Source of the DNA: Deroplatys truncata | Taxonomy: Eukaryota > Arthropoda > Insecta > Mantodea > Mantidae | DNA: 64,000 nucleotides | NCBI GenBank assembly: GCA_030765065.1 | Contig: CM060976.1 | Location: forward strand, 57,272,539 to 57,336,538 | Direction of reading: 5' to 3' | Part shown: in pieces, positions 1-64,000 of the stretch | Position numbering within the stretch: position 1 is the first letter of the stretch | How the letters are laid out: each line of letters starts with the position of its first letter | Program-made: the position numbers and the translations under genes | Notes under the pieces: generated by a model | Told to the model about the DNA's origin: nothing | Database searches by the model: none | Seen by the model: the letters and a program-made list of their open reading frames with translations, nothing else

Positions 1-80
1 TTTTACGCCCGAAAAAATCTATCGTCCTCCACCGGGTTTGAACCCGGGACCTCTGGAACGAGAGTCTAGCATGGTAATAG
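1..80 (-). repeat. tRNA-derived SINE fragment
   Basis: Read on the minus strand, this stretch carries a pol III B-box-like sequence (GGTTCAAACCC) inside a small stem, after a segment that could be an anticodon arm. It is cut by the window edge, so the family cannot be fixed. A decayed tRNA pseudogene is the alternative. Confidence 0.45.
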
Positions 81-799
81 TGGTTTATTTTGGAAAGGAA
101 ACATTAAGCCGTCCCTGCTAGTTCCAGTTTCCCTTACCCAGTTCTAGCACTTTACTTACGTTTCACCACCCTTTTCCTTAAATTACCATGATCCAGAAGT
201 ATGCTATAATAAAATACCAAAATGTGAAACATAGAATTCAACTGCAGAACTTAAGTTATGTGAATTGGCAAATAAAATGGCAATTAATATCAAATGGCAA
301 ATAAGAAGTCCTATTTCCCCATAGTAAGTAACAGAAGAAACAAAAATAATATTAACGTTCAACATATCAACATTTATAACTGAATTTGGAAAAATATATG
401 CATACTTTTATACATTTACAATAACGATGACTCTATGTGCAAGCGTAATGATAATTAACAGACCATAGAATACCTATTATATGAATGCACTTTATTAATA
501 ATGAAAGAATACACTTAAAGAGAAAGGTAAGAAAAGTAAATGGAATGTGGCCACCTGAATTCAAAGCTTTAATCAAAATATATAAAAACAGCTTATCATA
601 TTTGTTAACAAAATTAATTTTGATGATTTAAAACTATTTAAGATTATATTAGTTATTTACAGTAGCATTGGAAGTAAAATATATCATTTTTTGTGAAATA
701 TTCATGCAAGGAAGCAAACTCTAGCATGTATTATTACCAAAATGTAATGGAACATGCTGTAATAAATAAATATAAAGAAACACCCTTTTCCTTTGCTCC

Positions 800-1080
800 T
801 GAGCCTGAAACCGAATTGTGTTCAAAGGTTAATGCTTGAGTGCCAGAATTTTGACATCAAACCAATACGAGACGGAATCATGCAGGGGCTGGTGTAGTCC
901 TTCGTGGTGAGGTATGCCATTCAGCCACTCATGTGAAATGCTTTCGTGCTCCTCCGCTTTTGCCACGCACCTGGGCCTGACTTTTATTCATAGGCTAATG
1001 CGTGTTTGTCGGAATTGAATTCAAACCACTTATTGATTCACTCTTACGGATCTGGTATGGAGCACAGATGATAAGGAGCT
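800..1080 (+). repeat. Interspersed repeat, copy 1 (partner at 56728-57010)
   Basis: About 280 bp match the reverse complement of 56728-57010. Shared blocks include GGTATGGAGCACAGATGAT, a TTGACATCA..CCAATAC segment and a CAGCCACTCA segment. The partner carries a B-box-like GGTTCGAATTC on the plus strand, which suggests an old SINE; in that reading this copy lies on the minus strand. No coding potential was seen. Confidence 0.6.
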
Positions 1081-1089
1081 GCTACCAGC

Positions 1090-3590
1090 ATTAAATAAAT
1101 AAACACACTGTAGGAAACCAAAAGCATCATCGGCACATTTTCATGCACTCAACGCTTCATAGTTCTAAGACACAAAGCCTGCGCTTTCCCCGCCCTCCGC
1201 AACACTTACCTACGAATCCCAGAAACGTGTTAGTCAGACAACTACCTTATAGCTGATCAAACTGGCTAACTCTGATTAATTACTTTTGGTGGATTCTTTA
1301 GCAGCTAACACGTAATTTAAAATAATAGTACTACAAAGGTGACAGAATAAAATTATTGTGATGATAGCATTAGATAAGTATTGGAAAGGTAGATTGAGAC
1401 TGAAAAATTCAAAACCATAGCCGAAGATCCGTGGTTCAAATCCTGGCTATGACATCGAAGTTTTCAGTCTGTTTTACATTTCAAACCTTAACGTACACAT
1501 GGCATGTGTGAAAGAGCAATTAATAATTATTACTAAACATGTGGAAGGGTTATGGAATTCAATGGAGCGATTCCGCCTACTCATGAACGCCCGCGGATAC
1601 ATTTCCTTTGGGAATCGCAGACACTTTTTCGATATACACATATTTACAGGACAGTGTTATTTAATTTTAATCTATTCACGCGATGCATAACAATAAAATT
1701 TTATCGTTCTCTAAACCTATATATTTATGCGGTTATACAATTTTAATACCTTAATTGAATAACTATTTCAACGTTTTTTATAGATGGTAATTGTGTGAAT
1801 ATCATAATATTCTGTATTCGTGTGCAAATGCTGGTATGTTTCATACACGGGCTATTTTATCGTTGTTTTAGAACATGTCTATGTAAAAAAAATCCTTTAT
1901 TCCACCCTAAAAGCAAAACTATAAGCAAATATAAAACTGTGTGTTTTATTTTTACTATACAAATCATTATAAAGAGAAATCACAAGTAACTATGAAGGAT
2001 GGTGATAAACTGCATTAAAGCAAAATAATTCTTGAACAGAAAGGGCGTGATAGAGGTGGACCGACATAAAAAGTGAAGTATTTAAATTAAATAGTTTACA
2101 AAAAGAAAACAATGTGGAGTTTTCAGAAACTAAATGTTATATTGTCATGACTTCCACTATATTTTTAGTTAGTTTCATTTCCATTACTCATCCTAATGGC
2201 ATGACTAGGGGCAAAACTCAAGGATATGGGAAAACATGAGCAAATGATCTCCATGGTGCCAGAAATCGTCCCAAAATAACACTCGAAGTTTGCCTTTGAT
2301 TCAACTAAATGTTAGTAACATTATCAAGTATTACATTTTATAATAGTTTTACACACCTGAAAATGAAGACAGAATTTAGAATATACTGCAATTGTATTGC
2401 CTGCCGGAGAGTGTAGCAATCACATGTTGTAGACTAAAACCTACAGTTAGCTCTGCTTATTAACAAAAGGATTACCAGTTCCACAGGTTAACTCCACCCC
2501 TTCAAACCATAGTTTGCCCCACGTGACCATTTGAATAATCTTTCTTACGATTACACGAGTACTTGCCCAGTTTCTAAGACAAAGGTGACTTCGCTCTTTA
2601 CTATCTAACTTACTTATCTGTGCAATGTTCAGCCTCTTGTATCAATGTTACTGCAAGAACTGCTATATTTAATATAAAATAATGCAACTGCCACAATATG
2701 CTTCTATGAGACATATTGTTGAATGTAGTTATTTTGTAATGATTCATATAAGATTCTCTAACTAACACTATTTATATTTATAAACACTACAAGTGCTTAT
2801 AAATATAATCAGTTAACAGAAATGTTTTTAATGTTTTAATTTAAAGAATCAAGCATCTATGGATTAATTCTCTCTGAAGTTATTAATAGTTTTTTGGAAG
2901 ATTGGAACATATTTCATAAAATCCTAAATAAAGCTGAATGATGCCATTCAAAATTATGGGGAGGTAGATTTTAATTTATATGTAATAATCTCAGAAAGAC
3001 TGAAACCACGCACGTCACATCGCTGATGTTCCAAGGTTTTCCGATCAAATCTTTAAACAAAGAAAACGGATTTTTCATCAACAGTTCCCAAACTTTTCCG
3101 GCTGGCGCCTCCTTCGTAAGCTTTACAGTTATGTCTCTTACTATTATTACAACATTTTTACAGAATTATATTCTACTATAAATATAATAAGGGAGAGGTT
3201 TTCTGAGTTTACAGCAACACAGTAACAAACTTTAACAAAAGGTACAGTTTGTGTCTTCAAACAATAATCTAAATGAAAAGACCATGATAGTTTCCCAAAT
3301 GGGATCCTGAATAAGCCAGTCTCATTTATTGTGATGAAAATCAGATACTTTTCTGTACGAGTTTTCCTGAATAACAAGGTTAGCTCAACACAAAAAACGA
3401 AAAGCCTATAAAACTATTTAAAATAAAAATAGTTGTATAATATAATTAACAACTCAACAATATGAATTGCGGCTTCAGGTTCTCAATGTCTCCATACAAG
3501 TGAAATTTAAATAAGTGTACCTAATGTCGCATCTACAAACATTGATTTACATGCAATTTAAAAAATTTCCCAAATGTTGCTCGAACCTCA
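1090..3590. other. Intergenic or intronic AT-rich DNA
   Basis: No gene is recognised in these 2.5 kb. Short open frames (for example 1499-1746 and 3147-3377) look like chance. One B-box-like GGTTCAAATCC at about 1432-1442 hints at a SINE remnant, but no A box or tail could be seen. Confidence 0.5.
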
Positions 3591-3599
3591 CTTTAGAAG

Positions 3600-4110
3600 A
3601 TTGCCACTGAACAAGCAATCACCATACGCGAATCACAAAATGGTGGCCACCGTGTTTTGGTACGAAAAGGGCGTCTTTTGATTGATTTCATTGACCGTGG
3701 GTCAACAATTACAGCTGACGTGTATGTGCAAGGCTTACCAAACTGAGACGTGCAATCTAAAATCGACGCCGCGGGAAACTGTCGTCTGGCATCATCCTCC
3801 TGCACAACAACGCACGCCCGCACACCGCTGCCAAAACCAAAGAGAAGATTCAAAAGTTTCGTTGGGAAATCTTTTACCACCCTCTGTACACACCCGACCT
3901 GGCACCCAGCGTCTAATTCCTCTTCTTGAATTTAAAATGGTGGCTGGGTGGATAACGATTTCAAACCGACGATGAACTCAAGACGAACGTTACCAAATGG
4001 TTAAAGTCCCAGGCGGCAGACTTCTATGCCGAGGGGTTAAAGAAGCTGGTGCAGCGTTACAGCAAGTGTATAATGTGAACGGCGATTGTGTGGAAAAGTA
4101 AGGCACATAT
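3600..4110 (+). pseudogene. Mariner (SETMAR-like) transposase fossil, C-terminal part
   Basis: Three-frame reading gives pieces typical of mariner transposases: a KMVATVFW-like start at about 3637, then GRLLIDFIDRGSTITADVY, and near the end DELKTNVTKWLKSQAADFYA followed by a GLKKLVQRYSKC-like end. The intervening catalytic DNARPHTA-like block is scrambled (HARTPL..K in one frame), so several frameshifts are present. The DNA-binding N-terminal half is absent and I saw no inverted repeats. In the family this enzyme cuts and pastes at TA sites; this copy cannot. Identity as mariner is secure, the subfamily is not. Confidence 0.8.
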
Positions 4111-4225
4111 TAGTCAATAAAAGCCTTGTCTCATGAGCGATGTTGTTATGACCAAACGGATCTTAAGTTTGGAATACGCCTCGTATATCACCGCGTTCAT
4201 CTCGATGAGCTCTAACTGGTGATAT

Positions 4226-4665
4226 TGTGACATTTGGTTAGGGTAATGTTTGTTTGTTGGTTGGGAAATGTATGTAATAGTGTGTGGGTTGGTAACAGAG
4301 ATCGTATGATGTCAGAATAGTGGGGGAAACCGGTTCGTTAGAAGGTAGCGTCAGATGTTGCTGTCTCTTGCAAGGAAGCACTCGTGTGGGATGGCCACAA
4401 CATGATCGACGCGTCGCCGATGCAAACAGGTAACATTTTGTATCTATTTATATCCAATACATATTTATCAATCTAGAATTCTGGCATGTGATTTTCGGCA
4501 GCTATTTGATCCTTCTTCCTTCTCATACAATGTTTTAGGAATCTTTAGGTGTATTTAGGATTTTGTTGAGCTTGCCCCGTCGGACCTCGTGTAGTTTATG
4601 ATGCCTTAAATACCGGTACCTAACGCTCTACCCCCATTGAGCTAAAATATAAAGAGGTTACGATA
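4226..4665 (+). repeat. 5' LTR of the 4226-8568 element
   Basis: This aligns end to end with 8129-8568. Its last part holds, on the minus strand, a tRNA D-arm-like block (TAGCTCAATGGGGGTAGAGC) that resembles a pol III A box. Confidence 0.85.
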
Positions 4666-7600
4666 ACTGATGGTGTGGCACCGGGCAATTGGTGTGAGTC
4701 GCCGAGAATAATGTGATATTTTGTGGTGCAATTTTTTTTCTTTTAACCAGAAATGTAGCGTGTTTCGTCATCCACGTGTTCGTTGGAACATGTAACTCCT
4801 TAGTTTGGGCATAATGGTAAGGGTTTAAATTTTAAAATTGTGGTGGTATGTTCTCAATTCATTTAAAAGCATTTCTGTAAAAGTCCCGTCTTAATGTCTT
4901 TATTTTGGGCTCACTTTAAAATTTTATACACTGTTTTGCTGTTGGCGGTTGCCGTAGCGTCGGTAATTATTGTCTTCATTTTTCCCTTACCATTATATAA
5001 ATTCTGTTAAATTCTGTTTGTATGAGAAGTTGTTTGCACTGTTCTTCTAAATTTCTTATTTCTTTTTCTGTGAATTGTGGAAAATTGGGCGATATTTGCA
5101 ACTTTGATAAAGTGGTTGTGACGTGTTAGTTTGTGTGTCTGGGGATGCTGTTTTCTGTGCTGATTGGTAATATTTTTGGGAGCTTGTAATTCTATATTGC
5201 ATTGATTTTTATGTTATACTCATTACTATATTTTTGGGTGCATTTTTTGTGCAACTTTTATGTACGCAAGTGTGTTACGCAATGTTACGTAATATCTGCG
5301 TGGTCATGCAATTTATTAACAATTCTAGAATGTGAAGCCAATCTTTTACAGCACGTGTTCTGTGCGTTTATTCGCGTGTGTGTATAAAATGTCAGGTGCA
5401 TCTATTTAAAAAAAGAAGGAATTCATATTTGTGCATCGTACTCCGGTACGCATAAATTACGTGTGTAGCATTTTCTGCTCTCTATGGAATAATTTGAACG
5501 CTAGTCACAGAAGGTGTGACGTAATTTTTTTTAACTTCCAGTTCGAGTTTCCTCGCTAAAGTCATCACTTTTTTAATTTTTTTTTCTCTTCCTTGTGTAC
5601 ACTCGGTTTTAAATCTTGGACTTGTATTCAAGTGGCTTGCGTGTCAAGTCTTTCTAAGCCATATTTGGCGTAATTTTGCTTCACCGTTGCCATATTTGGT
5701 TTTATATATTTTTTGGAAAGTATTTTGAAACAGTTGATTGATCGTGTGGAACAGTTATGTAACCAAGTTAACCAGTTTCAGTTATCATCTGCTGTTCCAA
5801 CTTCGCAGAGATCTTCACAGCTTCCTCGATCATCTGACATGAACCAGCAGGATTTATCCACCCCCATTCGATGTCGAGAGTGCAGTGATGTGTGTTACAA
5901 GAAATTTGAAAGTTGAACTGGTAAAATAAAAACGACCTGTAAGTATGTACCAAAGTGTGGTATGTGTATTTCGAATGACTCAAAAGTAAGCTGGGTAAGG
6001 TAAGCTACAGTTTTATTTTGTTTCACTGACTAATGCTTAATTAAGTTTTGCTTTTCAGGAATAAAGTGTGCTATGCATGACTCTGCTAAATTGAAGGTTT
6101 TGTTACCATTTTGTGTACTGAAAATTTTGGATTTTATTTTGGACATCAGAAATTATTTGGTTTGTTATGTTATGCTGCAGTGTAATTGGTTTGATGTTTA
6201 CTGTGTTTAATTACCTTTGACTTCCAGGAATGATATATCAAAGTGTTAATTTAGTAATGATGTGTTTGTTCTGTTGCATTTTTTTTGTTTGATTTTGTGT
6301 TTCATTATGATGCTGTGATCCTTGTTTGCAGAAGTTGTTGCATAAATTTGTGTATGTGTGTGAGGTTATGTGAGTAGTATATGGAAGATTTGCCTCGTGG
6401 GAGTGCCGAAGAGTAACCAAGGTGGTGGTAGCGAGATGTGATGAGTTAACGTCAGCTTGGATGCGATAGCTATAATGTACCCTTGAAGTGTGAATGTTTG
6501 AGTTTTCAGGAGGGCTAACATGTACCTGGAAATTCGATGTGATAAGTTGAGAAATATTTTACTTGTTGGTGTTGCTGAAACGTGTCCAGTATAGCGTGTG
6601 TGATGTGTTTGCAAAAGAGAGTAAATGTAATGAACTGAATGCAATGATTAATTTTTTTGAGTTTATGCAACAAGTGTTAATACCATCTTATACAACATGT
6701 TTAAATACCATTTATTTTCTAGCTTCATATTGATTCGGTTGATGTGGACGCAACAGTGTAATGCTATGTTATTGGGGTCATTCCTGAAATGTCAATGTGA
6801 TTTGTGCAGTTTATGCCTATGTCAGGTATCTTTGATTTTGCAGCTAGTTGAATGAGACATGTCAGTGAAGATATTTAATTTTCTCAGTAATTACTGTGGA
6901 TGATAAAGATAGAAATGATGATAATAATGATCATAACGAGGAATATAAAGATAGTAATGTGAATAAAGTTATGTCTTTACAAGTAAAGCATGAATATTTG
7001 TAGTTTGACGCATGTAATGTGCTGTTCATTTTTGAAGTATGTATCAATGTTCTTAGTAGTTGTGGGTAGTTTTGAAACTGAGTGTTATGTAATATTTGGG
7101 CCATGGTTAGTATGAATGATTTTATTTCATTGTCATGTATGAATGTATGATAGGTGCACTTATTCATTTTCGTTGTTAGTTGTACTAGCTGGTCAAAGTT
7201 AATATTCGGATCCCAAATGTTTTACTATATTTGTATTCTGTTATTATGTGTAAGCTATAAATATAATTCACATAATATTTATGTATTCTGTCCCTTCATG
7301 TCGCTTTATTTTGATTTGTAAACATTTTTTTGTGAAATCTTGGCTTGTACCCCTTAGCATCCAGTTTTTATGTCAATGTGTAATCATTTTTTTCTCTTTT
7401 CCTAGTATTAAGTTTCAATGTTTCTAGATTTCTGCAAAATTTGTGGCATCTTTTGATTGTATACTCATAAATGACGTATTATTCTTGCTCTTCTTCCCTG
7501 TATGATGTTTTGGAGCACCCCTGTTTATAGTGATTTGGCTGATTCGGGAGCTCGAGTGTCCAGAGCAGTGTTCCCGCAGTACAGCGCCATACCAGAGGCT

Positions 7601-8109
7601 GCACAGAGATACACCAGGGAGAGCTACTGCCAGTTCACTACACTGCAGATGGCAAAAGGAGCCACTGTTCGGGGGGCAGCCCAAGCCAGCGATTACCCCC
7701 ATGTCATCAGCATCGTGAAAAAACAACAACTCTGCGGCTTAATCCTCGTCGTTGTGGGTGATGGTATTATTCCATTCACAAACAGTTACGACAAGATGTT
7801 GTGCAGTGTAGTGTGGGTGTGACAGTAGCAGCTAGGTGTAATGTGCGTGTGTGGGGTTTGTTTTTACTGAATGAGACAAGACATCTTTGAATATCGTCGG
7901 TGGCACTCGAGACTCCATGTTTGTATTAGCTTTTTATAAATTTGCTAACAGGTAGTCGCAGTTACATCTGCTTCTACAGATATTTCGGCTCCATCTTTTG
8001 TAAATATTCAGATAATTTTGTAAAGTATTGTAATTTATTTATGCTGTCTCTGTTCTTTGTAATTTTCTGTAAGTGATAAAATCCTTCTTGCCTCGAAAGG
8101 GACGTCGAT

Positions 8110-8128
8110 CTGGGTGGCTAGGGGGAGA
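8110..8128 (+). promoter_or_regulatory. Polypurine tract
   Basis: The purine-rich run ending GGGGGAGA lies directly before the TGTGAC start of the 3' LTR. That is the place and composition expected of the plus-strand primer. Confidence 0.7.
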
Positions 8129-8568
8129 TGTGACATTTGGTTAGAGCAATGTTTGTTTGTTGGTTGGAAATGTATGTACTAGTGTGTGGGTTGGTAACAG
8201 AGATCGTATGATGTCAGAATAGTAGGGGAAACCGGTTCGTTAGAAGGTAGCGTCAGATGCTGCTGTCTCTTGCAAGGAAGCAGTCGTGTTGGATGGCCAC
8301 AACATGATCGATACGTCGCCGATGGCAAACAGGTAACATTTTGTATATATTTATATCCAATGTATCTTTTTTAATCTAGAATCCTGGCATGTGATTTTCA
8401 GTAGCTATTTGATCCTTCTTCCTTCCCATACAATGTTTTAGGAATCTTTAGGTGTATTTAGGATTTTGTTGAGCTCGCCCCGTCGGACCTCGTGTAGTTT
8501 ATGATGCCTTAAATACCGGAATCTATCGCTCTTCCAACATTGAGCTAAAATATAAAGAGGTTACGACA
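8129..8568 (+). repeat. 3' LTR of the 4226-8568 element
   Basis: It has the same length and ends as the 5' LTR and is followed by the ATAT target duplication. Confidence 0.85.
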
Positions 8569-8904
8569 ATATACAAACCAACACAGGTTTCGAATACTAT
8601 TTCATACTTGAGGAGGTTGAGTTACAAAATTACACAATTTCAGGACCTGTGTTGGTATCGAAGTCAGATAGCAATAGAAGACTAAAGCGTGTGTGAGATT
8701 CTTAATACAAGAATGTGGTGCACTAAGCATGGAAGTTGCCACACGACGGGAACCTAGTAGTCTTCATTGTTAAACTGCAACTGGATATACGTTTCAGTAT
8801 CTTAGCTTCACATTTTAGAGTAGGCGTGGGATATTTAAAACAAAATACACATAATTTTACATTAGTTACATTACCTATGGTTTATTAAATATTAAACACG
8901 GTGC

Positions 8905-9200
8905 CTCTACATTATTCACAAAGGATTATAAGAAAAACATTGGAGGGAGATGTTACACACACGAGGTCACATTCACATACGCTTCCATGACACACACCAG
9001 ACTTGAAGAGACTTACCCACGCTACTGACGCCACGCTCCCAAACAAATAAAAGAACGCTTGCCTCCCCCTTCCGCTCTCCACCACTGTCCTGGAGGTGGG
9101 GAAAGATATCACGTCGGACGAAAATTCAAAACCCCCAGGCCGAAAATAATTACTTCAACAATGTCGTCGTTACAAAGCAATAATGTGTGGGACGCGACAA
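8905..9200 (-). repeat. Unclassified interspersed repeat, copy 1 (partner 51440-51800)
   Basis: The reverse complement aligns with 51440-51800 over most of its length. Shared blocks include an ACATTATTGCTTTGTA segment, a CGACG-TATCTTTC segment, and an AACATCTCCCTCCAATGTT block at the far end. There is no clear open frame. It could be part of an LTR or of a SINE body; a weak B-box-like TTTGAATTCC is present in the partner. Confidence 0.7.
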
Positions 9201-9732
9201 TGCACACACGCTACAATATATGCAAGAATAAATTTACTTTTGGCAAAGAAATACTCTAAAATCATGGAGCCAGTTCTCATTGCAAATAAACCGGACAAAT
9301 GGAAGGTAACCAGTTACAAAATAATAGAATATAGATCAAATATTGTAACTACAAGCAAAACAACCAGTTGCTTAGGTTGTGAAACATTTCATATGAAAGA
9401 GAAAGTAAAGTTTGATCAGTTAAAGAAAGCATATGATTCTCAAACCCAGCTCAAAGTAGCTAAAACTAAAGATATTAGTATAGTTATTTAGAGCAGCGAG
9501 TTACTAAATCTAATTTGTAACGTGTTGTCTATAATATTTTATCTACCTTCAGAGTATTTTAGTATATATTATATATTTAGTATATTTAATGAAATTTATT
9601 TATTGCGGAAACGATATGTTTAGAGAAAGCGAACCTTGAGCTTTCGCAAAAGAAAGACACGATAAATCAACCCACTTTTTTGTTATTTCTGCAATTTTGG
9701 ATGCTAGTTTTATATGTGAATTTAAAGTATAA

Positions 9733-10043
9733 ATGAGCGAAGCAGGTGATTTTCACGGTTCATCAGAAAACATTTTAAAAATAGTCCAAGATGCAGCTAT
9801 TAATATACTTCCAGAAAAGTAAAAGAAAGTTTATTTATGTACATAGTTATACGAAATTCAAGGATTGTTGTGTGGTTAATGAAACAGACGGAAATGAAGA
9901 TTCTTTGTTGGCGTATTCTTATGAAAAGTCGGAAAAGTATTAAAGCTTCGAGTCTTTGGAGTGAATACTCCATGGTGAGGTCAACTGTTTTGACTAATGA
10001 TAATATTAGTATCGGTAAGTTTGGAAAATTAAATACATTTTAA
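9733..10043 (+). pseudogene. Crypton-like tyrosine recombinase fossil (N-terminal core-binding region)
   Basis: An ATG at 9733 opens a short frame (MSEAGDFHGSSENI..., ending LPEK) with a stop at 9820. The similarity resumes in a second frame (FKDCCVVNETDGNEDSLLAY) and then a third (SSLWSEYSMVRSTVL, then KFGKL). The pattern LPEKS..Y...F, LLAY, SLW..YSM..ST resembles the SAM-like core-binding domain of Crypton-type recombinases and their domesticated relatives in animals. At least two frame changes break it, and no catalytic R..H-R-Y region follows. The assignment is from remembered family pattern only, so it is moderate. Confidence 0.5.
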
Positions 10044-11169
10044 AGAGTGTATTTTACGTTTTGTTGAACCTGCATTTTATGCTTTGATAGCGCGTTTTGT
10101 GTTTTGTTAGAATTTAAAGTATAGATTTTGTTGCCTAGTAACTAATTAGCGCATCAATGATTATTATAGTACTAGACTAAACATTTTTTTTCCGTTCACC
10201 CTGAAAAACTTTTAATTTTCAAAACCTTAAAGATAAATATGGACAGGATCACAGTGGGAATGTTGAAGAATCAGGAAGGGAGGTCTGGGACTCGAATTAA
10301 GAAGTGGTTTAAGACGTGAGCAAGATACCCCAAATTATTAAACTCATGTTTCCATGTATTGTTTAAAATAAGGTATGATTAGTATACATGTTTTTTATTT
10401 GGATAAATAAAATATTAGTGAAAAAAGTATGATTATGTAATGGCCTGCAGCTTTTTCATATTATTTACTTATTTTTTTAGTCCCGAAAATCTATTACTTT
10501 TATTGTTGGATCCTAAAAATATATAAATGAATTTCACAACAACTCAAGTCCTTCATATTATTTAATTTGTTATACACAATATACGCATAATTAAAAAGTC
10601 TTTCAAGAGTGTATCATCCAAAATAATGCAAAAGTCCTGTAGAAAAAAAAATAGAATGCTGACTGCTCAGTTTGAAAAGTTATTAAGTTTTCCTTAGTTA
10701 TCTCAAAACTTACTCAACTGGACTTGTGGTGTTATGAAACTAGTGGCTTCAATTGTCAACCTAGTTTTTGATCGAAGGTGTGGAAGCCTATGGAGGTGGA
10801 GGTGGCTCAATGTGGAAGCCTATTTTTAGACTCGCCTCCTCCGTGATATCGCTAAAGATGAACAAGTCAAGGGTTTGGTCTAAGTTCAGTTGGCATTACC
10901 GTTACCCAAAATGCTTTTAATCTGTATGTTATTTGGTGAGGTTTTCACACTCGTTTGCATCGTTTGCATAATTCCCAGCCTAAACCTCACGTAGTAGCGG
11001 AATTATCCGAGCAGGCTGGCTTTCTACATGAAGACTATCTTAACTCTATTTTGGAATATTGTTTTTGTTCATACGTTATTATTAAGGTAGATTGGCCTCC
11101 CGTAATCATTATTGCACGCAGTCATACCTTTAGAAGGCAACACTGTACAGGTTAACACTGTTGTGCTTC

Positions 11170-12010
11170 ATGATCAATTTCTTCTTCTTCTTTTTCCTAT
11201 CGACCTATTCCAAAGCTAACTAAACTGGTCACTCTATATTCTCCGTTGTCATCCAACACTTCTTCTTCCTGAAGGTCTATAAAATAAAGCTTGCGTGGAT
11301 ACCTTGGAGGGGGTATTCGTAAGATATGTTCATTCCAACGTTATTGGTTCCCCTGTATTTCTTCATTAATGTTTCCTTTCATTAGCTTTTCTCTTATTAC
11401 AATATTCCTAATCCTATCTCTTCTACTAATTCCCAACAGTGATCGTAAAAATCTCATTTGGGCTGCTTCTAATCTTGTCTTTTCCCTAGTTCTTAGTGTC
11501 CACGTTTCACAAGAGTATCAGTGCTGGTTTATATATAATATTGTGAAGACTTTGCTTTATTTCTTTCCTCACGTTTTTACTAAAATTTCGTTTTATCCAT
11601 CCATTTAATTTGTTATATGTTTATATATTCTCTTCGCCATCTGCTTTAGTGTTCATAACTGATATTTTCTATCCCAGATATTTAAATGCTGAAACTGGTT
11701 CTATAATTTCTCCATCAATAACTATTTTAGCTCTTCTTTGTTCTTTCCCTATCATAGCTATGTATATAGTTCTCTCACCCAAGATTTTCATATTATATTA
11801 TTTTCCTACTTCGTTCAATTTAGTTACTGATCTTTGCAGTTCCATTTCGTTTTCTGCTAATATTATTTGGTCGTCTGCAAAAAGTATTGTGTTTATATTT
11901 ACATTATTTGTGATTATCCCTTTTGATTTAAATATCTCTCTCCATTCTTCTGTAACTTTATGTTTACATAAAGAGAATAGGCGACAATGTACATCCCTGT
12001 CTTAGTCCTG
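11170..12010 (-). pseudogene. LINE reverse transcriptase fragment
   Basis: On the minus strand a broken reading frame runs through NTILFADDQIILAENEMELQ, that is, the catalytic F/YADD box of motif C at 11870-11881. It continues as SVTKLNEVGK and IVIDGEIIEPVSAFKYLG, the usual order in LINE reverse transcriptases. Several stops interrupt it, and neither the endonuclease nor the 3' tail is visible. The downstream layout resembles RTE or related clades. The catalytic aspartates survive, but the copy is dead. Confidence 0.85.
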
Positions 12011-12532
12011 TATTAACTTCTGTACTTTTATCCTTGACAGCTATAATTGTTTTGGAATATAGAGACTTAATGGCAAATTACCACTAATGACATTAATCAA
12101 TGCTCATTTAATGCATTCAATTGGCAAACCCTCGCAACTAGAACCTGGCTCTAAGTGGCTTTGCCGCCTTGCAGTGTGTGTTTTCCTATTAAATACTGAA
12201 GCTTCGTGAACAACTGAAATATGTCTTTAAAATAATTGAGACGTTCTACATTTATAGATTTGCACTACAATTACTACAATGTATACAGGATGCACGACAT
12301 AGTACACTCACATAAGACAATGTTACTAATGTCTTTTATTGAATCCTTGTATAAAAGCGAGTTTAGATTTTTGGGGGAAGGATTTTATTAGTCATTAGAG
12401 AATTTCTCGGGATTGTAAAATAGACGTATTTTAGTTTAAAAAGCTAACCAAAGTCTAAAAGACATCTGTGTCCATTTATCTTACACCTTAAATATGCATA
12501 AGTAAATATTTAGGGAAAAGAAGTAGTTTTTT

Positions 12533-13375
12533 ACTTTTTCTACTACGCATAGTAAGTAGAAGTATTGCATTCCACTCAAAAATTCGATACTGGGATTTCA
12601 CCGGAAATACATGTTTTGACGCCTCCTGAATCCAAAAAGGTATTTTTGGAAACATGTCCGTGTGTGTGTCCGTGAACAGTATAGCTCAAAAACGAACAGT
12701 CGGATAAACACCAAACTTGGTATTTACTTTCAGTATATTCCAGAGATGCGACACGAAGTTTTTCAAGTAAACCCCCCACTCCAGATTACCCTTTATATGG
12801 AACATTTTTCGAAAATTTGAATTTTCTCAAAAATGGCTCTAAGGATTTTGATTAAAATATATATTTAAGATACTTTTATGGCAAATAAAATGTATATCTT
12901 GAATTTTCTGGGAATGTCTCCAAAAGTATTCTTCATTGTGAACGACTTTAACATAACTGGTGAACCATAAGAGATTGACAAAATTTTACTACACAAAATA
13001 TGTAGATCACTTTAAAATGCCACAATTTATGTCATATACATTTTTTTGGTTGAGTGAACCATTTTCGAGATATTTCTTGTTATTCCCTTAAATTTTCCAA
13101 AACTTATACTTTTTCTCAAATGGGAATTCGTTATTCATTTTTTTTGTCCTGGTAATGCAAAGAGAATGGAATACTCCACATAGCAACCAGCCTTTAAAAT
13201 ATTTGACTATCGCTTAAAGCCTATCAATTTCCCTTGCATCTACAAGAAAATTAGCAATCAGATTAACATCTTGATATCTCGATTAACATTAAGTATATGG
13301 AGAATAAGTGTTTGTAAAAATAGTTTGTACAAGAGTAGAGAAAGTCATGTGAGTGTAACACATCAGATTCTTTTT
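12533..13375 (+). repeat. Rep-A family copy
   Basis: This is a full-length-looking copy of a roughly 0.85-0.93 kb family defined by this window. It starts with ACTTTTTCTACTACG, followed by a TAGTAAGTAG hairpin, then TTGCATTCCA, a GTGTGTGTCCGTG microsatellite-like tract and AATGTCTCCAAAAGTATTC. It ends GAGTAGAGAAAGTCATGTG then AGTGTAACACATCAGA. The ends share an inverted ACTTTCTCTACT motif. No transposase is present, so it is a non-autonomous element of unknown class. Confidence 0.8.
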
Positions 13376-13770
13376 TGTTCTTTGATTCTAAAATTAGGTC
13401 ATTATGTTTTATTTACATTCATTAAACATTAATAATACCGCTGTGTATTAACAAGAAGTTCATTGTAACTGAATACTACTAGCAAAATTAATATCATTTC
13501 TGTAATGCAGTAACTAGTATAAAGCAGTCGGGACCGCTTTCCGAAACTCAGCACGCATTCCACAGTAACGCATCCAACGCAAAATTACTCGCTTACCTGC
13601 AGAGAGCTAAGCTATTACCATCGTCTCCTTTATCCAAAGAATTGTTTTGTAAATGTAAAGGAAGATTTGTGATTTCAAGCTACACAGAATTGTAGTGGTT
13701 TAGCTAACAATACATTAATCTAGATTTAAATGTAAAATACGGAAATATACTTCTAAATGTAGTTGCGTAT

Positions 13771-14250
13771 TGAGATAGTTGAATGCCTTACTGTTGGAAA
13801 GCCAATTTGAAGGAGGACTTGTATTATAGTTCCACTGTTGGGGAGCCAAACTTGATGAAGTAACTGCCCATATGGTACAAAGTTTCCGGTGGCCTTCGCC
13901 CCAAGTTTCACTTTCCGGTGGCTTCGCCTCCACCTTAAAACTCAATTTTGTATTTTTATGTTTCTTTAAATATTATATACGTTTATTTTTGCCTCACGTG
14001 CGTCAGTATTAATTTGTTAAACATGTAGGTATCTCTTAGCAGGGTGATGCGGCTAAAGAATGTAGGCTTTCACAAATTATATTTTTACTTCACTCCTTCA
14101 CACGATTAAATAACACTTCACTGATATAGAGAGCTGTGGGATTATTGTTACTTGTATCTTTTAACACGTAAACTTTATATTATTCTCGCCGTAACGAATT
14201 TTGTGTCTCACACTGAATACGTATTTAACTGCTGAGGAACGTTGCTGTCT
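13771..14250 (-). repeat. Partial 3' LTR of the gag-only element
   Basis: It matches 16378-16860 closely and then departs. The outer boundary is set by the GTAT target duplication. Confidence 0.75.
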
Positions 14251-14587
14251 AGCGTCGAGGAGCAGACACTCATGGATCAGATAGAGCATCCAGGATGGGT
14301 GATCAGCCCGATATACAATATAAATGCAGTTGCCAATCAGATTTATATTTTTCTTACTAACAATGGACTTTCTTCTATTTCATATTTTTATCTAAACTCT
14401 CTTTTGTTATATTGACAATTTGTTACATTTAGTAAAAATATTTTTATACTTTTTTAAATTACATTGTTTTCCCCTTTAATGTTCCAGTTACTTTATTTTC
14501 TTTTTCTTCTTATGCCACAATAACCTACATACTTTATAAAATAATCTATTATTGATAAGTTGTCTTCTCTACTATACTGTAAATAAT

Positions 14588-14968
14588 TTAGGCTTGCCCT
14601 AATCTTATGTTGTACAGTGATATTCCAAAATTTATTAATAAATAAAATTTAAATGTTTCAAAATTCATTTCACTGTCTGCTAGCATATGTAACAATTCTA
14701 AGGTTTTGTTATCCAAGCAGTTTCTAACAAGGATCATTTTCAATGCTTCAGGCACATTTTTCAATTTAAAATATTCTACTAGATCATGCATAAATTGTAC
14801 TGGACTTGAGGAAGCGTTAAAATAAGGTAATGGTAATTCATTAAGCACAGAATAATAGTTTGACATTTGATTTGGTACATGTACAAGTGCGTCATCATTA
14901 TTGTTTTGTGTTTGAGGGGCTGATGCTATGGAAAAAGCAGTAGCGTCTCTTGTATTATTAGTTAACAA
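14588..14968 (-). pseudogene. Gag-like capsid region of the LTR element
   Basis: The open frame contains LPYFNASSSPVQFMHDLVEY then FKLKNVPEALKMILVRNCL, a pattern typical of retrotransposon Gag capsid domains (a proline-bounded helix set with F..L..YF...NVP..LK). It sits downstream of the coiled-coil frames at 14972-15265 and 15539-15832. It is a fossil part of 13771-17332. Confidence 0.7.
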
Positions 14969-14971
14969 AGG

Positions 14972-15832
14972 TTATACACTTCTTTCTGCACTTGTATTAT
15001 TGTCAAGCATTTGATTAGCATTTACAGCACTAGTTACATTTGCATTTACCTTTGGCACACTGGTACTTAAATTTTCAAAACTATTTCTAAGTTTATCTAT
15101 TTCTTTACTACTCTCCTGTACTTTATCATTTATTTTGTCTATCATTGACTTGTGTGCTTCTTTAATTGCATCTGCATTTGTTTTTGCCATTTCATGAATT
15201 TTAATTATTTCCCCTGTTAAATCTATTTGTATTTGTACAAGATTTGCATTTGTATTTTCTACCATTGTTTTTAATTCTTCACCCTGTTTATCTAACTAAT
15301 TATAAATACCCTGTTTAGTATTAGTAAGTTTAAACTCCATTTCAGTTATATTTTTATCAATAGGATTTGACAATTTCTGTTCTAGCTGATTACAACGTTT
15401 ATTTACGTTTAAATCTATATCTTTTGAAGTGCTTTAGAAGATTGTTCTATTTTGATTTCTAACCTTCTACTTTCAGCTTTACTTTCTTTCATAAATTTTC
15501 TATTTGCTTAGTTAGATCATTTTTTACATTAGATAGCTCTATATAGTTTCAATTAACCTATTACTTAGCTCTTTTCTTAACTCTGTGTTAGTTTCAGTTA
15601 TCTTATTACTTAACTCTTTTCTTAACTCTGTGTTAGTTTCACTTATCTGATTTTTTATCTTATCAGTTATCATTTCAGTTAACTTATTATTTTCAGTTAT
15701 TACTTTTAGAAGCCACATAATATTTTGTTGTGATAAGTTTTCTTGCTCTTGTTGGCTAGATGCCTGAGGGATAGTATTTCTTTCTATTGTTGTTCCCTGC
15801 ATTAATATATGTAAAGGTGATTGACCTTGCAT
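14972..15832 (-). pseudogene. Coiled-coil leader region of the gag-only element
   Basis: Open frames at 14972-15265 and 15539-15832 are rich in heptad-like sequence. The second has a tandem repeat of ITETNTELRKELSN. This region lies between the primer-binding side and the capsid-like part, so it may be the N-terminal Gag region or a spacer unique to this family. The frames are not continuous. Confidence 0.5.
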
Positions 15833-16377
15833 ACTATTTCTTTCTATATCTACCTGTGAATTTACAGATGATTGTTCTTCTACATCTAACCTATTTGTTT
15901 TATCTAGCTCTGACTGTAAAGTTACATTGTACCTGTAATGGCTGACCTATCCTCTCCAAGTTCCATATTTTCATTGTTTCTTGTTTCCATTTTATTTTGT
16001 GTATTTCCTTTTGCCTTATTTGTTTTGGAATTGCTGAATTTTAATTTTGCACTTCTCAACAGCATGAAATTATTTTAATAGTAATATATTTTCTTAACTA
16101 TCTTGACAATTATTATACATCTAAAGTACTGGAATTTTCTGACCTTTTGTTCTGGCTGTGTAAGTAAACTTTTATATTCTGGTGATATCCTCGTAGATTC
16201 TAGTTGAATTGCTGACTGCGTGCCCTGTACTCCTGAAAGAATTGTTGCTGTCCTTGGGTGATGTTGTTGATGATTTTAAAGTTCTCTGAAGTTCTCTGGA
16301 CTTCCTGTAGTTTCGTCGTTTCTTTTCCTCTTTTCTCTATTCTTGCCTATTCTGGCCTCACGTTTAGGCGCCAAACT

Positions 16378-17332
16378 TGAGATAGTTGAATGCCTTACTG
16401 TTGGAAAGCCAATTTGAAGGAGTAGTTGTATTGTAGTTCCACTGTTGGGGAGCCAAACGTGATGAAGTAACTGCCCCGTATGGTACAAAGTTTCCGGTGG
16501 CCTTCGCCTCAAGTTTCACTTTCCGGTGGCTTCGCCCCCACGTTTAAGAATACATTTTTTTGTATTTTTATGTTTCTTTAAATATTATATATATTTATGT
16601 CTGCCTCGTCTACGTCAGTATTAATTTTTTAAACATGTAGGTATCTCTTAGCAGGGGGTGATGCGGCTAAAGAATGTAGGCTTATACAAATTATAATTTT
16701 TACTTCACTCCTTTACACGATTAAATATCACTTCACTGATATAGAGAGCTGTGAGATTATTGTTACTTGTAACTTTTAACACATAAACCTTATATTATTC
16801 ACGCCGTAATGAATGATATATGTCTCACACTGAATACGTATTTAACTGCTCAGGAACGTTGCCACTAGCGTCCGGTTTGGAACGCTGTCTACTAGCAGCT
16901 GGCGTTTAGCGCTTAAATTTGTTAATTTTTCTATTTCACATCTCTGATTGGCTAATACTACTCCAATAGAATACTTTTATTTAACTTATAATTTTTCTAG
17001 TTGATGGTTGGCTATTTATAAACTGTTTTAAATATTACATTATTGTTCCAAGAATTATAGTAGCATTATTAAACCTTCCAATTCATTATTGCCTCAAGGT
17101 TAACTCATTGTTAGCAACTTTAGGCGTCTATTCTCACAGCTCCTACATTATTTAATACTTAATACATTCACATAAGATTATTATGCATGTACACAATAAT
17201 ATAAACATAATACAACGACTGTTATCATACATTTTATATATTATATTATACACATATTGCTTTAAGGCGGGCTGTTATTTGTTTATATTATATTTAGACT
17301 GAAATAATTTAAGTGTTAAAGCTACTGCCTCA
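16378..17332 (-). repeat. 5' LTR of the gag-only element
   Basis: This is a full 955-bp LTR starting TGAGGCAGTAG and ending CTATCTCA on the minus strand. It includes CCAAT-type TGATTGGCTAA blocks. The same LTR, diverged, recurs at 50158-51028, 54125-55942 and 62750-63545. Confidence 0.8.
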
Positions 17333-17339
17333 GTATAAA

Positions 17340-18240
17340 CGTAATAAAAACGCATGCATTTAGCTTGAATAATAGCGTGAAGTGATTATTAGCCAATCAG
17401 TAAGGTGTATTTATAGCCTTCCGATATGAGGGAACAATCATGTCACGGACCCCACAACCTAACCTAACTCGATCTGATCACTACTAGCCACTGTAATGCT
17501 ATAACAACAAATGACAATACATGAAAATGTTGGTAATAGAAAGTGATTAGAATTACTTATTTTATCACCAGCAAAAAGGAATAAAGCTATTTCAGTTACA
17601 CTTTGTTAATGTGAATGTGTTAGATAATGTACAAAGTGAGAAGCACTTTATGCTTAACATAAGAGATAACAAACATTGCATTGATGAAGACATTTTCCTT
17701 TAGATAACCAGATTTATGATTTACATAGGAAGTTTGGCTTTATTTAAAGCTTTTTTTCCTTATTTGTAGTAGCTGTAATTTCCAAGTTCTTACCATGTTA
17801 TTTTAAGCGTTTGTTACACATACTTGTGAGTTATAGTTCGTTTATATTAGGCAGATGGCCTTAGAGTAGCATACTGCACCATGTTGTTTCCTTATTACCA
17901 CACTACTGCCACTTCGGCTCTGGAGATCGGTTACACTGTATATCAACGCATTGTCTACCTGTGTGGCCAGAGAAAAGTATTACACGAGTAAATCCAATCA
18001 GGTTGGTCCAGATAACGATTTTACCCTGAGTGCGAGTCTCGGTATTACCAACGAGTCATCTCGCTCGGTGCAACATTCTTGTCTAACGGCAAGTAAATAA
18101 TTTGGCTAAGCCGTGCTTAAGTAAAGAATATTGTCGCTAAATGAAATGGAACACAAGTATATCTTGTCCTGCCTTGTCCGATACAGATTTCCTCATTGCT
18201 CCGGACGCACTTCAGCCTTGGGCTTATTGTGCTACCTGTA
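17340..18240. other. Unassigned DNA between LTR element and LINE piece
   Basis: No coding or repeat signature could be supported here. A short AACCTAACCTAAC at about 17457 resembles two insect telomeric units, but it is too short to mean anything. Confidence 0.4.
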
Positions 18241-18244
18241 TCGT

Positions 18245-18665
18245 TTTAAAGCCAATTCATTATGTCTGCATTCTTTACCAAGGAAGACAGTATCATTACA
18301 GAAATGGTTTCAAATCCTTTTGGTTTTAGAAACATTTCCCCAAAAGCAATATATATCCTGTAAGCCAAGGCCTCACATGAGTATATAACGTGCTGGGCTG
18401 TTTCAGCTTCTTTCTTGCACAATCTGCAAACTAAGTTACCCTGAAACATTCCGATTCTTGTTAGGATGATTTTTCACAGGATCATGCCATGTGAGAAATA
18501 CAATAATTGTTCTCAGTAAGTGTGGTACTTTAAATAAGCTTTCAGCTCTTTTCTTACATGGTTTTCTAATAAATAGTTTATCAAGTTTGTTTCCTGGAGT
18601 TTTAAGCCAGATTTAATGATGTTCTACTTTGGGACAGTTCTTAATAGTCTGTCTTCTAAACATCG
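18245..18665 (-). pseudogene. LINE ORF2 C-terminal fragment (RNase H side and zinc knuckle)
   Basis: On the minus strand a frame reads WLKTPGNKLDKLFIRKPCKK, later LFKVPHLLRTIIVFLTWH, then after a frame change FQGNLVCRLCKKEAETAQHV and IYSCEAL. The CxxC...H...C cluster and the LLT(G/W)H block are characteristic of the C-terminal end of jockey/I-type LINE polyproteins with an RNase H region. The upstream reverse transcriptase is missing. It lies only about 100 bp from the Neto CUB2 exon, on its downstream-intron side. Confidence 0.7.
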
Positions 18666-18762
18666 AGATGTTCCTGGCCCAATGTTGTAAATGAACACAA
18701 GCATATGTCAAATAATTCCAAAGTACTAACAAATACAATCAACGTTAACATAACATACTTAC

Positions 18763-18917
18763 CTTCCAACCTTCCCGGACTTCTATTTTCCATGTGCAGT
18801 CGATTGGTGTGTTGTGGATGAATGTTTTATGCAGAATAGTTTGGTTTATATCAGTGCTGTTTACCCATCCCTCGTAACCAAAAACGGGGATGTTACACTC
18901 GTCCTGCTCCTTGTAAT
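18763..18917 (-). CDS. Neto: Neto homologue, exon encoding the first part of CUB2
   Basis: The 155-bp minus-strand exon has a good acceptor (TTGGATGTTGCAG) and donor (AAG then GTAAGT). It enters in phase 1, leaves in phase 0, and encodes 51 full codons. Residues include DECNIPVFGYEGWVNSTDIN then ..TPIDCTWKIEV-EGWK, the start of a CUB domain with its first two cysteines and the C-W-I core. It lines up with the second CUB of vertebrate NETO1/2, where the same C..(F)..G.EG.V.S..I...DC.W.I pattern stands. Neto proteins are single-pass synaptic auxiliary subunits of kainate-type glutamate receptors; the fly protein is needed at the neuromuscular junction. The next exon was not found to the left, so it lies outside or is unrecognised. 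Confidence 0.85.
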
Positions 18918-18929
18918 CTGCAACATCCA

Positions 18930-21330
18930 ATAAGCTATATTAACATTCTTTGTTTTTGCTTATACATGTATAGCCAAACTTTCAAGATATATTCCTCAAA
19001 CGGAGAAGAATGCGGACCTATATAAACACAGGTCCGGAAGCGATTTATTTCAATTTTGGAGATTATTTTTCTACAGTTCTTCCTAGTACATTAATCTTAG
19101 GAAATAGCAGTAGCGTAGATAATTTTTTTGCAGGGGATGTCTTGTCTGATCTCATGAACTACTTACTACTTTCCTACCTTCCCAAAGGGCTTGAGACACA
19201 ATGTGGGACCTCTTATTTTTTCAAACGTGATTTCAGTAATTCAATAGGCCTCCTTAATAATATAAGGGAGTCTGTTAAGTTCTGTTATTTGAAGAAAAGT
19301 CTTTTATCGACGCTTGAACGAGTTTTGATGGCCATCGAAAGCTTCGATGCAATCATCTTTAAAGGAGGTGTTTAATAAAGTATATAATTCTATTTAAAGT
19401 AATGAAGTTGACCACCACATCCCCTTCACTCCTCGACTTAAAATACAAATATGAGTCACATTAGGCTCCCCTGGTGTCAAACAACTTTTGTCTGAATGGT
19501 TTTATTCTATTCTTAAAAGTGGGTGTGTTATTAAGATGACCTGTTTTAACTTCTTTACTTGTATAATATAATTATATAACTCATATAATATTAGTTTATA
19601 TATATATTTTTTTATCTGATTTGTATATATGTGTGTGCATATATTTAGGGTAACCTCAAAAAACAACTCCACAGATTCTTTCACCTTTGCAACACCTTAT
19701 TCTTTCTGACGGGCATGGGATATAAAATAAATTACAAAAAGACTAAAATCATTTACAAATCCTGTATACCAGAATACGAACAATTTGGGTTATATACGAA
19801 CATACTTGCAGAGAGACCTTTGACTTTTAGTTAAGAATCCTATGGATTATAAAGTAGACCTTGTTACTCCACAGAAAATGCATGCAAAATGAAAAAATGC
19901 CACCAATATTTCATACCGAATAAATTACAATGATCACGATGTAGCAACTAAGAAAAATTAATAAAATAAAAGACGTAGTAAAACAAAAGAAAATCGAATC
20001 TGCTTATAACGCTGCCATACACATTCGAACTAGAATGAAAGCATTTTAATAAGGCTCACGTAAGGAAGTTTCTCATTATTTCCTTTGTACATATGTTTTA
20101 ATTACGTTCGTTAGAAGGACATGCTATATAATTAATAAAATTAGAAATCAGGAGCTGATACTTTATAGTTAACAAGTGAGAAGATTATTTTTCTCGATGA
20201 TCGCATAGTAAGTGTGTTTTCCAAAGAGGTTAACTCGGTTGCTTAGGAGTGGGAAATCTTCATATTCACCAGCTTCGCCTGTATTTTTTGTATGTGTTAA
20301 CGGTATATGTATAGATTATGTGCAACTATATAGTGTTTATGTTAATAAACAAGTACGGGAGCAAGGCAGAGGTATAGAGGTTTAAAATGTCACCTACTGT
20401 GAATATTTAAAAAATCACTTCTCCATTACAGCTGATGATTGTTCCACCGCGATAGGGTACTTATAGGCTATGCAGTATTACCAGAGTCTGTAAAACTTCG
20501 GAGTGATTTTATGGGAGTGAGACATTCAGCCGATGTTTAATATTGTTTTTGGATTTTTCATCCGTTATTAGGAGCAGCCGTGGGTGTACGAAATTACAAT
20601 TATAAGGGATAAAGAGGAGGATTAATCATAAAAATCCCAAGATCATTGTACAATCAGTTCATATAGAACGGAGGGTGATTAATTTAATTAATTCGTCATT
20701 CGAAATTTGAGTTTAGAAAGGTAACGTACAACCAACTAGTATACATATATTACAGTATAAATCATGCAGTAATCAATGATATCTCAGTTGACTCGTTGCC
20801 TGCTTGAATATTTATTTGAATTACTATTCATTGAAATTATTGGATCATTAACTGCAAGATTTCAGATAGCACGAGCAATACAAGCAATTCAGTTTGTCCA
20901 GGTTTTTCACCCAGATTACGTCCACACCATGACATTTGGCCATATTGTCTCCCGCCACCAAGCTTATGTGCTTAGGTTTTTCTTAGGCTGAAGAAGGATC
21001 TAGCAGGCTTCATACTATTGTTTTACTCCTATTTGCAGTTATAATTTTTGTTTGCATTCTAATTTTCTTTTCGTTTTATATACTTCGGGTGTATACAGAA
21101 CCCCTGAACAACCCCATTATCTACGCCACTAGGAAACGCACAGGACTAGAGCGTACCAGCATATGACATGAAACACTTTCCGGCATGAAAGACCTGACTA
21201 AGCTGTAATTCTGAGTTTCACTGCCAATGTTTTGTGTTCCATTTGGACGAAGGTAATGTTGACATGAGCCTCACCTCATTGCTTGTGTGGGCATGTGATT
21301 CACTTTACTGTTTTATTAAACGTAGCATAA
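18930..21330. other. Intron DNA, nothing recognised
   Basis: This belongs to the long Neto intron between the CUB1 and CUB2 exons. A 121-codon open frame at 19010-19375 (plus) has no family features I recognise and is probably chance. The short plus-strand frame at 20776-20991 is likewise unconvincing. Confidence 0.4.
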
Positions 21331-21333
21331 CTA

Positions 21334-21780
21334 CTGCGTGTTCGGTATAAAACCTGTCCGCTCGCACGGTGTTGTGCGTTAGAACCAATGCCAGTTAGGT
21401 TACCCACTTCTCCCATCCAGCACTCACGACACGTTTTCTGTCCTTCAGTTACCACGTAGTCATTAGCGTCAGTAGTCCACTTTCACTTGAGAAGATGGGA
21501 AGGCAGTTATCTTTAGAACAGCGTATGACTGTGCAAATTTTATTGTAAACACAAATCGGCTCGTCGCATTTGTGAAGAATTGTAAATGTGTTTACTCGTT
21601 ATAATGCGTGTTTAGTTGTGGAAGGTTGACATTTCCAACATTTGCTCTGTTAATTTTGTTATACTTTATGTAGAGATTCAAGAAGCGTAGACAAAGTGCT
21701 GGCACGGCCGGTTGTGGCATGTCGTGCTACCCAGACGCAAAACCCTGTGAGAACGGTCAGGTTTTATACCGCAGACCCTG
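21334..21780 (+). mobile_element. 447-bp MITE with TA duplication and a remnant transposase start
   Basis: Inverted ends share GGTATAAAACCTG-CCG then CACRG-GTT-TGCG over about 50 bp. TA dinucleotides stand outside both ends (21332-21333 and 21781-21782). Inside, an ATG at 21495 opens MGRQLSLEQRMTVQILL before a stop. This resembles the start of the helix-turn-helix (DUF4817) domain that begins one group of insect IS630/Tc1-mariner transposases. The copy therefore looks like an internal-deletion derivative of such a transposon. Confidence 0.7.
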
Positions 21781-22339
21781 TATTTAGCATTCATTACGAA
21801 CTCGGAAAAAATGTAACTGTCTAATATTGCTTATCGTGGACTTACTTTCCGTTACGGTGCAATGGAATTGTACACAAATCGGAGTTGGCAGATGTTCATT
21901 TGATGTAAGATGCACAGAATTTTGGTAATCCTTCTGTGGAAGGTTGCGAAATAACACGCAGTTCTCCAGGGATACATCAGTCGGAATTGAATGCAACAGC
22001 TGGTTGTTGCATATATCAATGCTCACGGAGGGCATTTTTAACATTTCATGTAAGATGAAATTTCGTGATATGCTGGTACGTGTGTTCCTGTGTGTTTCAC
22101 ATGATTAATGTGCTATGAAGAGTTGTAAAAAATGAGCTCTAATATGGTGATGAAGCGTTTTCGGATATATGTCACATAACATACATATTTTCTTCTACAC
22201 ATGAGAAATGTGTCCTGTAATTTTGGCCCTACTTTACCGTTATGTATGAAGTTTCATACTACGGCATACATATAGTATATTAACAGTTTAAAATAATTAT
22301 ATTAATAATAAAATATCAATCACTGTATATGTTTTAGTA

Positions 22340-22920
22340 ATTATTTATTAACGCTGTTAAACAATTCAAATATTTAGGATCACTTATTAAATCAGGGAGT
22401 TGTAAAGCCGAAGTAGATAGGTTAGTACCATCACGAAGAGCTATAAGAATGTTGAATGGAGTACTGTGGAGTTGGACCATGCAGAGTATTTTGAAGGCGG
22501 TTTTGAAAGGTATTATAACTTATGGTTTTGAGGGGTAGGCTTTGATAGAGGGTCAAAAATAGAACATTTTAGAGTGGAAATGGACGGAATAAGACGCAGT
22601 GCCAGAGTATCCAGATTAGAAAGAAGGAATGAAGTGATGAGACAGATAATGGATATGGAGAAGACTGTGGTGGAAAGAACTGAAAGACGAACTCTTCAGT
22701 TGTATGGACATATTAGAAGAAGTAGGTGGCTTAGGACTCTTTTGGAATGGTTACTCCATGGTAGAAGGAAGCGGGGAAGCCCAAGAACAACCTGGAGAGG
22801 AGAGATCAATAGATTGATGAATGATTGGTGCCTGTAGGAGGATGACTGGCTTGATGGAAGAATGGGTATTGGAAATACAGATTAATTACTCAAAAGCGGA
22901 GAAGCTCTTAAAAATAAAAA
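22340..22920 (+). pseudogene. RTE-type LINE reverse transcriptase 3' end
   Basis: The frame reads VKQFKYLGSLI..., then after stops an open segment at 22574-22837: MDGIRRSARVSRLERRNEVM, QLYGHIRRS, RRKRGSPRTTWRGEI. FKYLGS, RSARVSRLER, YGH and GRRKRG-PR--W are the signature order of the C-terminal end of RTE/BovB-like LINE proteins. The piece is 5'-truncated and has at least two stops. An A-rich tail with TAATTATTATT follows, as expected for the 3' end. Confidence 0.85.
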
Positions 22921-23205
22921 GGAACTAATTATTATTAACACAATATTAAAACAACATATTTTCTTTACATGTTAATCACCTTTAGTATAACTACGAGATT
23001 ACCCATACACACGTTCATTTTATATAATTAGGAGTTAATTACCGCATTAATAGATTGAGTTGAATTTGAAGCGAAAAATGAGATTAAAAAGAATTCTATA
23101 TATTTCCGGTACATGCTGCATTTCCTGCAAGCAGCTCCAAATAAAATGCAGGATGGCAGAAGGAAGGATTAATGCGACATATAAATAATTTAATGACATT
23201 ATTTT

Positions 23206-23900
23206 CTCTAGGACGCACCTAGTAGATAGAGAAAGTATTGCATTCCATCAAAAAATTGGAAGTAGAGATTTCACTGTAAATACATATTTTGAAGCCTTTT
23301 AATAAAAACATGTTTAGAAAAAGGTCCGTGTGTGTATGAACAATATATCTGCTAAAAAACGAAATGTCGGATAAATATTAAACTTCGTATTTAAGTTAAA
23401 CATCTCCCAAGGATGTGACAAAAATATCTTAAGAAAATCGTCCCACCCCAAACACCTATTTATATACAACATAACTTTTTCCAGTCTTCAAGGAAAAGTT
23501 ATCACAAATATTGTAAATCCACGCAAATGGGTTTTTGTTTTATTTTGAACATCTTGGCCAATTTGAATGCATTCCTCCAAAACGTTTATACAATTTTAGC
23601 TTTAATAAATGAATTCTAAAAATATTATTTTTTTCACAGTACTGATTTTTAAAAGCATTCCACCGTCACTTAAATGTACATCGAATAATCAAGAGTAGTA
23701 AACTAAGTTCCGAAAAATTAATTTAAGGCGCATGGAGTATTTCAAGATTTGCTTGAATCATACTCATTAATTATATAAAAACTTTGTCTCATATCATTCA
23801 TTCGATTTTGATGAAATTGTAGAATATGTTATTATAAATTTTACTGGGAAGTATGAGACCCCTCATGCCGAAACCTACCTTGAAATTCCCGTGACAGAAG
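23206..23900 (+). repeat. Rep-A family copy, degenerate and 3'-truncated
   Basis: The start TTTCTCTA-GACG..TAGTAGATAGAGAAAG and the following TTGCATTCCA, GTCCGTGTGTGTATG and CGGATAAATATTAAACTT match the family head. Similarity fades before 23900 and no family end is visible. Confidence 0.65.
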
Positions 23901-24144
23901 CGATGCAGTATAATCAAGTCACACCCCAAGCTTCAGCTGCCAGTTTTAACCACAAGATTCCAAAATCCAAGCTGGAATCATTCAACAGCAACTCAGCATG
24001 CGATAAAGATGAACATCCCTGCTTCAGAGGCGTACAGGAATGTAGCACGTGAAGTTTAGTTAACAGGACGGACCACCGTCCCACTCTCTCAGACATAAAA
24101 GCCAATAAAATCTGAGTTCCTGTTCCCACAGCCCAGTAGTAATA

Positions 24145-24294
24145 GTCCCGGATGAGCCAATTGTTTTTAACGATAATCCTGCCGCTAGGGGCGCTAGTGT
24201 CGCTAGTGTCGCTGCGTGCGACGGCGGCGGCGGTAAGTTTGAAAAGCGCCCTGAGCGTTAGGATTATCGTTAAATCGGTTGGCTCATCCGGGAC
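24145..24294. mobile_element. 150-bp MITE-like terminus, left end of palindrome
   Basis: It begins GTCCCGGATGAGCCAATTG and ends with the inverse of GTCCCGGATGAGCCAACCG. The inverted ends of about 40 bp share TTTAACGATAATCCT. The middle is GC-rich (GGCGCTAGTGTCGCTAGTG, then a GGC run). It is either a separate MITE or the true end of the large element. Confidence 0.75.
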
Positions 24295-24299
24295 GAGTT

Positions 24300-26875
24300 G
24301 GAAGAATTGAGGAAGTGACGTGTAGTGTTTTGATTGGTTCGTTAATTTGGGGTGGGAGATGGAGGAAGGGAGATGGAGGAGTATGGAGTTCGCGTGATGG
24401 AGAGGAGCTGGGTGGCGAGGTGTTGTCTGTGCGGAGGTCGGTACTGAAAGAGGGGTAAAGATGGGGAGCGAGGGATAAAAAGTGTAACAGAAAGTGACGT
24501 GTGAAGTTGTGATTGGTGGGAGTAAGAAGTGATTTTATTGGTGGAAAGGAACAAATGAGAGTTGTTGATTGGTAGGAATAAGAGGGATTATGATTGGTGG
24601 AAAAGAAAAAGTTGTGGGAGTGGGGTATGTTGGAGGTGATGGGAAAGGTGAGTTTTGCTAGCAGCAAGATTTGCAAAAGCCTGTCTTGAACTGATCAGCA
24701 ATTTTTGAACGTCGGATGGTAGTTTTCTTGAGTGGATAGAGAGATGGGGGCGATATGAGATGCGGTGGCGAAAATGGGAACTAGACAAGGTTGTTGAGAC
24801 AAGAGGTTTAAGGACGAGGAAATTTGGAGGTTAGTGGTGAACACGGCGGTCGCAAGAGGTGGGGGTAAGGAGACGCGGTGGTGAGAATGGGAACTAAAAG
24901 AAGATGGCGGTAGCAAGAGGTTAGAAGAGTAGATTTTGAGGTTAAAATAGCGGGAACTAAAAATGGCGGAGGGTCTGCGACAAGGAGATGCGGTGAGAAC
25001 TAAACAAGATGGCGGACGCAAGAGGTGGGAAAGGAGGTTTGAGGTTACAGTACCAAAACATGAAAGGATATATTCCTACGCCAAGCAGGTCCGAAAAATA
25101 ATTATGCGTGTGTTACTTACCTGTTACCGGTGTGGATGCGTCACCAAAAGCGCGGCACGCGACGCGAAAAAATAAAAGCAAACTGTTTTTGAAAATGCTT
25201 AACCAGCTTTAAGATCAACCAACATCACTACGCACTGATATACCTAGGTTTTTAAAGCGGTACAGACACCCTTTGCAGAGGCGTAATTTAACTATACCAA
25301 AAACCTGGTACTGGACCATCGTGATGGTCGCTAGCGTACGTAGGAGCAGGGTTCTCAAGCCGGTCGAAAGCGGTCAAAAACGTGTACGACGTAGGTGTTC
25401 GCAGTAGCTGCTGTCGAGTCAACCGTCGAGGTGTGAATAAACGAGATCTGTTCTCGCCGGCAATTTGGTTCGGAGATGTGAGCAGCGGCGAGGTGTTGTC
25501 TGTGCGGAGGTCGGGACTGAAAGAGGGAAAAGATGGGGAGCGAGGGATAAAAAGTGTAACAGAAAGTGACGTGTGAAGTTGTGATTGGTGGGAATAAGAA
25601 GTGATTTTATTGGTGGAAAGGAGCAAATGAAAGTTGCTGATTGGTAAGAATAAGAGAGGTTATGATTGGTGGAAAGAAAAAGGAGTGGGGTATGTTGGAG
25701 GTGATGGGAAAGGTAAGTTTTGCTAGCAACAAGATTTGCAAAAGCCTGTCGTGAACTGATCAGCAATTTTTGAACGTTGGATGGTAGTTTTCTTGAGTGG
25801 ATAGAGAGATGGGGCGATATGAGATGCGGTGGCGAAAATGGGAACTAAACAAGGTGGTTGAGACAAGAGGTTTAAGGACGAGGAAAGTTGGAGGTTAGTG
25901 GTGAACATGGCGGTCGCAAGAGGTGGGGGTAAGGAGATGCGGTGGTGAGAATGGGAACTAAAAGAAGATGGCGGTAGCAAGAGGTTAGAAGAGTAGATTT
26001 TGAGGTTAAAATAGCGGGAACTAAAAATGGCGGAGGGTTTGCGACAAGGAGATGCGGTGAGAACTAAACAAGATGGCGGACGCAAGAGGAGGGTAAGGAG
26101 GTTTGAGGTTACAGTACCAAAACACGAAAGGATATATTCCTACGCCAAGCAGGTCCGAAAAATAATTATGCGTGTGTTACTTACCTGTTACCGGTGTGGA
26201 TGCGTCACCAAAAGCGCGGCACGCGAGGCGGAAAAATAAAAGCAAACTGTTTTTGAAAATGCTTAACCAGCTTTAAGATCAACCAACATCACTACGCACT
26301 GATATACCTAGGTTTTTAAAGCGGTACAGACACCCTTTGCAGAGGCGTAATTTAACTATACCAAAACCTGGTACTGGACCATCGTGATGGTCGCTAGCGT
26401 ACGTAGGAGCAGGGTTCTCAAGCCGGTCGAAAGCGGTCAAAAACGTGTACGACGTAGGTGTTGGCAGTAGCTGCTGCCGAGGCAACCGTCGAGGTGCGAA
26501 TGAACGAGATCTGTTCTTGCAGGCAATCTGGTTGAGAGATGAGAGGCGCGGTGGTAAAAATGTGAACTAAATAAGATGGCGGAGGCACGAAGTTGAGGTT
26601 AAGGAGCGGCGAGGCGTTGACTGTGCGGCGGTTGGGGTCTGAAAGAGGGGGAAAGATGGCGAACGAGGGATAAAAAGTATAACAGAAAGTGACGTGTGAA
26701 GTTGTGATTGGTGGGAATAAGAAGTGACGTTATTGGTGGAAAGGAACAAATGAAAGTTGCTGATTGGCGAGAATAAGAGAGATTATGATTGGTGGAAAGA
26801 AAAAAGGTGTGGGAGTGGGGTATGTTGGAGGTGATGGAAAAGGTGAGTTTTGCTACCAACAACATTTGCAAAAGC
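24300..26875 (-). repeat. 1,064-bp tandem units with CCAAT-rich promoter-like cassettes (left arm)
   Basis: Two full units and one partial unit lie in tandem; for example the same frame starts at 24963 and 26027, 1,064 bp apart. Read on the minus strand each cassette carries four CCAAT boxes about 30-40 bp apart (CCACCAATCATAATC and similar), a CACGTCAC CRE-like site, then repeated CCGCCATCTT segments. The full units also carry a strong donor (AACAG then GTAAGT). Open frames here are artefacts of the pyrimidine-rich strand. Confidence 0.8.
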
Positions 26876-26889
26876 CTATGCAGAACTCA

Positions 26890-27295
26890 TCAGCAATTTT
26901 AAATAACTAGTGTTTCGGGGGTTTTCTCTGGTTGGTAGACGAATGCAAGCTGTTTCTACCATACTTATATTATTCGTCTTTTTCCTTTTTTTTTTTAAAA
27001 TGACTAGTTTTTTTTTTTTTTTTTTTTTTTTTTGGGAGTTTTCTGCGGATGGTAAACAAATGCAAGCTCTTTCTGCTTTTTCATAGGTTTTCCCTGGTTG
27101 GTAGGCGTGATCGGTAAGCGTTAGAATACTCTTAGAGCTTTTTTCAGGTTTTTTAGCGGTTGTCCCTGGCCGGTAGGCAAATGATAAAGTTTTTCTATAA
27201 CGTCGTCGTTTTGGCTTGTGGCGCACGGATACTAGGCACGTACTCGCGCGCGCGCGCGCGCGCGCACACACACACACACACACTAAAATAGTAGC
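26890..27295 (-). repeat. Degenerate short repeats with (CG)n(CA)n tract (left arm)
   Basis: Read on the minus strand, a segment with TACCAACCAGGGAAAACC-like blocks recurs about four times, separated by A-rich stretches including a long A run. A (CG)n(CA)n tract lies at about 27245-27283. The open frame here is lysine-rich and reads the repeat in phase (YRPGTT.., YQPGKT.., LPTREN..), but no known protein is matched. Confidence 0.6.
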
Positions 27296-27302
27296 GTATA
27301 AA

Positions 27303-30300
27303 AAAAAACTGATGTGTTACACTCACATGACTTTCTCTACTCTTGTACAATCTAATTGGTAGCTTTTAAGCGATAGTCAAATATTTTAACGCTGGTTGCT
27401 ATGTGGCGAATTCCATTCTGTTTGCATGTTCAGGACATAAAAAAAATGAATAAACGAATTTGAGAAAAAGTATAAGTATTGGAAAATTTAAGGAAATAAC
27501 AAGCAATATCTCGAAAACGGTTCCCTCAACAAAAGAAACGTATATGACATAAGTTGTGTATTTTAACGCGATCTACATTTTTTGTGTAGTAAAATTTTGT
27601 CTATCTCTTATGGTTTACCAGTTATGCAAAAGTCGTTCACAATGAAGAATATTTTTGGAGACATTCCCAGAAAATTCGAGATATACATTTTATTTGACAT
27701 GACAATATCTTAAACATATGATGTTTTAATCAAAATCGTTAGAGCCGTTTTTGAGAAAATTAAAATTTTCGAAAAATGTTCCATGTAAAGGGTAGTCTGG
27801 GGTGGGGGGATTTTCTTGAAAACCTTCATGTCGTATCTCTGGAAGATACTGAACCTAAATACCAAGTTTGGTGTTTATCCGACTGTTCGTTTTTGAGTTA
27901 TGCTGTTCACAGACACACAGACACACAGACAGACACACACACGGACATGTTTCCAAAAATGCTTTTTTTTTTTTTTTTCTGGATTCAGTGATTCTCAAAA
28001 CATGTATTTCGAGTGAAATCTCGGTATCGAATTTTTGGGTGGAATGCAATACTTCCCCTACTTACTATACGTAGTAGAGAAAGTAAAAATGAATAACGCA
28101 TTTGAGAAAAAGTATAAGTATTGGAAAATTTAAAGGAAATAACAAGCAATATCTCGAAAAACGGTTCACTCAACAAAATAAATGTATATGGCATAAGTTG
28201 TGTATTTTAACGCGATCTACATTTTTTGTGTAGCAAACTTTTGTCTATCTCTTACGGTTTATCAGTTATGAAAAAGTCGTTCACAATGAAGAATTCTTTT
28301 GGAGACATTCCCAGAAAATTCGAGATATACATTTCATTTCTCTCGACATTATCTTAAATATATGATATTTTCATCAAAATCGTTAGAGCCATTTTTTAAT
28401 ACAAAGAGAACGGGATTTCACAAGTGAAACAGTACTGTGATAACGATACCACTGAAACAAAAAAAAAAATCTGATGTGTAACACTCACATGACTTTCTCA
28501 ACTCTTGTACAAAGTATTTTTACAAACGCTTATTCCCCATCTAGTTCATGTTAATCGAGATAAACATTTGCAAAATCTATTTTATTGCTAATTTTCTTGT
28601 ATAAAAAAAAAATCTGATGTGTAACACTCACATGACGTTCTCTACTCTTGTACAAAGTATTTTTACAAACGCTTATGCTCCATCTAGTTCATGTTAATCG
28701 AGATAAACATTTGCAAACTCTATTTTATTGCTAATTTTCTTGTAGATGTAGGGGAAAATATATTTACAAGGGGAATATAGAAAAACAGTAGCCTTTAAGC
28801 ACATACATATCTCTTAATAGCTGGTTGCTATGTGCAACACCATTCTTTTTGCCACAGATTAATACTGTTTGCATATCAAAGACAAAAAAAAATGAATAAC
28901 GAAGTCCCATTTGAGAAAATAAATATTGGAAAATTAACAAACAATATCTCGAAAACGGTTCACTCAACAACAAAAATGTATATTACATAAGATGTGTATT
29001 TTAACGCGATCTACATTTTTTGTGTAGTAAAATTTTGTCTATCTCTTACGGTTTTTCAGTTATGAAAAAGACGTTCACAATGAAGAATACTTTTGGAGAC
29101 ATTCCCAGAAAATTCGAGATATACATTTCATTTCTCACGACATTATATTAAACATACGATATTTTTCATCAAAATCGTTAGAGCCATTTTTTTTAATACA
29201 AAGAGAACGGGATTTCACAAGTGAAACAGTACTGTGATAACGATACCAACAAAACTAATTATTATTCACCCACTGAAACACATAAAAAAAATCTGATGTG
29301 TAACACTCACATGACTTTTCTCATCTCTTGTACAAAGTATTTTTACAAACGCTTATTCCCCATCTAGTTCATGTTAATCGAGATAAACATTTGCAAACTC
29401 TGTTTTATTGCTAATTTTGTTGTAGATGTAGGGAAAATATATTTACAAGGGGAATATAGAAAAACAGTAGCCTTTAAGCACATACATATCTCTTAATAGC
29501 TGGTTGCTATGTGCAACACCATTCTTTTTGCCACAGATTAATACTGTTTGCATATCAAAGACAAAAAAAAAATGAATAACGAAGTCCCATTTGAGAAAAT
29601 AAATATTGGAAAATTAACAAACAATATCTCGAAAACGGTTCACTCAACAACAAAAATGTATATTACATAAGATGTGTATTTTAACGCGATCTACATTTTT
29701 TGTGTAGTAAAATTTTGTCTATCTCTTACGGTTTTTCAGTTATGAAAAAGACGTTCACAATGAAGAATACTTTTGGAGACATTCCCAGATAAATTCGAGA
29801 TATACATTTCATTTCTCACGACATTATATTAAACATACGATATTTTTCATCAAAATCGTTAGAGCCATTTTTTTTAATACAAAGAGAACGGGATTTCACA
29901 AGTGAAACAGTACTGTGATAACGATACCAACAAAACTAATTATTATTCACCCACTGAAACACATAAAAAAAATCTGATGTGTAACACTCACATGACTTTT
30001 CTCATCTCTTGTACAAAGTATTTTTACAAACGCTTATTCCCCATCTAGTTCATGTTAATCGAGATAAACATTTGCAAACTCTGTTTTATTGCTAATTTTG
30101 TTGTAGATGTAGGGAAAATATATTTACAAGGGGAATATAGAAAAACAGTAGCCTTTAAGCACATACATATCTCTTAATAGCTGGTTGCTATGTGCAGTAC
30201 CATTCTTTTTGCCACAGATTAATACTCTTTGCATATCAAAGACAAAAAAAAATGAATAACGAATTCCCATTTGAGAAAATAACTATTGGAAAATTTAAGT

Positions 30301-30390
30301 AAATAACAAGCAATATCTCGAAAACGGTTCACTCAACAATAAAGATGTATATGACATAAGTTGTGTATTTTAACGCGATCTACATACTTT
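27303..30390 (-). repeat. Tandem Rep-A copies (left arm)
   Basis: One nearly complete Rep-A copy (27303-28082) is followed by partial copies. The last are in tandem with a period of about 0.68 kb, judged from the recurring TCTGATGTGTAACACTCACA at about 28470, 28614, 29291 and 29972. All are on the minus strand. The copies within the array are nearly identical to each other, unlike the dispersed copies, so the tandem growth is recent. Confidence 0.8.
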
Positions 30391-30840
30391 CGTACTCACC
30401 TATAAGATATAGAGGGTAGAGGTCGTACGAACGTAGCACTTTGAGAATCTATATTCAACAGTTGGTGTTACTCCTTAGAAAGGAAGTATCTGCTGATTTT
30501 TATTTAATTCTTTACATTTTACATAACACGTATGCACTGGCACAGCACAAAAGCACTACACACAATACTCAGTTTTAATATTTGCACTAATAACATCAGG
30601 AATAACTGAAGTCTGCAAACAGTCATTTCCCATGGGCAGCCTTACGTACAGAAAACGTGTGTGGCTGATCTATGCGTAAAAAGAGCCTGAGAGCGGATGT
30701 ACGTCAACGGTAAAATCTTTTAAATGCATTTTTATTGGCGATGGTAGAAAACGTGCAGTGGTGGATCGTGAAAATTCATATAAATGGATGTATCACCTCA
30801 TAATAAGCCTCTATATACCAAGAATATTGAGTTTTTAAAA
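30391..30840 (-). promoter_or_regulatory. Promoter/first-exon-like segment ending in a splice donor (left arm)
   Basis: On the minus strand, this unique 450-bp segment lies downstream of the minisatellite and ends CTTATAG then GTGAGTACG. The donor is strong and the segment has no long open frame, so a non-coding first exon is one reading. It has no match elsewhere in the window except its mirror copy. Function is inferred only from the donor and the position. Confidence 0.35.
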
Positions 30841-30846
30841 AGTCAG

Positions 30847-32404
30847 CAACTGTACCTGTGTTTCTATACGTGAACGTCAGATGACAGCTTCGATACGTGT
30901 CCACGGAGACCTTAGTGCTAGGCAACTGTACCTCTGTTTCTATACGTGAACGGCAGATTGCAGCTTCGATACGTGTCCACGGAGACCTTAGTGCTAGGCA
31001 ACTGTACCTCTGTTTCTATACGTGAACGGCAGATTGCAGCTTCGATACGTGTCCACGGAGACCTTAGTGCTAGGCAACTGCACCTCTGTTTCTATACGTG
31101 AACGGCAGATTGCAGCTTCGATACGTGTCCACGGAGACCTTAGCGCTAGGCAACTGCACCTCTGTTTCTATACGTGAACGGCAGATTGCAGCTTCGATAC
31201 GTGTCCACGGAGACCTTAGTGCTAGGCAACTGTACCTCTGTTTCTATACGTGAACGGCAGATTGCAGCTTCGATACGTGTCCACGGAGACCTTAGTGCTA
31301 GGCAACTGTACCTCTGTTTGTATACGTGAACGGCAGATTGCAGCTTCGATACGTGTCCACGGAGACCTTAGTGCTAGGCAACTGCACCTCTGTTTCTATA
31401 CGTGAACGGCAGATTGCAGCTTCGATACGTATCCACGGAGACCTTAGTGCTAGGCAACTGCACCTCTGTTTCTATACGTGAACGGCAGATTGCAGCTTCA
31501 ATACGTGTCCACGGAGACCTTAGTGCTAGGCAACTGTACCTCTGTTTCTATACGTGAACGGGAGATTGCAGCTTCGATACGTGTCCACGGAGACCTTAGT
31601 GCTAGGCAACTGCACCTCTGTTTCTATACGTGAACGTCAAATTGCAGCTTCGATACGTGTCCACGGAGACCTTAGTGCTAGGCAACTGCACCTCTGTTTC
31701 TATACGTGAACGGCAGATTGCAGCTTCGATACGTATCCACGGGGACCTTAGTGCTAGGGAACTGCACCTCTGTTTGTATACGTGAACGGCAGATTGCAGC
31801 TTCAATACGTGTACACGGAGACCTTAGTGCTAGGCAGCTGTACCTCTGTTTCTATACGTGAACGGCAGATTGCAGCTTCGATACGTGTCCACGGAGATCT
31901 TAGTGCTAGGCAGCTATACCTGTTTCTATACGTGAACGTCAGATTGCAGCTTCGATACGTGTTCACGGAGACCTTAGTGCTAGGCAACTGTACCTGTGTT
32001 TCTATACGTGTCCACGGAGACCTTAGTGCTAGACAACTGTACCTCTGTTTCTATACGTGAACGGCAGATTGCAGCTTCAATACGTGTCCACGGAGACCTT
32101 AGTGCTAGTGCTAGGCAACTATACCTCTGTTTCTATACGTGAACGGCAGATTGCAGGTTCGATACGTGTCCACGGAGATCTTAGTGCTAGGCAACTATAC
32201 CTGTTTCTATACGTGAACGGCAGATTGCAGCTTCGATACGTGTCCACGGAGACCTTAGTGCTAGGCAACTGTACCTGTGTTTCTATACGTGAACGTCAGA
32301 TGGCAGCTTCGATACGTGTCCACGGAGACCTTAGTGTTAGGCAACTGTACCTCTGTTTCTATACGTGAACGGCAGATTGCAGCTTCGATACGTGTCCACG
32401 GAGA
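30847..32404. repeat. 76-bp minisatellite, about 20 copies (left arm)
   Basis: The unit includes TTTCTATACGTGAACGGCAG and CGATACGTGTCCACGGAGAC. Successive TTTCTATACG starts at 30861, 30937 and 31013 fix the 76-bp period. Each unit has two ACGTG cores 27 bp apart. A few units are shortened or carry duplicated pieces. The open frames in it (for example 31782-32368) exist only because the unit lacks stops in some frames. Confidence 0.95.
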
Positions 32405-32616
32405 CCTTTCGCTTCAGGTGACAAAATAACACTAGGCACTTGTGTGCCGTGGTGTAAGCCGCAATCACGGTATTGGTAGCGTGGATCTCCTTGGGGCTCT
32501 CCTCGGAGTTACCTCAACACCACGTACATGACCTGGTTCGTCACGGGTACGCAGGTCTGCACTACCACTTCCTCGGCGTTGAGCAGGCCCAGGAGGCGAT
32601 CGTACCGGTACACCAG
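32405..32616 (-). pseudogene. Fossil fragment of protein-primed family B DNA polymerase (left arm)
   Basis: This is the mirror copy of 33354-33565. See that entry for the motif. It is a broken remnant. Confidence 0.55.
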
Positions 32617-32679
32617 CTAGCACGTGGACATGTTATCGCGCGGTGGTGTTGCGTGTGCGAGGTATGGAAACTCAAGGAC

Positions 32680-32880
32680 GCAAAACATGCACGACCGAGG
32701 GTTAAAAAGCAGAACAAGTAGTGACGTGGAGCGTTGTGATTGGTGTAAATAAGACGATCTCTGATAGGTGGACAAATTGAAATAACGTGATGTGATAGGC
32801 GAAAATAAAATCAAAGGTGATTGGATGAAAAATGACGAGAAGGAATTAGCGGTGAATTTGTGAACTAAGATGGCGAAGAT
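32680..32880 (-). promoter_or_regulatory. Central CCAAT/CRE cassette (left arm)
   Basis: This is the mirror copy of 33090-33300. It reads away from the centre, toward the polymerase fossil. Confidence 0.5.
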
Positions 32881-32971
32881 TTTTTTTTTTTTTAAAAAAA
32901 AGGATAATATAAGTACGGCAACTGTAACGGTTTACGGCAAACGCGCGCCGCGCAATGCGTCACGCCCGGGC

Positions 32972-33000
32972 AATAAAACAAAAATCATATTGAGCAAGAT
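32972..33000. other. Palindrome spacer
   Basis: This 29-bp asymmetric, A-rich segment joins the two arms. On both sides stands GC-rich sequence (CGCGCGCCGCGCAATGCGTC) with a TTTTTAAAAA-type run slightly further out. In single strands the arms would form a hairpin with this as the loop. Confidence 0.85.
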
Positions 33001-33089
33001 GCCCGGCGTGACGCATTGCGCGGCGCGCGTTTGCCGTAAACCGTTACAGTTGCCGTACTTATATTATCCTTTTTTTTAAAAAAAAAAAA

Positions 33090-33300
33090 ATCTTCGCCAT
33101 CTTAGTTCACAAATTCACCGCTAATTCCTTCTCGTCATTTTTCATCCAATCACCTTTGATTTTATTTTCGCCTATCACATCACGTTATTTCAATTTGTCC
33201 ACCTATCAGAGATCGTCTTATTTACACCAATCACAACGCTCCACGTCACTACTTGTTCTGCTTTTTAACCCTCGGTCGTGCATGTTTTGCGTCCTTGAGT
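33090..33300 (+). promoter_or_regulatory. Central CCAAT/CRE cassette (right arm)
   Basis: It contains CGCCATCTTAGTTC, CCAAT at 33146-33150 and 33227-33231, CACGTCAC at 33242-33249, then TTTTTAACCCTCGG. The same order of blocks (CCAATCACAAC, CACGTCAC, TTTTTATCCCTCG) makes up the outer 1,064-bp cassettes, so these are homologous. It stands just upstream of the polymerase-like fragment on the same strand, as a native promoter would. Confidence 0.55.
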
Positions 33301-33353
33301 TTCCATACCTCGCACACGCAACACCACCGCGCGATAACATGTCCACGTGCTAG

Positions 33354-33565
33354 CTGGTGTACCGGTACGATCGCCTCCTGGGCCTGCTCAACGCCGAGGA
33401 AGTGGTAGTGCAGACCTGCGTACCCGTGACGAACCAGGTCATGTACGTGGTGTTGAGGTAACTCCGAGGAGAGCCCCAAGGAGATCCACGCTACCAATAC
33501 CGTGATTGCGGCTTACACCACGGCACACAAGTGCCTAGTGTTATTTTGTCACCTGAAGCGAAAGG
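33354..33565 (+). pseudogene. Fossil fragment of protein-primed family B DNA polymerase, Polinton-like (right arm)
   Basis: This GC-rich island has markedly different composition from its surroundings. At 33496-33528 it reads NTVIAAYTTAH, the conserved helix just before the catalytic YxDTD motif of protein-primed family B polymerases of Polintons/Mavericks and related insect viruses. Upstream residues are also compatible with that family. Only about 70 codons' worth remain; the fragment is broken and stops where the minisatellite begins. No capsid, integrase or protease was seen. An adintovirus- or bidnavirus-type source is possible. The assignment rests on remembered motifs. Confidence 0.6.
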
Positions 33566-35123
33566 TCTCCGTGGACACGTATCGAAGCTGCAATCTGCCG
33601 TTCACGTATAGAAACAGAGGTACAGTTGCCTAACACTAAGGTCTCCGTGGACACGTATCGAAGCTGCCATCTGACGTTCACGTATAGAAACACAGGTACA
33701 GTTGCCTAGCACTAAGGTCTCCGTGGACACGTATCGAAGCTGCAATCTGCCGTTCACGTATAGAAACAGGTATAGTTGCCTAGCACTAAGATCTCCGTGG
33801 ACACGTATCGAACCTGCAATCTGCCGTTCACGTATAGAAACAGAGGTATAGTTGCCTAGCACTAGCACTAAGGTCTCCGTGGACACGTATTGAAGCTGCA
33901 ATCTGCCGTTCACGTATAGAAACAGAGGTACAGTTGTCTAGCACTAAGGTCTCCGTGGACACGTATAGAAACACAGGTACAGTTGCCTAGCACTAAGGTC
34001 TCCGTGAACACGTATCGAAGCTGCAATCTGACGTTCACGTATAGAAACAGGTATAGCTGCCTAGCACTAAGATCTCCGTGGACACGTATCGAAGCTGCAA
34101 TCTGCCGTTCACGTATAGAAACAGAGGTACAGCTGCCTAGCACTAAGGTCTCCGTGTACACGTATTGAAGCTGCAATCTGCCGTTCACGTATACAAACAG
34201 AGGTGCAGTTCCCTAGCACTAAGGTCCCCGTGGATACGTATCGAAGCTGCAATCTGCCGTTCACGTATAGAAACAGAGGTGCAGTTGCCTAGCACTAAGG
34301 TCTCCGTGGACACGTATCGAAGCTGCAATTTGACGTTCACGTATAGAAACAGAGGTGCAGTTGCCTAGCACTAAGGTCTCCGTGGACACGTATCGAAGCT
34401 GCAATCTCCCGTTCACGTATAGAAACAGAGGTACAGTTGCCTAGCACTAAGGTCTCCGTGGACACGTATTGAAGCTGCAATCTGCCGTTCACGTATAGAA
34501 ACAGAGGTGCAGTTGCCTAGCACTAAGGTCTCCGTGGATACGTATCGAAGCTGCAATCTGCCGTTCACGTATAGAAACAGAGGTGCAGTTGCCTAGCACT
34601 AAGGTCTCCGTGGACACGTATCGAAGCTGCAATCTGCCGTTCACGTATACAAACAGAGGTACAGTTGCCTAGCACTAAGGTCTCCGTGGACACGTATCGA
34701 AGCTGCAATCTGCCGTTCACGTATAGAAACAGAGGTACAGTTGCCTAGCACTAAGGTCTCCGTGGACACGTATCGAAGCTGCAATCTGCCGTTCACGTAT
34801 AGAAACAGAGGTGCAGTTGCCTAGCGCTAAGGTCTCCGTGGACACGTATCGAAGCTGCAATCTGCCGTTCACGTATAGAAACAGAGGTGCAGTTGCCTAG
34901 CACTAAGGTCTCCGTGGACACGTATCGAAGCTGCAATCTGCCGTTCACGTATAGAAACAGAGGTACAGTTGCCTAGCACTAAGGTCTCCGTGGACACGTA
35001 TCGAAGCTGCAATCTGCCGTTCACGTATAGAAACAGAGGTACAGTTGCCTAGCACTAAGGTCTCCGTGGACACGTATCGAAGCTGTCATCTGACGTTCAC
35101 GTATAGAAACACAGGTACAGTTG
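33566..35123. repeat. 76-bp minisatellite, about 20 copies (right arm)
   Basis: Mirror of 30847-32404, with the same unit variants in mirrored order, so the array was copied as a block and not expanded independently. Confidence 0.95.
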
Positions 35124-35575
35124 CTGACTTTTTAAAAACTCAATATTCTTGGTATATAGAGGCTTATTATGAGGTGATACATCCATTTATATGAATTTTC
35201 ACGATCCACCACTGCACGTTTTCTACCATCGCCAATAAAAATGCATTTAAAAGATTTTACCGCTGACGTACATCCGCTCTCAGGCTCTTTTTACGCATAG
35301 ATCAGCCACACACGTTTTCTGTACGTAAGGCTGCCCATGGGAAATGACTGTTTGCAGACTTCAGTTATTCCTGATGTTATTAGTGCAAATATTAAAACTG
35401 AGTATTGTGTGTAGTGCTTTTGTGCTGTGCCAGTGCATACGTGTTATGTAAAATGTAAAGAATTAAATAAAAATCAGCAGATACTTCCTTTCTAAGGAGT
35501 AACACCAACTGTTGAATATAGATTCTCAAAGTGCTACGTTCGTACGACCTCTACCCTCTATATCTTATAGGTGAG
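35124..35575 (+). promoter_or_regulatory. Promoter/first-exon-like segment ending in a splice donor (right arm)
   Basis: Mirror of 30391-30840. The donor GT is at 35571 (CTTATAG then GTGAGTACG). The one arm-to-arm substitution I found lies here, at 35263. Confidence 0.35.
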
Positions 35576-35584
35576 TACGAAAGT

Positions 35585-38500
35585 ATGTAGATCGCGTTAA
35601 AATACACAACTTATGTCATATACATCTTTATTGTTGAGTGAACCGTTTTCGAGATATTGCTTGTTATTTACTTAAATTTTCCAATAGTTATTTTCTCAAA
35701 TGGGAATTCGTTATTCATTTTTTTTTTGTCTTTGATATGCAAAGAGTATTAATCTGTGGCAAAAAGAATGGTACTGCACATAGCAACCAGCTATTAAGAG
35801 ATATGTATGTGCTTAAAGGCTACTGTTTTTCTATATTCCCCTTGTAAATATATTTTCCCTACATCTACAACAAAATTAGCAATAAAACAGAGTTTGCAAA
35901 TGTTTATCTCGATTAACATGAACTAGATGGGGAATAAGCGTTTGTAAAAATACTTTGTACAAGAGATGAGAAAAGTCATGTGAGTGTTACACATCAGATT
36001 TTTTTTATGTGTTTCAGTGGGTGAATAATAATTAGTTTTGTTGGTATCGTTATCACAGTACTGTTTCACTTGTGAAATCCCGTTCTCTTTGTATTAAAAA
36101 AAATGGCTCTAACGATTTTGATGAAAAATATCGTATGTTTAATATAATGTCGTGAGAAATGAAATGTATATCTCGAATTTATCTGGGAATGTCTCCAAAA
36201 GTATTCTTCATTGTGAACGTCTTTTTCATAACTGAAAAACCGTAAGAGATAGACAAAATTTTACTACACAAAAAATGTAGATCGCGTTAAAATACACATC
36301 TTATGTAATATACATTTTTGTTGTTGAGTGAACCGTTTTCGAGATATTGTTTGTTAATTTTCCAATATTTATTTTCTCAAATGGGACTTCGTTATTCATT
36401 TTTTTTTTGTCTTTGATATGCAAACAGTATTAATCTGTGGCAAAAAGAATGGTGTTGCACATAGCAACCAGCTATTAAGAGATATGTATGTGCTTAAAGG
36501 CTACTGTTTTTCTATATTCCCCTTGTAAATATATTTTCCCTACATCTACAACAAAATTAGCAATAAAACAGAGTTTGCAAATGTTTATCTCGATTAACAT
36601 GAACTAGATGGGGAATAAGCGTTTGTAAAAATACTTTGTACAAGAGATGAGAAAAGTCATGTGAGTGTTACACATCAGATTTTTTTTATGTGTTTCAGTG
36701 GGTGAATAATAATTAGTTTTGTTGGTATCGTTATCACAGTACTGTTTCACTTGTGAAATCCCGTTCTCTTTGTATTAAAAAAAAATGGCTCTAACGATTT
36801 TGATGAAAAATATCGTATGTTTAATATAATGTCGTGAGAAATGAAATGTATATCTCGAATTTTCTGGGAATGTCTCCAAAAGTATTCTTCATTGTGAACG
36901 TCTTTTTCATAACTGAAAAACCGTAAGAGATAGACAAAATTTTACTACACAAAAAATGTAGATCGCGTTAAAATACACATCTTATGTAATATACATTTTT
37001 GTTGTTGAGTGAACCGTTTTCGAGATATTGTTTGTTAATTTTCCAATATTTATTTTCTCAAATGGGACTTCGTTATTCATTTTTTTTTGTCTTTGATATG
37101 CAAACAGTATTAATCTGTGGCAAAAAGAATGGTGTTGCACATAGCAACCAGCTATTAAGAGATATGTATGTGCTTAAAGGCTACTGTTTTTCTATATTCC
37201 CCTTGTAAATATATTTTCCCCTACATCTACAAGAAAATTAGCAATAAAATAGAGTTTGCAAATGTTTATCTCGATTAACATGAACTAGATGGAGCATAAG
37301 CGTTTGTAAAAATACTTTGTACAAGAGTAGAGAACGTCATGTGAGTGTTACACATCAGATTTTTTTTTTATACAAGAAAATTAGCAATAAAATAGATTTT
37401 GCAAATGTTTATCTCGATTAACATGAACTAGATGGGGAATAAGCGTTTGTAAAAATACTTTGTACAAGAGTTGAGAAAGTCATGTGAGTGTTACACATCA
37501 GATTTTTTTTTTTGTTTCAGTGGTATCGTTATCACAGTACTGTTTCACTTGTGAAATCCCGTTCTCTTTGTATTAAAAAATGGCTCTAACGATTTTGATG
37601 AAAATATCATATATTTAAGATAATGTCGAGAGAAATGAAATGTATATCTCGAATTTTCTGGGAATGTCTCCAAAAGAATTCTTCATTGTGAACGACTTTT
37701 TCATAACTGATAAACCGTAAGAGATAGACAAAAGTTTGCTACACAAAAAATGTAGATCGCGTTAAAATACACAACTTATGCCATATACATTTATTTTGTT
37801 GAGTGAACCGTTTTTCGAGATATTGCTTGTTATTTCCTTTAAATTTTCCAATACTTATACTTTTTCTCAAATGCGTTATTCATTTTTACTTTCTCTACTA
37901 CGTATAGTAAGTAGGGGAAGTATTGCATTCCACCCAAAAATTCGATACCGAGATTTCACTCGAAATACATGTTTTGAGAATCACTGAATCCAGAAAAAAA
38001 AAAAAAAAAAAGCATTTTTGGAAACATGTCCGTGTGTGTGTCTGTCTGTGTGTCTGTGTGTCTGTGAACAGCATAACTCAAAAACGAACAGTCGGATAAA
38101 CACCAAACTTGGTATTTAGGTTCAGTATCTTCCAGAGATACGACATGAAGGTTTTCAAGAAAATCCCCCCACCCCAGACTACCCTTTACATGGAACATTT
38201 TTCGAAAATTTTAATTTTCTCAAAAACGGCTCTAACGATTTTGATTAAAACATCATATGTTTAAGATATTGTCATGTCAAATAAAATGTATATCTCGAAT
38301 TTTCTGGGAATGTCTCCAAAAATATTCTTCATTGTGAACGACTTTTGCATAACTGGTAAACCATAAGAGATAGACAAAATTTTACTACACAAAAAATGTA
38401 GATCGCGTTAAAATACACAACTTATGTCATATACGTTTCTTTTGTTGAGGGAACCGTTTTCGAGATATTGCTTGTTATTTCCTTAAATTTTCCAATACTT

Positions 38501-38672
38501 ATACTTTTTCTCAAATTCGTTTATTCATTTTTTTTATGTCCTGAACATGCAAACAGAATGGAATTCGCCACATAGCAACCAGCGTTAAAATATTTGACTA
38601 TCGCTTAAAAGCTACCAATTAGATTGTACAAGAGTAGAGAAAGTCATGTGAGTGTAACACATCAGTTTTTTT
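35585..38672 (+). repeat. Tandem Rep-A copies (right arm)
   Basis: Mirror of 27303-30390. Homopolymer runs before the GAATAACGAA-type block differ by a base or two from the left arm, which is why small open frames differ between the arms. Confidence 0.8.
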
Positions 38673-38679
38673 TTATACG

Positions 38680-38685
38680 CTACTA

Positions 38686-38721
<36 letters not shown>

Positions 38722-39090
38722 CGCGCGCGCGAGTACGTGCCTAGTATCCGTGCGCCACAAGCCAAAACGACGACGTTATAGAAAAACTTTATCATTTGCC
38801 TACCGGCCAGGGACAACCGCTAAAAAACCTGAAAAAAGCTCTAAGAGTATTCTAACGCTTACCGATCACGCCTACCAACCAGGGAAAACCTATGAAAAAG
38901 CAGAAAGAGCTTGCATTTGTTTACCATCCGCAGAAAACTCCCAAAAAAAAAAAAAAAAAAAAAAAAAACTAGTCATTTTAAAAAAAAAAAGGAAAAAGAC
39001 GAATAATATAAGTATGGTAGAAACAGCTTGCATTCGTCTACCAACCAGAGAAAACCCCCGAAACACTAGTTATTTAAAATTGCTGATGAG
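38680..39090 (+). repeat. Degenerate short repeats with (GT)n(GC)n tract (right arm)
   Basis: Mirror of 26890-27295. The dinucleotide tract differs in length between arms, so a longer open frame is seen here (158 codons from 38624). Confidence 0.6.
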
Positions 39091-39099
39091 TTCTGCATA

Positions 39100-41680
39100 G
39101 GCTTTTGCAAATGTTGTTGGTAGCAAAACTCACCTTTTCCATCACCTCCAACATACCCCACTCCCACACCTTTTTTCTTTCCACCAATCATAATCTCTCT
39201 TATTCTCGCCAATCAGCAACTTTCATTTGTTCCTTTCCACCAATAACGTCACTTCTTATTCCCACCAATCACAACTTCACACGTCACTTTCTGTTATACT
39301 TTTTATCCCTCGTTCGCCATCTTTCCCCCTCTTTCAGACCCCAACCGCCGCACAGTCAACGCCTCGCCGCTCCTTAACCTCAACTTCGTGCCTCCGCCAT
39401 CTTATTTAGTTCACATTTTTACCACCGCGCCTCTCATCTCTCAACCAGATTGCCTGCAAGAACAGATCTCGTTCATTCGCACCTCGACGGTTGCCTCGGC
39501 AGCAGCTACTGCCAACACCTACGTCGTACACGTTTTTGACCGCTTTCGACCGGCTTGAGAACCCTGCTCCTACGTACGCTAGCGACCATCACGATGGTCC
39601 AGTACCAGGTTTTGGTATAGTTAAATTACGCCTCTGCAAAGGGTGTCTGTACCGCTTTAAAAACCTAGGTATATCAGTGCGTAGTGATGTTGGTTGATCT
39701 TAAAGCTGGTTAAGCATTTTCAAAAACAGTTTGCTTTTATTTTTCCGCCTCGCGTGCCGCGCTTTTGGTGACGCATCCACACCGGTAACAGGTAAGTAAC
39801 ACACGCATAATTATTTTTCGGACCTGCTTGGCGTAGGAATATATCCTTTCGTGTTTTGGTACTGTAACCTCAAACCTCCTTACCCTCCTCTTGCGTCCGC
39901 CATCTTGTTTAGTTCTCACCGCATCTCCTTGTCGCAAACCCTCCGCCATTTTTAGTTCCCGCTATTTTAACCTCAAAATCTACTCTTCTAACCTCTTGCT
40001 ACCGCCATCTTCTTTTAGTTCCCATTCTCACCACCGCATCTCCTTACCCCCACCTCTTGCGACCGCCATGTTCACCACTAACCTCCAACTTTCCTCGTCC
40101 TTAAACCTCTTGTCTCAACCACCTTGTTTAGTTCCCATTTTCGCCACCGCATCTCATATCGCCCCATCTCTCTATCCACTCAAGAAAACTACCATCCAAC
40201 GTTCAAAAATTGCTGATCAGTTCACGACAGGCTTTTGCAAATCTTGTTGCTAGCAAAACTTACCTTTCCCATCACCTCCAACATACCCCACTCCTTTTTC
40301 TTTCCACCAATCATAACCTCTCTTATTCTTACCAATCAGCAACTTTCATTTGCTCCTTTCCACCAATAAAATCACTTCTTATTCCCACCAATCACAACTT
40401 CACACGTCACTTTCTGTTACACTTTTTATCCCTCGCTCCCCATCTTTTCCCTCTTTCAGTCCCGACCTCCGCACAGACAACACCTCGCCGCTGCTCACAT
40501 CTCCGAACCAAATTGCCGGCGAGAACAGATCTCGTTTATTCACACCTCGACGGTTGACTCGACAGCAGCTACTGCGAACACCTACGTCGTACACGTTTTT
40601 GACCGCTTTCGACCGGCTTGAGAACCCTGCTCCTACGTACGCTAGCGACCATCACGATGGTCCAGTACCAGGTTTTTGGTATAGTTAAATTACGCCTCTG
40701 CAAAGGGTGTCTGTACCGCTTTAAAAACCTAGGTATATCAGTGCGTAGTGATGTTGGTTGATCTTAAAGCTGGTTAAGCATTTTCAAAAACAGTTTGCTT
40801 TTATTTTTTCGCGTCGCGTGCCGCGCTTTTGGTGACGCATCCACACCGGTAACAGGTAAGTAACACACGCATAATTATTTTTCGGACCTGCTTGGCGTAG
40901 GAATATATCCTTTCATGTTTTGGTACTGTAACCTCAAACCTCCTTTCCCACCTCTTGCGTCCGCCATCTTGTTTAGTTCTCACCGCATCTCCTTGTCGCA
41001 GACCCTCCGCCATTTTTAGTTCCCGCTATTTTAACCTCAAAATCTACTCTTCTAACCTCTTGCTACCGCCATCTTCTTTTAGTTCCCATTCTCACCACCG
41101 CGTCTCCTTACCCCCACCTCTTGCGACCGCCGTGTTCACCACTAACCTCCAAATTTCCTCGTCCTTAAACCTCTTGTCTCAACAACCTTGTCTAGTTCCC
41201 ATTTTCGCCACCGCATCTCATATCGCCCCCATCTCTCTATCCACTCAAGAAAACTACCATCCGACGTTCAAAAATTGCTGATCAGTTCAAGACAGGCTTT
41301 TGCAAATCTTGCTGCTAGCAAAACTCACCTTTCCCATCACCTCCAACATACCCCACTCCCACAACTTTTTCTTTTCCACCAATCATAATCCCTCTTATTC
41401 CTACCAATCAACAACTCTCATTTGTTCCTTTCCACCAATAAAATCACTTCTTACTCCCACCAATCACAACTTCACACGTCACTTTCTGTTACACTTTTTA
41501 TCCCTCGCTCCCCATCTTTACCCCTCTTTCAGTACCGACCTCCGCACAGACAACACCTCGCCACCCAGCTCCTCTCCATCACGCGAACTCCATACTCCTC
41601 CATCTCCCTTCCTCCATCTCCCACCCCAAATTAACGAACCAATCAAAACACTACACGTCACTTCCTCAATTCTTCCAACT
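39100..41680 (+). repeat. 1,064-bp tandem units with CCAAT-rich cassettes (right arm)
   Basis: Mirror of 24300-26875. The donors AACAG then GTAAGT fall at 39792 and 40855, one unit apart. All cassettes read outward from the palindrome centre. Confidence 0.8.
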
Positions 41681-41681
41681 C

Positions 41682-41831
41682 GTCCCGGATGAGCCAACCG
41701 ATTTAACGATAATCCTAACGCTCAGGGCGCTTTTCAAACTTACCGCCGCCGCCGTCGCACGCAGCGACACTAGCGACACTAGCGCCCCTAGCGGCAGGAT
41801 TATCGTTAAAAACAATTGGCTCATCCGGGAC
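41682..41831. mobile_element. 150-bp MITE-like terminus, right end of palindrome
   Basis: Mirror of 24145-24294. Immediately outside are CTAT then TA and a unique flank. Confidence 0.75.
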
Positions 41832-41839
41832 TATTACTC

Positions 41840-42451
41840 AGCCCACGCAACAACTCACTAAAGCAAACTAGGCTGTCCAAATGACCTAGTATTATTTCCA
41901 TGTATTTCATATAGAAGATTTGTTCATTTTCGAGAATTTACAATTAAAACTAGCAGCTGATACCTTGCATGTAGCCTTCTTATGTTACGTTGATTCTGTC
42001 ACAGGAATTTTTTGGGTGGGTTTCGGCATGAGGTTTACTTTTGTAGGAAATTGTGAAAAATACTGTCCTGTCTGTAAATGCGATACTTTTATTTTAAAAA
42101 GGTGGTCTGCTGTTTTATCAATGACATTAGTAAACATTTTAGAGTATTTTTAAACATAAAAGTAAACGAAAACTGAAAATATTGTCATTTAAATGAGAAA
42201 CTTAGACGTCTATCATTTTAAAAGAGAAAATACTTAAACGTTGTGTAATTTATTGATCACGACCTATTTGTTTTAAATTACATAACCTTTAGACTTTTTC
42301 TTGAAAACATTCTCGAAGAATAATTAGCATTAAAATGTTTTTCAGAATGCTTTATTCTTTTGATACTGTAATTTAATGTATCCTGTGGCAGTCGTCTAAT
42401 AATACAGAAGAAGTGCGATTCCCAACCCAACTAACCTCTGAATTAACTTAC
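41840..42451. other. Intron DNA between palindrome and CUB1 exon
   Basis: Nothing recognised. The frame at 41920-42153 has no family features. Confidence 0.4.
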
Positions 42452-42709
42452 CTGTAGGTGAAGGTATCACTTCATACACTGCTGCGAAACCTTTGCCCTC
42501 GATGGTGTCATCAGAGTTGAATCGTAACCAAAGATAACGTGAAGAGGAATAGATCATATCAGGGAAGGTGTTGCCGCAGTACGCGCCGATGCGCTTATTG
42601 TAGCCATGGCCACCGTCTCGAACCTCCAGGTAATCATATGAACAGTTAAGGTGATACTCCAGGTCAAACTGGTCTCTGAAGTCCAGTTTTATTAGCTCCC
42701 CGGGCCCCG
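42452..42709 (-). CDS. Neto: Neto homologue, exon encoding the second part of CUB1
   Basis: The 258-bp minus-strand exon has acceptor TTTGTTTCAG and donor CACCTACAG then GTAAGT, is in phase 1 at both ends, and encodes 85 full codons. It encodes most of a CUB domain: GPGELIKLDFRDQFDLE.., NCSYDYLEVRDGGHGY, IGAYCGNTFPD, SSSRYLWLRFNSDDTIEGKG, FAAVYEVIPSPT. The C..DYLEVRDG..., YCG, S..LW..F.SD..(I)EG.GF.A.Y order and the trailing P.P match CUB1 of vertebrate NETO1/2, where an intron enters at the same place. CUB domains are extracellular and contact receptor subunits. The acidic residues of the usual calcium site (Y-D.. and D..) are retained. The exon with the first half of CUB1 was not found upstream. 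Confidence 0.9.
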
Positions 42710-43159
42710 CTGAAACAAAAGAATAATCATTTAATGAATATCAATCTTGGGATGAATTATTATGCATTAATAATTCTAGTAGACAATATATTTGAAGGCT
42801 ATTTCAATTGAAGGAATATTAAATAATACCATTAAACAGCAAAATGCTTTCTTTATGGTTAAAGGACAGGCAATACTGAAATAACATAGTTTTTGTTGCC
42901 AGTCTACTGTAGGCATAACATTCTTTCCTCTCATATTTCGGACCTAGGTTCTAATCCCGACAGGATCCATTTGCTAGTTGATGGCATATTCCGGACTTTT
43001 CTTGGTCCATTAGCCTTTCAGATATCAAAGTTCATTTGTTGCTTTTATTCCATACGTTCAGATTAAAGAACATAAAAAAGTATGCCGAAATATGTCGAAA
43101 ATTTGTGAAGGCATAGTTTTGTAGCCGCAATTACGCCCAAATTAAAATTCGTACACAGC

Positions 43160-43590
43160 GGATATACGGGCGAGATGGTAATGTGTGCAACTCGCATTCG
43201 GGGGGTCCCGGGTTCAATTCGGGTAACCGCCCACTCTGACCCACGGGTTTTTTGTGGTTTCCCCGGCGAATGCTAGGGCAGTTCATCTTCTGGCACGACT
43301 TTCCTGCCCCTTATTTCATGTACCCATCATCTCCTTTATTTTCATCTTTTTTAGGGTTATAGGTCCAGGCGGCGGTGTTCAGCGGGTTGCGGTTGGACGG
43401 TGAATGTGCGCATTGCAGTGGTTTCTTCTATGGCGTCCTCGTGGGACTGCTAAGTTAGGACCCGCCTCCGATTGGCTCCACCAGGGTGGGACTACAGGGG
43501 GGTTGGGAGGCTTGTGGGTAGGCCCGGACGCAGTCGGATGTGTTTGAACTGTAAACGTCAAGGGACTCGTCCATGCTTGCGCCCTCGCCA
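43160..43590 (+). mobile_element. Long tRNA-derived SINE, copy A
   Basis: The tRNA-like head includes GGGCGAGATGGTAATGTGTG and a B box in CCCGGGTTCAATTCGGG. It is followed by GTGGTTTCCCCGGCGAATGC and a roughly 350-bp body ending CATGCTTGCGCCC. 52664-53075 is a second copy with the same order and end. The open frames here are not genes. Confidence 0.8.
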
Positions 43591-43829
43591 TTCGAATCGG
43601 GTCGTCCTTTGGGTCTCTCCCCTCATTCCTCCCTCCCAGGGGTCACGGTGGAAGCAAAAAGGGCCGTTGTGAACTACTTGCGGTGCTCTGCCCCGATTGC
43701 GAGACCTATTCGTTCGACACCTTTAACTTCCTACCCAGATATATGATTGCAATCCAGCTAGTGCAAGCGAATATTTCTTCTTTCATACCAAGCGTGAATA
43801 GATAGGGTTTAAAAGTTGAATTCATTACT

Positions 43830-43895
43830 ATTGGCGGGACTGAATCCACCGGTTTTCGACTTCTCGTATTGGTTCTCTACCACTGAGCTACACGA
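43830..43895 (-). repeat. tRNA-like A-box remnant
   Basis: On the minus strand it reads GTGTAGCTCAGTGGTAGAGA, a near-perfect tRNA D arm and A box. A weaker T-arm-like GGTGGATTCAGTCCCGCC follows. The anticodon stem does not fold well, so a SINE head or tRNA pseudogene is more likely than a working tRNA. Confidence 0.45.
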
Positions 43896-43999
43896 AGACG
43901 AATGCTTCTAATTGGTTTATTTTGTGTAATTGAGACTATATAAATACGACAGTTTAGGTTGTGGGTCTTGGAAACGCATAATAATCCAGGAGTAGGGAA

Positions 44000-45330
44000 T
44001 CTTCACAGAAAGGTAATATATTTGGTTTGAGTCCCGACTGTGGCGATATATTTTTACATCTGAATCAAACTTTCAGCTAGTGAAAAGCGTTTTCAGATGA
44101 ATCATTTAGGAAGGAATTAAAGCAGGGAGGTATACTTATTTCTTACTTGCATTGCATTTCGAGCATACAGAATATATCTTTACCACCCATAGGGGATTTT
44201 GGTCTCCATTACGCCCGGCTGCCCTCCCGGCTCTGCCTGGGGTTTGGTGTCCGACCATCGCAAGAGGCATAATCGGTCCAATATTTTACTAGAAGACGGT
44301 ATATGGAGAGAGGTACTGAAATGACATTCTGATTACGATTTCTAATCAGCTGACGCAGGAAGAGAAATTATATGGGTGGTTTTAAAAACATTTCGCCATT
44401 ACTCATCAGAGGAAACTATGCAGGACTTCAGAGTAAAACTTTTTCCACTCGCGCAGTATTTTGCTCCTAGCCACTGCACTGTGAATGGTTTCTTTTGTCA
44501 ATGAATGAAGGTTTAATTCACCCACTGGTTCTGTTCTTTTCCAAGGCGTGGTGGCACTTAAAATGGTCATGCGAACTAATAAACAAGTAAATAAATAAAA
44601 ATCTGTAAGACTAAACCGTGGTAGCTAATTCCTTAAACCAGGGCTAATATTCCAAATCCTTATAGTTTACTCACTTTTTTCTTAATACATTTACAACACA
44701 CTATTTTACAGATATATATATATATATATAAAACTAATAACCATACTAAATTAAGTAGCTTTAAGTAAATAAGTAAACAAGTGAATAAAATAAAATATAA
44801 ATATTAATAAGCAATAAAAATATAAAATAAATTAAATCAAAATAAAATAAATTCCATTCAAAATAATATACAGCCGTTAAAAGTTACATTAATTACACAT
44901 TACTGTATTAAAACATTAAACATAAACAAAATGAATGAACAATTAAGATATAAAATTCATAAATAAATTTAAAATACGTTTACAATTAACAAAATACCTC
45001 CTCGCCCAACACAACACAACTACCATTTCATTATTACTTATTACATTTACATATGGCATTCAAGTAAAATTTATAATTATTTTATTTTCAATTTTAAAAT
45101 TTGATATTTTAACTATTCAATTTCATATATATATGTATTATTGTTTATCAATAAACAATTTTAATGTAATAAATGCTTTAACATTTATTTAATTTGTAAT
45201 TATTTCATCGTTTTATATTTCTGAACATCCACATCGTATACAAGAAGTCCCTCATTACGACATGAAAATTGGAGTTTGATGTGCTGTTAGCGCAAGACAC
45301 ATAATTTGAGATTTCAAGCACCTTTTTGTA
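44000..45330. other. AT-rich intron DNA with (TA)n
   Basis: Apart from a (TA)n tract at about 44712-44731 and a B-box-like GGTTTGAGTCCC at about 44024, nothing is recognised. 44700-45240 is extremely AT-rich. Confidence 0.4.
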
Positions 45331-45339
45331 AGATATAAC

Positions 45340-45875
45340 GTATGACCAGGAGCGGAGGAGGACCTAGTACCACGACCTAACGAGATCGGTTTGTCTAGTC
45401 TCCCAAAGGAGACAGAGGGCGTCCGGATCAGGAGGCATAACAGCAGAGAGCGGTGTCCCTACGTTTTCGAGGTTGAAATCCCCGGTGGCAGTTGGTACAA
45501 CTGGATCCCCTCCCCCTGCAGTCTTGCACACCCACTGGGGGGGCCCGTGACTATGAGACAGCCCCCATTCCGCGGACGGACCTTTACGAAGAACATCCTT
45601 TTATCCTATCATGCAACGCTAAGACTCCCGCGGACACTTGTAACGCTGAAAACACCAAGCAGATGAAAGGCGAACTGAAATGAGAAAGGAGGTGAAATAG
45701 AGGGACAGGACATTCGGAGAATGTAATTAACCTTCCCAGCATTCGTCTAGTGGCCCGGAGAAATCCCAAAAAAAACCATGGATCAGAAAGATGGTCGGCG
45801 GGAATCGAACCCATGATATCCCGAATACGAGGCACGCGCGCTACCGCCTGCTCACCCCGTTCGGTGTTAGGTAAG
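45340..45875 (-). mobile_element. Long tRNA-derived SINE, diverged relative of copies A and B
   Basis: On the minus strand the head reads GGTGAGCAGGCGGTAGCGCG with a B box in GGGTTCGATTCCCG. It continues as CCATGGTTTTTTTTGGGATT and GACGAATGCTGGGAAGG. That spacing and wording parallel the GTGGTTTCCCCGG..GAATGCTAGGG of copy A, so they share an origin. The body runs to about 45340. Confidence 0.75.
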
Positions 45876-46220
45876 TCTTATACACGTTCTAAGAATGGAA
45901 GTTTAGGTACGGGGAATGCCGGCTCCTGCTTGCCCAGCCCCGCCAGCGAAAACCCCGTTTGAGCGGCAAACTAATGATTCTAAACACATGTGTATCTCCC
46001 CAGATCAAATAGTCTGCTTTTAGTTGTGGGCTAGCCTCAAGGATAAAGTATATAAACAAGTCCTCACTCTTGGAAAAATACACGGAAGAACATGCAACAT
46101 GCAATCAGAAACATTATAGTGTCGGAACTAAATATGTCAGTCGCGATGAGTTTACCAGGTGCGGTGCCTGTTTTTTATAGCAAGGATACATTTCCATTTA
46201 CTGTAAAATAATGGTACCTA

Positions 46221-46862
46221 AAGTGTATTTAAATTATATTCGAACCCACTCACGGCCTCTCTCTACTCCGCAAGACAGCCGGCATCGCCGGGGACTAAAA
46301 TCCATAATAGACGCTGGAAATGTTGACCTTCTGCCCTGAAAAAGGCAGCATATTCGCTCACTCTCCGAAGCTCAGCAGCAGGAATTCTTGTGATTTCCTG
46401 CACAATGTTTTCTCTAAGTTCCTGTAGTGTGCGAGGATTGGAACGATACACTTTGTCATTTAAAGAACCCCATAAATAAAAATCACAACTCCTTAGGACA
46501 AGAGAACGAGGGGGCCACAAATCAAAACTAATTATTCTGTCATCAAACACCTCTCTTATTGCATGTAATGATTCGGCAGCCGTATGTGCTGTTGCAGAAT
46601 CTTGCTGGAACCAACCATACGATTTCTCTTCTTCTGTCAAGCGATTGCAAAATGGCCTCAGAATTAATCTCAGATATCGCTCTGCATTTATTGTTTCATC
46701 AAAGAATATGGGCCCTATTATTCTTCTAGCACTTATCGCACACCACACTCCAATTTTCTGATCTAATGAGGCGTTTCATCACAAGAATTTCCCTGCCGAC
46801 TGCCGCCTGTCTCGCGCAGTAGACAGACGCCGCGAGTGGATTCGAATATAATTTAACTACCC
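46221..46862 (-). mobile_element. 642-bp TIR transposon with truncated DDE transposase
   Basis: Inverted ends of about 70 bp match (TTAAATTATATTCGAA-CCAC, then CGGC-TCT-TCTAC). TA lies at 46219-46220 and 46863-46864. The minus-strand frame runs from about 46782 to 46263: DQKIGVWCAISARRIIGPIF, GWFQQDSATAHTA, WPPRS, CDFYLWGSLNDKVY, EITRIPAAELRRV. This is the C-terminal half of the insect IS630/Tc1-mariner group that usually begins with DUF4817. The usual SPDLSPCDF appears as SLVLRSCDF, so one conserved aspartate is lost. The N-terminal half is deleted, so this is a non-autonomous copy. Confidence 0.85.
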
Positions 46863-47285
46863 TATATATTGCGCTACAAGTGCGGTAAGTGCATCTTTGG
46901 AGAATGAGGAAGAACTTTGAAAATACGAGGCGACGTCGAGTATTGCATACTAATTGCAATGCATACGCACTTGTATTGCATACTATGTTTTCGACGATAG
47001 TGAATAATAAAAATGCTTACGCGAAAAAAATAATTAATCACTCTCAGCCTTTGAAAAGAGGTATCAAGGTCGGTCAAGCGCGCCAGCATCTGAGTACTGG
47101 TGATCGATTATTCACGCCTGGTAGTGTTGACCAAGGCAACAACTGAAGGTGAAATGGCTGCTTGCAAGAGTTATATTTCTGCTGTATGAATTTCAGCGTA
47201 AGTAAATTTTAACTGAGGTTGTATCCGTTAAATCTATCCGGCTGATTACTTTGAGGCTGATGAGTAATAAACGTTTTTTACATGA

Positions 47286-47640
47286 GTGGGCTACCAACTG
47301 CATAACCCCCAATCTGGAGGACCAGGTAATTTATTATCGAGGTTTCCTTCCCCTAGCCTTTGGCAATTCAACGCCGTACTGCAAGGCAGCAGCTCTCTGT
47401 ACTTCAACCCTTGCTGCTTCCGTTCTTTAAGCCGTGGGTGTCTCTTGGACATACCTCGCCTGTCCGACTGTTGTAGTCTTCACCGTCACCCTGGCAAGGG
47501 GCCCTTACGAGGTACTACCAGCCGGAGCCAGCTGGACCAAGGTTTTTTAAAAGGTATTACTCCTCTCCCCCCTACTTACCCTCCTCCTTTCTCAACCGAG
47601 CTTGGACCGACTTTGGCGGAGTAATAAACTAGAAGAACAA
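47286..47640 (+). repeat. Probable non-LTR element 3' region
   Basis: This GC-rich segment (TATCGAGGTTTCCTTCCCCT, GCAAGGCAGCAGCTCTCTGT) runs into CTTTGGCGGAGTAATAAACT and an A-rich stretch. It looks like the 3' untranslated part of a LINE or SINE. No coding frame is convincing. Confidence 0.4.
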
Positions 47641-47815
47641 AAACAAAAATGAAAAGAACATTTGGAAAGAATGGAAAAAAAAGAAGTATTCTGCAGATAG
47701 GCTTACAATATAAACCTATAGGAAAGAGGGACATAGGAAGGCCAGTTAAAAGATGGAATTGAAGCCGAAACGGGTCGATAGGCCTAATCCTTGAAAGGCA
47801 GAAGAAGAAGTAAAC
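47640..47815 (+). pseudogene. LINE ORF2 extreme C-terminus
   Basis: The frame reads KRDIGRPVKRWN, a stop, then SRNGSIGLILER and a GAAGAAGAAG tail. GRP-KRW followed by TGLIL-like residues and a GAA tail is the common end of RTE/CR1-like LINE proteins in insects. Confidence 0.6.
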
Positions 47816-48471
47816 TTTAACAAATAAAGGCAAGTAAACCGCAAAATTTAGGTAAATGGTAAAATTGGGCTATCAAATATAACATATTGCATGTCTGCAA
47901 CAATATGATAAATAGTAGGAGGATTAAATACATTTTATTAACGTCTGCACTAACAATGCAAAACGCACGGAGTGCAGGAATCTTTACTTCATACGCATGA
48001 TAGCATGAGCCGCAAGACGATGAGAAAAAAAAATGTCGCCGAAAAAATAAATGCTATACTTGGTTTAAGAAACAAAGACAGAGTTCCGGTGCGTTCGGCT
48101 GTAGTACGTCCAGCTGCCGAGATGCAAAACCTATGCGTAATAGAGTATATTTTAGAAACCTGTGTTACTTATATTAGAGCATATAATGTAAGTTAATGGA
48201 TAAATTCATTCCGACACACCCGGTACTCACAAAGGGTCACTGAAATGACTATTCTTATTTTTTCAGATTTTTACATTGAACTATTGTTGTAATAAAATAT
48301 TTTAGGCTATAAAAATAACAACATAAACGTCATAAATTAATGACCAGCTGGAATAAAACACATTAACAACTTTGGCCGTCGATTCGCGAAAAATGCTTCA
48401 TATACTCGTAGCACTGATTTTTTGTACTTACATGAATTTTCGTTTATGAATTAGTGTTGTTCAGAATCATA

Positions 48472-49707
48472 CACACTATGTGATCAAAAGTATCCGGACA
48501 CCCCACAAACATACATTTTTCATTTTAGGTGCAATTGTGCTGCCACCTACTGCCTGATACTCATTATCCGCGACCTCAGTAGTCACCAGACATCGTGAAA
48601 CAGCAGAGTGGGACGCTCCGTGGAACTTACAGACTTTGAACGTGGTCAGGTGATTGGGTGTCACCTGTGTCAGAAGTTTGTACGCGAGATTTCCGCACTC
48701 CTAAACATCTCTAGATCCACTGTTTCTGATGTGATAGTGAAGTGGAAACGTGAAGAGACAAAAGCGTACAGGCCGACCTCGTCTGTTGACTTTCAGAGAC
48801 CGCCGACATTTGAAGAGGGCCGTAAAGAGTAATAGGCAGACATCTATCCAGACCATCATACAGGAATTCCAAACTGCATCAGGATCCACTTTGAAGTACT
48901 ATGACAGTTAGGCGTGAGGTGAGAAACCTTGGATTCCATGGTCGAGCAGCTGCTCATAAGCCACACATCACGCAGGAAAATGCCAAACGACGCCTCGCTT
49001 GGTGTAAGGAGCGACAACATTACACGATTGAACAGTGGCTAAACGTTCTGTGGAGTGACGAATCACGGTACATAATGTGGCAATCCAATGGCAGGGTGTG
49101 GGTATGGCGAATGCCCGGTGAACGTCATCTGCCAGCATGTGTAATGCCAACAGTGAAATTCGGAGGTGGTAGTGTAATGGTGTGGTCGTGTTTTTCCTGG
49201 AGAGGGCTTGCACCCCTTGTTGTTTTGCGTGACACGATCACAGCGCAAACCTACTTGATATTTTAAGCACCTTCTTGCTTCCCACTGTTGAAGAGCAATT
49301 CGGGGATGGCGATTGCATCTTTCAACAGATCGAGCACCTGTTCATACTGCACGGGCTGTGGCGGAGTGGTTACACGACAATAACATCCCTGTAATGGACT
49401 GGCCTGCACAGAGGCCTGACTTGAATCCTATAGAACACCTTTGGAATGTTTTGGAACGCCGGCTTCGTGCCAGGCCTCATCGACGTACATCGTTACCTCT
49501 CCTCAGTTCCGCACCGTGAAGAATGGGCTACCATTCCCCAAGAAAGCTTCCAGCACCTGATTGAAATTATGCCTGCGAGAGTGAACACTGTCATCAAGGC
49601 TAAGGGTGCGCCGACACCATATTGTCTTCCAGCATTACCAATGGAGGGCGACACGAACTTGTACGTCATTTTCAGCCAGGTGTCCGGATAGTTTTGATCA
49701 CGTAGTG
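48472..49707 (+). mobile_element. Tc1-like transposon, both inverted repeats, transposase broken
   Basis: The ends are CACTATGTGATCAAAAGTAT and the inverse CACTACGTGATCAAAACTAT, each followed by CCGGACACC. TA lies outside (48470-48471, 49708-49709). Plus-strand transposase pieces in order: 48608-48832 (VELTDFERGQVIG, SRSTVSDVI helix-turn-helix), 48901-49266 ([26 protein letters not shown] with the first catalytic aspartate, [22 protein letters not shown]), 49313-49519 (TDRAPVHTA with the second aspartate, RPDLNPIEHLWNVLERRLR with the glutamate). Frameshifts separate these three blocks, about 340 codons in all as usual for the family. The DD34E residues persist. Confidence 0.92.
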
Positions 49708-49719
49708 TATCTGCACAAT

Positions 49720-50150
49720 TGCGCATACCGCAATCCTTTTCTAAGGTTAGGGAATTATTAGTATTATTATTGTTACTACAATTGAGGGAATCCTAACACA
49801 TAGGCATATGGCTCTACATTAGATTTAGTGTTACTTTAAAGACTAACAGAATAAAATGTATAATCCTGCATTCATTTCCAACATCTAAAACGGAGTTGTG
49901 CATGTGCAACTTGTCTGGCCTTGCGTTCGTTGCTCGGGATATTACATAACTAAATTTGGCTCACGTGATAACCGTAATTCAGTCACAGCACCAGATGTCG
50001 CATGCCTGCCTTCATTCCTTTTATTTTGTCTGTCTCCCCTTTTTTAGTAAGAAGGCCGTTGACAGAGCATCTAGAAGGAATGGAGCATCTTTAAAAATAA
50101 CTTGCCGTCTTCTGCCATAGCAAACCTGTGTTACCAATCTTTACATTGAC
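49720..50150. other. Unassigned DNA
   Basis: Nothing recognised between the Tc1 element and the LTR fossil. Confidence 0.4.
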
Positions 50151-50157
50151 TTAACAT

Positions 50158-51028
50158 TGAGCCAGTATTTTTATCACTTAAATGATATCAGTCCAATTAT
50201 ATAATATAAAATATAATAACAACCCGCCTTAAAGCAATGTGTACGTAATAATATATAAAGTGTATGTTACAATAATTGTTTTATGTTTATATTATTATGT
50301 ACATGTTATGTTATGCGAATGTATCACGTAGTTTAACAATGTAGGAGCTGTGAGAATAGAAGCGGCTGCTTTTCGTAGCAAACAGAATTATAAAGTAAAA
50401 GCCGAAAGTTGCTAACAAAGAGGTAATCTTGAAACAACAATAAATTAGAAAGTTTATAAAGGTTACTAATAGTTCTTGGAACAATAATAATGGAATATTT
50501 AAAACGGTTTATAAATAGCTAATCAAAAACTAGAAAGGCCAAAAGTTAAATAAAGAAATTATATTGGAGTAGGCTTAGCCAATCAGAGACTTGAAATAGA
50601 GAAATGTACTAATTCAAACGGTAGACGCTACAAGAAAGCGTACCCAAGCAGTTCGGTACGGTACGGGTTCAGTGTGAGATATGAAAATTCATTGTGGTGA
50701 GAATAATGTCAAGTTTACCTGTTAAAAGCGCAATTAACAATAATCTCACATCTCTATAGTAGGATACATCGGTGAAGTGTTATTTAATCGTGTGAAGGAT
50801 TAATAAAAAATGTACAATACAATTATAGTTTGTGTTAGACTTGTTCTTTAGCCGTACCAGCCCTGCTAATAGATATGTGATCTACAAAATTACTAATGTC
50901 GCAGCCGAGGTATACATACATATAAATAAACATTAAAATAAAAAGTTGATTCCTAAACGTGGGGCGAAGGCCACCGGAAAGTTTGTATCGTGCGTGGGGG
51001 GAACACTCCAAGAAACATATCTCCCGCA
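50158..51028 (+). repeat. LTR of the gag-only retrotransposon family (plus strand copy)
   Basis: It starts TGAGCCAGTA, shares GGAGCTGTGAGAATAGA, GCTAACAA and CCAATCAGAGACTTGAAAT with the family, and ends ATATCTCCC. A primer-binding-like TTGGTGCCTATACGTGGTG follows at about 51034, so some internal sequence adjoins. No second LTR was found. It is an old fossil. Confidence 0.75.
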
Positions 51029-51439
51029 AATTGGTGCCTATACGTGGTGCAACCACAACAATTAAACCCCTTCAACATCCATTATTGTGTTATTTTGTAA
51101 GGCTATAGGCCTAACGTGACTTAACCGCTAATATCGCTATGCACGCTTCCTTAGTGTGATGTTCAAGGTACGAGACGGAGACCATTTTCCACAGGCTTAC
51201 AGTCCTTCCGGCCCGAGATTGGGTCCGCACATAGTATCACTCCGCGCTTGACCTATCGTGAATGCATGGAGTACAGCGGTTTACTCTCGGGAGCTCAAGA
51301 AATTGCTACCCTTACCTTCCAATTTTATATTAATCAGCTGCTATCCTTTACTCCACCAGCACAAGGTGTTATAGAAATACTTGGTATACAAACCAAATGT
51401 ACTAATGTAGTAATTCGAAAATGGATGAAGGAATGTTAC

Positions 51440-51712
51440 GAAATAATGTAGCGTATGTGTGTGCATTGTCGTGTCGGACACATTATTGCTTTGTATCATG
51501 ACATTGTTGTGTAGAATAATTTTGATTGGGGTTTGAATTCCGCCCGACGCGGTATCTTTCTCTCCCCACCTCCTGGCCAAGGGATGGAGAGAGGAAAGGA
51601 AGCGAAATTACTTTTTCTGTCTAGTGGCGTCACTAGTAGCGTTGGGTCAGTCTTGTGTGTGTCTTCAGGGCGAGTGGTTGTATGTAAGAGTGCGTGGATA
51701 GTGTGGGTGTGT

Positions 51713-51756
<44 letters not shown>

Positions 51757-51800
51757 GTGTGGAACATCTCCCTCCAATGTTCGCCTGTAATCTGTTGTGA
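51440..51800 (+). repeat. Unclassified interspersed repeat, copy 2
   Basis: Partner of 8905-9200 in the opposite orientation. It contains a (GT)n tract at about 51703-51754 where the partner has only a short TGTGTGTGTC segment. Confidence 0.7.
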
Positions 51801-51839
51801 ACGATGTAATAACACCAAAATAACTATATAATAAACCAC

Positions 51840-52660
51840 AGTAAATGTGAAATTAAGTGTATTTTGTTATGAATATTCCACACCTGCTTTAAAATGTATA
51901 GTTAAGGTTCCTGGTCCTCTCGTTGCCGCTGCAGTTGAGTCCCCCAATGTTTATGTCGGGGTAACTAAATTTAATATCTAACTGCAAAACCTTTTGGCCT
52001 CACCCCGGTATATAACAATACTTGTATTACTGTTTACAATAGAAAGCACCTTGTCTATAGTAGGGAGCTCGTTTAAGAAAATTCTGCGCGCCTAGAAGTG
52101 TATGGCACTTTTTACAAAGTCGTCCACTTTGCTAAAAGGCTGCACATGAATTCCTTTTCCTTGCCGGGGTTTCACAGTTGCCGCTTCTTTCACCTCCTCA
52201 TAGTAGCAACAGCAATCACAGACACGCCAGTTGCTTCTGATTTTAATTTAATGACATCCTTAGTGTCCAGAATATCATAACGCTCAAACAAACAGGAGAA
52301 CAGATTCAAAACTAGCTTCTTCCTTTTTTCGCCATTTTAAGAGCTTTTACAGCTAATTGCATTGCTACAACTCGACCACAATACTATTGCACTTCGCTGA
52401 GCTGACTTCCGTGTGTATTCAAATGCAGGTTTCCGCAAAGTCAAGTGCAATAATACCATGGACGAGTAGCACACATTCAGCAATGTTCGTAACATAAACG
52501 GTAGTGATTAGGAGGACCATTGCTTTGCTCCAGTAAACATATCTATGGCTGTTTGGTCATTATAAGAAATAGAAACTAATTATTAAATTATATTTAAATG
52601 AACGATTATTAAAATACTTATACATATTCACCGTCTTTATTTGCAGTATGAAATAATTTT
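51840..52660. other. Unassigned DNA
   Basis: No supported gene or repeat in about 800 bp. Confidence 0.4.
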
Positions 52661-52663
52661 AGT

Positions 52664-53075
52664 CGCGGTGGCGACGTGTAACATGTGCGACTCGCACTCA
52701 AGAAGTCCCGTGTTCGATGCCCGGTGTCTGCCCACTCTGGTCCATGCGTTTTTCGTGGTTTTCCCGGGTCGGTAGGCGAATTCTGGGGTGGTTCATCATC
52801 TACCACGACTTTCCTGCCGCTCATTTCCTATACCCAGCATCTTCTTTGTCATCTGTCTCGGAGTTGTAGAGCGTATTCGGCAGCTTGCAGCTGGGCGTGG
52901 CTGTGTGCTCTTTAGAGGTTTCTTCCCGGACGTCGGGACTGCTGAGTTAGGTCTCGCCTCCAAGAGGACCCCACCTCGAGGGGACCGCCGGGGTTTTAGA
53001 GGGTCTGGCCGGCATTTGATGCGTTACATCTGGAAACGTTAGGTATCCCGTTCATGCTTGCGCCCAGTATTATGC
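52664..53075 (+). mobile_element. Long tRNA-derived SINE, copy B
   Basis: The head has a B box in CCCGTGTTCGATGCCCGG, followed by CGTGGTTTTCCCGGGTCGG and CACGACTTTCCTGCCGCTCA. The end CATGCTTGCGCCC is the same as copy A at 43160. Confidence 0.8.
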
Positions 53076-53079
53076 ATGT

Positions 53080-54120
53080 AGTGATTTAACTGCGAGTAAG
53101 AGGCAATGCACCGACCTCTGTGTCTGTATGCTGACTGTGACTGCGGCATATAGCATCTGAGTGTTAGGAGAATGGGCATTTTTGCTCCCATACAGAGATC
53201 ATTCTTCTATATTAAGCAGGCTTAAAGGGAATGGTTGGAAAGGGCGACGAGACCTGTCTACAACGTTAGGTAAATATGTGTACTTACCTGGGAGGATTAG
53301 CTAAAGATGCCAAGTATTCACTGTGTTGATGTACACGCTACAATTCCTGGTTGACGTATATGTTACATCTGTATTATTTATGTTAATTTTCTGGGTACAG
53401 AAGTTCATCGTATACGCGTGGATAGGCAGGCTGCAATTTAACTATTTTGGATCAGCAAGAACAATTTGTGTGGGCAGGTATGGGTGAGCCGTGTGTCACA
53501 ACCTAGAGAGTGGGCCGCACTGGGGTATTGTGACGCAACATAGCTACCCCTCCATCGGAGCAGTGGCATAGTTTTGAAAAGTTAGAAATGCCTATTTATT
53601 AAAATACAAGGTATATCTTAAACGAGAAAGCAAAATAGAGGGTTTTATTCATTATTATTCATGTAATAAAGGCTTGAAACTCAAAACATACAAAATATAA
53701 TATCGCTTATAAGTTTGCAGGAAAAATGGACAAACAATATCAATACTTACAGCTTTTACAGTAAATAAATACCATCTTGCTTCAGTTAACATTGTTTACT
53801 AATTTAAGTCAGGTGAACTATCCTATACTTGTTTGTATCATTTACAGAAAACATAAATTAAACCATTCATTTATTAAAGCAGTGGACCTGAGTGTTATTA
53901 GAGGGTCAATAACTGCATTGAGAAATCGTTTGTGTGGTATGTAAACTAATTTAATCCTATTCACAAATTTGTTTGTTTTAGACAAGGGCCATATATATAT
54001 ATATGGGTTATATATAGGTTATAATTATATTCATGATATTTCTGGGTGTATGTGTGCAGTAAGTTGCAACATCTTTGTACGTTACAAAATATGAAAGATG
54101 AGGAAGGTTGTTTTTACCCC
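53080..54120. other. Unassigned DNA
   Basis: No gene recognised. A short (TA)n lies near 53992-54004. Confidence 0.4.
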
Positions 54121-54124
54121 ACAT

Positions 54125-55942
54125 ATTGAAAGCCAATTTGAAGTAGGAGTTGTATTGTATTTCGATGTTGGAGAGCCGAAAACTTGAAGTAGTTGCAACC
54201 GCACTATGGTAAAAAGTTTCCGGTAGCCTTCGCCCCAAGTATAAAAGTATTAACTTTGTAATTTGACTGTTTCTTTAAATATTATATATTTATGTTTGCC
54301 TCGGCTGCATCAGTATTATTGTTAGAGACATGGATTTCTTTGCAGGGAGTAGTGCGGCTAAGAAGGTAGGCTTACACAGATTATAATTTGTACTTCACTC
54401 CATTTATTAATTATTGACACGATTTAAATAACACTTCACTCATATATATATAGAGAGAGAGCTGTGAGATTATTTATTTATTACTTGTATTTTTTAACAC
54501 GTAAACTATTTTTACTTTCTCTACTACGTATAGTAAGCAGGGGAAGTATTGTATTCCACCCAAAAATTCGATACCGAGATTTTACCGGAAATACATGTTT
54601 TGAGACCCACCGAATCCAAAAAAAAGCATTTTCGGAAACATGTCCGTGTGTGTGTCTGTGTGTCTGTGTGTCTGTGTCTCTGTCTGTGAACAGCATAACT
54701 CAGAAACGAACAGTCGGATAAACACCAAACTTGGTATTTAGGTTCAGTATCTTCCAGATATGCGACACGAAGGTTTTCAAGAAAATCCCCCACCGCAGAT
54801 TACCCTTTACATGGAACATTTTTCGAAAATCTTAATTTTCTCAAAAATGGCTCTAACGATTTGGATTAAAATATCATATGTTTAAGATATTTTCATGACA
54901 AATAAAATGTATATCTTGAATTTTCTGGGAATGTCTCCAAAAGTATTCTTCATTGTGAACGACTTTTGCATAACTGGTAAATCATAAGAGATAGACAAAA
55001 TTTTACTACACAAAAGATGTAGATCGCGTTAAAATACACAACTTATGTCATATACATTTCTTTTTGTTGAGTTAACCATTTTCGAGATATTGCTTGTTAT
55101 TCCCTTACATTTTTCAATACTTATTTTCTCAAATGGGAATTCGTTATTCATTTTTTTGTCTTGGATATGCAAAGAGTATGGATCTGTGGGAAAGGGAATG
55201 GTGCTGCACCTAGGAACCAGCTATTAAGAGATATGTATGTGCTTAAAGGCTACTGTATTTCTATATTGCCCTTGTAAATATATATTCCCCTTACATCTAC
55301 AAGAAAATTAGCAGTAAGATAGAGTCTGCAAATGTTTATCTCGATTAACATGAAGTAGATGGAGAATAAGCGTTTTAAAACTGGTTTGTACAAGAGTAGA
55401 GAAAGTCATGTGAGTGTAACACATCAAATTTTTTTCTCACACTGGATACGTATTAAACTTCTCGAGGACGTGTCTCGTGTCCAGTTAGGAACGCTGTCTA
55501 CTAGCAACTGACTTCTGAATTTGTACAATTTGCGCTATTTCAGTTTCTGATTGGCTAATCCTACTCCAATAGAATACTTTCATTTAACTTAAGCTTTTTT
55601 CTGGTTGTTGATTGGCTATTTATAAACTGTCTCAAAATTACATTATTCTTGCTCCAACAATGCCTAGTAGCATTATTAAACTTTCTTACTCATTATTGCC
55701 TTACGGTTATCTTATTGTTAGCAACTTTTAACCTATTATTCTCACAGCTCCTACAATATTAAATTACCTAATACATTCACATAACATTATTGAACATGTG
55801 CATAATAATATAAATATTAATACAATGACTGTCAGATGCATTTTATATATTATATTATACACATGTTGCTTTAAGGTGGGCTGTTATTATACTTTTTATT
55901 ATATTATTTGACTGAAATCATTTAAGTAAAAATACTGCCTCA
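54125..55942 (-). repeat. LTR of the gag-only family interrupted by a Rep-A insertion
   Basis: The flanks 54125-54507 and 55433-55942 form one LTR like that at 16378-17332 (start TGAGGCAGTA at 55942). The 54508-55432 block between them is absent from the other LTRs. This is nested insertion into a fossil LTR. No partner LTR was seen nearby. Confidence 0.8.
54508..55432 (+). mobile_element. Rep-A copy with boundaries defined by the interrupted LTR
   Basis: It starts TTTTTACTTTCTCTACTACG and ends AGTGTAACACATCAAATTTT. Length is about 925 bp. It carries a TGTGTGTCTG tract and no transposase. Because the host LTR is known from other copies, the ends are placed within a few bases. T-rich sequence at both edges hides any short duplication. 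Confidence 0.85.
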
Positions 55943-56339
55943 AAGAGCCCATTGTTCCCCAAATGTTCGATCAACTCTAGTGGTATGCATCTCGTAATTG
56001 CATGCATCAGTGTTACGCCACTGGGTTAGAAGACTGCTGAGTGTTCCAAACTGTAAAGGAGAAGGGAAGGGGTAAAAGACGCTTGACAAGAATGCCCATA
56101 CTTGCTGTAGGATATTGGACAGGCTATGCTAGCGACGCCTCGTGGAACTTAAACGCGGTTATGGGCTATATATTGACATTTCTCTCACCCTAATTTAAAA
56201 ACTACATATTCTACATAAATCGTCTTGGAATTATAGTTTCATTCTTACTGCATACGGCACTGCAGGAGGCGAAACTGCTAATACATGAAATGAAAATGGT
56301 AATTAGGAAAGGAAATTTGGAAAGAAAACCTTTTAGGTT

Positions 56340-56495
56340 ATAATAGTCAGAATACCTCTCTGGCATTTGCCGGCTGTGAGGACTGAGGAAAACCTGGAAA
56401 AAATATTTTCCAGGAAGGACTGTTCTGAACGGGATTTGAATCAAGAACCTCGTGGTCACGAGTCCGTGCCTTAACTACCTCGGCTACTCGTGTCG
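56340..56495 (-). mobile_element. tRNA-derived SINE head
   Basis: On the minus strand GAGTAGCCGAGGTAGTTAAG fits an A box and CTTGATTCAAATCCCG a B box at proper spacing. TCCAGGTTTTCCTCAGTCC follows, like the fold region of other insect SINEs. Confidence 0.65.
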
Positions 56496-56519
56496 GATTT
56501 TAAAATCCTTGTGTCGCAT

Positions 56520-56720
56520 TTTTGAAGGACACCAAGCTTAAATATGCAGTTTGGTATTTACCAGAGTTTTCCTTTCCGAGTTATGCTGTTTACAGACTCA
56601 CACAAACCCTTTTTCTAAAAACATTCTCTTTTTGGACAGAAGACACATACCATGTATTTCCGGTGAAATATTCATATTGAAATTTTAGGTAGAATGCAAT
56701 AATTTCCTCTAATTAATTCA
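56520..56720 (-). repeat. Rep-A fragment
   Basis: It retains the family segments GAGTTATGCTGTTTACAGAC and AATGCAAT, with the head (TAGAATGCAATAATTTCCTC) at the right. Confidence 0.55.
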
Positions 56721-56727
56721 GGGAGAA

Positions 56728-57010
56728 ACTCCTAATCATCTGTGCTCCATACCAGCCCTTGAACTAATGTTTTATTGGTTCGAATTCAACTCCGACACAC
56801 ATCCATTTGCCTATCAACAAAGGTCAGGACTAAGTGAGGGACGAAAGGGGAGGAGTACGGAAACATTCACCTGAGTGGCTGGAAGACATGCTTCGGAATG
56901 AAGGTCACACCAAACCCTGAATGAGTCCGTCTTGTATTGGTGTGATGTCAAAAGACTGATACTCAAGGATTCACCTATGAACCTAGGCCGGTGACGATGT
57001 CGCTCCTCAG
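56728..57010 (+). repeat. Interspersed repeat, copy 2 (partner at 800-1080)
   Basis: This copy carries GGTTCGAATTCAACTCCGAC, B-box-like on this strand, after a CATCTGTGCTCCATACCAG head. Probably an old SINE. Confidence 0.6.
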
Positions 57011-57980
57011 GAGGAAGGAAAAGGGGGAAAGGAAAACAAACATTAAGAGGATTGTAAGAACCAGTTAATGGGTGGGGCTGAACGTGGCAGTTGCAGTTTT
57101 ACTATTTTCTTACCAACATAAACCACTGCACATTGTATCGGCACGATTCCACGCACTGCACATGTTATAAAATAGCAGAATGCAAATTTATATAATGTTC
57201 TGGTCCGACGCAAATAGATAGAATTCAATAGCTTTGATCATTTTCGGCCAAAGGCCCTGTCCCGGGTACCTTAATGCCCACAACTCAGGATATGAATAAT
57301 GCCGCTCAACACAACGCTAGATTGCGTTAGAGGGTACTTTATGATACCTAGCTGTAGAATAACACTTGAGAATTACCGGACTGAGATAGCGCTAAAGCTG
57401 TCCGGTGCTAAATCCTGAAGGATAAGTTCTCTTGGTTTGAAACGGACCATTACTGGACGGTAATGCTTTTGCCGTACAATATACACAGAATAATCCAGTT
57501 TCCCCGTTAACACACCCAGTGGATTAGCAGCGGTAAAACAATAAGCAAGGCTTGGAGCGTCGGCAACTTAACTGTAATTTGTCACATGTTAAAGGAACGG
57601 GAGTCAACACATTGTCACTTCATCTTGGCAGTTACTGTACCATCAAGAGTGAGCTATTATGCCACGCCAAGGATAGGCAGTAATGAGGTTAAGAGAAGCA
57701 TTCCTTCCGCCGACCCGCTGAGGGATGCTTCCTTTAATTGCTTCATTTCTGTCTCGAGAATGGGGTTAATTCCTTAAACTAAGCAACTTTACAACCCCTA
57801 AGTAACATCAAGATATACCTGAGATTAACTTCTTTTAAATGTGCTTAGTATTTACATTTTCTTTGTCCTCTAAAATATAAAAAAATAGAATTTTAGTATT
57901 CTACTTTCTGTAAAACGCGTTTCAGAGTGTTTCTATAACATTATATGATTTTCTTTGTACAAAATTCAACAGATAATACG
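57010..57980. other. Unassigned DNA
   Basis: Nothing recognised. The frame at 57586-57777 is unconvincing. Confidence 0.4.
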
Positions 57981-57984
57981 CTCT

Positions 57985-60760
57985 AAAATAATTTACTAGC
58001 TTTATGCGTTATCATCCATGATTACTTCTTTTCCACAGCATTTTGAGAATGTGTCACATTCACATAAATTTCTTTACCCGCTATTGTTTACTAGTAGGTA
58101 TAAAAATTACTCCTATGAACGTTTATTTTCCTATCTACTTCATTTTAATCGAGATAAAGCTTTCCGGAAATAGATGCATTACGATTTCGTTATAGATACA
58201 AAGGCAATGTTTTAAAACTGAATGCTATATGTATACTCTTTCCATTAAACTTGAGAACAACTGAATATCGACAGGACTTTTGAACACATCGAACAATCCA
58301 TAACGGATATCTCAGAAATGGCTAATGCCACAAAAAAAGTTGTTTGAAATAAATTATGTGTTTTAATGAGATCTACGAAAATTCGGTTTATTATTGCTTA
58401 ACGTTTACAAGTTATACAAGATTATACAGAATTCCTTCTGAATGAAAAGTACTTCAAAGGCTATTCACAGAAAATTCGAGATATACATTTTATTTATCAT
58501 GTAAAATATATTTAATATATAGTACATTAATCAAAATCATTGAGTCACATTCTTTAGAAAATAAAAAAATTCGAAAAATGTTCCATGAAAAGTGTAGTTG
58601 GGAGTAAGGAGACTGTTCTAAAAATCTGCGTGTCACATCTTTGGAAGATGCTGAACTTAAATATCAAGTGTAGTGTTTATCCTACTCATTGTCTTTAAGT
58701 TATGTTATTCATAGACACACACGCGGATCTTTTTCTAAAAATGCATATTTACTTTCTCTACTACATACAGTAAGTGGGGAAGTTCTGTATTTATCACCGA
58801 AAAATTCTATGTCGAGATTTAAACAAAAAAATATATTTTAAGGACCTCTGAATACAAAAAGTGCATTTTTATAAAAAGGTTCGTGTGTCTGTCAGTCTGT
58901 CAGCCCGTGTGTGTGGTCTGTGAATAGCATAACTCAAAAATAAAATGTCCGATAGATACCTAACATAGTATTTAAGTTTAGTATCCTCCAAGGATGCGAC
59001 ACGAAGATTTTCAAGAAATTCCTTCAACCGCCAACTACCCTTTACATGGAATGTTTTTCAAAATTTTGGTTTACTAAAAAATGGCTCTAACGATTTTTAT
59101 TATAATACTATATATGAAAGAGATTTAAATGGCAAATAAAATGTATATTTTGAATTTTCTGGGTATAGTCTTTGAAGTCCGGTTCATTCGGAAGGAATTC
59201 TGTACAATATTGTATAAACTGATAAACGCTAAGCGATAGACGAAAACGTACTACACAATTAATGTAGATCGCTTTAAAACAGGCAATTTATTTCAAATAA
59301 GTTTTTTTTTGTGGCAAAAGCCATTTGTGGGATATGAGTTATTAATGGTTCGAATTGTTCATTCCTTCGTCATTCTTTAAAGTTTTTTCCATATTAAATT
59401 GGTTCTCGTGATTGCGTAGAAAAACAGTATGGAATTTTAAGGCCAGATATAGCTTCCAGTTCTTAAACATTTGACTATCGTTGTTCTCTTAGTGCCTGTA
59501 ACTGAATGTGTAATTTACCTATTTCAGCAAGGGTATATTTGGATTAAAACGTAGTAGATATAAACGTTTTCGTAGGAATCTTTGTATTCTCACTAATAAA
59601 TGATAGAGGGTAGAGAAAACCATGTGATGTGTCACATCAAATTTTTGTTTTATTGAAGGGTCTCAAAGCTTGTATTTTCAGTGAATTCTCGGTGTCGAAC
59701 TTGGGTAGAATCCAATACCTTCTATACCTACATGGAATATTTTTCGAAAGTTTTCATTTGGCTCTAACGATTTTGATTAAAATTCATATATTTAAGATAT
59801 TTTAATGACCAATGAAATGTTTATCTTTAATTTTCTGGTAATGTCCCCAAAAGTCCTCTTCATTACGAAAGAAATTTGCATAACTGGTAAACTGTAAGAG
59901 ATAAATAAAATGTTTCTACACAAAAAATGTAGATCGTGTTAAAACACACCATTTATGTAATATACATTTTTTTGTGCAGTGCACCATTTTCGAGATATTC
60001 GAATTTTCCAATACTTAGTTTTTCTCATATGGGAAATCGTTATTGTTTCATTTATTTCTTTATCTTTTTTTATGTCTTGGACATGCAAACAGAATGAAAT
60101 GATCCACATAGCAACCAGCTCTTAAAATATTTAACTATCGCTTAAAGCCTACCATATTCCCCTTGCACCTACAAGAAAATTAGCAATAAGATAGTTTCTG
60201 CAAGCGTTTATCTGTATTAACATGAAGTTAATAAATAGCTTTTAAAAATAGTTTATACAAGAGTAGAGAAAGTCATGTGAGTGTAACACATTGGAGTTTT
60301 AATGTTGGGTTTACTTCCACTACCGACTATCTATAGTAAGTAAGAGGATGTATGGTATTCCACCCTAAACTCCGATGTAGATTTCACCCGAAACACATTT
60401 TTTGCGGCGCCCTGAATCCAAAACACGACATTTTTAGAAAAGGATTCTTGTGCGTGTGTGCCTTTGAACAGCAAAACCTAAAAAACAAATGCCAGATACA
60501 TACCAAACTTAGCACTGAGGTTCAGCATCTTCTAAAATGCGACCCCAAGACTTCAAAGAAAATTCCCCCCACCTCAAATGTGGAATATTTTTCAAAATTT
60601 TCCAATATGTCAAAACTATCCCCAAAGATTTAATTATAATGTATCTTTAAGATATTTACATGATTAGTAAAATTTATGTCTTCATCCGGAAAGAATTTCA
60701 TATAATTTTGTTTTTTACTACGTGCCTAGTAGGTAGAGGACATAAATTACATTTCTTCGC
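57985..60760. repeat. Cluster of four old Rep-A copies
   Basis: 57985-58748 is in minus orientation, and its head meets the head of a plus copy at 58749-59650. 59650-60310 (end GAGTAGAGAAAGTCATGTG) and a head-only copy from about 60310 follow in plus orientation. All are much more diverged than the copies inside the palindrome. Confidence 0.7.
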
Positions 60761-61034
60761 GTTTCGAACTCCTTTATCTGGTACTTTAATTCTAAAACAG
60801 ATGAAAGAATGAGGATAGAAAATTTTGGACAGGAAATTCGCAATAGAAAGAAAGCATCCTACCGACCCGGGGAAAGCACGAAAAGTCTCATGGTCAAGTG
60901 GCCGGCCTATAACGGATTAGTGAGTCAAATAAAGTATAAAAAGTAAATAAATTCCAGCCTGCATTCGTTCAGGTTGATATCTATAAAAATTAGGAATAAA
61001 GTTGGAATTAGACTTCCTTAAAAACGAAATGAAA

Positions 61035-61095
61035 GTATATTTCATCTACAAAACAGAGTTCGAGCCCGGATCAACCGAATGCGAGCCTCACACGT
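61035..61095 (-). repeat. tRNA-like B-box fragment
   Basis: On the minus strand GGTTGATCCGGGCTCGAACT follows GTGAGGCTCGCATTC, which resembles the T-arm side of the SINE heads in this window. No body could be traced. Confidence 0.35.
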
Positions 61096-61275
61096 TATTT
61101 GGAGCTCTTAAAATTCAGTAAGTCAACATGAACTAAATATTCACGTTAAAGCTCTAAGTTTTAGTTTAACATATAGTTTATTTACCTTACGTTACTATTA
61201 CATTTCGAGAGGGTATCCACTACACGATACTCTTTTCAGAAGCACTGGTTACAACACTGACTTTTCTGTACTTAC

Positions 61276-61430
61276 TGGCATAAGAAAGTGTAAAAAGTGT
61301 CGCCGTGTATGAGGAATTTGCCAGGAAAGAGGATTTCGCAGCACGACGATGCCTTCTTCCACAGCCCCGTCATGAATATTACATCAAAATGTCCCGCCCT
61401 TCCACCTTCCTGGCATTGACCTACCATAAT
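61276..61430 (-). CDS. Candidate exon, unrecognised
   Basis: The GC-richer 155-bp block has an acceptor-like TTTTCTCAG and a donor (CCA then GTAAGTA) and one fully open frame of 51 codons (VGQCQEGGRAGHFDVIFMTG at its start, ending FYTFLC). It lies upstream of the Neto CUB1 exon on the same strand. It leaves in phase 2, while that exon enters in phase 1, so the two cannot be spliced directly. No CUB or LDLa pattern is present. It may be chance, a missing-neighbour exon, or part of an unknown repeat. Confidence 0.25.
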
Positions 61431-61609
61431 CTGAGAAAAGACGAGAGCTATCTCTTGGGAGCCAATTATGTACTCTTCAGTTAACTCCCAACATTCTCAC
61501 TGCGTACAGTGGAAAACAGCTTTTACACCACAAAACGTTATTAGACAAACACCATTAAGTTGGTTTCGGAACTGAATATTATTTGTGCCATCCGTTCTCT
61601 AAAAATCTG

Positions 61610-62330
61610 TTGTGATGCACTCACATGACTTCACCCTCTATCGTTTATTAGTGGGTATACAAACTATTCTTACTAAAGCTTATTTTTCGGTCTACTACAT
61701 TTTAATCCAAATAAACCTTTGCAGAAATAGCTACATTACACATTTCGTTATAAATGCAAATTAAATGTTTAAGAACAGGTCGCTGTCCGCTGATCTTAAA
61801 ATTCCATACTGTTTCCATGACATTGCGAGAAACAACTGAATGTTGATAGAATGGCAAAGTAATGAACAATTCCAACCATTACCGGATATCTCAGAAATGG
61901 CTTAAGCTGCAAGAAATTTATTTCAAATAAATTGTATGCTTTAAAGAGATCTACATTTCCTGTGTACTACGTTATGACTATTGTTTAAAGTTTACCAGTC
62001 ACACAATTTTGTGCAAAATTCCTTCCGAATGAAATGGACTTCACAGTCTATTCCTACAAAATTCAAGATCTTCATTTTATTTGTAATGTAAATATGTTCA
62101 TTATGGTATTTTAATCCAAATCGTTACAGATATTCTTTAATAAAAATGATAAGACTTGGAAAAATGTTCCATATGCAGGGTAGTTTGGGGTGGGAGGATT
62201 AATTAATGAAAATCTTTCTTGAAAACTTTGTGTTGCATCTTTGAAAGGTACTGAAGCTAAATACCAAGTTTGGTATTTATCCAAAATTTCGTTTTTTATT
62301 TATGCCTCAAAATATATATTTCTGGTTGTA
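61610..62330 (-). repeat. Rep-A copy, old
   Basis: It starts at the right with GCATAAATAAAAAACGAAAT and runs to TTGTGATGCACTCACATGAC at the left, the inverse of the family end. It is diverged but in the right order. Confidence 0.6.
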
Positions 62331-62749
62331 GCGGGATGGTTTAGGTTGGTTGGCCTGGTAGTGGGTTTCTGGCTCAGGAAGTTTACTTTGACGGCTGATC
62401 AAGGTAGAGGATGGATTGGCGGTTGGGTTATGAGATCTTTTCTCGGGGAGTGTGGATAGGAGATGAATAACACTCGAATTCTTCCTTCTCTAGCCCCTTT
62501 AATGTGATAAACCACACTGTTTGTATACTTTCTCGAATCCCCATCACACAAGACTTGCCTTCTCGACCCGTCTACAATCTACATTTAAATTCACATACTT
62601 CCCCTTTCCTATTCCCCTTATGAAGGTAAATATTCTAAAGCAGTCGTTTTCCTCGTTGTGAGTTTATACCCATTTGTGCACTACTATTCTCCCACGGAGA
62701 GACGCGACCTCCTCTGACACTAGCTTGACCGGTAGTTTTACATGAAGTC

Positions 62750-63545
62750 TGAGGCAGTATTTTTAACACTTAAATAATTTCAGTCTAATTATATAATATG
62801 TAAATTCAATAAAAGCCCACCTTGAAGCAACATGTGTATTTAATAATTTGTAAAATGTATGTAACAGTAATTGCAAATGCTTATATTATTGTATATATGT
62901 TTAATAATGCTATATAAATGTATTACGTAATTTAATAATGTAGGAGCTGTGAGAAATAGATCAAAAGTTGCTAACAATCAGGTAGCCTTGAGGCAATAAT
63001 GAATTAGAAAGTTTAAATGTTACTTGTGATTCTTGGAAGCAATAATGCAATTTTAGTGACAGTTTATAAAAATAGCCAATCAACAACCAGAAAAAGCTTT
63101 AGTTAAATGAAGGTATTCTATTGGATTAGGAATAGACAATCAGTGACTTGAAATGCAGAAAGTTACAAGTTTAGGCGGTTGAAATCAATTCAGTTGCCTG
63201 CAGACAGTGTTTGTAACCGGATGCGAGATGCGTCCTCGAGAGATTTAATACGTATTCGTATGAGACGAAAAACAAGTTTACGTGTTAAAAAGTGTAATTA
63301 ATAAATAAAAATAATCTCACAGCTCTCTATATCAGTGAAGTGTTATTTAAATCGTGTCAAGCATTAATAAAAGCGGTGAAGTAAGATTATAATATGTGTA
63401 AGCCTACATTTTTAGTCGCACCACAACCCCGCCAAGACATCCATGTCTCTAACAATAATACTGACGCAGCCGAGGCAAACATAAATATATAATATTTAAA
63501 GAAACAATCAAATTACAAAGTTAATATTTTTTTTAAACTTGGGGC
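62750..63545 (+). repeat. LTR of the gag-only family, 3'-truncated
   Basis: It starts TGAGGCAGTATTTTTAACAC and contains TAGGAGCTGTGAGAAATAGA and AATAATCTCACAGCTCTCTA. Its end is cut near ACTTGGGGC. No interior or partner follows. Confidence 0.75.
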
Positions 63546-63824
63546 ACTTCCCGTCTATTGTATCCCTCTCCTGTGGGCTCTTTCTTGCCTTCAGGAATTC
63601 TATGTAGCCTAAGCGCTTGCTAATGGCCTCACCTGGTTGCTCGTGAAACATTCCTATGTTATGGTTTCAGCTGGTCTCAGTGCGCTCTGAAATACACGGT
63701 TACATAGTTTTACTTTTATTCCCATTATTTTATTTAAATTCTTTTTATTTATTCCTTTCGTTCTTTTCTTACTCTTTGTCGTTAGCCTTTTTATTCCCCC
63801 CTTTCCTAATCCTTCATATTTTCT

Positions 63825-63858
63825 TCTTCTTCTTCTTCTTATTATTATTATTATTTCT
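63825..63858 (+). repeat. (TTC)n(TTA)n microsatellite
   Basis: TTCTTCTTC runs into TTATTATTA inside a pyrimidine-rich stretch; the open frame across it is not a gene. Confidence 0.8.
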
Positions 63859-63904
63859 TTTCGGGCGAATATTATTACTTAATGGTGCAAAATTTTTGGG
63901 CTGA

Positions 63905-63952
63905 ATCCAGTACCTTCTCTACCTACTATTCACGTGGTAGAGAAAGTAATAA
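63905..63952 (-). repeat. Rep-A head fragment
   Basis: Its inverse reads ATTACTTTCTCTACCACGTG then TAGTAGGTAGAGAAGGTA, the family's 5' hairpin. Confidence 0.55.
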
Positions 63953-64000
63953 TAGAACACAAGCGTTGAATATTCAATAAAATTTAACAAATTAATTAAT

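Follow-up and report, generated by a model that had tools for sequence, protein, structure and literature searches.

A family of giant palindromes with Polinton-type ends in the genome of the mantis Deroplatys truncata

Background

The window analysed here, the whole stretch of 64,000 nucleotides at C2:57272539-57336538 in the 4.29-Gb assembly of Deroplatys truncata, contains a near-identical palindrome of 17.7 kb with arms of 8.84 kb, and the question that it raises is what kind of element this is and how its two arms have come to be so alike. The original prediction had taken it for a single inserted element that matched no standard transposon plan, and had offered two readings, a giant fold-back transposon or the head-to-head dimer of a linear element. 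The analysis below describes it as a palindromic and highly amplified Polinton that is non-autonomous and in which no whole gene was found. Such an element is apparently undescribed, since no report of a palindromic or gene-less Polinton was found in the openly licensed literature; earlier accounts may have appeared in subscription journals.

Structure of the palindrome

Comparison of the window with itself by BLAST yields a single inverted alignment (24138-41838; 17.7 kb, 99.78% identity), which bears out the palindrome as it was first described. With the 10-nt tips and the loop left out, an alignment of the two arms over 8.82 kb shows 2 substitutions as well as 5 short gaps that add up to 7 bases. 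The span is 24135-41838, its ends being set by the hexanucleotide CAGCCC at both sides; of the two boundaries predicted, 24138 and 41838, the second is kept and the first shifts to 24135. The spacer had been estimated at 29 bp, which is close to the loop of 27 nt found here (Table 1).

The 'left end' of a Polinton is taken throughout as the end from which the gene of its DNA polymerase B (PolB) reads inwards. The outer 3 kb of the arm is left-end Polinton sequence, duplicated in part, and the arms also contain 76-bp tandem arrays and internal repeats of about 680 bp and 1.07 kb. Because repeats similar to the ~680-bp units also occur outside three Polintons, part of the arm may, to judge by this similarity, be ordinary genomic repeat. 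The PolB fragment, which lies in the arm near the centre of the palindrome, matches Polinton PolB at 76.9% over 216 bp (blastn) and at 62.8% over 43 aa (tblastn, E 5e-11). Its orientation is opposite to that of the PolB gene of the coding relatives, and a second piece of the left-end block sits on its centre-ward side.

Three short motifs are found on one strand of the first 2.8 kb of the arm: AAGATGGC occurs 6 times against 0.1 expected (maximum of 100 shuffles, 1), ATTGGT 12 times against 1.3 (maximum of 100 shuffles, 4), and TGACGT 5 times against 1.2, a count that the best of 100 shuffles also reached. They resemble YY1, NF-Y and CRE sites, respectively.

About 560 bp to the right of the palindrome lies an exon of the host (42396-42740, minus strand) which a profile search assigns to the CUB domain. 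Among solved structures, cubilin and the neuropilins outscore NETO2 over the whole sequence, where several CUB domains are summed, and NETO2 scores 80.4 bits with one domain.

Table 1. Coordinates of the palindrome and its parts, in positions of the window
Feature	Position	Strand	Basis or remark
Left target-site duplication CAGCCC	24129..24134	.	Identical 6 bp at 41839-41844
Left arm	24135..32972	+	Self-BLAST and arm-to-arm alignment; loop coordinates read off sequence
Left tip AGTAGTAATA, (AGT)2 followed by AATA	24135..24144	+	Identical in 9 sampled pairs
Left terminal self-complementary hairpin, ~150 nt	24145..24294	+	DNA fold z -13.6
Arm part with homology to the non-coding (left) end of C1:6689410-6708113	24135..27116	+	Mirror ~38857-41838
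Repeat units of ~680 bp, arm ~3163-6256	27297..30390	+	Mirrored in right arm
76-bp tandem array, left	30846..32408	+	Mirror 33562-35124
Fragment of Polinton PolB gene, sense strand outward	32412..32627	-	Mirror ~33343-33558
Central unpaired loop, 27 nt	32973..32999	.	Read off sequence
Right arm	33000..41838	-	Self-BLAST and arm-to-arm alignment
Right terminal hairpin	41682..41831	-	Mirror of left hairpin
Right tip TATTACT, one ACT unit short against nine sampled pairs	41832..41838	-	Read off sequence
Right target-site duplication CAGCCC	41839..41844	.	Read off sequence

Target site and ends

The duplicated CAGCCC confirms that the palindrome is a single insertion and that its flanks are genuine, as had been argued; the target duplication is this hexanucleotide and not the TA that had been noted at both ends. 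Nine further copies, of which both ends were fetched, were chosen from the best 40 matches to the terminal 463 bp, and an exact direct repeat of 6 bp stands just outside the 10-nt tips AGTAGTAATA and TATTACTACT in 9/9 (L027 and L028, with one end each, are outside this count). The nine represent separate insertions, because their flanks diverge past the first few bases. A Tc1/mariner reading with a TA duplication is out, since the flanks of the other copies show 6 bp. Two AGT/ACT units are present at 19 of the 20 ends, the exception being the right end of the studied palindrome, where a slip on the terminal triplets may have removed one ACT unit. Hairpins placed like that of the left end occur in three Polintons, with DNA fold z values of -6.6, -8.7 and -11.7, as against 0.65 for one control stretch.

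In vertebrate Mavericks, as characterised in the relevant passages of PMC8097293, (AGT)2//(ACT)2 is the most frequent end motif and the duplications are of 6 bp. The palindrome has a target-site duplication of this length, ends of this type, and terminal repeats in common with coding Polintons, so that its ends fit a published transposon plan, that of Polinton/Maverick, where none had been recognised. A Polinton also encodes a protein-primed PolB; because the palindrome has only a fragment of ~216 bp, it is classed as a non-autonomous derivative and not as a Polinton proper.

A family of palindromes in the genome

The palindrome, first treated as unique, is one of hundreds of copies. Its centre (38 nt, 32967-33004, with ≤ 3 mismatches) occurs 413 times on the plus and 410 times on the minus strand, that is 823 times in the genome, with 0/0 for the control. 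Near-equal counts on the two strands are expected, because the element is symmetric and its orientation resides in the loop alone. For the tip (24 nt, ≤ 2 mismatches) the count is 4,693, made up of 2,357 forward and 2,336 reverse matches, again with a control of 0/0. Counts of this size across the genome rule out chance and a misassembly at a single locus. If every centre stood for a full copy of ~17.7 kb, the family would total an estimated ~14.6 Mb, or ~0.3% of the genome.

A genome search for other loci with the terminal sequence, proposed at the outset, was productive: 40 places match the terminal 463 bp over its full length (the best 40 of 1,747 first-look candidates scored), and 32 of them form 16 plus/minus pairs, 15.8-19.0 kb apart. 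On contig C1 there are, among the tips listed, 60 pairs and 13 single tips. The pairs are up to 19,801 bp long in 58 of the 60 cases, four being shorter than 14 kb, and the remaining two measure 25.2 and 27.6 kb. Twenty-two of the 60 contain the centre; they are 16.4-18.6 kb long, and the distance from the centre to their midpoint has a median of 16 bp and a maximum of 609 bp (11 within 10 bp). Conversely, among the matches listed, 22 of the 37 C1 centres fall in a listed tip pair. Five coding elements measured (C12, C11, C3:26567215-26586608, C1:6689410 and C1:80867430) are 18.2-19.8 kb long. These lengths are compatible with a size limit on replication or packaging, which they fit but do not prove; the argument is slightly weakened by the C1 pair of 25.2 kb.

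Coding relatives and the two left ends

The genome holds at least 152 matches to PF03175 polymerases (best 76 of 11,882 candidates scored). At C12:22167816-22186023 lies a Polinton with (AGT)2 tips, a terminal repeat of 146 bp (97.9%) that folds into a hairpin, the duplication CACATA, a PolB, and an integrase core with chromodomain. In six further Polinton flank windows of 4.4 kb each, the tips were recognised in three by the best-folding place, as AGTAGTA in L032 and L034 and as a C12-type tip in L036; they were found by window folding and had been missed by a search for perfect 10-nt stems. L034, the nearest to the palindrome among the six, is the left end of C11:175070296-175089690, an element with the related tip AGTAGTATTGGTCCCGGATTAGCC, the duplication AACGAT and a PolB frame of 1,270 aa. 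Its left 532 bp match arm positions 1-512 at 71.8%, and its right end aligns over the terminal repeat only.

Two elements on C1 are closer. C1:6689410-6708113 has a tip with 1 mismatch from that of the studied palindrome, the duplication TCCACG and PolB in its middle. It is non-palindromic: one end matches the arm (1-1354 at 96.3%, 1353-2982 at 94.9%), and the other end, which has ORFs and resembles the right end of the C11 element, has a mere 159 bp in common with the arm-like end. Its PolB stretch has at least 73 matches at 98-100% (best 73 of 8,190 candidates scored); among the 73 listed, 68 are stop-free over the matched stretch, and tips were seen for the first one only. C1:80867430-80887186 (19.76 kb, duplication GATGAC) carries the exact tip of the studied palindrome at both ends. 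Its left end is 96.8% identical to arm 1-1177, its PolB frame is open across the 1,500 bp read, and its right end has ORFs and is 93% identical to the right end of C1:6689410. A coding-type element with identical tips is thus present in the same genome as the palindrome.

The first 160 bp of the palindrome are 93.1-96.8% identical to the ends of two coding elements. Beyond the terminal repeat, the arms match the left end of C1:80867430-80887186, while its right end matches only within that repeat. Because the arms match the left ends of the relatives and not their right ends past the terminal repeat, the palindrome consists of two left ends. The head-to-head dimer of a linear element was therefore a close description, which is made more exact by calling it two copies of a Polinton left end.

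Gene content

No whole gene was found in the palindrome by the ORF list, Pfam or the Polinton ORF queries. No Pfam family is above cut-off in the 13 ORFs of at least 90 aa in the left arm, and Rfam gives 0 matches at gathering scores over 24000-42000. When 185 Polinton ORF pieces were compared with the palindrome (E up to 1e-4), the 361-aa integrase ORF of L030 was unmatched, and neither a terminal protein nor a capsid gene was identified by profile. Distant blastn of phage records with arm 1-1866 gave no match; among viral contigs, with near records possibly left out in both searches, the exact tip was found in 0 and the PolB stretch gave no pattern match. Against solved structures the best E for the PolB stretch was only 0.088.

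Identity of the arms within and between copies

Complete arms were compared in five of the ten copies, the studied palindrome included; the comparison leaves aside L015, L023 and L025 (halves short of the centre), L021/L022 (variant core) and L013/L014 (unlike arms). In 5/5 copies, 0-2 substitutions separate the two arms of a copy, and any length differences between them stay below 20 bp. Between copies, they are 3-32 substitutions apart in 40/40 comparisons (8.4-8.8 kb), and length changes of at least 20 bp occur in 28 of the 40. These changes number 44, of which 28 are multiples of 76 bp within a base and 16 are of 104 bp, and all are common to both arms; accordingly, the length of the 76-bp array differs between some of the five copies, but never between the arms of one copy. 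In a multiple alignment of 8.8 kb, in which the counts are inflated by alignment errors in the arrays, the substitutions between arms are 0 in L015, 0 in L023, 6 in L025 and 9 in L021 (partly past the centre).

Because all five copies have one common centre, the palindrome predates their split. Without homogenisation, the arms of a copy would then differ at least as much as the copies do; since they differ less, each copy must time and again have used one arm as the template for making or correcting the other. The exception is L013/L014, one of the nine sampled pairs, in which the arms are unlike; it looks, by its sequence, like a hybrid of two lineages.

Other forms are also found. A second palindrome (L028/L043; C16 ~69.696-69.708 Mb), with one tip in hand, has a different centre, at arm position ~4.9 kb, and its arms are 96-98.6% identical; either some lineages fail to regain their symmetry or this copy is older. 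In a 5.9-kb derivative at C1:233586282-233592204 (duplication GGCGGC), both ends are left ends (447 bp at 96.4%); its centre lies off the middle. The two forms suggest that fold-backs and deletions have occurred repeatedly.

Origin of the palindrome

The mobility of the element, its Polinton-type ends, its two left ends, its coding partners and the concerted arms in five copies are established, and the family and the two-left-end structure are well supported. The palindrome is probably a non-autonomous snap-back Polinton, with two left ends head to head, that arose and was homogenised during protein-primed replication, its insertion being the work of a Polinton integrase. At some time a strand-displacing, protein-primed polymerase would have switched template and turned back to copy the strand that it had displaced, and the product would have been a palindromic linear molecule with two left-end origins, both functional. 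The polymerase of the coding Polintons would replicate this molecule and their integrase would insert it. Each displaced strand would fold into a hairpin of 8.8 kb, and the arms would be made equal again by repair, or by another round of self-copying, at the centre. A single, straightforward folding-back of the left end cannot by itself explain the PolB fragment, whose orientation is opposite to that of the gene in the coding relatives; its position takes either a second template switch or an inversion at a later stage. Polintons have capsid genes beside polymerase and integrase, and the palindrome may putatively be carried in such capsids, in favour of which only its size range speaks.

Related behaviour is described in the pertinent passages of three sources: subgenomic molecules of phi29, 1-8 kb long and mainly from the right end, are tied to template switching by the polymerase (review PMC4974454, citing Murthy 1998); phi29 polymerase in vitro is able to turn onto the displaced strand unless a binding protein is added (PMC4176320); and AAV produces double-stranded snapback genomes (PMC8235507).

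The same Polinton derivative might instead have had its arms equalised by gene conversion on the chromosome after insertion, as happens in chromosomal palindromes, and not by extrachromosomal replication. Conversion readily acts on near-identical arms with 27 nt between them, and the arm pattern of the five copies alone is silent on the place of homogenisation. The copies are young, however, with the few substitutions given above, which leaves little time for full conversion, array lengths included, in five of them, and the arms of the second palindrome are unhomogenised; we regard conversion as the main agent as rather unlikely. Rolling-hairpin replication of the parvovirus kind, primed by terminal hairpins and not by a terminal protein, is a good deal less probable still. 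It would be served by the stable 150-nt hairpins at both ends (the left one was folded, the right one is its mirror), but the 10-nt tail AGTAGTAATA lies outside the stem, so that the 3' end is unpaired for self-priming, and the (AGT)2 tips would suit sliding-back. Moreover, the relatives encode a PF03175 polymerase, and this group includes protein-primed enzymes.

Long arms, internal tandem arrays and a scant unique centre also look similar to a cut-and-paste transposon of the Foldback or Galileo type with very long terminal inverted repeats. The target duplication is 9 bp in the Foldback/MuDR type and 7 bp in Galileo (P superfamily), against the 6 bp seen in 9/9 copies; the tips and left end are those of coding Polintons, one of them with identical tips, and the 13 left-arm ORFs of at least 90 aa gave no Pfam family above cut-off. 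This identity is rejected on the duplication length and the Polinton relatives, which contradict the giant fold-back transposon first suggested, and it is very improbable. An artefact of assembly or sequencing, by which a hairpin read-through was joined to the flanks, is hardly credible: inverted duplications are a known class of artefact, but unlike flanks with exact 6-bp duplications in 9/9 copies, 823 centres in both orientations, and arm-length variants common to the two arms of a copy and absent from other copies speak against it.

The snap-back Polinton reading may be carried further, if only tentatively, to a gene-less satellite: a linear palindrome with two left-end origins that depends on a helper, stays within the packaging size of that helper, regains its symmetry with each round of replication and uses the helper's integrase to insert. 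If this is true, its transcripts would form an 8-kb hairpin RNA bearing the polymerase fragment, which may hamper the helper or be a source of small RNAs that silence it.

According to the passages of PMC8097293 concerned, Maverick viral particles have not been observed so far. A chromosomal family that is best explained by linear, strand-displacing replication would be indirect evidence that the cycle runs, and has run recently. The family provides a marker with a fixed centre and 823 genomic copies, and it leads one to predict that palindromes of 16-19 kb exist as linear DNA outside the chromosomes, perhaps within particles. It would also show a route from a defective snap-back genome to a successful mobile family, and how giant near-perfect palindromes can become common in an animal genome.

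Comparison with known systems

The palindrome resembles Polinton/Maverick elements (adintovirus-like) in the 6-bp duplication, the (AGT)2//(ACT)2 ends, the comparable length and the PolB fragment inside, and it has the left end and terminal repeat in common with coding Polintons of the same genome. It differs from Polinton/Maverick in that no whole gene was found and that it has two left ends and no right end. Vertebrate Mavericks, according to the part of PMC8097293 that deals with their size, are 12.7-24.6 kb long, and the terminal repeats of intact elements measure 46-1,447 bp, whereas the 8.84-kb arms of the palindrome make up nearly the whole element. With the subgenomic molecules of phi29 and the snapback genomes of AAV, as the passages cited above describe them, it has in common a genome shortened from one end; those are molecules or particles, whereas in the chromosomal family described here one centre is repeated 823 times. 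Finally, it is like Foldback and Galileo in having very long inverted arms with internal repeats, and unlike them (duplications of 7-9 bp) in the length of its duplication, in its tips and in its partner, which is a Polinton.

Recent activity and variant copies

One stretch of PolB, the Polinton DNA polymerase, has at least 73 close copies (98-100% identity) in the Deroplatys truncata genome, most of them lying in open frames of about 1,276 amino acids. Such similarity and openness of the copies indicate that the coding Polintons have been active recently in this genome.

A second palindrome is found at C16:69.696-69.708 Mb (L028 and L043), and its centre is unlike that of the window element. 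Its arm-to-arm identity is 96-98.6%, lower than in the window-type element. The differing centre, together with the lower arm identity, suggests that this palindrome is the product of an independent fold-back event. Another copy (L013/L014, C16:15592419-15611113) has a standard right arm, a left arm of another variant, and an intact target-site duplication, as if two lineages had been combined into a hybrid.

Repeats and motifs

Outside the tips of three Polintons there are repeats resembling the 680-bp units of the palindrome arm. Either the repeat is common across the genome, or Polintons favour such neighbourhoods for insertion.

Coordinates of features near the element and beyond Polinton tips
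Feature	Location	Strand	Remark
CUB-domain exon of host gene	window 42396-42740	-	~560 bp from element
ORF	window 46263-46775	-	only Pfam match is to another family, below cut-off
ORF	window 48895-49266	+	
680-bp-like repeat	L029 1-7342		outside Polinton tip
680-bp-like repeat	L034 28-926		outside Polinton tip
680-bp-like repeat	L036 2740-3117		outside Polinton tip

In the outer arm (window 24135-26934 and its mirror), two promoter-like motifs, AAGATGGC and ATTGGT, show strong enrichment, with every occurrence on one strand. TGACGT is also enriched there, but the best shuffle equals its count. Transcription towards the centre from both arms, if real, would yield a long hairpin RNA, which is a speculation.

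The two window ORFs resemble pieces of Tc1/mariner transposases, judging by eye. The CUB exon matches NETO2 at 80.4 bits over one domain; its scores against chains of cubilin and neuropilins are higher and add up several domains.
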